Shown: positions 1-64,000 of the stretch, one piece after another | Numbering within the stretch: the stretch's first letter is position 1 | How the letters are laid out: each line of letters starts with the position of its first letter | DNA from: Henckelia pumila | Lineage: Eukaryota > Streptophyta > Magnoliopsida > Lamiales > Gesneriaceae | DNA: 64,000 nt | Direction of reading: 5' to 3' | Assembly: GCF_033568475.1 (NCBI RefSeq) | Contig: NC_133121.1 | Location: forward strand, 868,001 to 932,000 | The notes under the pieces: model-generated | What the model saw: only the letters and a program-made list of their open reading frames with translations | The model's database searches: none | What the model was told of the DNA's origin: nothing | Made by a program: the position numbers and the translations under genes

Positions 1-1607
1 CTCTTTTCGTTTAGAAGTCCAGTGTTGGCGTATTCAGGAGCCACGTATCTGAATAGTAAGAGACAAGTTGATGAATGAGGATGCTTCTTACATCAATCTC
101 CATTTTTACGTACAACTAAAAGTGTTTTTAGCTGATATCACAAAGTAACTCGACAAAGGAACTAACCCAAAGGTACCCATGACTCGAGTTGTGATGTGAC
201 TTTTTCCAGCCCCAAGTAGTTTAGCCAGACCAAAATCAGATACCTTGGCATTGAATTCTTCATCAATCAGTATATTGCTTGACTTTATATCTCGATGAAC
301 AACTTTTGGCTCAATGGCTTCATGCAAGTACGCAAGACTGCAGCATATGTATCATGTGCCATGAGACCTAATATATGATTGAAAGGAAAAAGACTGAAAG
401 ATACAAATGAAGTAATAGCTCAGCCAACTTACGCTTTAGCTGTGCCGAGGAGAATCTTCATCCTCGCCTCCCAAGTAAGAAATCCATGGTGACGCATAGC
501 TCCATGGAGCCATTGCTCTAGATTGCCGTTGTTTACATACTCGTAAACTAGCATCCTTGAAGATAAGATTAAGTTTACAAATTCAAAGCAGGAAGGTACT
601 ATTCTGTTGGCTATGTCATCCAAATTACACCTACACAAACTTTAACAAAATTATATACCACTGAATGATACCTATGAGTTCCTTCAATACAGTATCCCAA
701 AAGTCGAACCAAATTTTTGTGACGCACATTACCAATAGCTTCAACTTCCACTCTAAATTCTTTTTCTGCTTGACCTCTGCGCATAAAAAAACATAAACAT
801 ATTAAATTTCACGATTACCGTACTCAAACGCCATGTTTAGATCACTGCAGAACATAGACAGCCACACAAGACAACTGGAAAGGCAATTGTTCGGCAAGAC
901 TACCCACTAAATATGTCTTAACGTAGAATAGAGTCAATTGTAACTCACAGATTATTAAGGAGCTTTTTGACAGCCACCGGAACACCGTTTACAAGCTGTC
1001 CTCTGTAAACCACTCCATATCCACCCTCTCCAATAACATTTTCCTTTGAAAATTTGTTGGTCCCAAGTTCAAGATCTCGTAAAGTAAACCAATGGCCCCA
1101 ACCCAAATGAGAAAACTCAGGGAGACCACTTAAAGGTGAAGGAGCAGTGAATGGATTCGATGAAGAAGGTATGAATGTCCCCGAATTCCCTTCTTCTCCT
1201 GACTCTGATCCACGATGATCTCTATCCATGTTATGGAATGAATCAGGCTGACTGCTGTTATCTACATTTTTCACTTTTGGCATCTCTAAATGGACGAAAA
1301 CCGAATCAGATTCTTCATTGCTCGACTTGTCATGAATGGTGAGAAGAATCCCATCTCGTGGAACAAATTCATCCACGGGCACTTGTTCTACCTGCACTTC
1401 TTTGATTTCTTTCGAAACCGTAGGTATTTGGCTTAGAGGGAGCTTGTCTTTAGCTCTTCTTGATTTCTTCCGTTTGGTGAGATAAAATGTCAACAGGAGG
1501 AGGATAACCACAATAGATACACCGATTATAATTCCAATAATTTGCCACACCTTGAGACCGAAAAGGCTGGAATTCTTGGAGAGTTGTGCATTCAGACCAG
1601 AAGCCAT
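1..1607 (-). CDS. Receptor-like serine/threonine protein kinase (5' part; continues off the left edge)
   Basis: Minus-strand gene whose coding exons I place at 949-1607, 672-776, 433-555, 167-337 and 1-48 (continuing outside). Every junction is GT-AG and keeps frame. The first exon starts at ATG 1607 and encodes a short extracellular N-terminus, one hydrophobic membrane segment (about residues 20-43, followed by KRKKSRR as stop-transfer), a Ser-rich juxtamembrane region and the start of the kinase domain with the glycine loop GEGGYGVVY and the lysine in VAVKK. Later exons carry the catalytic loop HRDIKSSN, the DFG motif and the activation segment ending in [11 protein letters not shown]. The kinase is an RD type with all visible catalytic residues present. 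The architecture matches the Arabidopsis At2g42960/At3g59110 group of probable receptor-like kinases, which have a short ectodomain and no known ligand. The lower kinase lobe is outside the window, so integrity cannot be judged. Confidence 0.93.
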
Positions 1608-2240
1608 CCTCTAGGATGTGGAAAATACCAGTAGAGTTCGTTAGCACAAGAAACACACACAAAAAATGACTTGTCTTCTACAAAATTTGCATATTTGAGG
1701 AAGAAAAAAGAGAGACTATATTGTGAGATTTGAATAATCTCCCATTCCTTTCTGAACATTTTACAATCCATGAATCCACTAAACAACAGAGAACGTAAAA
1801 CCAATTTAATTTAATTTGCTAAATATAAAAACTTGAAATTTCGCGAGTTTCTTGTGAAGATAACAAAACTGAAGGTTTAATACTGAAAATAACTAGCACA
1901 AAATGCTCATAAAATCCAAGAATTGTCACGAAAAAATATGATGACATTGGAATATACAGGGGTAAAATATCTTAAAAAATAAAAATAATTACCACCATAA
2001 CAAAAGTGCACATTTCAAAAGCCTTCAAGATGTTACCTTTCTTGGAACTGTATACGCAAGAGAAAGCTTCAAAGCCAGGATCTTGAAAACTCCATCACCA
2101 TAACATTGCCTCAGACTTATAAAAGCGGAAAAAAAAAAATCAACTCCAGGAAAGCTCAAGTATCCACTCCCAAAAATATGCCCACATTTCAGAAACTCCC
2201 AAAAATCTAAACTTTGCCAAGAATTGAAACACCTCTCATC
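1608..2240 (-). other. 5' leader of the receptor-like kinase gene, with a probable 5'UTR intron
   Basis: Just upstream of ATG 1607 the minus strand reads a splice acceptor (CCTAG then AGG-ATG). A good donor (AAAG then GTAACATC) lies near 2036, so a non-coding first exon of roughly 2037-2200 and a 5'UTR intron of about 420 bp are likely. No convincing TATA box was picked out. Confidence 0.5.
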
Positions 2241-4075
2241 TCAAATGGCAAATCCAAGAAAAACAGAAGCTCGGAGAATGCTAAATGGTGATGATAATGA
2301 TCAATGCGCCATTAATGGATTCATAATTGCTGACTTAGTGGTGGTTTCCGGTATGGAGCATGGATATAAATTAAATCATTACGTGTGTGTGTGTGTATAT
2401 AATATATACAGAGACACACACACAAAAGAAAAATAACAAATAACAATGGGAAATCAAGATTGGAATTATCAATGGTGGGTCATGAGAAATGTCATCATAA
2501 TCATATCACGTCATATCATAACAACAAAGGACAGTAGTAAAATCGAAGAACAGGGAGATGTAGAAGGCATCCTTCCCACTTTTGGTCACACACAATTTTA
2601 TTTTTAAAATATAAATGTAAGTAAACAAATAAATAAATTTTGTTTGAAAACCATGCATTATTATTTATTATCATTGTAATTAGAATTAAATGAATGGCTT
2701 TCATTTCTTGAAGTGACAATAAAATATTAACTGGGGTCAAACATGAGTAAAGAGCAAATCACAGTTTCAGTGGAGAGATGGTGACTGCATTTTTGTCACA
2801 CACAACCGGACTTTAACCCTGCGGAAATGGATTGTTTTATTAACAGACATATTTTATTCCTAAACATGATTTGTGTTTTCATATTTCACATATGTTCCAC
2901 TAATCTTGTCCATATTTACTATATAAATTGATACTTTTTTGATTGACTTTCGCATAATAAATAATACTTTTTCATGTGATTTAAATAAAAAAATTACCTC
3001 ACAAAATTTATCAGTCTCGCATAATTTTTATTCATGCCAACCAAAAATTGATTCCTTCTCATCTTTCTTGTCTTGTCTTGTCTAAATGGGATTTTATTGT
3101 GCACACAGTCAACATTATTATATGATTCACGATATTCACACTCCAATTGTTAATGAATAATGGATAGGCCTCTCAAATTTAAGACTGTATAATAAATATA
3201 TATGAAATTAATCAAATAATAAAAATAAAATAAAAGACAAATTTCATAAGGGTAGAGGCCCCGCCAGCTGTGATTGTGGATTTAGTATTGTGCCGGCCTA
3301 CAGCAGCAAACACACGCATTTGACTATTTTATGAAATTGCAAGCTCACTCCAGTTGGGTTTGTAGGCCATTACACAACAATTATTATTCATTAGTTAGAA
3401 TGTTATTGATTAAAATATTTATGAATATATATGTGTCAAAGCAAAATCAAACTTAGAAAAAGTTGCGTTACATAATAGGACAAGCCGACAAGTATTGCAT
3501 GCCTAGATGGACTTCTGGATTTGGATTATGGATATATTGTTTTTATGAAGATTAATCTGAGTTAATTAATTAATTAATTAATTCGTATGCAAATATGTCT
3601 TTAAGATTTTCAACTATTAAGGTTATATCAAGTTATTCTGTTGAATTATTTGTCACAAAAAATTTGATCCAATATCATCTTTATAACATAATTTACTGTA
3701 CTACTTTATTTGCACTTGAATTTGAAGCCGATTATTTATAAATTAGTTCAATGATATTTTTTTTAAAACATGAAAATATATTATTGTCATGGAAATGTTA
3801 TATTATATCAATATGTTACTATATGTTTCTATTTATTTTACTTCCAAATTATATTAATTTATATAGAATTAATTTTGTAATGTATTTATGTACCCTATTT
3901 AAAGCTCAATTTTCTTTTTTTTTTTTTTTTTTACCCCAAAAAAGGTGAATGTGGTTGACCAAAAAAAAAACAAACAAAATGAAACCTGGAATTTTGTAGT
4001 TTGAACTTTCAAGTTTCAACTGAGATGAAACTATGGTAAACCAATTTTCTTTTCTGGAATTTGCGGATTTCTTGA
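2241..4075. other. Intergenic, AT-rich; microsatellites only
   Basis: I see no gene here. There is a short GT-repeat near 2382-2394, a TTAA-type microsatellite near 3560-3582 and a long T run near 3916-3932. It is bounded by divergently arranged genes (kinase on minus, PPR on plus), so both promoters should lie in this stretch. Confidence 0.6.
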
Positions 4076-6232
4076 ATGGCTATAAAACTCTTGCCCGTTA
4101 AGAGAATTTCGAGTAGGGTTTCTTTGAATGCCTTCCTTTCTTCGATTTCATGTGCGATTAAAATCCAAGCCAGCCCAGAAACCAATGAGATTCATTCTAA
4201 TTCCACGACATTTGAGGCAAAGATTCAATTTTTGAAGGATAAACTCCACCCCGATACCTTAATCTCCGTGTTGGACAGCACACCTGATTTAAGCTCATCA
4301 CTGAGGCTATTTGAATGGGCTGCCCTTCAGAAAAGATTCCATCACACCGCTCGTACTTATCAGAGTATGATTCTTAAGCTGGGCATGGCCGGAAATGTGG
4401 AGAAAATGGAGGAATTTTGTCTTGAGATGGTAAAGGAGAAATTCCCGGGTTTCGCAGCTTCTTTCTTGGTGTTGATCGATTCGTTTGTTAGGAATCATAG
4501 GCTCAATGAGGCTTTAAGGGTTCTTTATGTCGTGAATTTAAGTAGTTTTAAGCCTTCTATAGAGGTGTTTAATGCCTTGATGAGTGCAGTCGTGGATGAA
4601 AAGAAATATTTTAAGGATGTTTTGTTTGTGTATAAAGAAATGGTGAAAGCTGGAGTGCTTCCAAACGTCGATACTTTGAATTATCTGTTGGAGGCTTTGT
4701 TTGAAGATGGGAGAGTTGATACAGCTGTGGATCAGTATGCTAGAATGCATAAGAAAGGATGTGTTCCTAATAGCAGGACTTTTGAGATACTAGTTAGTAG
4801 TCTTGCTGTCAGGAATCGGGTGGAAGATTCGATTGTTATAATGAATGAGATGTTTCAGCTTGGATGTGAGCCCGAGTTTCGTTTTTATGCTCGTGTGATA
4901 CCTTTAGTCTGCGGGTTGCGAAATCTAAAAGTAGGAATGAGGTTGTTCAAGATGATGAAGGCCTCCGATTTTGCGCCAGATGTTGTCATTTACAGGACTG
5001 TGATAAGGTGTTTGTGTGAGCATCTTTGTATGGATGATGCCATCAAACTTTTCGAAGAAATGATGGATAGTGGCTTCTTACCCGATCATGAAGTCGATCT
5101 TGATATGATTAGAGGGTTCTGTAAGTTAAACAAATTTGATGAGGCCAAGAAGTTCTTGGATGAGAAAAATGTGATGGATGCTTGTGTTCACAACGCACTT
5201 CTTGAGTCCTATTGCAACAGAGGCGATTTTCGGGTGGCAAAAAAGATGTTTAATGAAATGATCAAGAGGAATATAGTGGATACTTGTTCATGGAATATCT
5301 TCATGGGATTCCTCTCTGAGAAAACAGGGATCAATAAAGCCTTGGAATGTTTGTCTAGAATGGTAGTTTCTTCTTTGGTGCCCGACTCTGCTACTTACTC
5401 TGCTCTTATTGTTGGTCACTGCAATAAGGGAAACTCTAAGAATGCTTTAGAATTGTTTCAGCGTGTAAGATTGAAAGATTGGGTTTTGGATTCTTTTTCC
5501 TACGTCCGACTTGTCACGTGTCTATGCCAGAGGGAAAAAACTCGAGAGGCTGCTCAAGTATTTTCATATATGTCTAGTAAGGGTTGTCCTCTTCAATCCT
5601 CTTCATTCGATATGTTGATTGAAAAACTCTGCGTACATGGAAAGGTTCACATAGCCATCATGCTATTATCATTGGCTCATGTCACTGGTACAGCCTCGTC
5701 CGCCCTCACATACATAAGTATTCTGCGCGGTTTGTCTAAGTCGTACCAGCAACCTCATCTGCTGGTGATATTTTCACAAATGATTGTAGTTGGCTGCACC
5801 TTTGATAAGGAAACTTACTGCATCCTGATTCAGAGCATGGCTACTCTAAACCGAATAGGAGATTGCATCAATGTTTTCAACTTGATGCTCCTGGAGGACT
5901 TGCTGCCAGATTCAGAAACATTAGCAAACTTATTGTGTTATTTAGCGAGCCATTTGCAGATACATTCGATTTATCCTTCAATCTATAAGCTCGCCTCCAA
6001 CGGGGGTGTTCTTGATTCAGCAATGTATGATACGGTGGTCCATGGCCTATGGAGAGAGGGATGGAGACTTGAGGCGAGACACATGGTGGACTTGATATTG
6101 GAAAAGGGTTGGGTCCCAAATGCCTCTACTCACGCATTGTTGATGGGTGGGGGTGGTTCCGTTGGAAGAAAAGAAACAGTAGTTAAAGATAACGTGAGTA
6201 GTATACTTGAAGAGGGCTTGGAGAAAACGTGA
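4076..6232 (+). CDS. P-class pentatricopeptide repeat (PPR) protein, probably organellar
   Basis: Intronless 718-codon frame from ATG 4076 to TGA 6232. The first 30 or so residues are rich in K, R, S and hydrophobics with almost no acidic residues, as in mitochondrial or plastid presequences. From about residue 90 onward the protein is a continuous run of 35-residue PPR motifs with recognisable helix-pair signatures such as YNLLEALFEDGRVDTA-like and TYSALIVGHCNKGN segments, and no DYW or E domain at the C-terminus. P-class PPR proteins bind organelle RNA to stabilise, splice or process it. Which RNA is bound cannot be told from the sequence here. Lack of introns and the length are usual for the family. 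Confidence 0.93.
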   Translation: MAIKLLPVKRISSRVSLNAFLSSISCAIKIQASPETNEIHSNSTTFEAKIQFLKDKLHPDTLISVLDSTPDLSSSLRLFEWAALQKRFHHTARTYQSMILKLGMAGNVEKMEEFCLEMVKEKFPGFAASFLVLIDSFVRNHRLNEALRVLYVVNLSSFKPSIEVFNALMSAVVDEKKYFKDVLFVYKEMVKAGVLPNVDTLNYLLEALFEDGRVDTAVDQYARMHKKGCVPNSRTFEILVSSLAVRNRVEDSIVIMNEMFQLGCEPEFRFYARVIPLVCGLRNLKVGMRLFKMMKASDFAPDVVIYRTVIRCLCEHLCMDDAIKLFEEMMDSGFLPDHEVDLDMIRGFCKLNKFDEAKKFLDEKNVMDACVHNALLESYCNRGDFRVAKKMFNEMIKRNIVDTCSWNIFMGFLSEKTGINKALECLSRMVVSSLVPDSATYSALIVGHCNKGNSKNALELFQRVRLKDWVLDSFSYVRLVTCLCQREKTREAAQVFSYMSSKGCPLQSSSFDMLIEKLCVHGKVHIAIMLLSLAHVTGTASSALTYISILRGLSKSYQQPHLLVIFSQMIVVGCTFDKETYCILIQSMATLNRIGDCINVFNLMLLEDLLPDSETLANLLCYLASHLQIHSIYPSIYKLASNGGVLDSAMYDTVVHGLWREGWRLEARHMVDLILEKGWVPNASTHALLMGGGGSVGRKETVVKDNVSSILEEGLEKT

Positions 6233-7636
6233 TAATTTACGCGCATAATACGTTCCAGTTTGACATTGGGATGTTATTAGAATCCCAGAGTTGTTCCTGA
6301 TCACGGAATGGTATTCAACGTGATCTATTCTGCTTAAAATCGTATCATTTTGAGCTCGAGCTCGAGTTATGAATGAACTAGGAGTAGTCTTCATATTATT
6401 TTGCCTGTTGGTGCTAGAATTTCAAGAGGATGAGCAGCATTTTCCTTGACCCTTCGTGGAGTAGGTGAATACGCTTTTGTATTCTCCGCTCATAAACAAC
6501 AAATTCTATAATAATCTATCGACTGTGGAATATTTTTGCTTTTTTATTTTACTTAATTAGTGGAGCAAAAATGTTTTTGATAAAAGTTTATAGAAATTAG
6601 AAAGTGTTTATTTCCAAAAAAAATGGTAAGATCTTTTTATTTTAATTTTAAACGATTAAAATTAGCTTTAGTGATAATTATTAATTATTAATAATAAAAA
6701 AAATAGTAGTTATGATATATTTGGTAACCAAAATTCGAAACGCTAAAGCACATTAATAATAATTAGTAAGAAAAGAAAAGGGACAGCCGTTGCTTGGATT
6801 TAGCAAATGCCATTATTTGAATAAAGAATTCATTTTTTCTATCATTGGTAATTTTATAAACAAAGTTCGACTGTAAAGTGTAAACCAAAATTGTTCCATT
6901 GTGATTTGTGCCCATCAAAATTGGAATTCGAAGGTTGGGTCGACAAAAAGAATAGCGTAATCCATGTGCCAAAGGCCAACAAAGTCTATTATAAGCTAAG
7001 AAGCTTCTTTCACATGATGTCAAAATGATTCCAACCTTTTTCGGAAAACATAGGAAGAAATCCGATTCCCCGGATTCTGCTATTTACATTCATCAAAATT
7101 GAAAAAGTAGAACAACCATTTACAGGTCTTTGTGATGACAGCAGATGTGGTTCCAGCGCAGCTTCAGTCCCCACAACCATAAGACCTTCATATCATTCTT
7201 TAATCTTTGTACAACAAGAGGATTAATTACCCAATAAAAAGACCAGCCCATTGAAGGAGATCTACCCATTTGGTAGCACGAGTTCAGAAACAAAGTTAAG
7301 ATGTAAAATTTTATTTTTTTTCAAAAAAAAAGGCCAGTACATTACATAATCAACATTGCAAGTTCTTGAAATTTATACATGGAAAAAGGATCAGCCTCAC
7401 CAGCTATAAATCCAAATACACAGAGACAGCACTCACATGATCATCAATCACCTCGTGATCACAACTGCAAGGCTTGCACAACTAGCCTTTCAACAAAAAC
7501 AAAAGCCTGAAACCATGAAAAGTTAGTATTGCGCCTTCAGATAAAAATAGCTCAACCAGCAAGTTCAATCATAGATCTTCAAAATCTCACCATGACATCC
7601 TGCACAATTTTGAAACCATTCCTAAGAAAAAATGGA
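6233..7636. other. Intergenic and the 3' region of the zinc-finger gene; no gene seen
   Basis: About 1.4 kb between the convergent PPR and zinc-finger genes. It is AT-rich, with no conserved reading frame. The part above about 7100 probably includes the 3'UTR of the minus-strand zinc-finger gene. Confidence 0.5.
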
Positions 7637-8809
7637 CTATAGCGGAGTCCCATTGTCATGTTGCTGTCCATTACCATTCTCCATAGACTCCATTTGATCT
7701 GCAATAGGTTGAACCAAAACATCCCCATCTTTCACTTCCTCTTGTTCTAGCCCCCAACTGTGATCCTCTTCATCACCCCCCAAATGCGCAAATATCTCTG
7801 TCTCAATGTCACAGTCATCCTCTTCCAACATCAATTCTGCAACGTTTTCTCCTGCAACCCCTCTTGTTCTAGCCTTTTCATCCATATCTATCACCACATG
7901 ATTGTCTGTTACAGATGCACCCATTTCAACTTGTGCTGATATTCCACTCATCTTCTCGTTTTCCTTCTGTTCAACGGCATTCAATGCAGCCAAAACCCGA
8001 GTTGAATTATCTACTTCATCTACATTCCTTCTAGTATCAACAATTCTCTCCTCCGTAACCACCAAAGAATCCACAGCACCACCCACATTCCCATTTCTAG
8101 TACTAAGAATAACATTCGTATTATTTTCTCTGTTCACTTTAGCACCACCAATACCCAAAGAAGATACGCCAACTCCACCAGCTCCCGACCCACATAGACC
8201 GCCAGATACAGACAGTGCCACTTCTTTCTTGCTCAACTTCTCCTTGACGACCAAATACGCCACATGTTCCAATGCCTCCCTGGCCCTCTTTCTGGCAAAA
8301 GCTGCCTCCTTGGCCCTTCTCTCCGCCTCTGACTTTGCGGCCACCACTGCCTTGTTCATCGATGCGGATGCAATCTTAGCAGCAGCCAACAATTTCTTCG
8401 CCGCGTCTCTATCAATCAACTGAAAATCCCCATTCCCTTCTTCAAATGCAACATTCGCCTCCTTGGCCGTTTTCAATTTAAAAATGGGGGTGTTGAGGTT
8501 GGTGCAAAGGGGGCAAACGTACGGGGTGGGAGGGGACGTGGATCCCGCGGAGACACAGTGGGAGTGAGAGGAGGAGTAGCATTTGCAGCAGCTGATGACG
8601 GCGTCGTTCGAAGGTATTGGCGGGTAGACTTGAAAACAGGTTGGGCAGAAGGACTGTGCATGGAGGCGGAGGACGCAGGTGGTGCAGAGACGGCGGAAGA
8701 TTCCGCGGTGGCGGACATGATGGAGAAGAAGCCGCTCCTCCAGGCCACAGTTGCCACATGCTGCGGCGGCGGAAGAGACAGCGGTGGTGGTTTCCGGTTT
8801 TACGACCAT
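7637..8809 (-). CDS. Cys-rich RING/PHD-like zinc-finger protein with Ala/Lys/Glu-rich helix
   Basis: Single-exon frame of 390 codons. The open frame extends to 8830 only by a TTG; the first ATG is at 8809 and begins MVVKPETTT. Residues 18-105 contain clustered Cys/His pairs (CGNC, CTTC, CPTC, CCKC, CVSA, CPLC), arranged like a pair of treble-clef zinc-binding units similar to PHD or RING fingers. Next comes an Ala/Lys/Glu-rich segment that should form a long helix or coiled coil (AAKIASASMNKAVVAAKSEA), then a low-complexity acidic C-terminal tail. Plant proteins of this layout are annotated RING/FYVE/PHD superfamily members, and a nuclear or ubiquitin-linked role is usually assumed. The 5' half is notably GC-rich compared with its surroundings, which creates long antisense open frames that are not genes. 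Confidence 0.82.
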   Translation of the reverse strand: MVVKPETTTAVSSAAAACGNCGLEERLLLHHVRHRGIFRRLCTTCVLRLHAQSFCPTCFQVYPPIPSNDAVISCCKCYSSSHSHCVSAGSTSPPTPYVCPLCTNLNTPIFKLKTAKEANVAFEEGNGDFQLIDRDAAKKLLAAAKIASASMNKAVVAAKSEAERRAKEAAFARKRAREALEHVAYLVVKEKLSKKEVALSVSGGLCGSGAGGVGVSSLGIGGAKVNRENNTNVILSTRNGNVGGAVDSLVVTEERIVDTRRNVDEVDNSTRVLAALNAVEQKENEKMSGISAQVEMGASVTDNHVVIDMDEKARTRGVAGENVAELMLEEDDCDIETEIFAHLGGDEEDHSWGLEQEEVKDGDVLVQPIADQMESMENGNGQQHDNGTPL

Positions 8810-8944
8810 CCCGGAGTTTTTGAAATTCAAAGTGAAATGGGAATCGCAGGAGAAGTAGCAGTTGCTAGGGTTTCTCAGGGCAGGAGATGCGAGAACGAGA
8901 GGGGCCGAGCCGACAGAGTATCTTTACGACGCCGTTTTTGGTAA

Positions 8945-9329
8945 ATTTTGCTAAACAATCCATTTCGGTTCAAATTTAATAATGCATGTTGTAAAAAGTT
9001 TGATTAAATTTCGCTTAATTTTGTTTAAGTTTGAAGCTTCTCGAAAATGCTTTCGGCCAAAATCGATTAATAAGACGAAAATAAATCATAAAGTAGCGAT
9101 TTTACTAGTGAGTGTTAGCAATATTAAAAATGTACAATATTGTATGACTAAGTGTAGCGATGATGTGAATGCAGTCATATTGAAAGATTAGACCAATTAA
9201 TTTATTTTTTGTTCGATGACACGTGATATGAAATAAATGATGAAATAAATTGAATTAGAATCTCACAAAGTATTAATGGATAACATTTGAACTTATTATA
9301 TTTGTTCATTATTTACTCCGTTAATTTTG
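8945..9329. other. Intergenic upstream of the zinc-finger gene
   Basis: AT-rich DNA with no recognisable gene; presumably holds the zinc-finger gene promoter. Confidence 0.4.
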
Positions 9330-9475
9330 TGAGATGACTAAAATTATAGTTTAAATTGAAAACGTTTTTTTCACGCTTAAACGTAGGCTTAAGCTTGTAG
9401 TAATTGTGTTTAAGCTTAAAAAGGTTGAAACTTGACTCACACACTTCGACACGCTTCACGTTTTTTAGAACCTTG
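9330..9475 (-). repeat. Relic of a GTTCTAAAAAGC-type MITE
   Basis: Read on the minus strand this begins GGTTCTAAAAAACGTGAAGC at about 9475 and continues with stretches that closely match the element nested at 20865-21205 (the GTGTCGAAG, GTCAAG.TTCAA and CTTAAGC words in the same order). It looks like a truncated, diverged member of the same family of small terminal-inverted-repeat elements. Confidence 0.55.
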
Positions 9476-10500
9476 ATTACATTACATACATGTCGATTTC
9501 GTCAAATTTCTTAATATAAAATAAATAAAACTCGAAAACGATTTTTTTTTTTTTGCCAATTCCACTTTGACGGCTAATATGTAAGAGTAGTTGTATTAAA
9601 ATTTTGTAACGTGTCGTATGAAATATCAATAGAATAAGGTGTGTGTATAATATAAATATAAATGATTAATATATATATATATATAATACCAGAAATAATT
9701 TTTTTTTGTAATGTTATTAATTATATGAAATTTGGTCTGTGAATTGTATATGAAATGATTCGTTTTCGTCGTATCAATCACATTCACACCGAGCATTTTT
9801 TTTTTTTTTTAAAAAAAAGCAGCATCATAACTAATTTACTATACTTTCTAATAAATTTTATTAGAGAAATACTTAATTATTGTACAACGTGACAAACGCA
9901 TTGTAATTTTGAGATTTCATAATAATCTTGTAAAAAAAAAAAAAAGAATCAATCTTAATGTATTGATATACCACCCCATGTTGCACGGCACCTATATATA
10001 GTATGAAATTATCCTGTATGAGGTTTGAATGTCTACGATCAGTTGAAGTTATAACCGATATCATTAACATTTATGGACTATGGTACAGTGATACGATATT
10101 CGTTGGAATACACTTGAATAATTCATATCAAATTTGGACATTCTCAAATGTGCTTAATAGATGGACTAATATCAATATTTGTACAATAACAATAATAGAA
10201 CAAATCAACATTTACTATTACCACACGTTAGGCACCAAAGCCTTCCAAAACAAAACAAAAATCCCTATTCAAAAATGCCATGATAATAAAGTTGACATCT
10301 TTCATACAAGGAAAAATATATATAGCCTTTTCTGGTTCACTATATCCGCCCACGAATCGACCACGCGGTGACACTTCTCACTAGCAAAATATATCTCAAA
10401 TGTCAAACAATTTCGAGTAACAAAAAAAAAAACATTAAACTTCAACATTCAATGACCGATTCAAACCCGAACGATCGATGAATTAATCGTCGGTATTTCT
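9476..10500. other. Intergenic, AT-rich, nothing recognised
   Basis: Homopolymer runs near 9541-9554, 9800-9825 and 9931-9944, a TA repeat near 9669-9684, and no gene. It lies 3' of the minus-strand MIR408 locus. Confidence 0.4.
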
Positions 10501-10509
10501 TGAAGTGGA

Positions 10510-10630
10510 CATAAAAGGAGAGGAGAGCCAGGGAAGAGGCAGTGCATGGAAAGGGATACCCGGAGGGAGCCGAGCCTATTACCCATTTCATGCTCCGTCT
10601 CGTCCCTGTCTCCCCCTTCTCTCCTTTACA
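10510..10630 (-). ncRNA. MIR408: MIR408 precursor hairpin
   Basis: The reverse complement of 10527-10547 is the canonical 21-nt miR408-3p, starting ATGCACTGCC and ending TCCCTGGC. The 5p arm lies at 10589-10609 (CAGGGACGAGACGGAGCATG on the minus strand). The two arms pair with about three mismatches and one G-U, separated by a loop of about 41 nt, which is the normal MIR408 geometry. miR408 guides cleavage of mRNAs for copper proteins such as plantacyanins and laccases, and is induced under copper starvation by SPL7. The copper-response cores just upstream fit that control. No protein should be annotated here. Confidence 0.95.
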
Positions 10631-10711
10631 AACCACCAAACAAAATACCTGAAATCGGAGGAAACACTTCACATTTGCTTTGATGGGAGTTCTTTTGCTG
10701 TTGTTGGAGAG

Positions 10712-10890
10712 GTACACATTGTGGTTTGCTTATGTAGAGTAGAGAATCTGGCAACAATGTAGTACAACTTGTACTATCACCAGAGGAAGTTGAGCATTGT
10801 TTTGTGTACTTGGACTGTACATTTTTACAAACAAGGTACTAATTTGATTCCTCACGATCGTACCTTTAAACATATACGATCGACTAGTAC
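10712..10890 (-). promoter_or_regulatory. Cluster of GTAC copper-response cores upstream of MIR408
   Basis: Eight GTAC cores occur in 179 bp, starting at 10712, 10762, 10771, 10806, 10817, 10836, 10860 and 10887. Two of them form the 15-bp palindrome AGTACAACTTGTACT at 10761-10775. GTAC is the core bound by SPL7 (CRR1 type SBP factors). Random expectation is below one per 179 bp. The cluster begins about 80-100 bp upstream of the hairpin on the transcribed (minus) strand, where a core promoter would be expected. No clear TATA box was identified. Confidence 0.75.
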
Positions 10891-11486
10891 AATTTCCCTT
10901 GATAAAATACTATAGTGGGCATGGCATTTATTCCATTCGATGATTGCCAAGTGAAACTACGATCTTTTCTTGTTTGACTATGTTTTTTTATATGCTGATA
11001 GTGACCTGTGATGATGCTAGTCTACCACGATTCCTTTTATATACAAAAAGTCTATAAAATAAAAGTACTTTGGATCGATCTCCAAATTGCAATATAATAA
11101 ACCTAAAAATAAGAAAAGAAAAGAAAAGAAAACCCATGATCATGTGTTCTTAACTCATGATGCTATTATAACAAGTGAAGGGGGATGTTAAAATATATAC
11201 ATGAAGTCATAATCTCAGCTGTCCCTCTCTCTTCTCCTTCCCCCATTACCAGCATCATCTGACTTGGAAGGAAGATCAAAATTCACAGAACTTTAACCAC
11301 GAACTGTAACCGGGCTATGCTATTTGTTTTGATCCATATTTTGCCATTTGAAGAAGATAATGAAACATCTTATGTTACACACCCCTTCCTCTACTTGCAA
11401 ATTCGGAAGAATGTGATACCATCATATCTTAAAAGGATAGCAGAATTGATGCATCCAGAAAGTGCAAAATAAACTAACCTATTATA
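10891..11486. other. Between MIR408 and the MUSTANG gene
   Basis: Contains a ninth GTAC at 11065 and the likely 3'UTR of the minus-strand MUSTANG gene; otherwise nothing recognised. Confidence 0.4.
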
Positions 11487-13867
11487 TCACTCCAGCAACA
11501 AAAACTCTTTACAACTCGACTTGTTGTGCCCTGTAGCCTTGCATCTACTGCATTGGAGTTGGCGTCGCCCAACTTGTGAGCCGCCTCTCTTGGTAGTGGG
11601 CCGGCCAGGTGGCCTACGAGTTGGTGGTGGTGTCACAGTTACAGAACCACCATTCTGCCAGGGCCCTTCTGTATTCAAGATCGGGTTTATTGACTCTGAA
11701 TATGTGATTCTGTAGCTGTCCGTTGTGAAGTATCTCGAGCAATAATCATATGGGTCGCGACCAAGGCAAGTAATAACAGCAATCGCATGGCAACAAGGCA
11801 AACCACTAAGTTGCCAAGATTTACAAGTACAATCACAATTATCAACATCAACAGCTTCAACAGTATCTCCACGAACTTCAAATTTGTTGCCAGCCGATAT
11901 CAAAACTTGTAGAGTCCTTGCTTTCAGGCTCTCTTTTTCGAGCTTTTCTTCACTCGATGGAGTCAATCTTGTCAGCCACTCATTAAATTCTGCCTGCCGG
12001 GTAAAAATCAACTCCATAATCTTACTCCGTATTGTGTCAACCATTTGGATAATTGGCAATTCATGCGCATTAGATATCCAGCCGTAAAACGTCTCACCGA
12101 AATTGGATTTCATGTGGTTGTATCTTGCACCTTGGAAGAATGCATTGGCCCAGTAAATAGGTTCACTTTGCATTACCCAATTGTATGCTTCTACTGAAAT
12201 GGTTTTTATGCTTTCTGCATACTGGTGGAAACCTTCGGAGGTAGGGGAACGAGCAGCACCGAATAAATCTTCAATCATAAGTCGCTTCACTTCATGAGAA
12301 AACTGCCCCTTCAAATCTCTTATAAGCTGCTCCGACAGATATTGTAGGCAGAAGCTGTGGTAAAAGTCCTGGTCCTGAAAAGTATCAGCAATTGATTCTC
12401 TCAGACCTTTCTCTCGATCGGCCACAAAAGTTATTCCATGACACGTTCGCAATGCACTTTTCAATTGTCGTAAAAACCAACACCAGTTCTCATCAGATTC
12501 CATGTCCACAATAGCAAAAGCAATAGGGAAAACTCGGTCATCCCCATCGGCAGCTGTCGCCGCCAAGAGTGAGCCTTGGTATTTGGACTTCAAAAATATG
12601 CTGTCAAGGAAAATCAGAGACCGGCATCCTTGCTCGAACCCATGTAGAGAAGCATAAAATGAAATAAAGAGGCGATGAAAGCTTGAGTCTTCTCTAGTGG
12701 AAAATGTAGCTAGACTTCCAGGATTTGTTTCCATTATCTTCTCGCACAGAGCTGGTAACTGACTATATGCCTCTTTATACGAACCCTGAAGCTGTTCTTT
12801 AGCAGTCTCTTTTCCCCTCCATGCCTGGAAGTAGTTGAGCTCGATGCCATATTCCTCTTTGATGTCATTAACAATGTCCTTAGGCTTATAGTTGGGATAA
12901 ATTTTCAGTTTTTCCTTCACGATACCAGCAATCCAACTTCTTGTTGCCTGATATCCAGTTTTAAGCACGGACCCTTCACATGTGTGAGTTGAATTCATCT
13001 TCTTAATGCAAATCAATGGGGTGGTCGTCAACCTTGATGCATGAATTCTCCATGGACATCCCTCTGATTTACATTTCACAGTCACACGATTGCCATCATT
13101 CTTCTTGTACATAAAAGCAAACTGATGGGCAATGGCATATTTACGCAATGCATCTCGAAATTCGTTTACGCCACTGAACCTTTGACCCACACCAGTGATA
13201 TTGTTCATCCATTGCTGTGCAGCTTTAGCATGTTTTTCCGCATATGAATTAACAAAAGAAATTGGCAATGGAATTTCTGAAACAGGCATTTCAGTTGGCA
13301 CTAAATCATGGTCATTATCACCAACCAAATCAAATGTGGCATCAAACAGGAGACTGGGCATATTCATATCATCCACTACATTAGTCATCAATGTCGGAGA
13401 AGCATCTGCATGGACCTCGTTTTCCAAAAAAATTGTTCTACTTGACCTGCCGGATGAAATATTACCACATGTATGCAAAATATACAGCAGTAGTATAAAA
13501 CTAAATAACTAAAAACCTACCTATTGCCTGGCATGCTGGACTCATCAGGGCAAACCGTTTTTTTAGTCACAACAAATATTTCTACGGTATCCAAGTCATT
13601 GTGAAATTTGATCATACGTTTGATGTCTTTATCGTTGGATATGCTTATAAGGGTCTTTCTGTTTCCTGGAATGAAATATTTGATGCACATTGTACCAAGA
13701 TTGCAATTAAACATCTCCGCTACCTCCAGCTTCAAATGTTTAAACTTCATTCTATCATCAATTTCCATTGCATGAGCATCTCCGCCTTTGTACGACAGTA
13801 CACCATCTGCGTCGGATTCAAATTCGCCACCTGACTGACAGATGGCAATGACTTTGTTCACTGACAT
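11487..13867 (-). CDS. MUG: MUSTANG-type domesticated MULE transposase with N-terminal PB1 domain
   Basis: Two coding exons, 13521-13867 and 11487-13446, joined across a 74-bp GT-AG intron that keeps frame (768 residues). The frame is open to 13876 by GTG, but the first ATG is 13867. Residues 1-105 form a PB1 domain (basic cluster MKFKHLKLEV and the acidic SNDKDIKRM loop). A MuDR-type N-terminal domain lies around residues 203-270, a MULE DDE domain around 390-520, a SWIM zinc finger at 653-670 (CDCTCKSW...CCH) and a CCHC knuckle near 748-761. The catalytic-type residues look retained: D397 (FLDSIFLKSKYQG), D459 (ADREKG) and E520 (SPTSEGFH). PB1 plus MULE is the hallmark of the MUSTANG-B clade, host genes with roles in growth and flowering. 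No terminal inverted repeats flank the gene, consistent with domestication. Confidence 0.92.
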
Positions 13868-14640
13868 GCCTCTCACTGTTCAGTATAATCAAGTGAAGGA
13901 AAGGTGTAAAACATATCATAGAGAAGTGTGACAAGGTCATATTCACAGAACCAAAGTAGATTTTAGAGCACCTACAACCTCAAGAGTTAAAAATACATAA
14001 TTCCCATAAAACGAACAACTCTTGCTATATGATATTTCCTCGTCTAGAAACAACAGCATAAATGAACTTGATAGCCCAACATAAGTTTTTTCCTTATCTT
14101 CTAGAGGCACGGTCGCATGGTAGAGGCCCGGGTAGAGAGTCCACCTAGAGGAAATTAGGGATCTAAAATTTATCTCCTAGAGGAGAAAAACCATTGGGTC
14201 CTCGATACCACGAGACAATTGGAAGAGCCAAAAAAAGTTGCATAAAGAAACAATTCAAACATCAATGCACAATTTGTAGCATGATGTAGTTCGACTCTTC
14301 CCGTATACACATCCCCCAAACAAATTACATGACCAGTACAGATAAATTATCTCAGAAAAACATGCAAATACACAATCTTTAAACCACCAGTGACATTTTT
14401 GGATAAACTAGAACCTGAAATCCCAAATTAAAGCAATAGTCATAAAGATGACTGAATCTTTGAAACAAGCAGCGTACCTCTGGCTCGACAGTAGAGCAGC
14501 TTCGCGGGCAACCACCGAAAAAGGGGTCTCAAAACAGGTAGAGAAAATCTCGAAAAGGGGTTTTGAATTTGGGCGTCAAATCTTACGGGGCAGCAAAATA
14601 TGATGGATACAGTTCCAGAGAAGGGGGAAGACAAATGCTT
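13868..14640 (-). other. 5' leader of the MUSTANG gene with 5'UTR intron
   Basis: Upstream of ATG 13867 the minus strand has an acceptor (GAACAG then TGAGAGGC). A strong donor (CCAGAG then GTACGCTG) ends a putative first non-coding exon at 14478. This implies a 5'UTR intron of about 600 bp and a leader exon within roughly 14478-14640. Part of this leader and intron is duplicated at 17453-17927. Confidence 0.6.
14074..14542. repeat. Segmental duplication, copy 1 (MUSTANG 5' region)
   Basis: This stretch, which spans the 5'UTR intron and leader exon, recurs in direct orientation at 17453-17927 with only scattered substitutions and small indels. Shared words include CATAAGTTTTTTCCTTATCT, and both carry the donor context ACGCTGCTTG on the minus strand. 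Confidence 0.85.
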
Positions 14641-15959
14641 TGATGAGATTTATATGGGAATATGCAAAGAATCGTTAAGAAGAAAGAAAAAGGATTTGAA
14701 TGTGAACTTTGTTAATACATATGTTCGTCTGTCCGATGTTGTATGTATTTTTTTATTTTTTTAGAGACTATTGAGATTGTTTTAAAATCAATATAAGAGT
14801 TTAGTTTCAAAAAATAAATAAAATAAAATAATAATAATTATTATTATTAGAGTTTATAAAAATATTTTATAGATATTAGATTATTAATCTAAATAAATAT
14901 TCAGGTAGGATAATTTGCAATGAATTTATTAGAATTATTTATTTTGTAGCCATATATTATAGATATGCATATACGTAGCTCACTTAGGTTAGTTCGGTGA
15001 GATTGAATTATTTTATATTATACGTTTTGATTGGAAATTTATATATTCATGATTTATCTAGTATCAATTAAATTATTAATTATTGATATCAAATCAATTA
15101 AATAATTAATATAAAATTATAATAATCTCTCATCGCTTTTATTTTTATTTATATTTAAAAATCATTAAAAATATAACTTCTCATTTTATGTTAAATTTAA
15201 TCAATCAAACAAAATATATTATTATTTATCAATTACCATTACACATTCAACTCAAATATTTTAATATTCACACAATTTTTATCACATCCAAATCACATCT
15301 AAATAAACAATCCTTTAAACTAATGTTTAAGAAAGCTTTTAGTAAACATTTATCATCTTTTTTTTTAATAAAAATTTGAAATTTTTTGAAATTTTGGCTG
15401 AGAAATACTTTTAAAAACTTTCAAAAACACTACCTAACTTATATAAACTTGAATGGATCGAACTGCTCACGAAATACTATGCTCAAGTATCCTCCATCAC
15501 AAGTCACAACCTTCTTTTGGACTTTCTATTTCAAGTTAAAGAATTGATTTTATGATTTTTTTTTTAAAAAAAAAATAATTCAATCTTAATCACGGACTTT
15601 TGAGGGAACTTCTTTTTTTAAAAAAAAAAAATTTACCATTGTCTCACTTTGAAAATTCAATACACAATATTTTTCCTCTTGTTTGACAAAAGAAATCATA
15701 TAATATATGTATATATATATATATATTATAATATCACACTAACAACAAATACAATGGAAAATAACGGATTATAACATGTTTAAGAAAAGATTGATGAAGA
15801 ATTAACGATAGCAAAAATGAGAAAACTCGCAGCAAATACTTAAGCGAATTAAGAGTTCAGCAAACTCACTAACATCACAAGACAACAGTGTTGGTGAATT
15901 TTAGAATTATAATAAGTATCTGAACCAGAATCATTATCTCACTGAACGATCGTTAAGGA
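14641..15959. other. Intergenic, AT-rich, nothing recognised
   Basis: Long A/T homopolymers near 15560-15580 and 15614-15630 and a TA repeat near 15711-15726. No conserved reading frame. Confidence 0.4.
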
Positions 15960-16015
15960 AGAATCGCGATCTACAACCCACCTCCAGATTAACCTCATTT
16001 TTGGAAGGGCAAGAA

Positions 16016-17010
16016 TCACTTTTTCCAATCATAAGCCGCTATATTCTGTGGTTCGCATTCAGGACTAAATAGTCGAACCAGTAAAGCTGTAGTTGTGCTC
16101 ATGGAGACAGCCCCACAAGCAGCCCATCTGAGGCTTCGAGGAACTGTGATTCTAGGACCTGAGTACGTGTCAAAAACAGATGTATCCATTTTAACTCGAG
16201 GCGCATAAAACACGAAAGAAATTTCGTTTAAATGATACAAATTTTCACGTGTAAAACAACACATGGGTTTTAGCCAAATGGGCAAATAAACAATATTTGA
16301 ATGTCCAATCTCAAAGCATTAAACTCATAGGAATGTGGTTTGGAAAGTTCAATTCGCTCAGACGTGTATGCACAAGACTGATTCACCAACTTGGCAACTT
16401 ACTCTTTACATAATATCTTTTCACATATAAATTATAAACTATCCATTTCCATTTTTCAAACCCAAAACTTTAACTAGTGTCTGGACCATAATTGTTACAA
16501 GAAACTTCTACTGCATTAAGTACTCTTATTCATTTCTGAATTGCCTGACAAAAAAGTTAATAACATTGGTCTTAATCCATGTCCAGGCCTTACTCTGACT
16601 AGCTCTCCAGGAAGTCAAATACAGTCGTGCAAGATATCATATGAGATACTAATATCCGGTTCTTCCAAATCTGTCCCGGCTTTTAATATTGTCAAAATAG
16701 CACGAATACTAAATGGATGAAACCAATCTAGATCAAGACAATAGAACTGGCACAAAACTTTCCCTAAGTTGATCACTAAGTTCAAGAAACAAACATGTAC
16801 TTGAAGATCACATCAAAAAGAATAAACATCAGGGACAAAAGGAATTGCAACAGGAAACATACCATAATGCAAGCGACATAGAACCCAAAAGCCTAAACCT
16901 CCTCCAACAGTAAATATTCCAGCAGTTTGTCTCATCAATCGACTACATGGTTTTGAATCTGACCTCATCAAGTCGCCATCAGAGAATCCAAGCATACGCC
17001 TTAACGCCAT
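16016..17010 (-). CDS. Small membrane protein resembling cytochrome c oxidase assembly factor COX20
   Basis: Two coding exons, 16863-17010 and 16016-16158, with GT-AG ends and phase match give 96 residues. The frame is open upstream to 17028 by TTG, but ATG 17010 (MALRRMLGFSDGD) is the likely start. The protein has the pattern LGFxD...PCxR followed by a glycine-rich hydrophobic helix (TAGIFTVGGGLGFWVL) and a second one (RWAACGAVSMSTTTALLV). Order and spacing recall COX20/FAM36A, an inner mitochondrial membrane chaperone for COX2; this is a resemblance by eye only. It could instead be an unrelated small two-helix mitochondrial protein. A degraded copy of exon 1 and its flanks lies at 31829-32890. 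Confidence 0.65.
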
Positions 17011-17452
17011 CGGCAACTCGCCTTTCAAAAACTTCCCTTACGATTTCGGAAAACTAAACCTGACAAAGCTGCATTTTTCAAATCGTTTCCAGGATAATAG
17101 CAAACGACGATTTTATCCAATCCATTCAATTAACTGAAAAAGAAACATTATATATTCCAAATATCATCACGACAATTATTCCCAAAGAACTTGTTACTCA
17201 TTTTCACCATGCATAGGGGATCATGCAATAGAAACATATCACCATCCAAACAATGAATTAGCAGTAAAAAGCTGAGCTAAACAACAAAGTTGTGCAACAT
17301 TACAACAGTTACAGGGCCTTAGCAAAACTCTTATTTAATGAACTAGAAACTAGGGGTCGGATTAACTGCAAATAAGAAAAGGGGGAACCCAACAACAGAT
17401 TCAGCGAGACATTCTGTCAAACATTTCGTGAGCAGTCTACCCGATGCCAAGT

Positions 17453-17927
17453 TCAGCTCTAACATAAGTTTTTTCCTTATCTTCTAAAGGCACAGTCGCA
17501 TGGTAGAGGCACGGGTAGAGAGTCCACCTAGAGGAATTTAGGGATCTAAAATTTATCTCCTAGAGGAGAAAAACCACTGGGTCCTCGATACCACGAGACA
17601 ATTGGAAGAGCCAAAAAAAGTTGCATAAAGAACAATTCAAACATCAATGCACAGTTTGTAGCATGATGTAGTCCGACTCTTCCCGTATACACATCCCCCC
17701 AAACAAATTACATGACCAGTACAGATAAATTATCTCAGAAAAAACATGCAAAGACACAATCTTTAAATCACCAGTGACATTTTTGGATAAACTAGAACCT
17801 GAAATCCCAAATTAAAGCAATAGTCATAAAGAAGACTGAATCTTTGAAACAAGCAGCGTACCTCTGGCTCGACAGTAGAGCAGCTTCGCGGGCAACCACC
17901 GAAAAAGGGGTCTCGAAAACAGGCCGA
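17453..17927. repeat. Segmental duplication, copy 2 (truncated MUSTANG leader)
   Basis: Direct copy of 14074-14542 placed just upstream of the COX20-like gene. Homology stops abruptly near 17927, a few bases before the inverted repeat at 17935. It carries no coding sequence. The leader-exon donor site is kept. Confidence 0.85.
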
Positions 17928-17934
17928 GACTAAT

Positions 17935-18175
17935 ATTTCATATAAAATTTCTAATAATATAATATAAAAATATCTTGATATTATGATCATTTGTAATATG
18001 AATTTGGTAACATGCCACAATATCTAGTAAATAACCTCCCAATTAGTTAGCATGTGTACAAATTACATTGGGAGGTTATTTACTAGATATTGTGGCATGT
18101 TACCAAATTCATATTACAAATGATCATAATATCAAGATATTTTTATATTATGTTATTAGAAATTTTATATGAAAT
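17935..18175. repeat. 109-bp near-perfect inverted repeat (long hairpin)
   Basis: Left arm 17935-18043 and right arm 18067-18175 are reverse complements with one mismatch seen, separated by a 23-bp loop. No obvious terminal target duplication flanks the structure and there is no coding content. It could be a young foldback MITE or a locus able to give long hairpin RNA. It abuts the broken end of the duplicated MUSTANG leader. Confidence 0.88.
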
Positions 18176-18794
18176 GCACGTGGAAACAAAAATCCTGGGT
18201 TTGTGCATGAGAAGATGCCACAAAAAAACAAGGCTCTGCTTAGTTATCATAATGTAAGAAGCTGCCTTGTAATTCAAACATGTCACTATCATCCATTCAA
18301 ATCACGCAAAATATATTGGTTAACAAATCATTTAGTAGGTTTAAATTATACTATATGTTTTCTTTTTCAATAAATTTTTTTATTGAACTCATTTTATTAA
18401 ATTAAATGATCCAGATTCATTACTTTAAGAGGTTAATCCATCATTATATAGTATTAATTTAACGTGATTTTAATGGTAATTATGTAATCATAAACACAAG
18501 AATGACCAGTAATTTTTATAATATTTTCTGAAACGCATATATTATGAACTTTCACAATGTAATTTGAGATGTTTAAGCTGAAACGCGTTTCATAAAAACT
18601 CTTCCATTTACTATAGTAAAGTCGACACTAAGTGGTCAAAAAGGGTAGGAAGCTATTAATTGCAGAGTTTTTAAAGTAACATATATTAAATATTAATCGG
18701 ACAACGACAAGTTATGGGTCATTTGGACTCCTTTTTTATAAATAGAAATGCCCCTTTTCTTTTGAGTATAGGTTTATTTTTATTTTTTATTTTT

Positions 18795-20195
18795 TTATAA
18801 AAAGTGTTTATAACACTCCACATTACCTATTTAATTATATATTAGACAATAATGCCCTTTTTAATTGTTTTCCTTATATAATATAACATTTTTATTTATC
18901 TTAAATAACTTCAAATTATATTTTGTATGCCAATAACCAATTCTATTTTAAAATTTTATCTTAATTTTTTAAGATATATAAAAATTTAAAATAACAAAAA
19001 ATAGCTTAGTTTAATCTTGAATATTATAACTCAAGATTTTCAAAAAAAAAAAGAATACTATAAGTTATAACTAAATTTTTAGTAGGAACATAAAAATTTA
19101 TTAGTCAATTTTATCACAAAATATGTAGAATATTTAGGTGTAAAATTTTTTGATTGTCACAATCTTATATAAGAAATATAACTATTATTCAAATTCTTAA
19201 TTTTAAGATTATTATTATTTATCAAATATATTGATTAATATATATTTATTTTAAAATTTCTCAAAATGAGTAATAAAATATATGGATTAATTTTAATAGA
19301 TTATTTGTGTCAACATAAAATGAATGAAGTTCAAATAATATTTTATTTTATAAAAATTATATTATCGTTGGTGGAATTTTTTACCATGTACCTTCCGTTC
19401 GAAAAATTAGGATAATTTGTCGTGTTCGAGTAGATACCGAACTCCATACAAATATTTCAAGTCAGGTAGTAAATTTTCTCATCGGGCCATTTGAGTACCC
19501 ATTCTTTAATTTTTAAAAGTTTTTATTAGAATAATAAATAATATTATAAATTTAATTAAAATAAATTGTCGTTACTTTAGTCATATATTTTAGTCAAGGA
19601 TGCTAATATATTAATGTTTTTGTATTTTTTTTGTTTAAGTATATTTTTAATTAACATAAAATTATAAATACAATTTAATAATTTTTTAAAAAAACCGAGT
19701 GTTACCAATACCAGAATAATTTCTTCACCCAACCATGTCAATCTCAACATGTGTAATTTAGAAAAATAATAAAAACATAAAAAAGAATCAAATATTTAAT
19801 TTTATTATTTAGTCTATTTTATAACTTATCATAATATTTAATCAGAATTTGATAATTAGGTTTTAAAAATAAATAAGAAGTTGATAATTCAAAATTTGCT
19901 TATATCTTAATTATTTTATGTATTTTGTCTAAAACCAGGATAAAATATTTAATATTAACGTTATATTTTATTTTCTTTCGATATATGACAAAAATTTATA
20001 AATCAATTTAAAAAATATTATAGTTTTAATTTAGTTATTGGCATACAAAAGAATTGGAATTTAATTTTTTAAGGTAAATCCAAATATTATAATATAAGGA
20101 AAGTAAAGATAAGGGTAATATTGCCTAATAATTAATTAAATTAATAAGGTGAAGTGTTATTAATAATTTTTGAAGTTTTTTTTAAATAGCACTCA
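18795..20195. mobile_element. Probable non-autonomous DNA element with about 140-bp diverged terminal inverted repeats
   Basis: About 18800-18945 and the reverse complement of about 20028-20190 align over their length, sharing words such as GTATGCCAATAAC, TTTCCTTATAT and the region around ATAACACT. The interior (about 1.1 kb) is AT-rich and has no reading frame of note. Exact ends and target duplication were not resolved. Confidence 0.5.
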
Positions 20196-20339
20196 CCATA
20201 CATAATACCTAAGCTGATAACCACAATACCTGATAAACTGGAAATCACTAGAATTAACCACAAATACCTACGACTACTTAAGCTGATAACCACAATACCT
20301 AATAAACGCTAAACAAAGCTACTTAACTAATAAACGCTA

Positions 20340-21966
20340 AACATAGTGGGAACATTACTCCCAAACATTTGTGGGTCCATCTGTCCACGTCATCTTTTAA
20401 ATATTCTACATCTAAAATATCTCACTTCTCACAATCAAATATCCTACAAACCAAACATTTGTGAATCCCACTAATATTTTATTACTCTTAATTTATTTTT
20501 CATTCAAAAAATAACTACCAACATTATTTTATAACGACTATATGACAATTACAATTAATTTAAAAACCTAAATTTATTATAATTAAATATTTTTAAATTT
20601 AAAAATAAATTATACAATTGTCATTTTATCATTTATTTATTTATTTTAATTAATTTCATTTTTAACTTTTCTTATAAATTTAAAATATTTATTATTTCAT
20701 TTATTTATTTTAATAAAATATTTATTATTTAATAAATTATTACTTTAAAAAAAAAATTCAACTGTCCACCCGTTGAATCAATAAAAAAAAAGTAAGTGGA
20801 AATGTCCGAACACTGGGCATATACAGTGGAGGACATTTGGAGAAGACATTTCCCCAAATGCAAAGTTCTAAAAAGCGTGAAGCGCGTCGAAGCGTGGAGG
20901 TCAAGCTTCAAGCTTTTCAATCTTAAGCGAGCTTAGAACAAACTTAAGCGTGAAAACGTGTTTTCAAATTTTAATATAATTTTAATTATTTTAAGACAAA
21001 CATTAAATAAAATGTTAGATTAACCATAAATATATGATTTAATAGATAATTTAAGTTCTAAACTATAAATATGCATATTTATAAAAATGTTTTCATTTTA
21101 AAAAATAAATGAAATCTTCCGTTCTAAAAAGCGGTCGCTTAATCGAGCTTAAGCATGTTAAAGCTTAAGCGAAATTAAGTATCGCTTAAGCGAGCTTTTT
21201 AGAACATTGCCCAAATGTCCTACAAACACAAATGTCATCCCTTGTAGGGAGGACATTTGTGTTGACTAGGAAATGTCCGGACACAGATTAGTGTTCGTAG
21301 GACATTTGGGGAAATGTCTTCTCCAAATGTCCTCCACTGTGTATGCCCAGTGTTCGGACATTTTCATTTATTTTTTTTTATTGATTCAACGAGTGGACAA
21401 CTTTCCACCCGTTGAATTTTTTTTTTTAAAGTAAAAATTTATTAAATAATAAATATTTTATTAAAATAAATAAATTAAATAATAAATATTTTAAATTTAT
21501 AAGAAAATTTAAAAATGAAATTAATTAAAATAAATAAATAAATGATAAAATGATAATTGTATAATTTATTTTCAAATTTAAAAATATTTAATTAAATAAA
21601 TTTAGGCTTTTAAATTAATTATAATTGTCATATAGTCGTTATAAAATAATGTTGGTAATTATTTTTTGAATAAAGAACAAATTAAAAGTAATAAAATATT
21701 AGTGGAGTACACAAATGTTTGATTTGTAGGATATTTTATTGTGAAGTGAGATATTTGAGATGTGGGATATTTGAAAGATGACGTAGACAGATGGACCCAC
21801 AAATGTTTGGGAGTAATATTCCCACTATTTTGGGTGCCCTAATCTGTGTCCGGACATTTCCTAGTCAGCACAAATGTCCTCCCTACAAGGAAGGAAATTT
21901 GTGTTTGGAGGACATTTGGAGAAATATCTTCTCCAAATGTCCTCCACTGTGTATGCCCTAAACAAA
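20340..21966. mobile_element. Composite foldback of AGGACATTTG-type MITE copies
   Basis: Arms 20344-20830 and 21345-21830 are inverted copies of the AT-rich body of the MITE. The centre holds the repeated AGGACATTTG module and a nested insertion at 20865-21205. The right end reads CACTGTGTATGCCC followed by TAA, as in the other copies. The arrangement suggests head-to-head insertions of the same MITE or a rearranged pair. Confidence 0.7.
20865..21205. mobile_element. Nested 341-bp MITE with GTTCTAAAAAGC terminal inverted repeats
   Basis: Begins GTTCTAAAAAGC and ends GCTTTTTAGAAC, an exact 12-bp terminal inverted repeat. It interrupts the AAATGTCC module of the surrounding MITE. Internal CTTAAGCGAGCTT words are repeated. 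A clean target duplication was not seen. A relic of the family lies at 9330-9475. Confidence 0.75.
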
Positions 21967-21999
21967 GTTAGTTAATATTTTTTTTAAAATATATTGAAG

Positions 22000-22627
22000 T
22001 AAACCATTCGCCAGCCTGTAAATGAAGGACTCGGCCTCAGGCTATGCCTGTGCCGGAGATGGAGACGGCCGATACCTCCGGCGGATGAATCTAACTGCGG
22101 CTATGACAAAGCATAAGAATACCGCGATAGTCAGACAAATTCCCCACACGACGAAGCCTTTTAGTGCTACTGATATTTTTCGAGGAGGAGAAGGAGGAGG
22201 AGGATCTAGGGGCGACATTTGAAATGTGTTCGCAAAAACACAGTTTTGGTTACCTGCAGTTATAATTTTGAATCACTTGCCGAAGACGGTATGTATTAAA
22301 AAATAAAAGTAATTACTTGGATCAGAGTCAACCAGGCGTCCAAGGTTATAAACCTATTCGCACTTTTTCTCCATGTTTGTAGTAGTAAGTGGCATCTATC
22401 AAATATGACGCTGATAAGCACCAGTTATTAGGAAAGTAGCATTTGCGTCCCGGTGACACGTCCACGCATTCGAGAATCACGTCGTACTGATTCTCGCAAA
22501 TGCGGTGGACCAAAGCTTCAGCATCTTCATTTGAAACATCCGCCCGTAGGACGCACCAGGACCCTTGTGCAATTGAGATTGAGAAAGAGAAGAATAAGAA
22601 TAAAGCGATAAAATTTTGAGTTTCCAT
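22000..22627 (-). pseudogene. X8-domain single-pass membrane protein, array copy A (broken)
   Basis: Exon 1 22317-22627 and exon 2 up to 22253 are joined by an intron with donor GTAATT and acceptor CTGCAG. Exon 1 encodes a signal peptide (FIALFLFFSFSISIAQG) and an X8 (CBM43-like) domain with WCV at its start and conserved Cys. Exon 2 completes the domain (NCVF) and adds a membrane helix and a basic tail. X8 proteins of plants bind callose at plasmodesmata or on the cell surface. Near 22366 the frame is broken at a five-A run, so the part ending in DPS is out of frame with the rest. In addition a TAG lies just after the run in the downstream frame, and another TAG in the exon 2 tail follows PAQA. 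Hence pseudogene. Confidence 0.8.
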
Positions 22628-22967
22628 TGACGTAAAAAAAATGTCACAAGTGCCTGTATTTAAGACAGAGTTATGAATTCTAAATATGTATAGACGTGTT
22701 ACTTTAGCATATTATCTAATTTTGGCAATTGTATTTACCTTCACTGAAATAATTTGTATTTTATGATAGATAAAGAGTCATGGATTATTTTTTCTATGAA
22801 TTCTTTTTCAATTTTACACAATGTATTGAAACAAAACAGTAAGATGCTGAAAGTTTGGTTTTATGTCTTTGTGATTCCAATTCACATTCTCATTGCAATA
22901 CAATGTTTGGAGGACATTTCTAAAATTAACGTCATATTTAATTTTAGAGTTTAAGTCCGAACACTAA

Positions 22968-23699
22968 GGGCATACACAGTGGAGGACATTTGGAGAAGAC
23001 ATTTCCCCAAATGTCCTCCAAACACAAATGTCCTCCCTTGTAGGGAGGACATTTGTGCTGACTAGGAAATGTCCGGACACAGATTAGTGTTCGAACATTT
23101 TCACTTACTTTTTTTTTATTGATTCAACGAGTGAAAAGTTGTCCACCCGTTGAATTTACTTTTTTTTAAAGTAATAATTTATTAAATAATAAATATTTTA
23201 TTAAAAGAAATAAATGAAATAATAAATATTTTAAATATATAAGAAAAGTTAAAAATGAAATTAATTAAAATAAATAAATAAATGATAAAATGACAATTGT
23301 ATAATTTATTTTCAAATTTAAAAATATTTAATTAAATAAATTTAGGCTTTTAAATTAATTGTAATTGCCATATAGTTGTTATAAAATAATGTTGGTAATT
23401 ATTTTTTGAATGAAAAATAAATTAAGAGTAATAAAATATTAGTGGGGTCCACAAATATTTGATTTGTAGGATATTTGATTGTGAGAAGTGAGATATTTGA
23501 GATGTGAGATATTTGAAAGATGACGTGGACAGATGGACCCACAAATGTTTGAGAGTAATATTCCCACTATTGTGGGTGTCCTAACCTATGTCCGGACATT
23601 TCCTAGTCAGCACAAATGTCCTCCCTACAAGGGAGGAAATTTGTGTTTGGAGGACATTTCGAGAAATGTCTTCTCCAAATGTTCTCCACTATGTATGCC
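22968..23699. mobile_element. AGGACATTTG MITE, copy in array unit 1
   Basis: Runs from GGGCATACACAGTGGAGGAC to a matching inverted end (CACTATGTATGCC), about 730 bp. The flanking TAA on the left and GGGC termini suggest a Tourist/Harbinger-like MITE. The interior has a palindromic GC-balanced end module and a long AT-rich body. Confidence 0.75.
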
Positions 23700-23721
23700 A
23701 AAACAAAGCTAGTTAATATTT

Positions 23722-24362
23722 TTTTAAATATATTGAAGTAAACCATTCGCCAGCCTGTAAATGAAGGACTCGGCCTCAGGTTGTGCCTGTGCCGGAGATG
23801 GAGACGGTCGATACCTCCGGCGGATGAATCTAACTGCGGCTATGACAAAGCCTAAGAATACCGCGACAGTCAGACAAATTTCCCACACGACGAAGCCTTT
23901 TAGTGCTGCTGATATTTTTCGAGGTGGAGGAGGAGGAGCCAGGGGCAACATTTGAAATGTGTTCGCAAAATCACAGTTTTGGTTACCTGCAGTTGTAATT
24001 TTGGAATCACTTGCCGACGACGGTAAGTATTAAAAAATAAAGGTAACTTACTTGGATCAGTGTCAACCAGGCGTCTAAGGTTATAAACATATTCGCACTT
24101 TTTCTCCATGTTTGTATTAGTAAGCGGCATCTATCAAATACGATGCTGATAAGCACCAGTTATTAGGAAAGTAGCATTTGCGTCCTGGTGACACGTCCAC
24201 GCATTCGAGAATCACGTCGTACTGATTCTCGCAAATGCGGTGGACCAAACCTTCAGCATCTTCATTTGAAACATCCGCCCGTAGGACGCACCAGGACCCT
24301 TGTGCAATTGAGATTGAGAAAGAGAAGAATAAGAATAAAGCGATAAAATTTTGAGTTTCCAT
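23722..24362 (-). pseudogene. X8-domain membrane protein, array copy B (broken)
   Basis: Same two-exon structure as copy A, starting at ATG 24362. The signal peptide and first half of the X8 domain are open, but a TAC-to-TAA change ends the frame right after LIDAAY, and the shared five-A frameshift follows. Exon 2 (membrane helix, RRRYR basic tail) is intact to its own stop near 23724. The intron donor GTAAGT and acceptor CTGCAG are preserved. Confidence 0.8.
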
Positions 24363-24644
24363 TGACGTAAAAAAATGTCACAAGTGCTTGTATTTAAGAC
24401 AGAGTTATGAATTCTAAATATGTATAGCCGTGTTACTTTAACATATTATCTAATTTTGGCAATTGTATTTACCTTCACTGAAATAATTTGTATTTTATGA
24501 TAGATAAAGAGTCATGGATTCTTTTCTCTATGGATTTTTTTTAATTTCACACAATGTATTGAAACAAAACAGTAAGATGCTGAAAGTTTGGTTTTATGTA
24601 TTTGTGGTTCCAATTCACATTCTCCTTGCAATACAATTTAGGGA

Positions 24645-24807
24645 GGACATTTGTGTTTGGGAGTAATATTCCCACTATTGTGGGTGCCCTAATCTGTGTC
24701 CGGACATTTTTTAGTCAGCACAAATGTCCTCCCTACAAGGGAGGACATTCGTGTTTGGAGGACATTTGGAGAAATGTCTTCTTTAAATGTCCTCCACTGT
24801 GTATGCC
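24645..24807. mobile_element. Short truncated AGGACATTTG MITE
   Basis: Only the right end module is present, ending CACTGTGTATGCC. The AT-rich body is missing. It lies at the upstream side of copy B. Confidence 0.65.
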
Positions 24808-24842
24808 TAAACAAAGCTAGTTAACATTTTTTAAAAGATATA

Positions 24843-25075
24843 ACCTGTAAGTGAAGGACTCGGCCTCAGGCTGTGCTTGTGCCGGAGATGGAGACGATGC
24901 CTTACTGATACATGATTACAGTTAAGTTATTTGATCTGCAAACTTCTGCCTGGTGGACCTTGAAGACTTATGGAAAGCCTCTGGTAAACCTTCCAGCTTA
25001 ACCGTGATAATTTTTTATTTAAAGAAATGCTATGAGATTTATGGTTTTCCAGTTCCAACTTATTTTATTTAAATA
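24843..25075. repeat. Junction fragment: X8 exon 2 tail fused to ACBP-relic exon
   Basis: About 55 bp of the X8 exon 2 end (through GGAGATGGAGACG) run straight into DNA that recurs at 28953-29120, including an exon-like stretch reading WWTLKTYGKP. The same junction is present at 28899-28952 onward, so this is a tandem copy of the array's right boundary carried into the array. Confidence 0.75.
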
Positions 25076-25079
25076 TTAC

Positions 25080-25876
25080 TTTTAAAAAATAAATTCAACG
25101 GGTGGACAACTGTCCACCCGTTGAATCAATAAAAAAAAAAGTAAATGGAAATGTCCAAACACTAATATGTGTCCGGACATTTCCTAGTCAGCACAAATGT
25201 CCTCCCTACAAGGGAGGACATTTGTGTTTGTAGGACATTTGGTGAAATGTCTTCTACAAATGTCCTCCACTGTGTATGTCCAGTGTTCGGACATTTCCAC
25301 TTACTTTTTTTTTTTTATTGATTCAACGGGTGGACAACTGTCCACCCGTTGAATTTTTTTTTTTTTTTAAAGTAATAATTTATTAAATAATAAATATTTT
25401 ATTAAAATAAATAAATGAAATAATAAATATTTTAAATTTATAAGAAAAGTTAAAAGTGAAATTAAATAAAATAAATAAATAAATGATAAAATGACAATTG
25501 TATAATTTATTTTAAAATTTAAAATTATTTAATTATAATAAATTTATACTTTTAAATTAATTGTAATTGTCATATAGTCGTTATAAAATAATGTTGGTAA
25601 TTATTTTTTGAATGAAAAATAAATTAAGAGTAATAAAATATTAGTGGGATCCACAAATATTTGATTTGTAGGATATTTGATTGTGAGAAGTGAGATATTT
25701 GAGATGTGGGATATTTGAAAGATAACGTGGACAGATAAACCCACAAATGTTTGGGTGTAATATTCCCACTATTGTGGGTGCCCTAATATGTGTCCGGACA
25801 TTTCCTAGTCAGCACAAATGTCCTCTTTACAAGGGAGGACATTTGTGTTTGGAGGACATTTACTGTGTATGCCCTA
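25080..25876. mobile_element. AGGACATTTG MITE, copy in array unit 2/3
   Basis: Contains two palindromic modules around GGGTGGACAACTGTCCACCC (25100 and 25328), the AT-rich body and the right end CTGTGTATGCCC followed by TAA. The right end module is shortened relative to other copies. Confidence 0.7.
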
Positions 25877-25883
25877 AACAAAT

Positions 25884-26534
25884 CTAGTTAATATTTTTTA
25901 AAATATATTGAAGTAAACCATTCGCCAGCCTGTAAATGAAGGACTCGGCCTCAGGTTGTGCCAGTGCCGGAGATGGAGACGACCGATACCTCCGGCGGAT
26001 GAATCTAACTGCGGCTATGACAAAGCCTAAGAATACCGCGACAGTCAGACAAATTCCCCACACGACGAAGCCTTTTAGTGCTGCTGATATTTTTCGAGGA
26101 GGAGGAGGAGCCAGGGGCAACATTTGAAATGTGTTCGCAAAAACACAGTTTTGGTTACCTGAAGTTGTAATTTTGGAATCACTTACCGACGACGGTAAGT
26201 ATTAAAAAATAAAAGTAACTTACTTGGATCAGTTTCAACCATGCGTCCTAGGTTATAAAAATATTCGCACTTTTTCTCCATGTTTGTAGTAGTAAGCGAC
26301 ATCTATCAAATACGACGCTGATAAGCACCATTTATTAGGAAAGTAGCATTTGCTTCCCGGTGACACGTCCACGCATTCGAGAATCACGTCGTACTGATTC
26401 TCGCAAATGCGGTGGACCAAAGCTTCAGCATCTTCATTTGAAACAGCCGCCCGTAGGATGCACCAGGACCCTTGTGCAATTGAGATTGAGAAAGAGAAGA
26501 ATAAGAATAAAGCGATAAAATTTTAAGTTTTCAT
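25884..26534 (-). pseudogene. X8-domain membrane protein, array copy C (broken)
   Basis: Start ATG at 26534, but codon 4 is TAA (MKT then stop), removing the signal peptide and everything after. The shared five-A frameshift is also present. Exon 2 is open through the membrane helix (VVWGICLTVAVFLGFVIAAV) and ends in YILKNIN. The splice signals are still in place. Confidence 0.8.
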
Positions 26535-26874
26535 TGACGTAAAAAAATGTCACAAGTTCTTGTATTTAAGACAGAGTTATGAATTCTAAATATGTATAGC
26601 CGTGTTACTTTAGCATATTATCTAATTTTGGCAATTGTATTTACCTTCACTGAAATAATTTGTATTTTATGATAGATAAAAAGTCATGGATTCTTTTCTC
26701 TATGGATTCTTTTTCAATTTCACACAATGTATTGAAACAAAACAGTAAGATGCTGAAAGTTTGGTTTTATGTCTTTGTGGTTCCAATTCACATTCTCCTT
26801 TCAATACAATGTTTGGAGGACATTTCTAAAATTAACGTCATATTTAATTTTAGAGTTTAAGTTCGAACACTAAG

Positions 26875-27485
26875 GGCATACATAGCTTCTCCAAATGTCC
26901 TCCAAACACAAATGTCTTCCCTTGTAGGGAGGACATTTGTGCTGACTATGAAATGTCCGGACACAGATTAGTGTCCGAACATTTCCACTTACTTTTTTTT
27001 ATTGATTCAACGGATGGAAAGTTGTCCACCCGTTGAATTTTTTTTTAATGTAATAATTTATTGAATAACAAATATTTTATTAAAATAAATAAATGAAATA
27101 ATAAATATTTTAAATTTAAAAGAAAATTTAAAAATGAAATTAATTAAAATAAATAAATAATTGATAAAATGGCAATTGTATAATTTATTTTCAAATTTAA
27201 AAATATTTAATTAAATAAATTTAGTCTTTTAAATTAATTGTAATTGTCATATAGTCGTTATAAAATAATGTTGGTAATTATTTTTTAAATGAAAAATAAA
27301 TTAAGAGTAATAAAATATTAGTGGAGTCCACAAATGTTTGATTTGTAGGATATTTGATTGTGAGAAGTGAGATATTTGAGATGTGAGATATTTGAAAGAT
27401 GACGTGGACAGATGGACCCACAAATGTTTGGGAGTAGTGGTGCCCTAATCTGTGTCCGGACATTTCCTAGTCAGCACAAATGTCC
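26875..27485. mobile_element. AGGACATTTG MITE, copy in array unit 3
   Basis: Starts CTAAGGGCATACATAG; the left module is shortened, the AT-rich body is complete and the right module is truncated before the terminal repeat. Confidence 0.7.
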
Positions 27486-27494
27486 TAAACAAAG

Positions 27495-28139
27495 CTAGTT
27501 AATATTTTTTAAAATATATTGAAGTAAACCATTCGCCAGCCTGTAAATGAAGGACTCGGCCTCAGGCTGTGCCTGTGCCGGAGATGGAGACGGCCGATAC
27601 CTCCGGCGGATGAATCTAACTGCGGCTATGACAAAGCCTAAGAATACCGCGACAGTCAGACAAATTCCCCACACGACGAAGCCTTTTAGTGCTGCTGATA
27701 TTTTTCGAGGAGGAGGAGCCAGGGGCGACATTTGAAATGTGTTCGCAAAAACACAGTTTTGTTTACCTGCAGTTGTAATTTTGGAATCACTTGCCGACAA
27801 CGGTAAGTATTAAAAAACAAAGGTAACTTACTTGGATCAGTGTCAACCAGGCGTCCAAGGTTATAAACATATTCTTACTTTTTCTCCATATTTGTAGTAG
27901 TAAGCGGCATCTATCAAATACGACGCTGATAAGCACCAGTTATTAGGAAAGTAGCATTTGCGTCCCGGCGACATGTCCACACATTCGAGAATCACGTCGT
28001 ACTGATTCTCGCAAATGCGGTGCACCAAAGCTTCATCTTAATTTGAAACATCCGCCCGTAGGACGCACTAGGACCCTTGTGCAATTGAGATTGAGAAAGA
28101 GAAGAAAAAGAATAGAGCGATAAAATTTTGAGTTTCCAT
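27495..28139 (-). pseudogene. X8-domain membrane protein, array copy D (broken)
   Basis: Start ATG at 28139. The invariant Trp of the X8 domain is changed to TAG (TGG to TAG in the codon before TGC), and a small deletion near 28035 adds a second disruption. The shared five-A frameshift is present. Exon 2 is open and ends in YILKNIN. It is the copy nearest the array's right boundary. Confidence 0.8.
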
Positions 28140-28439
28140 TGACGTAAAAAAATTTCACAAGTGCTTGTATTTAAGACAGAGTTATGAATTCTAAATATGT
28201 ATAGCCGTGTTACTTTAACATATTATCTAATTTTGGCAATTGTATTTATCTTCACTGAAATAATTTGTATTTTATGATAGATAAAGAGTCGTGAGTTCTT
28301 TTTTCTATGAATTATTTTTCAATTTCACACAATGTATTGAAACAAAACAGTAAGATGCTGAAAGTTTGGTTTTATGTATTTGTGATTCCAATTCACATTC
28401 TCCTTGCAATACAATGTTTGGAGGACATTTATAAAATTA

Positions 28440-28850
28440 ACGTCATATTTAATTTTAGGGTTTAAGTCCGAACACTAAGGGCATACACAATGGAGGACAT
28501 TTGGAGAAGACATTTCCCCAAATGTCCTCCAAACACAAATGTCCTCCCTCATTTATAAAATTAACGTCATATTTAATTTTAGGGTTTAAGTCCGAACACT
28601 AAGGACATACACAATGGAGGACATTTGGAGAAGACATTTCCCCAAATGTCCTCCAAACACAAATGTCCTCCCTTGTAGGGAGGACATTTGTGTTTGGGCG
28701 TAATATTCCCACTATAGTGGGTGCCCTAATCTGTGTCCGGACATTTTCTAGTCAGCACAAATGTTCTATCTACAAGGGAGGACATTTGTGTTTGGAGGAC
28801 ATTTGGAGAAATGTCTTCTCCAAATGTCCTCTACTGTGTATGCCCTAAAC
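28440..28850. mobile_element. AGGACATTTG MITE remnants with a 124-bp direct duplication
   Basis: The block starting CATTTATAAAATTAACGTCA occurs at 28426 and again at 28550, each followed by the left MITE module. The right end module then follows, ending CTGTGTATGCCC and TAA. The AT-rich body is absent. Confidence 0.7.
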
Positions 28851-28898
28851 AAAGCTAGTTAATATTTTTTAAAATATATTGAAGTAAACCATTTGCCA

Positions 28899-31141
28899 GC
28901 CTGTAAATGAAGGACTCGGTCTCAGGCTGTGTCTGTGCCGGAGATGGAGACGATGCCTTACTGATACATGATTACAGTTAAGGTATTTGATATGCAAACT
29001 TCTGCCTGGTGGACCTTGAAGACTTATGGAAAGCCTCCGGTAAACCTTCCAGCCTAACAGTGATAATTTTTTATTTAAAGAAATGCTATGAGATTTATGG
29101 TTTCCCCAGTTCCAACTTCTTTTTGTGTTAATTATTTGTGAATCATCTTTTGTTTGATCATTCATCATACGCAACTTGTTCCATTTTAAAGTTTTTATAA
29201 TTTATACTAACCATGTGAGACAATAGACATGATTCTTTGTTAATGTGTAAACTACTTTCTCCAAAGGATCAAACTGAGATTAATGATTGATAGCGACTAT
29301 TATCTGCCTATACTTGTGAAGTGTGGAAGATAAGCTTGAAAAGAGGGGTTATGATTATTTGCACAGCAATAAATTAAGGAAGTTGCTTTGTTGATATAAC
29401 ATAGGGGGGTGCCACCTTCTCCAAGGTCTGATCATGCTGCTGCGGTACATGCAGATCGTTATCTTCTTGTATTTGGTGGGGGTTCACATGCAACCTGCTT
29501 GAACACAACAAACTACCCTAATGTTTTCAACAGAGATATTGTATAAGCTTATATGTGGTAAGCTAAGAGTTGTATCCTCTTGACCATTAACTTCATGAAG
29601 ATGATTAGGTGGTGATAGACGAAAAGGCATCACTAGCTAATTAGTTTGAGGATGCAATTATCTAACCTGATGAGGTGCACGCACTTAACATGGCCGATTA
29701 TATGATTGTACTGACAAAAGTGTGTCAATTTACCCATTCAGAAAGCCTGATGGTGCGATCTTCTATAATGCAACAAGTTTGAAAGCACTTTTCATTTGTT
29801 TCTTATATAAAAACAAAGAATGCACTTTTCATTGCTTTTATTTGTACAATATTAGCTGTCAAATTTGCAAGTACCATGTAGTGATGTAATATGGTTAATG
29901 GTCGGGCATTTTTGTCATTCTAAACTTTTGCATGCCTTGAGGTGTCAGCAGCAAATATGATTAAGCTTTGCTGTCCCTGTTTCTACTGATTAAGCCTACC
30001 CATATGTTGTGTGAAGATGTCACGTTTTCCATTTTAGCTCCTTTCAATTTGTTTAAAATGTATTCAGATAATGTTACGTACCTTGGAAAATTATTGCCAA
30101 GATTGAAAGCTCTCCACTTATTGATGCTACAATTCCAGAAATAAAACTTTTTCACTATGGGTGGTCATCTTTTATGTTTAAGAGAAATATTTTGGTAAAA
30201 AGATTGTATGATTTGGATATTGAGACGAAAGTGACTGTAAATCTATGAAATACTGACTTTTGTAATATCATGTTTTTTAATGACATTGGGAATTCACTGT
30301 TTTACAACAAAAATTAGGTATGTTTTGAAGAAATGAGTCTAAGTCTTTCATTTATTTATTACTGGCTTCACTTTTTTTATTTATTTTTTTGTAATTATTA
30401 TTTTTGAGAAGTAGAATGCACATTGTTTCTCATTGATTTTATGGATCTGCAGGGAAGTTTATTCGCTTATATTAACTAATTCTTTGATGCTGAATAAACT
30501 CTTCCTTGGTTCTCCTTGAATATGCACCTTTTTATTATGTCCTGCTGATACTTGGCTTGCAATACTTAGAGAGTGTTTGTAATAGATTGTGATTTTGTAG
30601 AAGTGATTAATTTATAAATTATAAAAAAATTAAGAAAAATCAAAAGTTGGTAGTGTTTGGAATCAAATGTGAAAATCTAAAAATCAAAATTGGGTAGTGT
30701 TTGATAAATAAGTTATTAGAGTGATTTTAGCAATGACCTTTTTATTAAAATCACTTTTGGAGAATCATAATCACCACATGACTAGCTTTTGGATTTCAAT
30801 TAAGTTAAGTATAAGCTAATACATAATCTAGATTTAAAAAACACACAAAAATGATTTTTTTAAGCCAAAAGCTAACAATCATTTTTTTTTATTGATTGCA
30901 AGACTCCCTTAGTTGCTTAAACTTTGATAATGCTCACTTAACTCTTATTTCTGTAACACTTATTCCTGATGAAGAATTTTTCTCTCTGTTTTGTACAGGT
31001 TACCGAGGGTGAAGAAACAAACAAAAATCTTCTTTCATCCCTTAAAACAGAAAAAGGAAGAACTAGAATCTTCTCTCTCCAAGGAGAAAATGTGGGCATG
31101 AATTGATGGAATCAGAAACTCGCAACATGGATCTGTACAAG
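28899..31141 (+). pseudogene. Relic of an acyl-CoA-binding kelch protein gene (ACBP4/5 type), preceded by an X8 exon 2 fragment
   Basis: 28899-28952 is a fragment of X8 exon 2. After it, three exon-like islands on the plus strand match ACBP4/5 in order. About 29004-29052 reads WWTLKTYGKPPV. 29406-29505 reads PPSPRSDHAAAVHADRYLLV then FGGGSHATC, a kelch repeat. 30999-31141 corresponds to the C-terminal coiled coil (SSLKTEK then, after a frame slip, EELESSLSKEK) and contains an in-frame stop. Some splice signals survive. Many exons, including the acyl-CoA-binding domain, are missing. ACBP4/5 are cytosolic acyl-CoA carriers; this copy cannot work. Confidence 0.75.
30569..30909. mobile_element. 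Probable MITE inside the ACBP relic
   Basis: About 340 bp starting AGAGAGTGTTTGTAAT and ending with an imperfect inverted match (ATTGCAAGACTCCCT), flanked by TTA. The internal sequence repeats GTAGTGTTTG words. Non-coding; family uncertain (hAT- or Harbinger-like). Confidence 0.5.
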
Positions 31142-31349
31142 GTAAAATCTTGATTTCTCAATGATATATTGGAAGTAGTATATGATTGATTGTATTCGTC
31201 TCAAGCATTCATTAAGTTTTGATTATTTCACATTTGTTTTTAATTTACAAAATTAACTGAGAGTTAAAAAAAAAATTCAGATTCGGAGTATCATAAACTA
31301 TTTCAAATTTCTCTTACATGTATTACACGTATGTTTGCCCACTTGCAAG

Positions 31350-31828
31350 GGAAATTTGAGCTTTGGTCCCCGAACTCTTCCATAGTTGCAATTTGGTCCT
31401 CGGTCAATCGATTTAATTTAATTTCAATCCTAAATAATTTAAGAATATTAGAATTTAAGTCAAAACTCTAAAAATTCTCAAATTAAATATTTTCGAATTA
31501 AAATTTAATAATTTCGGATCTTATCGCATTTTAGTCCTTGAACTTCTCAATATTTGCAAATTGGTCCTTGCTCGGATTTCACCTTCTCATTAAATTCTCT
31601 TTCAGTCTCGGAACTTGGAATTTTATTCGTAAATCCCAAAATATTCAATTCAATATTTTATGTGATAATTTAAGAATTCCCGGAATTTAACTCTCAAAAT
31701 CCGTAAATTCTCAAATTAAATATTTTCAGCTCTCTGATTTCCATAAATTCTTCAATCACTATTGTCCCAAGTTCGGAATTCAAATTTCAAATTCCATACG
31801 TAATGACTTAATATTTTCAGGGCCTTAC
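31350..31828 (-). repeat. LTR-retrotransposon LTR fragment
   Basis: On the minus strand it starts TGTAAGGCCCTGAAAATATT at about 31828, a common start of plant Ty3 LTRs, and continues through AT-rich text with repeated TTTGGTCC/GGACCAA phrases. No matching second LTR or coding part is nearby. Confidence 0.5.
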
Positions 31829-32890
31829 ATGTGTCCCGTCTTTTAATATTGTCAAACAATAGCACGAATACTAAATGGATGAAATCAATCTAGCTAGATC
31901 AAGACAATAGAACTGGCACAAAACTTTTCCTAGGGCTCCGTTTGGTAGCCCATATTATTAATATGTGTATAACTTATTCTATCAAATTTCACGTTTTTTT
32001 CGTCATATTATTTATCCATCTATTAATTATTTATCTTACATCAATCAAATCATTTAATTTAAATTACTATATTACCCCTTATAAATAATATTATTCATAT
32101 TTTATTTATTGTTAAAAGGGTAAAATGATAATTTGTCATTTTTAATATAAAATTTTATCAATCAAATCAATAATTTATAATCCATCAATCAAATCAAATA
32201 TTATATTAATTATCATTTTTAATTTATTTTTTATTACATTATATTACTTATCTATGTATTATTTATCTCATCATAGCTACCAAGCAATACCTACGTTGAT
32301 CACTAAGTTCAAGAAACAAACATGTACATGCTTGAAGATCACATCAAAGAGAATAAACATCAGAGACAGAAGAAATTGCAACGGGAAACATACCATAATG
32401 CAAGCGACACAACACCCAAAAGCCTAAACCTACTCCAACAGTAAATATATTCCAGCCGTTTGTCTCATCAATCGACTACATACATGGTTTTGAATCTGAC
32501 CTCATCCAAGCATACGCCTTAACGCCATCGGCAACTCGCCTTTCAGAAACTTTCCGAAAACTAAACCTGACAAAGAATGCATTTTTCAAATCGTTTCCAG
32601 TATAATAGCAAAAAAAGATTTTATCCAATCCATTCAATTAAATGAAAAAGAAACAAATTATATATTTCAAATATCATCACGAAACATTTCTCCAAAATTA
32701 TTCCCAAAGAACTTGTTACTCATTTTCACCCGATCGTGACAATAGAAACTTATCACCATCCAAAAAATGAATTAGCAGTAAACAGCTGAGCTAAACAACA
32801 AAGTTTTGCAGCATTACAACAGTTACAGGGCCTTAGCAAAACTCTTATTTAATGAACTAGAAAACTAGGGGTCAGATTAACTGCAAATTA
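31829..32890 (-). pseudogene. Degraded duplicate of the COX20-like locus (exon 1 and flanks)
   Basis: 31829-31932 plus 32291-32890 align with about 16672-17375. The exon 1 copy (about 32393-32530) has a 2-bp insertion in the first membrane-helix region and a deletion of about 18 bp near the N-terminus, so it cannot encode the protein, and exon 2 is absent. The interruption between the two parts is a separate MITE. Confidence 0.82.
31933..32290. mobile_element. 358-bp MITE with GGGCTCCGTTTGGTAGC end
   Basis: Starts GGGCTCCGTTTGGTAGC and ends GCTACCAAGCAATAC, with imperfect inverted ends sharing TTGGTAGC, flanked by CTA on both sides. The parent locus has the empty site (single CTA at 16764-16766), which defines the insertion precisely. 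Termini and 3-bp duplication suggest a Harbinger/Tourist-like element. Confidence 0.8.
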
Positions 32891-33520
32891 GAGTCACACG
32901 AATGATGAAACAAATTATAAGAAGAATACCATTTTTATTTTTTTTATTCTTTTGGTTATGCTTCCTCAATATTCTCTAATTAATAGCTGATAGCTATATC
33001 AAATATATATATAAACACATTTTGGGTTCAATTCATTATAATTTGCTTTTTAATTGAAGAAAAAAACCTATATATATAGTTTCAAAAAAAAAAAAACTAT
33101 ATAAAAATATAGATTACAGTGAAAGCATATATTTCCCGAGGTCTATCAATAAATAATATTATTTATGATTATGAAATATTGGAGTAGGACATTCAATAGT
33201 ATTGAATACATCGCCACCATATTATAATATTATTTATGATTATTAAAATATTTGAATGGGACATTGAATATTATTGAATTATGGTTTGATTGATTAAAAT
33301 TGAAATAAAGACCATAAATTACAACTTTTTTTTCATTTCCAATAATCAATGAATATTTAAATAAAATGATAATATTATATTCATTCAAAAATTTGATTGA
33401 TACAAAAGAAATAATGAATTATTCATAATATAAAATAATAATCAATACACAAAACTATAAAATTTAATTGGATTTGAGCCAACCTAACCTTGGAATAATG
33501 ATAAGATCCTTTTAAAGTCG
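32891..33520. other. Intergenic, AT-rich
   Basis: No gene recognised. Two similar segments around 33150-33215 and 33225-33290 share AATATTATTTATGATTAT and GGACATT words, a small diverged tandem duplication. Confidence 0.45.
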
Positions 33521-37610
<4,090 letters not shown>

Positions 37611-38078
37611 GTATCACCATTTGCAGAAGAAGTTCCCAATGCTGTGTGTTTTAACTACTAGCTAAGGCTATATATGTATTTTGTAATGTGTGTGCTTAGA
37701 CATTTGTCACACTCCATGTATCTGTTGTCTTTCAATTGTGAACCTCTTGGCTAGTCTATATGAATAAACAACTGCCAGATATTGTAGAAACGTGCTTTGG
37801 ACTAAATAATCACAGGTTTGGTAGGAGAGGTAATAATAAAACATAATACGTACAGTTTTTACAAACACGTGATTTTTATAAATTTCTCGACTGTGTGCCT
37901 ATACGTATAATTTTTAATATTGTTATTAGTGTTAATATTAATTGTACTTTGGTGTACTAATGACAAAAAAATAATTTTAGTTGCAAAATAATAATAACAA
38001 TAATATTCTTTTTTTAAAAAAATACTAATAACAATAATATTGTAGAGATGAAGATGATGCTATGATTGTGGATACTTA
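37611..38078. other. 3' flank of the aspartic protease gene; otherwise nothing
   Basis: A polyadenylation-like AATAAA-type context occurs near 37762 (GAATAAACAA). The rest is AT-rich with AATAAT-type microsatellite text near 37987-38040. Confidence 0.45.
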
Positions 38079-38102
38079 CTAGTAATAAATAGTAGCGTTT
38101 CT

Positions 38103-38119
38103 TGCACGCGATACGTGCA
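38103..38119 (-). other. Helitron 3' hairpin
   Basis: TGCACG, a 5-base loop, then CGTGCA. It lies 21 bp before the terminal CTAG on the minus strand. Confidence 0.6.
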
Positions 38120-38481
38120 TATACATAAAATTATTTATGTTAATTGATTTTTTTTTTATTTTTAAAAGTCAAATGATGAATTGGATATTCAAAGTTTAAA
38201 AGTGATAACTATCTAATTTAAAATTTTAAAAATACAAACAAATATAGAGAGATGCCATTTTAGTAAATAAGATAAAATTTAATGTCTAAAACAAGAGGAG
38301 ATCATATAAAATGACTAATTTGTTTAATAATTTTAATTTTGTTGGTAATTAAATTAGGATATATATATATATATATAAAATAGTAATTTCATCCCAAGAT
38401 TCACCCATTAATTGAAATTTAGTTAATTAAAGTTTTCTATTATAATAACAAGTATTTCATCCGTGCGATGCACAGACTATA

Positions 38482-41114
38482 TGTAACACCCAGTATTTTT
38501 AGTACGTAAATTCGCATGCATAATTAGGGATTTTATTTATTTAGAATTTTAGATTACGGGTTAAATAATTATGTGAAATTATTTGTGCATCTTTTAAGTT
38601 ATTTTTAAGCATTTAACCCATAATTAGTGATTTTCATGATTTATGGGAATTTCATTATTTTATTGCGTAGACGGGACCGTGGACGGACGAGATGACAACT
38701 TTCTACCCAAATTATTTTATGAGTCTTTTAGGAGCCCAAAAATATTATTTTGAGTTTTATTTCCTCAGAATTATCAGTATTTAATTTTTATATAATTTTA
38801 GGAGTCCATTTTTATCCAAATTTAGCCAAAATATTGACTTTTAATTATCTTTAAAAATCCCCTAATTTAATATTTCGGGATTTGTGATATTTTATTTAAG
38901 TTATCAATATTTTACAAACTTAAGAACCTTTTTAATTATGCTATTATCTTCTAGATTATTTATTTTTTTCCAAAATTATTATCCTAAACTACCCAAACCA
39001 TCGCCCAAATCCCCTAACACACGCTCATTCCATCTCCTTCTCACCCTAAGCACCCATAGCCGCCTCCATCACCTTCCCAATCGGCCAGAAAGCTTAAGAC
39101 ACCATAGACGTTTTTTTTAAAGCTTCCAAGTTGGTTGTCATCGCCCCGTCGTCCCGGAATCGTCATCTACGTCTTTTTCTTTTCATTCAACGGTGCAAGG
39201 CATGTTTTCTTTCTCTTATTTTCGTGCCATATCAGTAAAATATGTGTGTGTTGTGTATGCATCAAGAATTTTTCAAAAAAAGGCTCGGGTGATTGAGCAT
39301 CTCACGTTTTTCTCACCTTGATTGACATACACTCATGTTTTTCTTAGCCATGGATCGTACAACTGCTGGTCAAGGTCCTTAGGATGTCTAAGGTGAGTCT
39401 AGGCTCGAGTGGCTCGGATGGTTCAAGCCAAAAGAGCCCAGATTTGGAGTTGGTTCGATCGGCCTCCATGGGGCGCACGTTTAGGGTTCTGAGAAGGGGG
39501 TTCGGAGATGGTGGTCTAGGCTGCATGGGGCTGGGGCCATGGGCTGGTTTGGACCGCCCAGACGTGGGCTACGTCTGGGCTGCTCGCGGCCGAGCAGAAC
39601 AGGGAAAGGGGGCGACGGGTTGTAGGGTTTTGGGGTGGTCCGGGTCGGGTCGTTGGGTCCGGGTTGGGTCAATAAGTCATGGGTCAAGTCTAGTGGGTTC
39701 GGGTCCGGGTTAAGTGAGTCGGGCTCGGGTATTTTTTATTTTTAAGTTTTAAGTTTAATTAAGTGTTAAATGGGCCTAATTAAATCCAAAAATTTAATTG
39801 GGCTCCATTTAATTAATTGGGTTGAATTTAATTATTATTGGGTTTAAATAAATTTAATTAAGTTAGTCCAATAATTTTTATGGGCCTGGGGGCCCATGGA
39901 AGTTATTGGGCCAGTCTTTGGGCTTTTGGGCCCATTGGGCCAGATTAAGTTGTTATTGGGCCAAGTATGTGCTAATGGGATTTAATTGATTTATTGGGCT
40001 TAGAAATGTGATAATGGGCTTAAGTATGTTAATGGGCCAGTCTCAGTGTTAATGGGCCAGAATGTAAGAAAATGGGCTTGAGTGTTAGGGTCAGCAGTTC
40101 AGTACAAACCATGAGAAATTGCATGTTTCCTAAATATATATTTAATTATTTTATGCATGAATGTTATTTTATTATTTATATGTTAGTATAAAAATTAAAT
40201 TAAATATATATGAAGGACACACATTTTATTTAAATACATGCATTCATGAAATAATTTTATGGCATGATTTAATGTTTAAGGTTGAGCTAGAAAATAATTT
40301 TTATGTTGGAAGTTGAAGTAGTGTGATAATTTAAGGGGGACAAGTCCCCACATGTTAAGGGCGGTTTACTGTTAATTTAAGGGTAGTTTACTACCAGTAA
40401 GAGGTGATTCGTCACCGTCGCGTACGTTGGTTTTAAGAGACTGATCAGTCGAACCTTTTAAGTTTAAGGTTACACTACGGATATGACCATGCGATGTTAG
40501 AAAAATGATATGCTCAACAATGTTATGTATGTATTATATGATTATATTTAAGTTCAAGTTTAAGTAAGATTTTAAGTCATAATTCATGATTTTTAAGCAT
40601 GCTCATTCATGTATTCGTTATGTATTAGTATTCCAGTGATTTAAATTATTTTAAACCCTCGTTATGTTAGCATGTTGGGCCTCTAGGCTCACTATACTTA
40701 TATGGTGCAGGAGAGTGCGTAGAGGAAGATGTAGTTCCTACCGGTGGTGAGGATGTATGAGCGAACATGCAGTGATCCCCCGTGACCGTCGGCTGAGTCT
40801 TTATGAACATTTTAAGAATTTTTAAACTCTGTTTCTTATTTATTTCTTTTATGTCTTTCCAGTGGTGAATTTTAGTACTATTTTTATTAAATAATTTTTA
40901 TTGCATGCAAACTTTTAAGGGGATTGTTTGACAGTATTTTATTTAAGTTTGACTCGGTTATTTAAGTAAAAATGTTGCATTTTATTTATGTTATTTTTAA
41001 ATTTGTTTATTTTGTGCATATATGTATGGGCATGTATGTACATCTATTTTACTTAGTATTATTTTTAAAAAAAAAATTTCGCATATATTATTTTAGAATG
41101 TTTGGGTCATTTCA
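38482..41114 (+). repeat. Ty3 5' LTR
   Basis: 2,633 bp, TG...CA. Contains about fifteen TGGGCC/TGGGCT words between 39770 and 40085 in its transcriptional control half. It lacks a 64-bp GC-rich block that the 3' LTR has near 47085-47150. Confidence 0.95.
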
Positions 41115-41117
41115 AAT

Positions 41118-41130
41118 TGGTATCAGAGCC
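41118..41130 (+). other. Ty3 primer-binding site
   Basis: TGGTATCAGAGCC, complementary to the 3' end of initiator Met-tRNA, 3 bp after the LTR. Confidence 0.93.
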
Positions 41131-41318
41131 GCGTTCTTGGAGGGGTCATCACTGCTATGCGGGCTCAAAAATCCACGCTATCGGTCTGTAAGTTTTAATT
41201 GCTTTTAGTATGATTTAGTAGTATCATGTTTAAGACTTAAGCATTTATGTTAGCAGAAAATTTTTAAGTACTTAGTTATGCATGTCGATTTACGTAAAGA
41301 AATATGTGGTGGTGCAGA

Positions 41319-42336
41319 ATGCCTCCGAGACCAGTGAACAGGCGTGAAGGATCCCCACCTCCGCAAAACCCTCTATCAGCATTGGAGCAGGCCAATGCAA
41401 ACATGATGGCTGGGATTACTGCTCTGTTGGAGCAGCAAGCGGCACGTCCAAGACTGTCCCATGATGAGGATGTGGCGGAGAGGTTCCAGAAGAAGGGACC
41501 TAAGGAGTTCGCAGGTGCCACAGATCCACTCATTGCTGAGGGGTGGATCCGTTCTTTGGAGAGCATCTTTGCTTACATGGGGTTGACTGATGCTGACAAG
41601 GTGAGGTGCGCAGTGTACATGCTGAAAGGTGATGCAGAGTTATGGTGGGAGAGTGCATCACGGGGAGTGAATCTGACTACTTTGCGATGGACAGACTTCC
41701 GGAGGATGTTTTTCTCCAAGTATTTCACTGAAGACGTGCGCAGTAGCATGATTCGAGATTTCATGAGTCTCCGACAGGGAGACAAGACAGTTGTGGAGTA
41801 CATCCGACAGTTCGAGAGGGGCTGTCACCTTGTGCCGCTGATTGCTGACAGTGCACCTGAGAATATCAGACAGTTTATTGAGGGGCTCAGGGCAGAGATC
41901 AAGCATGACGTTCGTATGGCAGACGTCCCCACTTATGATACTGCAGTCAGTAGGGCCTTGCGTTCGGAGGATGGTAGGAGAGAGATCCACAGGGAGCAAC
42001 AGGGTAAGAGGCAGTTTCAGTCTGGAAATCAGCGACCATCTTCGCAGCCTCCTGTGAAGAAGCAGTATACTGGGCCGTCTAAGGGCCCGAACCAGCAGAA
42101 GCCACAGCAGCAGAGACAGCAGCGTAGGGGCAGGGCTCCTAATGCGGGAGGATATCCTACTTGCCCGAAGTGCCAGAAGATGCATCCAGGACCATGTCTT
42201 CTAGGAGCGGGCTTCTGTTTTCATTGTAAAGAGCCAGGGCACCAGATGGCCAATTGCCCAAGGAAGAAGAACACTACAGGGAGAGTGTTCGTGATGCAGG
42301 CTGAGGAGACAGACCCAGATACCTCCTTGATCACCG
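41319..42336 (+). CDS. Ty3 gag polyprotein part
   Basis: Open from ATG 41304; the internal ATG 41319 (MPPRPVNRRE) is the more typical start for this group. It contains the retrotransposon gag capsid region (AELWWESA, MSLRQGDKTVVEYIRQFE) and a CCHC knuckle near the end (CFHCKEPGHQMANC). The coding sequence ends at a splice-like donor at 42337 after ...DTSLITG; if unspliced, translation stops four codons later. Gag forms the cytoplasmic particle that packages the element RNA. Confidence 0.85.
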
Positions 42337-42550
42337 GTATATCTTACCCCTAGTATTTTATAATTTCTTCCTTTGGTTAAGAATTTCGATTTTTCTTTGT
42401 GGAATAGTTTGTTATTTGGGATTTTTCTATCTGCATGTTAGAATAGAAAGCATGTTTTACTTGTGATTAGAATTAAGGGTTATTAGTGACTCATCTTTGG
42501 GGGAAAAGTTTAGTAGTGGTATGAAGTTGTTGGGATTCTTCTGCATGCAG
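42337..42550 (+). other. Probable intron between Ty3 gag and protease
   Basis: 214 bp beginning GTATAT and ending TGCATGCAG, T-rich, and with stops in frame. Removing it joins the gag end to the protease start in frame at a place where related chromoviruses are continuous (the TG-RILV junction). Confidence 0.7.
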
Positions 42551-45500
42551 GGAGAATTCTAGTTGGAGGCAACTCCACGTTTGCGTTGCTAGATTCAGGG
42601 GCTACGCATTCGTTTATCTCCCTAGAGTTTATCAGACGGATAGGCATCACACCTGAGATTGTCGACAGTGGTTATGATGTTACTATGCCGTCAGGACAGA
42701 TTATTTCTACCTCTAGTGTCATTCGAGAGCTGGAGTTGGAGCTACAGGGGTACTCCATTCGCGCAGATGTAGTGGTTTTCCGTTGAGCGAATTTGATTTG
42801 ATATTGGGTATGGACTGGTTGACAGTCAATGGAGCTTCGATTGATTTTTGTCGGAGGACAGTGTCAGTGAAACCGCCGGGAGGCGACCCGTTTACTTTTC
42901 ATGCATCTCAGAGCAGTGATATTCCTCAGGTGATATCTCTTATTCAGGCGAGGAAGCTGTTGAAACGGGGTTGCCGAGGTTTCCTAGCGAGTATTATCAC
43001 GGCCTCAGAACCAGCTAGTAGATCATTATCAGAGATATAGGTGGTTCGTGATTTTCCGAACGTCTTTCCGAAGGATGTTGCAGGGATTCCACCAGTGAGA
43101 GAGGTGGAGTTCAGTATCGACTTATTGCCAGACACGGTGCCTATCTCAAAGGCACCATATAGACTTGCTCCTACCGAAATGAAAGAGTTGAAGGAGCAGA
43201 TTCAGGAGTTATTAGAGAAAGGCTTTGTTCATCCTAGCTTTTCTCCATGGGGAGCTCCAGTGTTATTTGTGAAGAAGAAGGATGGCAGTATGAGACTGTG
43301 CATCGATTATCGAGAGCTCAACAGAGTCACGGTGAATAATAAGTACCCACTGCCGAGGATAGATGACTTATTTGATCAGTTGCAGGGAGCTTCAGTGTTC
43401 TCCAAGATCGATCTGCGATCTGGTTATCATCAGCTGCGAGTTAGAGATGCAGACGTGTCCAAGACTGCTTTCTGGACACGTTATGGGCATTACGAGTTCT
43501 TAGTGATGCCATTTGAGATGACCAATGCTCCAGCGGTTTTCATGGATCTCATGAATCGGGTATTTCAGCCGTATCTTGATCAGTTCATCATAGTCTTCAT
43601 TGATGATATCTTGATCTGCTCTAGGAGCGTTAAGGAGCATAGGCAGCATCTACAGACAGTCTTGCAGACTTTGAGGGAACATCGTTTGTTTGCCAAGTTC
43701 AGCAAGTGCGAGTTTTGGCTTGAGCAGGTGGCATTTCTTGGCCACATTATTTCGAGAGATGAGATCGCAGTGGATCAGTCGAAGGTTGAGGCAGTGCAGA
43801 AATGGGGTATTCCGAAAAATGCTTCGGAGATTCGCAGTTTCTTGGGTTTGGCAGGATATTATAGGAAGTTCATTAAGGGTTTTTCCTCTATTGCAGTACC
43901 CTTGACTTCCTTAACCAAGAAGAATGCGAAGTTTATTTGGAGTCCAGACTGTCAGAGGAGCTTCGATCAGCTGAAGGAAGCACTCACTACCGCACCGGTT
44001 TTGGCGATGGCAGTACCACAGGAGGAGTTAGTGGTGTACACCGATGCATCTAAGCTAGGTTTAGGCGCAGTACTTATGCAGTGTGGTAAGATTATTGCTT
44101 ATGCGTCGAGGCAGTTGAAGATTTACGAGCAGAACTACTCGACACATGATTTGGAGTTAGCAGCAGTGGTCTTCGCTTTGAAAATCTGGAGGCACTATCT
44201 GTATGGCGAGAAGTGCAAGATTTTCACGGATCATAAGAGCCTCAAGTACATCTTCACTCAGAAGGAGTTAAACATGAGGCAACGGAGTTGGTTGGAGTTA
44301 GTGAAGGATTACGACTGCGACATTAGCTACCATCCAGGTAAGGCTAATGTAGTGGCCGATGCTTTGAGTCGAAAGTCGACGGTGGTATCGTGTTTGACAG
44401 TGCAGTTACCACTGCAGAGCGAGATTCATAGGTTTGATTTGGAGTTTTACTCGAGTGGTCATGCACCGAGCTTGTCAGTGTTGACGGTGCAGCCAGTTCT
44501 ACGAGATCGGATCAGGGATGAACAGCCTACAGATGAGGAGTTACAGCGGTTGGTGCAGAGGGATAAGGCTAAGGGCAATCTTCTTTTTACTGTCAGTGAT
44601 GGCATTATTCAGTACAGTGGTCGTTTGTGTGTCCCGAACATTGATCAGCTGAGGACTGAGATCCTGACAGAGGCTCACACATCTCCGTATTCCATTCATC
44701 CAGGAAGTACAAAGATGTATAAGGATTTGCAGACTTTGTATTGGTGGCCCGGCATGAAGAGTGATATCGCACGATTCGTATCAGAGTGCTTGACTTGTCA
44801 GCAGGTCAAGGCAGAGCATCAGCGTCCAGCAGGGCCTCTTAATCCTCTACCCATTCCGGTATGGAAGTGGGAGAACATCACGATGGATTTCGTAGTTGGC
44901 CTTCCGAGGAGTAACAGAGGGTGCACAGCTATTTGGGTGATCGTGGATAGATTCACCAAGTCAGCTCATTTCTTGCCGGTGAGGACTACTTACTCGTTGA
45001 CACAGTATGCAGAGCTTTACATCAAGGAGATTGTTAAACTGCATGGCATACCAGTGTCGATAGTATCAGACAGAGATCCGAGATTTACGTCTGCGTTTTG
45101 GAAGAGTTTGCACACAGCATTGGGGACTAGACTTTTGTTCAGTACAGCGTTCCATCCCCAGACAGATGGTCAGTCTGAAAGAGTGATCCAGGTTCTCGAG
45201 GATCTACTGAGAGCTTGTGTCATCGACTTTCAGGGCTCGTGGAAGACTAGACTGCCATTAGTGGAGTTTACCTATAACAACAGTTTTAAGTCGTCTATAG
45301 GTATGGCTCCTTATGCAGCATTGTATGGAAGGAGATGCAGATCTCCTATGCATTGGGATGAGGTTGGTGAGAGGATTTTACTTGGTCCTGAGATCGTGCA
45401 GCAGACAGATGACATTGTGACTCAGATTCGGGATTGTATGAGGACTGCTCAGAGTCGTCAGAAGAGTTATGCAGATACTCAATGACGAGATTTGGAGTTC

Positions 45501-45923
45501 GCAGTAGGTGATCATGTGTTTCTGAAAGTATCACCTATGAAAGGGGTGATGAGATTTGGACGCAGAGGTAAGTTAAATCCGAGATATATTGGGCCATTTG
45601 AGATCTTGGAGAGAGTTGGCACATTGGCCTACCGTTTGGCCTTACCACCAGGGCTTGCGGCAGTGCACGATGTCTTCCATGTATCCATGCTTCGGAGATA
45701 TGTCTCTAACCCGTCGCATGTGTTGAACTACGAGCCCTTGCAGTTTCCACCTGATCTAGTTTATGAGGAGAGGCCAGTGCGGATCTTGGCTAGGGAGGAG
45801 CGGAGACTTAGGACGTGGGTCATACCGATGGTCAGAGTCCAGTGGCTGAATCACTCGGAGGAGGAAGCTACTTGGGAGATCGAGGCAGACATGAGGACTC
45901 GCTACCCGGAGTTGTTCGGGTAA
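42551..45923 (+). pseudogene. Ty3 pol: protease, RT, RNase H, integrase, chromodomain-like tail (broken)
   Basis: The protease has LLDSGATHSFIS. A one-base frameshift lies near 42783, followed by the conserved LILGMDWL. An in-frame TAG at 43038-43040 precedes the RT domain. RT has the FIDDIL active-site box; RNase H shows VVYTDAS and DHKSL; the integrase has an HHCC zinc domain and Asp, Asp, Glu in [15 protein letters not shown] and DGQSERV. A TGA at 45483-45485 separates the last part (45486-45923), whose end VQWLNHSEEEATWE is chromodomain-like. Three lesions mean no full-length product without suppression. Confidence 0.9.
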
Positions 45924-45952
45924 GTACTTTAATTTCGAGGACGAAATTCAAA

Positions 45953-45975
45953 TTAAAGGGGGGGGGGGGGGGAAT
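45953..45975 (+). other. Ty3 polypurine tract
   Basis: AAA followed by 15 consecutive G (45958-45972), just before the 3' LTR. It would prime plus-strand DNA synthesis. Confidence 0.9.
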
Positions 45976-48672
45976 TGTAACACCCAGTATTTTTAGTACG
46001 TAAATTCGCATGCATAATTAGGGATTTTATTTATTTAGAATTTTATATTACGGGTTAAATAATTATGTGAAATTATTTGTGTATGTTTTAAGTTATTTTT
46101 AAGCATTTAACCCATAATTAGTGATTTTCATGATTTATGGGAATTTAATTATTTTATCGCGTAGACGGGACCGTGGACGGACGAGATGACAACTTTCTAC
46201 CCAAATTATTTTATGAGTCTTTTAGGAGCCCAAAAATATTATTTTGAGTTTTATTTCCTCAGAATTATCAGTATTTAATTTTATATAATTTTAGGAGTCC
46301 ATTTTTATCCAAATTTAGCCAAAATATTGACTTTTAATTATCTTTAAAAGTCCCCTAATTTAATATTTCGGGATTTGTGATATTTTATTTAAGTTATCAA
46401 TATTTTACAAACTTAGGAACCTTTTTAATTATGCTATTATCTCCTAGATTATTTATTTTTTTCCAAAATTATTATCCTAAACTACCCAAACCATCGCCCA
46501 AATCCCCTAACACACGCTCATTCCATCTCCTTCTCACCCTAAGCACCCATAGCCGCCTCCATCACCTTCCCAATCGGCCAGAAAGCTTAAGGCACCATAG
46601 ACGTTTTTTTTAAAGCTTCCAAGTTGGTTGTCATCGCCCCGTCGTCCCGGAATCGTCATCTACGTCTTTTTCTTTTCATTCAACGGTGCAAGGCATGTTT
46701 TCTTTCTCTTATTTTCGTGCCATATCAGTAAAATATGTGTGTGTTGTGTATGCATCAAGATCTTCAAGAATTTTTCAGAAAAAGGCTCGGGTGGTTGAGC
46801 ATCTCACGTTTTTCTCACCTTGATTGACATACACTCATGTTTTTCTTGGCCATGGATCGTACAACTGCTGGTCAAATTCCCTAGGATGTCTAAGGTGAGT
46901 CTAGGCTCGAGTGGCTCGGATGGTTCAAGCCAAAAGAGCCCAGATTTGGAGCTGGTTCGATCGGCCTCCATGGGGCGCAGGTTTAGGGTTCTGAGAAGGG
47001 GGTTCGGAGATGGTGGTCTAGGCTGCATGGGGCTGGGGCCATGGGCTGGTTTGGACCGCCCAGATGTGGGCTACGTCTGGGCGGCGGAGCTCCAGCCAGG
47101 GGCGGCCGGAGCAGGGCGGCAGCAGCCTATGGGCTGCTGCTCGCGGCCGAGCAGAACAGGGAAAGGGGGCGACATGTTGTAGGGTTTTGGGGTGGTTCGG
47201 GTCGGGTCGTTGGGTCCGGGTCGGGTCAGTAAGTCATGGGTCAAGTCTAGTGGGTCCGGGTTCGGGTTAAGTGAGTCGGGCTCGGGTATTTTTTATTTTT
47301 AAGTTTTAAGTTTAATTAAGTGTTAAATGGGCCTAATTAAATCCAAAAATTTAATTGGGCTCCATTTAATTAATTGGGTTGAATTTAATTATTATTGGGT
47401 TTAAATAAATTTAATTAAGTTAGTCCAATAATTTTTATGGGCCTGGGGGCCCATGGAAGTTATTGGGCCAGTCTTTGGGCTTTTGGGCCCATTGGGCCAG
47501 ATTAAGTTTTTATTGGGCCAAGTATGTGCTAATGGGCTTTAATTGATTTATTGAGCTTAGAAATGTGATAATGGGCTTAAGTATGTTAATGAGCCAGTCT
47601 CAGTGTTAATGGGCCAGAATGTAAGAAAATGGGCTTGAGTGTTAGGGCCAGCAGTTCAGTACAAGCCATGAGAAATTGCATGTGTCCTAAATATATATTT
47701 AATTATTTTATGCATGAATGTTATTTTAGTATTTATATGTTAGTATAAAAATTAAATTAAATATATATGAAAGACACACATTTTATTTAAATACATGCAT
47801 TCATGAAATAATTTTATGGCAAGATTTAATGTTTAAGGTTGAGCTAGAAAATAATTTTTATGTTGGAAGTTGAAGTAGTGTGACAATTTAAGGGGGAAAA
47901 GTCCCCACATGTTAAGGGCAGTTTACTGTCAATTTAAGGGTAGTTTACTACCAGTAAGAGGTAATTCGTCACCGCCGCGTACGTTGATTTTAAGAGACTG
48001 ATCAGTCGAACCTTTTAAGTTTAAGGTTACACTACGGATATGACCATGCGATGTTAGAAAAATGATATGCTCAACAATGTTATGTATGTATTATATGATT
48101 ATATTTAAGTTCAAGTTTAAGTAAGATTTTAAGTCATAATTCATGATTTTTAAGCATGCTCATTCATGTATTCGTTATGTATTAGTATTCCAGTGATTTA
48201 AATTATTTTAAACCCTCGTTATGTTAGCATGTTGGGCCTCTAGGCTCACTACACTTATATGGTGCAGGTGAGTGCGTAGAGGAAGATGTAGTTCCTACCG
48301 GTGGTAAGGACGTTTGAGCGGACATGCAGTGATCCCCCGTGACCGTCGGCTGAGTCTTTATGAACATTTTAAGAATTTTTAAACTCTGTTTCTTATTTAT
48401 TTCTTTTATGTCTTTCCAGTGGTGAATTTTAGTATTATTTTTATTAAATAATTTTTATTGCATGCAAACTTTTAAGGGGATTGTTTGACAGTATTTTATT
48501 TAAGTTTGACTCGGTTATTTAAGTAAAAATGTTGCATTGTATTTATGTTATTTTTAAATCTGTTTATTTTGTGCATATATGTATGGGCATATATGTACAT
48601 CTATTTTACTTAGTATTATTTAAAAAAAATAAAATTCCACATATATTATTTTAGAATGTTTGGGTCGTTTCA
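45976..48672 (+). repeat. Ty3 3' LTR
   Basis: 2,697 bp, TG...CA, same order of motifs as the 5' LTR. It includes a GC-rich block at about 47085-47150 missing from the 5' copy. Confidence 0.95.
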
Positions 48673-48790
48673 CTATATCTTGTGTATAATATAAATAAAC
48701 TGGATCAAATGAAACTGACTATAAAATTAAAATGTAAATAAATTTAATTAAAATTTTAAACAAAATGTAGTAATATAAGAGTAATAATAC

Positions 48791-49716
48791 CTCTTTCGAA
48801 ATTCCAGAATTTCTTCGAATTCACCATTTAATATCAATTTGGTGATATAAATTATATTTGAAACACCTTCTTCACATTTATATTTTCTTGCACGACACAT
48901 CTGATCAAGAGCCACAATCACCGGCTCATCACCAATTGTATTAAAAAACGTCTTCATTTCATCTACGAAACTTCCCCACAAAGTGCATGGTAACTTGTTG
49001 TGCCTAAAAAATTATAAATATACATGGAATATATCTACATTAAAATTTCTAATCACCAAAAAAATGTGAGATTAAAAATACAATTTTTACTCTAAATCTT
49101 CAATGGCAAAATCAATTAGCGTTGTAAAACGTCCATTGATTTTTATATTTTTAGGGTTATTTTTTGAAATCATTACGTCAATCACATTTAGAAAAAAAAA
49201 CACAATGATCAATGAACACATTAAAATTTAATAATAAATTGCTAACATCATTTAAATTCATGAAACTTCAAAAATTAAACATACCAAAAATTTCAGTTTC
49301 ATCGATGACTTCTGCGCTCGTCAAATCTTTGAAGTTCTTGAATTCAAATATTTTTGACGAAAAATTATGATCTTCTATTTCGCACGCATTTGTTTTGTTG
49401 ATGAGATTAATTTTGTATATGTTTGGTGTGGTTTTGATTTTTATTTTATTTTGTGCAACGGTCATTTTTTTGATAGCATAAAGACGTCCTTCTTTGAGTA
49501 TTGACCTCAATTTGTCAATGACACCATATTTTATGGTTGTATGAATGCGTGTTCCCTGAAAGCGAGAAAAAACATAAAAATCAAAGTTAGATTGATGATA
49601 AAAATAAATCACAAAAAGTTTGCGATAAAAAACACAACAAATCGATTTAAAATAGAATATAAAATATAAATCACACAAAGTTTGTGTACCTCAACATCTT
49701 GTAATAAGTATTTCAT
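48791..49716 (-). pseudogene. RPA1-like (replication protein A large subunit) relic, Helitron cargo
   Basis: Minus-strand exons at 49690-49716, 49285-49555, 49091-49187 and 48791-49003. They encode an N-terminal OB fold of the DUF223/RPA1 type (RIHTTIKYGVIDKLRSILKE) and part of the second OB fold (LWGSFVDEMK, VSNIIYITKLILNG). The third exon lacks an AG at its acceptor: the minus strand reads CTAA just before ATGTGATTGAC, where AG would keep the frame, so splicing is probably lost. The gene stops after exon 4 at a donor, about 110 bp before the Ty3 element. Single-strand DNA-binding RPA-like genes are common passengers of plant Helitrons. Confidence 0.78.
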
Positions 49717-49910
49717 TGTGGAATCTTACTTGTTTTTATATGGAGGTATCTCGTAACAACGTATTAATCGTAATTTCAATGTCCAATGTCAGTCTGAAAG
49801 ATTCATTTGACGAATAACTTTGAACAAAGGTGTCATTTAGTGCGTACCGAGTGGAGACTATGTTGTGAATCGTGATTATTTGATTGAAGTGAAATGTTAA
49901 ATATATTTAT

Positions 49911-50865
49911 ACAATAATTGTGTTCAACTCAATATTGGAAATGTTCTATATTTTTGTTATTTTTTTTAGATTTTATAGTATTTAAGAACGGGTCGAAAAT
50001 TCATTAGTGATTGTGTATAGTTTTTAATTACGAAATTATAGATGCAATTATTTTGTAATTTTTAATTACATGAATATTGTGTTTAAGTTTAGAATTTAAA
50101 TTTTTTTGTAAAGATTCCTCCTTAATCAAAATATGCCAAATATAAAATAATTGATTTAATAATTTGTAAAAATATGATTTTTTTAAAACTATCTTTTTTC
50201 CGGTTTTGTTCTCAAAATTTCCATTTTTCGAATCTTAGGTTGGATTTTATTTTAAATGTGTATTTATGATTTTTAAATTTTTTTGAAAGAAAATGTTATC
50301 AAGAGAATGCTGAAATCAGGGAATAATGTAAATAATTCTGTATAATTTTAAATGGATATATAAGTATATAAATAGATGCAAATATTATGAATGTTTAATT
50401 ACATGATTATTATGATTAAATTTGAATTGGAATTTTTTGTAAATATTTCTCCTTAATCAAAATATGCCACATGTAAAGTAATTGATTTAATAATTTGTAA
50501 AATTATGATTTTTTAAAAACAATCTTTTTTTCCCAGTTTTGTTCTCAAAATTTCCATTTTTTGAATTTTAGGTTGGATTTTATTTTAAATGTTTATTTAT
50601 GATTTTTAAATTTTTTTGAAAGCAAATATTATCAAGGGAATGCTAATATGAGAGAATAATGTAAATAATCCTGAGTAATTTTAAGTGGATATATATGTTT
50701 ATAAATAGATGCAAATATTATGGAATATTTAATTACATGAATATTGTGATTTAATTCCATAATCAAGATCGAAAATATTCTATATCTTTGTTATTTTTTA
50801 GATTTTATAGTATTTAATTACGGGCTGAAAAATCATTAGTGATTTTGTATAGTTTTTAATTATGG

Positions 50866-50925
<60 letters not shown>

Positions 50926-51391
50926 GTTACGTATGAATATTTACATATATTTATATACAAATATATAATTCCGTAATCTTTGTATATATTTCCGTAATCT
51001 TTGCACACACATATATATATGCAAAGATTATGGTATATTTGTATATAAATATATGTAAATATTCATATATAATTAAACATTGATATATATATTTATGTTT
51101 ATATTTATATTAAACATTTTTCGAATTTTAGTTTGGAATTTTTATTTAAATGTCAATTCTTGATTTTCAATTTTTTTGGAAAACAAATATTGTAAATGGA
51201 ATGCTGAAATCAGGAAATATTGTAAATAATCATGTGTAATTTTAAATTGATATATATGTATATAAATAGATGCAAATATTATGTAATTTTTAATTACATG
51301 AATATTGTGATTAAATTTGGAATTGGAATTTTTTTTGTAAATATTCCTCCTTAATCAAAATATGCCACATATAAAGTAATTGATTTAATAA
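49911..51391. repeat. AT-rich tandem repeats in the Helitron
   Basis: A block of about 330-350 bp (ATTACATGAATATTGTG through CTCCTTAATCAAAATATGCC and GGTTGGATTTTATTTTAAATG) occurs at about 50060-50390 and 50391-50740, in part at 51100-51290, and again at 51290-51391 continuing at 62663-62930 across the Copia insertion. A larger period of about 840 bp is seen from ATTTTATAGTATTTAA words at 49975 and 50806. Confidence 0.75.
50869..50922. repeat. TA dinucleotide repeat
   Basis: About 27 uninterrupted TA units followed by further TATATA/ATGTAAATAT palindromic text to about 51070. Confidence 0.95.
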
Positions 51392-52733
51392 TGTTGAATC
51401 CGATATTTTGGTGATAACAAACAACAACTCATTGTATAGGAATGTGCTGCCAACCATTGTATCTCAGGAATCTACTACAACTTCTGCCGGAAGCTTGTCA
51501 ACCGCCTTTGCTCTCGACCGGCTGAAGTCACAAGCCTATCGACTGGCTATCAAAACCAGCAGAAGATAAATCTATCTACCGGAAGCTTGTCAACCGCCTT
51601 TGTCTCTCGACCGGTTGAAGTCACAAGCTTATCGACTGGTTATTCAAACCAGCAGAGGACAAATATCTCTACAGGTAGAATGCCAACTGCCTATCAGGAT
51701 ATCTCAAGACAAGTACCTGTGACAAGATGTTCTTTGCAAGATCTTTTATTAAAAGCAGAACCGGCGTGTCAGAAGATATGTTGACTCCTGCAATCGAGAC
51801 AACAGGTTGCACCAAAATGGCAAAAACACAGAATGACTACAGATAAAGCATTCGACCGTTTATTCCAGTTTTGGACCCTGGAAGTTGTCTGCAGTGTACG
51901 ATCTTCATGCAGAATCATCAATGCATTTATGAGCATTAAATGTGCATTCAATGCAGCATCAGAACGTTCAAAATAAAGACGTTGATGATTGACCTATATG
52001 AAGGGAAGATTGCTCAAGAAGTGACAACAACGTCTACAACAAAAAAAAAAGAGAGACAAGCATTTCAGAAAAATCTCAATCAACTCAATCACTTGAATAA
52101 TATCAGAAGTCCTCATCTGATATACTTGAGCACACTTACAAGATCACTCATCTGCTGCTCAAATAAACCCTCGCCTACAGTTCACATATCTGATCGTCAA
52201 GGATCATCCTAGGGTTTTCAAGCCTCTCGACCGCTCTGCAGTTTGAGAAGCTCAACTCAACTATACACATTGTTGAAGAGAATTGAAGCTACTCTGAAAG
52301 CTTCCACCAGTCTGATAAGAACTGAGAATCTTATCTGTGTAAATCTAGGAGTTTCGGATTAGGCATTGGATAAGTCCTAAGTCTGAAGTGGGTGTATTAC
52401 AAGACGTTGTAATAACCAAAGTCTTCTAGTGAATTCCTTCCTAAGTGGAAGAAGGGGAGACGTAGAAGGATTAAGCCTTCGAACTTCCATAAATCGTGCC
52501 TTAGTCTTTACTGCTATTTATCTTACTTTCTGCTCATACATTTCATTATAAACTTTGCATCACTAAAACCTCTGAACTATTTCCGCACTATTTAAGTTGT
52601 TCAAATCGTTTTAGAAGTTGAGAAAACAGATTAAGTGAACTAAACCTCACTTGATCATTTCGAAAGTAGAAGAAGAAAAGTTTCAGAGTGTATTCACCCC
52701 CCCCCCCCTCTACCCTCTGAACCGATCCCAACA
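51392..52733 (+). repeat. Copia 5' LTR
   Basis: TGTTGAATCC...CCCAACA. It holds a 92-bp tandem duplication (units from 51487 and 51579) and a run of 12 C at 52697-52708 near its end. Confidence 0.96.
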
Positions 52734-52736
52734 AGT

Positions 52737-52748
52737 GGTATCAAAGCG
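52737..52748 (+). other. Copia primer-binding site
   Basis: TGGTATCAAAGC, one change from the usual complement of initiator Met-tRNA. Confidence 0.88.
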
Positions 52749-52786
52749 GGTTCCTTTCTCAACTGCTGATCTGAAGTTTTAAAATC

Positions 52787-54798
52787 ATGACTTCTTTCAA
52801 CAGAATTCCTATGTTTTCTAAAGAAGAGTATGATGATTGGAAAATTCGCATGCAGGCACATCTTGCAGCACAGGATGATGACATGCTATATGTCATAACA
52901 GACGGTCCTATCAAAATTATGAAGGTCAACCCAGCTCTAGCCGATGGTGCAGGACAAATGATTGAGAAACCAAGAGCTGAGTGGACCACTGAGGACAAAA
53001 AGAAGGCTAATCTTGACAATGTGGCCCGGGACATCCTATACAAAACACTGGATAAGAATATGTTCAGCAAAATCAAGTCATGTTCCACAGCAAAGGAGAT
53101 TTGGGAGAAGCTCACTCAGCTATGTGAAGGGAATGACCAGACAAAGGAAAACAAGCTCACTTTGGCCATTCAAAAATATGACAACGCCAAAATGAAGCCA
53201 GGAGAAACCATGGCTGAATTTGATGAACGGTTCAGTAGTATCATCTGTGATCTTATTGCTTTAGGTAAAACTTATACTAACCGTGAAATTGCTGTGAAGG
53301 TTATGAGAGCTTTACCCAAAGAATGGGAGATCAAGACAGTGGCCATGAGAGAGTCAAAAGACTTAAGCAAGGTTGAACTGCATGATCTCTTTGCAGATCT
53401 CAAAGCCTACGAGTTCGAGCTCAACATGAGAACAGAAGATGAACCATCTACTTCTCAACCAACCAAGGCCTTAACCTCAACCGTGACATGTCCACCGGTC
53501 GAGGAAGCTCCAAAGAGATCAGCTGAGCAAATCAGCAATGAAGCCATGACACTCTTTGTCAAGAAATTTGGTAGATTTATGCGTAAAAACAATTCTAAAT
53601 TTAAAAATTATCATAAATCGGACCATACAAAGGATGGTCCTACTTGTTTTAACTGTGGCAAGTCAGGCCACTTCATTGCAGACTGCACCAAGCCTAAGAA
53701 CAATGATCAGAAGCAATTCTCCGAAAGAAGAAGGGGTAAGGAGGATAAAAGGACGTTTAGAAAAGGAAGAGACCAAAGGGTTCTAGTAGCAGACGAAAGC
53801 AAAAGCAAATGGGCTGAGTCTGACTCTGACAACTCCAATACCGGAAGCTCTTCAGATGACAGCGATGATGAAAAAGTGGAATGCCTTATGGCCGATATCG
53901 AAGAAGAAGCTGAGGAGGTATTTGACTTTGGCTCACCTGAATTTACTCACAGTGATTTAGTTACCGCTTTACACGAAATGGCTAATGAATACAAAGCATT
54001 ATCCAAGGAGTTCGAGGAGTAAAGGCAGAAAGAGCTGACCTAAAAGATAAGTCAAGCAAATCAAGCTGCATGCAGCAAAAAGAGCTTGATGGTCTTAAGG
54101 TCAAGCTAAGTCTGCTGGCTACTGAGAACGACACCTTGAAAAGAGTATTCCAAGCTACCTTGATTGAGAATAAAAAACTACTTGAAACCATTAAGGCTTG
54201 GAATAAATCTTCTGTAACCATTGACAAGATTCAAGAAATCCAAAGACCGGTACATGATAAAACCGGTCTAGGGTTTGGAACAAATGAACAGTCTATGGAA
54301 TCCTGTATTCAGTCAAGCCTGGACAAAGGCAATCTTAACAAAATAAGATTTGTCAGGTCCAGCACGATATATGAACACGATAAGTGCAGCTTTGACAAAA
54401 ATCAGAAAGTATCTAACGAACAAAGCTCTAAGCATAGAGGGCTGGGATATGTGGATCCCCAGACCTCTAATCAAAGAGGAACTTGGATCAAACCAAAACC
54501 TAATGAAAGAAGAAAGGGAAACCAATCTAATTTCAAAAGGCCATGGAATGAGTCTAACTACTCTAAGAAAAGATGGTCAAAGGAGAAGCCTTACCAGTAC
54601 TTTAATTGCAGGCCAGTTCAAAAGAGGTACAGGCTAACTGATGAAAATCAAAAAGGCAAGCAGCACACAGCAACCTCACAAGCACACACATTTACTGCCT
54701 ATCGACCGCACAGATTTCTGGACACACACACGGGCAAACCTGTAAGGGTGTTCCAGGTGTGGGTCCCGAAAGGGCTAATCCGACCTGGACCCTACTAG
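52787..54798 (+). pseudogene. Copia gag (frameshifted)
   Basis: ATG 52787 opens a 411-codon frame with a UBN2-type gag region (YDDWKIRMQAHL, KEIWEKLTQLCEG) and a CCHC knuckle (CFNCGKSGHFIADC). TAA at 54020-54022 follows EFEE. The next frame, open from there to TAG 54796-54798, continues as a Lys/Asn-rich gag tail with a coiled-coil-like start, so a one-base frameshift near 54018 is inferred. The tail is in the same frame as pol, separated from it only by the TAG. Confidence 0.85.
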
Positions 54799-57700
54799 AT
54801 ATGGGTACCAAAAGTTCTTCACTCTTTGCAGGTACTAAAAGTCCAAACGGGCGAAAAAACCACTTCTATCAAGGACACTACCTGGTATTTAGATAGCGGT
54901 TGCTCACGACACATGACAGGGAATCCAGAACTTCTAACAGAAGTGGTGTTGTGCAAAGGACCAAAGATCAGCTTTGGAGACAACTCCAAAGGTAAAACCG
55001 TGGGTAAGGGTAAGATTATCCATGGTAACATCATTATTAAAGATGTGTTACTTGTTGACAAACTATGCTATAATTTGATAAGTATTAGTCAACTATGTGA
55101 CAATGATCATTCGGTCGAGTTTCACAAACACACTTGCCTTATAAAAAATGACAAAGGTGAGACTCTTATGACCGGTGTACGAGACCTAAACACCTACAAG
55201 GTAAACTGGTCTTGCTCACATATTTCTTCACCTACTTGTCTTACTGCTCATCATGATAAACATTGGTTGTGGCATAAGCGGTTAATGCATCTAAATTTTA
55301 AGTCCATTTTTAACTTGAGGAAGCATGATTTGGTTTCTGGTCTGCCCGAAGGAGATTTTATAAAAGACAAAGTTTGTCCTGCTTGTCAACTAGGAAAGCA
55401 GGTGAGAGCAACCTTTAAAAATAAAGGGTGTATGTCTTCTTCCAAATGTTTAGACTTACTTCACATGGACCTATTTGGTCCTATACCAGTAAGAAGCATA
55501 GGGGGAATGAGATATGCTCTTGTTGTTATTGATGACTTTTCTCGATTTACTTGGGTCATCTTTCTCTTTTCAAAAGATCAAACCGCACCTCACCTGATTA
55601 AGCTTTTTAAACGCTTGCAAAATGAACAATCTACTGTGATAGATAGAATCAGGAGTGATAAAGGGACTGAATTTTTAAACACCACTCTTACGACTTATCT
55701 AGATGATCAGGGAATCAAGCATGAGTTGTCAGCTGCTAGATCCCCACAGCAAAATGGGGTGGCTGAAAGAAGGAACCGTACTTTAAAAGAAGCAGCCAGA
55801 ACTATGATTGCCGATTCAAATGTTTCTCAAAGGCTTTGGGCAGAAGCAGTTAACACAGCTTGCTATACTCAAAACAGATCTATGATTAATAAACAATTTA
55901 ACAAAACTCCATATGAGATCTGGAATGGCATAAAACCTGATATTTCATACTTCAAAATTTTTGGGTGCAAATGCTTTATCCACAACAATGGCAAAAACCA
56001 TTTGACAGCCTTCGATGCCAAAGCAGACGAAGGAACTTTTATTGGTTACTCAGCCGTTAGCAGAGCTTATCGAGTGTTCAATCAAAGATCACTAACGGTC
56101 GAGGAAACCATTCATGTTGTTTTTGATGAATCTACTCTTTGTACAGAACAAACTCAAGGGAGCATAAATGATCTGAGTCATAGACTGGAAAACACAAATC
56201 TACAGGAAGAGAGTGACAGTGATCTATATCCTCCAAAGAAGGATGATCCAGTTCCCTCTACCGGGTGTGATCAAACAAGGCCAGAAGTGGATCCACCGGT
56301 TGATAACAATCCTCCAGCCAATGATGATCCAGTAAACGAGGACGTTCATCAACCAATTGATGACAACCCTTTAGGGAATTATTTTAGGTGGAACAAAGAT
56401 CATCCACCTGGGTTGGTCATAGGTGACCCTTCTGCTCCTCGAAAAACACGTGGTCAAATGATTAATGAATTCTTGCATGCAGCTTTCATATCTCAGGTAG
56501 AGCCCAAGAAAATAGATGAAGCTCTATCAGATGTCAGCTGGATTGAAGCTATGCAAGAAGAGTTGAATCAATTCACCCGCAACAATGTTTGGCATCTAGT
56601 TCCTCGACCGAAAAATCAAAATGTGATTGGAACTAGATGGGTGTTTCGTAACAAGCTCGATGAACATGGCACTGTTGTGCGTAACAAAGCTCGACTTGTT
56701 GCTCAAGGATTCAGACAAGAAGAAGGCATAGACTTTGAGGAATCCTTCGCGCCAGTTGCAAGACTAGAAGCAATCCGCATCTTTCTTGCTTATGCAGCCT
56801 TCAAGAATTTTAAAGTCTATCAAATGGATGTGAAGTCTGCATTCCTCAATGGTCTACTTCAAGAAGAGGTGTACGTTGAACAACCACCAGGTTTTGTCAA
56901 TCCTACTCATCCTCAATATATCTATAAACTTGACAAAGCTCTCTATGGATTAAAACAAGCACCGCGGGCTTGGTATGACACATTACTAAAATTTTTACTA
57001 GAACATGATTTCCAAATTGGAACGGTCGATAAGACCCTGTTTAAATTTGTAAAAAATGATCATGTGTTACTAGTACAAATTTATGTTGATGACATTATAT
57101 TTGGGTCAACTAACCCCAAGTTGTGCTCAAAGTTCTCTAAACTGATGAAGGAGAAGTTTGAAATGAGCATAATGGGCGAGCTAAACTTCTTTCTTGGACT
57201 TCAAGTGAAGCAACGTGAAACTGGAATATTCATCAATCAGTCCAAGTATGCCAAGGAATTGGTAAAGAAGTTTGGAATGGAACAATGCTCAACTGTATCT
57301 ACCCCCATGAGTACATCAATTAAGCTTGATAAAGATGAAGGGGGAATTCCGGTCGAGGTAACCATGTATCGAGGCCTTATTGGTTCACTGCTTTATTTGA
57401 CTGCCAGTCGACCGGATATCATGTATTCAGTTTGTTTATGCGCTAGATTTCAAGCAGCACCTAAGCAATCTCATTTCATTGCCGCCAAACGAATAATTAA
57501 ATATATTAAAGGAACTACTAATGTGGGTCTTTGGTATCCCAAAGATTCAAATCTTAATCTTATTGGCTATTCAGATGCAGATTATGCAGGTTGTAGAATT
57601 GATCGCAAAAGTACAAGTGGCACATGTCAATTCCTTGGAGATAGACTAATTTCGTGGTCAAGTAAGAAGCAGACATCAATTGCTACCTCGACCGCCGAAG

Positions 57701-58026
57701 CAGAATACCTTGCTGCTGGCAGCTGTTGTGCTCAAATACTCTGGATTCAACAGCAGCTTAATGATTATGGGATTCGGTCGAGTGAAGCTCCAATCTACTG
57801 TGACAATACAAGTGTCATAGCCATCACTCACAATCCAGTGATGCACTCTAGGACAAAGCACATTAATGTCAGGCATCACTTTATCCGAGATCATGTCTTA
57901 AAGAAGGAAATCAGGCTGGAATACATCTCTACCGATCAGCAAGCAGCAGACATATTCACCAAGCCTCTACCGGACGCTAAGTTTTCATATTTTCGAAATA
58001 TTCTTGGCTTAGTAGATTTAAATTAG
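54799..58026 (+). CDS. Copia pol: protease, integrase, RT, RNase H
   Basis: Open from the codon after TAG 54798 to TAG 58024-58026, over 1,060 codons. The protease motif is [12 protein letters not shown]. Integrase has the HHCC zinc domain ([15 protein letters not shown]) and Asp, Asp, Glu in [15 protein letters not shown] and [10 protein letters not shown] has [11 protein letters not shown] and the active-site box YVDDIIFGS. RNase H has SDADYAG, EAEYLA and the terminal [12 protein letters not shown]. All key residues are present, so this part looks functional if it can be translated; the frameshift and stop upstream would hinder that. It lacks its own ATG context at 54799. Confidence 0.92.
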
Positions 58027-58224
58027 TATGCATGTATTTAGGGGGAATGATTGTCAATATGACATTAATATATTAGCTGTTACGTTGCCATAAATATTGG
58101 CATATCATCCGCCTTTAACTAGTCTCTGACAGGCTTCGTACTAGCAGCTTGGTGCTTTGAACCAAATGACATTAATTGGGCGCCTTGATTATGCTCTTCA
58201 AAACTTTTTGAAATTCAAAAATAC

Positions 58225-58390
58225 TTTTCATGACGTCACCCTATGGCCCATAGGTTCCTATATATACTTCTTTACATTCGTATATCAATCTTTCACCTTT
58301 GCTAAAAGCTTTCATATTGTATTAAACGCATCATCGAATTATTCTCTAGATTTTGCTTACTCTCTGCTCGAGTTCTTATCTACAGCTATC
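58225..58390 (+). promoter_or_regulatory. Candidate internal promoter before the extra Copia ORF
   Basis: Within 36 bp lie TGACGTCA (58231-58238, a palindromic bZIP-type site), TGGCCCA (58243-58249, site II type) and TATATATA (58259-58266). ATG 58391 is about 125 bp downstream of the TATA sequence. Spacing and order are those of a plant core promoter. Confidence 0.5.
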
Positions 58391-61156
58391 ATGTCGATCC
58401 AGAAGACTTGCCTCGCAATCAACTTTGATTCCGTTGTTAAGGCAAACAACGCAGGAATATCTGAGGTCTTCACCATGCTTGAAGCCTCTGGACTGAAGAA
58501 ATTTCTGGAATGCAGCGCCATCTGCGATTTGCCTGTTTTGAAGGAGTTCTTCGCAACCGCTCAAATCGAGCATGGGACTATCAAATGCTTGATCAAGACA
58601 GAGGTCTACTCCTTCAATCAGAAGTTCTTTGCCAGCACATTTGATCTGCCCTCCAGGGGTTTGACAAAATGCACGGATCTTCCAGATGGTAACTGCTCTT
58701 ATTGGTTGAAGGAGTTCTCAACTACTGATGCTCCGATCAAACTGCCGGCCCAGAAGACATCTCTCAAAGCTCCATTCAGGCTACTGACTAATATCGTGGC
58801 CAAGAATCTTCTGGCCAAGGCTGGATCTTACGACAAGGTGACGCTGGAGAAATTTCAATACATGGCTTGTATTGCCTCCAAGATCAACGTAAACTGGTCA
58901 GACATTCTGTTCAATATTCTATGTGAAATGATCAGGGGCAAAGGGCAATCCGAGGGATTTGCTTTGCAAATCTGCCACATCTTGGGCATCCTTGGAGTGG
59001 ACTTTTCCAAGACTGAGCCTCTGCATCCCACCAAATGGCTCAACAAGTCTACGATTCTCAAATTCCTGAACAATAAAGAGACTGCGGTCGACACCTTGCC
59101 CTCAACCGCAAAGGTTATTGCTATCCCTCAACCGCTTTCAACGGTTCCGATCGTGGTCAAACCAGTCCATACCAAAAAGTCTGCCAAGCGTCAACTGATC
59201 ATCGAATCTGACTCTGAAGATGAATCACGTGAGAATGTTCCACTGATTCAAGCTTTCAGCAAGTCATCCCCGACGGTCTCCAAAGCAGCTGTGTCATCCA
59301 CGCCTGCAGGCGAGAAGAAGAGGCAGCACAAGAAGCTAAAGTCCCTTTCTGGACTTGCTCCTACCCTGCCAACGGTCGAGACTACTACCGTTGTTGCTTC
59401 TACTGCTCCTCGTCCTACAAAAGGTGTGATAATCCGGGAAGGTGCCTCATCAGCTCCTGAGGTCACTCTAGCTGATCCCAAAGACAAAGGGAAAGGTGTG
59501 ATGATCTACATACCCAAGGCTCAACCAGCAGCTACGATAGAACTCAATTTGATCATCTCTCACGTGCTCCGTACTGTCAAGCGTCATCTACAACGTTTTG
59601 ACAGATGGCATCACTCCCGCACTCACTTGACACTCGCTCAAATATTTCCCAAATGGAAATCTCTCAACGTCATTGAGCAGAAGATGCTTCTATTTGCTGA
59701 TACTGAAGACATCGTGGAGGCTCTGGGAAGAAGACATCTCATAGACTTGAAGCTTCGAGGAAGCCTGCTATCTCTGCTAATTAATGAGCGTGTCAAGAAT
59801 TTCAAATCCAAGAGTCCTACCGCTGCCGATGACTTTGTGATTTTGACTGGACTACAGGATAGTCTACGTCAAATCACTCAATTACTTCAGCACTTCCAAG
59901 CTCTAAACAATGTCAAAACACCAGCTTCAGCAGCCTGTTTACAAGCTTATGTGCTGGAAGCACAAGTGATGATGAAAACCTTTCTCACCCAAGATCAGGG
60001 TGAAGAAGACGTCTATGCTCTCCCTTCTTCAGATGGGATTCTGACCGATCTCATCACTGCTGACCTCTTTCAATCATCTGCTTTAAGATCGAGTGTGGCA
60101 GCATCTTCATCGATCGACCCCTCCTCAACCGCAGTCCAAGCAGTTACTCAACCGGAAGCAGTTGTGATTGCTCACTCCTCTCCAGTGACGACCACTCACA
60201 CTTCTCCCGGTCATTCACAAGATGTTTTAGAAGTGGTTGCACAAGAGATACCTGTCACTTCTGTGACAGAGGCTCCTTGCAGTAGTGAAGCAACAGTGCC
60301 CCCATCGGAGATATCAAGCACTATTGTATCACCTGCATCTTCAGAACAGCAAGTGACTGATGCTGATCCAGCACTTCAACCGTCTCCATCTAATGAAAAG
60401 TTTATGGAAGATCTCATTATGGATGAACCAAGTGCTGATCCTGGTACTCCACCAACCATATTGGCTGCAGTCGAAACTATTATATCTCCAACTGTACCAT
60501 TATTGGAAGGTCCATCGGGTAGCTCTCCAGCCAGTTCACCCGCACCACATCATCGTGAGTCTAGCCCGGTTTCACCAAGAAATGACCCAGAAGGGCAAAT
60601 GCTTCAGACTGATGATTCTTTAATTGAAGCCATGGCCGCAGCTCTAGATCATACCTTGATAAATCGGCTTCATGAGCTCATGCAAACGGTTAGGTCCTTC
60701 TCTCAAGACATAACAAACTCATCCTTATCGGTCGATAATTCACGCCAGACGATGATTCGGCATTTTGAGACCGTGTCTCGAGACCTTGCTCGTCTGTCCA
60801 CAGAGATCACTAATCATCATCGCACTCAAATCAACACGCTCTCTACCGTCTCTGAACAAGTTATCCGATCCGAAAACCGCCTTCATAAGCAGTTGAATGA
60901 TCGGATGGACACTATGCAAGCCACTCTACTTGCTCAAATCGATGCAAAAATGGACACTATGCAAGCCTGCCTTGGCACTCAACTCACTGAGGTCATCCTT
61001 CGACTCAACCAAGGTGATGCCAAAAAGGGGGAAGAAGAGCAACGTAGAGCAGCAGAGGCAAGAAGACGTGAAGAAGAGTCCAGAAGAAAAGAAGAGGCCG
61101 ACAGAAGAAGAAGAGAAGGCGATAGGTCAGGAGGAGCCAGTTGGTTCAAAAGATGA
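58391..61156 (+). CDS. Extra ORF of the Copia element (env-position protein, unknown function)
   Basis: 921 codons from ATG 58391 (MSIQKTCLAINFDSVV) to TGA 61156. The frame is open further upstream to ATG 58166 (and TTG 58157), but 58391 is preferred because a TATA-like sequence lies between. Residues 1 to about 230 form a folded-looking alpha-helical region. The middle is Ser/Thr/Pro-rich and low-complexity. A further helical region lies around residues 370-540. The last 120 residues, with repeated MDTMQA motifs and a Glu/Arg-rich end, should form a coiled coil. No clear signal peptide or fusion machinery is seen, so env-like refers only to position. Absence of lesions over 2.7 kb suggests constraint or youth. 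Confidence 0.75.
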   Translation: MSIQKTCLAINFDSVVKANNAGISEVFTMLEASGLKKFLECSAICDLPVLKEFFATAQIEHGTIKCLIKTEVYSFNQKFFASTFDLPSRGLTKCTDLPDGNCSYWLKEFSTTDAPIKLPAQKTSLKAPFRLLTNIVAKNLLAKAGSYDKVTLEKFQYMACIASKINVNWSDILFNILCEMIRGKGQSEGFALQICHILGILGVDFSKTEPLHPTKWLNKSTILKFLNNKETAVDTLPSTAKVIAIPQPLSTVPIVVKPVHTKKSAKRQLIIESDSEDESRENVPLIQAFSKSSPTVSKAAVSSTPAGEKKRQHKKLKSLSGLAPTLPTVETTTVVASTAPRPTKGVIIREGASSAPEVTLADPKDKGKGVMIYIPKAQPAATIELNLIISHVLRTVKRHLQRFDRWHHSRTHLTLAQIFPKWKSLNVIEQKMLLFADTEDIVEALGRRHLIDLKLRGSLLSLLINERVKNFKSKSPTAADDFVILTGLQDSLRQITQLLQHFQALNNVKTPASAACLQAYVLEAQVMMKTFLTQDQGEEDVYALPSSDGILTDLITADLFQSSALRSSVAASSSIDPSSTAVQAVTQPEAVVIAHSSPVTTTHTSPGHSQDVLEVVAQEIPVTSVTEAPCSSEATVPPSEISSTIVSPASSEQQVTDADPALQPSPSNEKFMEDLIMDEPSADPGTPPTILAAVETIISPTVPLLEGPSGSSPASSPAPHHRESSPVSPRNDPEGQMLQTDDSLIEAMAAALDHTLINRLHELMQTVRSFSQDITNSSLSVDNSRQTMIRHFETVSRDLARLSTEITNHHRTQINTLSTVSEQVIRSENRLHKQLNDRMDTMQATLLAQIDAKMDTMQACLGTQLTEVILRLNQGDAKKGEEEQRRAAEARRREEESRRKEEADRRRREGDRSGGASWFKR

Positions 61157-61305
61157 ACAACTTATCTCTTTTTTACTTATCGCAGCTGTATTTTTTTTGT
61201 AGGTGTAATAAAAATGCTTATTGTACTTAATGAAATTCATTCTCTCAATGAAGTTCATTTTAATGATTTCATATTGTTCTTGGAGCACTTAAGTTTTGTC
61301 ATCAC

Positions 61306-61320
61306 CAAAAAGGGGGAAAT
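61306..61320 (+). other. Copia polypurine tract
   Basis: AAAAAGGGGGAAAT directly before the 3' LTR. Confidence 0.9.
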
Positions 61321-62662
61321 TGTTGAATCCGATATTTTGGTGATAACAAACAACAACTCATTGTATAGGAATGTGCTGCCAACCATTGTATCTCAGGAAT
61401 CTACTACAACTTCTGCCGGAAGCTTGTCAACCGCCTTTGCTCTCGACCGGCTGAAGTCACAAGCCTATCGACTGGCTATCAAAACCAGCAGAAGATAAAT
61501 CTATCTACCGGAAGCTTGTCAACCGCCTTTGTCTCTCGACCGGTTGAAGTCACAAGCTTATCGACTGGTTATTCAAACCAGCAGAGGACAAATATTTCTA
61601 CAGGTAGAATGCCAACTGCCTATCAGGATATCTCAAGACAAGTACCTGTGACAAGATGTTCTTTGCAAGATCTTTTATTAAAAGCAGAACCGGCGTGTCA
61701 GAAGATATGTTGACTCCTGCAATCGAGACAACAAGTTGCACCAAAATGGCAAAAACACAGAATGACTACAGATAAAGCATTCGACCGTTTATTCCAGTTT
61801 TGGACCCTGGAAGTTGTCTGCAGTGTACGATCTTCATGCAGAATCATCAATGCATTTATGAGCATTAAATGTGCATTCAATGCAGCATCAGAACGTTCAA
61901 AATAAAGACGTTGATGATTGACCTATATGAAGGGAAGATTGCTCAAGAAGTGACAACAACGTCTACAACAAAAAAAAAAAGAGAGACAAGCATTTCAGAA
62001 AAATCTCAATCAACTCAATCACTTGAATAATATCAGAAGTCCTCATCTGATATACTTGAGCACACTTACAAGATCACTCATCTGCTGCTCAAATAAACCC
62101 TCGCCTACAGTTCACATATCTGATCGTCAAGGATCATCCTAGGGTTTTCAAGCCTCTCGACCGCTCTGCAGTTTGAGAAGCTCAACTCAACTATACACAT
62201 TGTTGAAGAGAATTGAAGCTACTCTGAAAGCTTCCACCAGTCTGATAAGAACTGAGAATCTTATCTGTGTAAATCTAGGAGTTTCGGATTAGGCATTGGA
62301 TAAGTCCTAAGTCTGAAGTGGGTGTATTACAAGACGTTGTAATAACCAAAGTCTTCTAGTGAATTCCTTCCTAAGTGGAAGAAGGGGAGACGTAGAAGGA
62401 TTAAGCCTTCGAACTTCCATAAATCGTGCCTTAGTCTTTACTGCTATTTATCTTACTTTCTGCTCATACATTGCATTATAAACTTTGCATCACTAAAACC
62501 TCTGAACTATTTCCGCACTATTTAAGTTGTTCAAATCGTTTTAGAAGTTGAGAAAACAGATTAAGTGAACTAAACCTCACTTGATCATTTCGAAAGTAGA
62601 AGAAGAAAAGTTTCAGAGTGTATTCACCCCCCCCCCCTCTACCCTCTGAACCGATCCCAACA
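61321..62662 (+). repeat. Copia 3' LTR
   Basis: Same length and sequence as the 5' LTR except for C/T, G/A and T/G changes (61591, 61734 and 62472 regions), 11 instead of 12 C, and one more A in the A run near 61970. Confidence 0.96.
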
Positions 62663-63026
62663 AATAATTTGTAAAAATATGATTTTTTAAAAACAATATT
62701 TTTTCCGGTTTTGTTCACAACATTTCTATTTTTCAAATCTTAGGTTGGATTTTAATTGAAATGCTTGTTCATGATTTTTAAATGTTTTGGAAAGTAAATA
62801 AATATTAGAAAGGGAATGCTGAAATCAAAGAATAATAAAAATAATCCTGTGTAATTTTAAATGTATATATATGTATAGAAATAGATACAAATATTATGAA
62901 ATTTTTAATTTCATGAATATTGCGATTTAATTATGGAATTTTTTATTTCCGTTTTTAGCAACACAGTTTTGGCGGGATTTTACCGAAAATGGCAAAAACT
63001 CCATTATATATATATATATAGTAAGA

Positions 63027-64000
63027 TATATGTAATTCCAATTTTAATAATAATATATTAATATGCTCCATTTGGATAATTATTTTAAAAATATATTTAA
63101 TGTTTTATAAATTAAAAAAATTAATTTGGATAAAAATTTTTAAAATAAAAAATATCGTTGTACAAGTAAAATATTTTAAAAATGTGTGTCAAATAAAAAT
63201 TAAAATGTTTTTTTGAAGAATTAATATTTGCCATCTTCTTAATTATTTTTAACAATAAATTGTTTTTAAATAACTGTTCAAACATCTTTTTAACTATAAA
63301 AACGTATTTATAGATATTTTTAGAAACATATTTATTCTTAAAATAATTTTTACTTTTTATAAAATTTCGTAAAAATATTATATAATTTTTTTTAATAAGT
63401 AAACGTTCAAACGGAGTTAAAAATAAAAGAGAAATGTTAATACAATCATTCCGATATTTTGAGGAAAGAATTCATAATTAATTCCTTTTATTATCAATGT
63501 TTAAATAATAATCCGTTTACATCCTTTTAAACTATTTTTGTGCCCCAAATCCAAAAAAAATAAACTTTCAAAATTCCAATAATCTTAACCGTGATAAATT
63601 ATATTTAAAGTGGTATAGATCCATGAAGAGGCTAGTTACTTTGTAGATTTGGATAATTTGCTTTCACATCATTAATATTCCATCTAATCAATTAAAGTGT
63701 GTGGCAAATGAAATGTAGCCAACTTGGAATCAAGAATTCATTAGTTTTTATGAAGATCGCATTGGTTAATTAGAATAGCAAATTAATTTAGGGTAAATTG
63801 AAGATGAAGTTGAATGGATTCGTATATCTAGAATAGCACGTTAATCATGCCTAACATTCCACTAATTGTCATTCACATAAAAAGGTTCTATGCTTATTCC
63901 TAATGGGGCTATTAAATAATGTCATGTTATTCGTCTTAGAATGGAACTTTATCTTGACGATAGTTATGTAATTTAAATATTTTAAACATGCAGTACAATA
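63027..64000. other. Flank beyond the Helitron; AT-rich, no gene seen
   Basis: AT-rich DNA with many short homopolymers and no conserved frame. Confidence 0.45.

Follow-up and report, generated by a model that had tools for sequence, protein, structure and literature searches.

CGGTHGA, a motif repeated through the LTRs and genes of a Sirevirus-type Copia element: a putative protein-binding site

Introduction

Why should one seven-base word recur through the LTRs and the genes of a Copia retrotransposon and hardly at all around it? A preliminary description of the window (the whole 64-kb stretch of DNA analyzed here) counted 21 copies of CGGTCGA or its complement TCGACCG in such an element, one copy elsewhere (near 23806) and about one expected by base composition. 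All 21 positions proved exact, the single outside copy lies at 23805, and dinucleotide shuffling gives an expectation of 1.48 for the whole window, with 6 copies in the largest of 100 shuffles.

Results

A Copia element with Sirevirus features

The element spans 51392-62662 (11.3 kb), with limits confirmed by a 5-bp target duplication on both sides and by the LTR pair, which is 99.63% identical over 1344 aligned columns. Its features are as follows.

51387..51391 (5') and 62663-62667 (second copy), unstranded: target-site duplication AATAA, read in the flanks
51392..52733, +: 5' LTR of the Copia (Sirevirus-type) element; 8 CGGTHGA, 7 written TCDACCG on +
52697..52708, +: poly-C run near the LTR end; compare the Sirevirus polyC-rich integrase signal
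52736..52747, +: primer-binding site TGGTATCAAAGC
52787..54022, +: gag; Retrotran_gag_2, zinc knuckle; 1 CGGTCGA and 1 CGGTTGA
54070..54798, +: ORF2, between gag and pol; no Pfam domain; 1 CGGTCGA
54826..58026, +: pol; integrase, RVT_2; 8 CGGTCGA and 4 CGGTWGA
58027..58390, +: pol-ENV linker; 0 CGGTHGA
58391..61156, +: extra ORF in the envelope position; 921 aa from MSIQ; 3 CGGTCGA and 6 CGGTWGA
61311..61318, +: polypurine tract AGGGGGAA
61321..62662, +: 3' LTR, 99.63% identical to the 5' LTR

Judged by its sequence, the element bears Sirevirus features, and we use the label Sirevirus-type on the basis of gene order, these features and a similarity search. Pfam places Retrotran_gag_2, rve and RVT_2 in sequence, with integrase before reverse transcriptase, which is the Copia order. 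The polyC-rich integrase signal of Sireviruses is present, with C runs at 52697 and 62627. The Sirevirus polypurine tract is the octamer AGGGGGAG, which adjoins the 3' LTR and has several copies in the linker; a variant with a terminal A has been published for two members, and the tract AGGGGGAA at 61311 is of this kind. Other AGGGGGA[AG] words lie at 58040, 61026, 57339 and 55500, and outside the ORFs the word occurs only at 58040 and 61311. An envelope-like ORF after pol, a feature of many Sireviruses, is present as judged by position: this extra ORF gave no Pfam match above the cut-off and no match in a profile search, three homologues including protein P0001 in a single-sequence search, and a poor structure model for its N-terminal 231 aa (pLDDT 48.9). 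A scan of IMG/VR returned no relatives of pol.

Excess of CGGTCGA beyond composition and coding

With one LTR counted, the element holds 17 copies of CGGTCGA against 0.22 expected under a first-order Markov model. When the LTR, gag plus ORF2, pol and the extra ORF were searched separately, CGGTCGA was the top 7-mer of pol (z 34), the top non-homopolymer 7-mer of the LTR (z 21) and the second in gag plus ORF2 (2 copies); in the extra ORF CGGTTGA ranked first and CGGTCGA fourth. In a max-statistic test over all 7-mers of pol, 200 shuffles reached a null maximum of 11.5, compared with the observed z of 34; for words at 50-bp spacing in the 5.5 kb around pol the null maximum was 10.5 (100 simulations) and the observed z 31. 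The sequences flanking the CGGTCGA sites show no relationship between sites. Across the genome, CGGTCGACCGG occurs at 17 forward and 17 reverse places against 15 and 13 for a control, which is no excess, and the 8 loci fetched from these 34 places (L001-L008) have no similarity to the Copia element.

The 13 coding copies of CGGTCGA compare with at most 4 in 3000 synonymous-codon shuffles of all four ORFs and at most 8 in stricter, context-preserving shuffles. As the preliminary description had stated, internal sites fall in all three codon phases, but very unevenly: eight of nine forward copies read NCG GTC GAN, and three of the four reverse copies occupy phase 2, the fourth phase 0.

A wider motif in both orientations

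The repeated word is better written CGGT[C/T/A]GA, with C more frequent than T and T than A at the variable base, and usually followed by G and then by A or G. CGGTTGA (10 seen, 1.24 expected) and CGGTAGA (5 seen, 0.58 expected) are both in excess, giving 32 CGGTHGA in the one-LTR element. Pol carries 12 of these, the extra ORF 9, gag 2, ORF2 1 and the linker 0, so that 24 of the 32 lie inside genes; six of the eight LTR sites fall in 51498-51618. The sites, including both LTRs, are listed below with the amino acids encoded at the CGGTCGA sites of pol.

51514..51520, -: CGGTCGA, 5' LTR
51607..51613, -: CGGTCGA, 5' LTR
51852..51858, -: CGGTCGA, 5' LTR
52227..52233, -: CGGTCGA, 5' LTR
53496..53502, +: CGGTCGA, gag, codons CCG GTC GAG
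54702..54708, -: CGGTCGA, ORF2
55112..55118, +: CGGTCGA, pol, SVE
56096..56102, +: CGGTCGA, pol, TVE
56604..56610, -: CGGTCGA, pol, PRP
57023..57029, +: CGGTCGA, pol, TVD
57350..57356, +: CGGTCGA, pol, PVE
57408..57414, -: CGGTCGA, pol, SRP, invariant across 9 aligned proteins
57688..57694, -: CGGTCGA, pol, STA
57775..57781, +: CGGTCGA, pol, RSS
59085..59091, +: CGGTCGA, extra ORF
59373..59379, +: CGGTCGA, extra ORF
60729..60735, +: CGGTCGA, extra ORF
61443..61449, -: CGGTCGA, 3' LTR
61536..61542, -: CGGTCGA, 3' LTR
61781..61787, -: CGGTCGA, 3' LTR
62157..62163, -: CGGTCGA, 3' LTR
51498..51504, -: CGGTTGA, 5' LTR (3' LTR copy 61427)
51575..51581, -: CGGTAGA, 5' LTR (3' LTR copy 61504)
51590..51596, -: CGGTTGA, 5' LTR (3' LTR copy 61519)
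51612..51618, +: CGGTTGA, 5' LTR (3' LTR copy 61541)
53477..53483, -: CGGTTGA, gag
56257..56263, -: CGGTAGA, pol
56297..56303, +: CGGTTGA, pol
57928..57934, -: CGGTAGA, pol
57966..57972, -: CGGTAGA, pol
59102..59108, -: CGGTTGA, extra ORF
59128..59134, -: CGGTTGA, extra ORF
60125..60131, -: CGGTTGA, extra ORF
60148..60154, -: CGGTTGA, extra ORF
60376..60382, -: CGGTTGA, extra ORF
60842..60848, -: CGGTAGA, extra ORF

Orientation bears on a signal in RNA, in which Gag or another protein would recognize the motif in genomic RNA during packaging or reverse transcription, or RNA structure would form at the sites. A zinc-knuckle Gag is present, and predicted local pairing is 0.68 at the sites against 0.55 at random and 0.60 at GC-rich controls, a difference that is small. 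A single-stranded signal should be one-stranded, yet the motif runs 6 + and 6 - in pol and 11 + and 21 - in the whole element with one LTR counted. We regard an RNA signal as very unlikely, and packaging, one of the options raised in the preliminary description, fits poorly for the same reason. The sites might instead take part in cDNA replication, in integration or in self-targeting, for instance by binding the element's integrase, since they lie on the element itself, LTRs included. Beyond the LTR group they do not cluster at the termini, and Copia integrases are thought to need just the LTR ends; this is the least probable of the readings considered.

The motif fills positions that the protein permits

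Over all ORFs, CGGTHGA occupies 24 of the 64 positions at which the protein permits it, against 3.8 expected from codon use, and in pol 12 of 23, about half. A protein-level cause is rejected by these counts together with the synonymous shuffles, and the earlier proposal that the constraint lies on nucleic acid draws strong support from the codon shuffles, the permitted positions and the separate 7-mer searches alike.

In the pol genes of 12 further Sirevirus-type loci in this genome, the motif fills 1 of 147 permitted positions (0/89 in seven loci, 1/58 in five); the Fisher test of 12/23 versus 1/147 counts the 12 loci as independent, and four of them (L029, L030, L032 and L035) are 83-93% alike. 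The relatives compared were sister copies and then loci of about 71-74% DNA identity or less; the closest other families found, at that identity (L031 and L037-L039), lack the motif. Among the loci compared, CGGTHGA in pol is a trait of this Copia family. A conserved TVE is encoded by ACG GTC GAG in the Copia element and by ACA GTT GAA in L031, and a conserved SRP by AGT CGA CCG versus AGC AGA CCA. Synonymous change reached 19/20 at motif codons versus 339/687 at other codons against L031, and 13/15 versus 300/634 against L037 (Fisher tests), a comparison that is partly circular because compared sites without the motif there must differ somewhere, and on which we do not rely.

The distribution among loci also weighs on a further explanation, namely that CGGTHGA is the site of an ordinary host transcription factor, an enhancer array for stress or tissue response multiplied within genes, with neither anti-silencing nor an element-encoded partner. 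Its LTR sites lie in the region whose repeated motifs have been proposed as transcriptional activators in Sireviruses (PMC2829016), and a short core with one tolerant base is what host factor sites look like. A host factor would be open to all families, yet the 12 other loci have at most 2 CGGTHGA each, and wherever one of the first seven has a marked word, that word is a different one. It is also not obvious why an enhancer should require sites all through pol and the extra ORF, at 2-9 kb downstream of the promoter. We consider this explanation unlikely, though far from negligible.

Sister copies and mutational origins

Across 20 sister copies, with sites defined on the window copy, the motif is kept at 330 of 339 readable sites. 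With differences of 0.4-1.7% these copies are young, so their conservation carries little weight by itself. When singletons are counted, variation is about as frequent in motif columns as elsewhere (7.6% versus 4.4% of columns), and at CpG columns the figures are 8.8% and 9.3%. The window copy lacks two family sites: a CGGTCGA at 60111, which 17 of 20 sisters have (a loss common to 4 of the 21 copies), and a CGGTAGA at 51483, which all 20 have. Against the two refuting outcomes named in the preliminary description, the excess withstood the shuffles and the sites recur in the 20 sisters, but conservation does not extend to the distant loci fetched, which lack the motif in pol.

Could the array be a signature of mutation, gene conversion or recombination, or follow from biased codon use or CpG content? 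CGGTTGA (10 copies) and CAGTCGA (4 versus 0.86 expected, the highest count among the remaining 19 one-base variants) could be deaminated CGGTCGA. Of the four products of a single deamination, two do not occur (CGGTCAA 0, TGGTCGA 0), CGGTAGA is not such a product and CpG is depleted in the element (observed/expected 0.53); on the missing products and the depletion we reject deamination or CpG bias as a complete explanation. The unrelated flanks likewise speak against a mutational origin, as do the several synonymous differences from L031 at one place and a recount of single-copy changes over all 21 copies, which gave 3 CGGTHGA present in a single copy (all in the LTR, two overlapping) versus 13 sites lost from a single copy. 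Sites appear where the protein allows them, so a mutational signature, also raised earlier, fits poorly, and we judge this class of origins highly improbable.

Discussion

A DNA-binding site fits best among the options first proposed. The recurrence of one word through genes by way of interchangeable codons suggests a protein that binds DNA along the whole element. Building on the observed excess, independence from protein sequence, occurrence in both orientations, presence in sisters and absence from pol of the other Sirevirus-type loci fetched, we propose, with a probability of about 0.6, that CGGTHGA is the core of a family-specific putative protein-binding site on duplex DNA, forming a selected array that probably acts on chromatin or transcription. 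The motif would correspond to the CGG-cored repeated motif (RM) of Sirevirus LTRs; in this family it would have reached gag, pol and the extra ORF as well, for the most part through synonymous substitutions at places that the proteins tolerate. We infer that selection in a family of many copies has favored dense binding over the full length of the element and, with less confidence, that the factor shields the element from silent chromatin or sustains its transcription, by analogy with VANC of VANDAL transposons. The factor may be element-encoded, with the extra ORF as first candidate, or a host protein.

The likeness to the RMs is close in the LTR. Like them, CGGTHGA is a short, family-specific, CGG-cored word at high copy in the upper LTR of an ENV-bearing Copia element, and the grape RM CGGTCGACCG contains CGGTCGA, in keeping with the LTR sites; in PMC2829016 (Bousios et al. 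2010), three of 13 published RMs begin with CGGT and two more contain it. As described there, RMs are palindromic, clustered and noncoding. They occupy LTRs and the linker that precedes ENV (77 of 79 linker copies), and in two elements a few lie where ENV starts. CGGTHGA, by contrast, is asymmetric, absent from the linker and mostly genic, at largely synonymous positions. A scan of the element for palindromic CGG(1-9 bases)CCG found a single place, 59142, and a palindromic RM was rejected as the identity of the motif. The account of maize Sirevirus LTR palindromes (Bousios et al. 2016, as described in PMC5311732) ties the repeated motif region to the host epigenetic response and small-RNA hotspots; it concerns the LTR, and spread into coding regions does not appear in the available part of that description.

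The VANC target YAGTATTAY (Hosaka et al. 2017, PMC5735166; PMC10398659) is likewise short, dense in one family, rare elsewhere and different between related families, and its effect is density-dependent and covers the whole element. VANDALs are DNA transposons, unlike the Copia element, their motifs sit for the most part within noncoding tandem repeats and share one orientation, and the coding-region probes tested for VANC lacked the motif.

A bolder and more doubtful extension is that ENV-bearing Sireviruses run anti-silencing, with the envelope-like ORF or some other protein of the element recognizing the repeated motif of its own family, and that in this family targets were written into gene bodies by synonymous codons to lay a protein coat over the whole element. 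If so, the envelope-like gene and the family-specific repeated motifs would gain one joint function. An element-encoded binder would mean that sequence-specific anti-silencing reaches beyond DNA transposons into a major plant Copia lineage, and would give both the RMs and the envelope-like gene a testable role. The favored reading, a selected array of binding sites, would provide a clear example of DNA-level sites shaping the codon choice of a mobile element, and the count of permitted versus realized positions can be applied to any transposon family in search of hidden target words.

Repeated words at other loci

The 7-mer excess of L031 (CCAGGAC) was rejected as a repeated word, being a hexamer tandem repeat. 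L034 may, weakly, be a second case, with another word. Three of seven other loci (L029, L032 and L035) have CGG-cored 7-mers of their own clustered in the pol-ENV linker, in agreement with published Sireviruses as described in PMC2829016.

Structure of the Copia element

The 11.3 kb Copia element at 51392-62662 is bounded by an AATAA duplication at either side and contains gag, a small ORF (ORF2), pol, and an extra ORF at the envelope (ENV) position after pol. Its LTR pair shows 3 differences in 1344 aligned columns, plus 2 gaps. The poly-C run at the LTR end, the PBS, and the extra ORF following pol match the published Sirevirus description, as may a PPT of the form AGGGGGAA, and the element is probably Sirevirus-type. 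The extra ORF has two named homologues, from Henckelia pumila and Dorcoceras hygrometricum, and comparison with homologue P0001 places its start at 58391. A Pfam search with this ORF returned no domain above the cut-off, and the predicted fold of residues 1-231 is unreliable. At 58258-58266 in the pol-ENV linker, 133 bp upstream of the likely start of the extra ORF, lies a word resembling CTATAAATA (CTATA[AT]A[TA]A). It is possibly an internal promoter; PMC2829016 raises this possibility for the ENV of Sireviruses. Repeats that are 60-85% alike flank the element (50511-51317 and 62683-62932), and it seems to lie within a repeat array.

Over-representation of the heptamer

A preliminary description listed 21 copies of the heptamer CGGTCGA/TCGACCG in the element, and every coordinate proved exact; the window contains 22 in total, with the remaining copy at 23805. 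In the element counted with one LTR (51392-61320), 17 copies are seen where dinucleotide composition predicts 0.22, making the heptamer the most over-represented 7-mer by z-score, while CGGTCG and CGGTCGAG are the top 6-mer and 8-mer. When the parts were searched separately, CGGTCGA was surpassed in the LTR only by the poly-C run (4 versus 0.04 expected) and ranked first in pol (8 versus 0.05) and second in gag plus ORF2 (2 versus 0.02). The extra ORF had its variant CGGTTGA in first place (5 versus 0.22) and CGGTCGA in fourth (3 versus 0.12). The LTR word thus predicts that of pol, and the coding test is independent of choosing the word from coding sequence. A best-word test on 5.5 kb around pol gave z = 31, a value that none of 100 simulations came near.

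Among the 21 one-base variants of the heptamer, CGGTTGA (10 versus 1.24 expected) and CGGTAGA (5 versus 0.58) stand out, followed by CAGTCGA (4 versus 0.86). Deamination as the sole source of these variants was rejected, since CGGTCAA and TGGTCGA, also expected products, are both absent. The wider motif CGGTHGA (H = C/T/A) occurs 32 times per one-LTR element, with 8 sites in the LTR, 2 in gag, 1 in ORF2, 12 in pol, and 9 in the extra ORF, and none in the pol-ENV linker or the ends. The base 3' of the motif is G at 20 of 32 sites, and the base beyond that is A or G at 27. Sites lie on both strands (11 forward, 21 reverse), which suggests that the relevant form is duplex DNA.

Constraint within coding sequence

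The preliminary description held that the constraint acts on nucleic acid rather than protein and proposed codon shuffling as a check, which bears the claim out: the four ORFs contain 13 heptamers, whereas 3000 synonymous shuffles preserving amino acids and codon use yielded 0-4 (mean 0.69), and a stricter shuffle that also preserved neighboring bases yielded 1-8 (mean 2.4). Within pol, the maximum z over all 7-mers is 34, compared with 11.5 in the best of 200 shuffles. All three codon phases are represented, as previously claimed, but unevenly, with 8 of 9 forward coding sites reading NCG GTC GAN.

We defined a permitted position as any place where synonymous codons of the encoded protein could spell CGGTHGA. 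Across the four ORFs, with the extra ORF read from 58157, 24 of 64 permitted positions carry the motif, where codon use predicts 3.8; in pol the motif fills 12 of 23, including 5/5 in forward phase 1. By comparison, in L029-L035, seven additional Sirevirus-type loci from this genome, 0 of 89 permitted positions in pol are filled, and in another five (L037-L041) 1 of 58. These 12 loci were selected by codon spelling among the first matches listed, about 100 places that all lie on contig C1, out of 1382 matches to a codon pattern designed to leave out the window element's family. They do not amount to 12 independent families, as several belong together and the pol of L040 is just 30% identical. 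At conserved residues, several silent changes together distinguish the window element from L031; other motif sites differ in amino acids as well (for example, RSS in the window element and DSS in L031). The coding sites reveal a nucleic-acid-level constraint peculiar to the window element's family among the families seen.

Codon spellings at conserved residues
TVE: window element ACG GTC GAG; L031 ACA GTT GAA
SRP: window element AGT CGA CCG; L031 AGC AGA CCA
STA: window element TCG ACC GCC; L031 TCT ACG GCA

Conservation among sister copies

A pol piece identified at least 40 places at 99-100% identity, window included, 40 being the number scored among 2114 first-look candidates. In 20 sisters diverging by 0.42-1.72% from the window copy, 330 of 339 readable site-by-copy cells are intact; by the same folded count, 40 of 420 cells are changed for other 7-mers with two CpGs, 21 words that overlap heavily. 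Eighteen CGGTCGA sites are common to the family (21 copies), eight of which are lost in one or two copies. Site 51483 (TCTGCCG) is lost in the window copy alone, and the loss at 60111 (CGATCGA in the window copy) is common to 4 of the 21 copies. Singleton variants affect 8.8% of motif CpG columns versus 9.3% of other CpG columns, while multi-copy variants occur in none of the 119 motif columns that the window copy keeps intact and in about 1.7% of other columns. Because 60111, when counted, adds one shared loss, motif conservation among sisters is suggestive only.

Relation to known repeated motifs

In Bousios et al. 2010 (PMC2829016), Sirevirus repeated motifs are family-specific, high-copy, and palindromic with a CGG-CCG signature, and sit in the LTRs and, when ENV is present, also in the linker before it; the grape motif is CGGTCGACCG. 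The window element likewise retains an LTR cluster (six sites in 51498-51618), but its linker is empty and its word is dispersed through genes. A limited search, covering parts of the literature, found no description of such gene-wide spread.

Within the scope of pol and its surroundings, the words of L029 (9 GTTCGGA), L032 (11 GATCGGA), and L035 (10 GATCGGA) resemble the published motifs: all fall within about 600 bases 3' of pol, and GATCGGA is absent from the pol of L032 and L035. GTTCGGA, GATCGGA, CGCTCGA/CGATCGA, and CGGGCGC cluster 3' of pol in these loci, L033, and L041.

Word clusters 3' of pol (locus coordinates)
L029: 1514-1820
L032: 3705-4009
L035: 1569-1876
L033: 3582-3760
L041: 2731-2908

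The best pol 7-mer was TCCTAGG in L029 (4 copies, matched by 3 of 200 shuffles) and a tandem hexamer word in L031 (5 copies, matched by 2 of 200); in the remaining five of L029-L035 it was equalled in at least 20 of 200. L034 (G000:C1:6755649-6761180) carries 13 AACACTG (6 forward, 7 reverse) at 83-5359 of its 5.5 kb, versus 1.23 expected. The copies lie both inside and outside coding sequence and their flanks are unrelated; the related L033 has none. The L034 pol pieces hold 5 copies (synonymous shuffles: mean 1.03, with 1 of 1000 reaching 5), the word having been picked from the locus tested. The best-word test fails in L034 pol alone (174 of 200 shuffles) and gives 5 of 100 for the whole stretch. 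AACACTG is possibly a second dispersed word, a lead that is weak after correction for word choice. Separately, four CGGTCGACCGG sites lie within 80 kb (G000:C1:135429840-135509735, L005-L008) at loci without similarity to the window element.

Proposed mechanism

We propose that CGGTHGA sites would be bound by protein as duplex DNA, and that their density may be under selection in the window element's family, with a one-off burst as the alternative. The nearest working parallel to the dispersed array is VANC, for which PMC5735166 and PMC10398659 describe short words peculiar to each family, binding that depends on how densely these occur, and an effect extending across the entire element. VANC words lie in noncoding repeats of single orientation, unlike CGGTHGA, implying likeness and not membership. 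The extra ORF product is a candidate binder, and only a candidate, because ENV and linker motifs co-occur in Sireviruses according to PMC2829016.

Other repeats in the window

GGAGGAC/GTCCTCC and AATGTCC recur in 20001-30000 (22 and 29 times when counted with 50-bp spacing), and a 124-bp tandem duplicate at 28426-28673 carries both word orientations; these words probably represent a short inverted-repeat sequence family. The gag-like and pol-like ORFs at 41304-45485 appear, by the look of their translation, to belong to a Gypsy-type retrotransposon.
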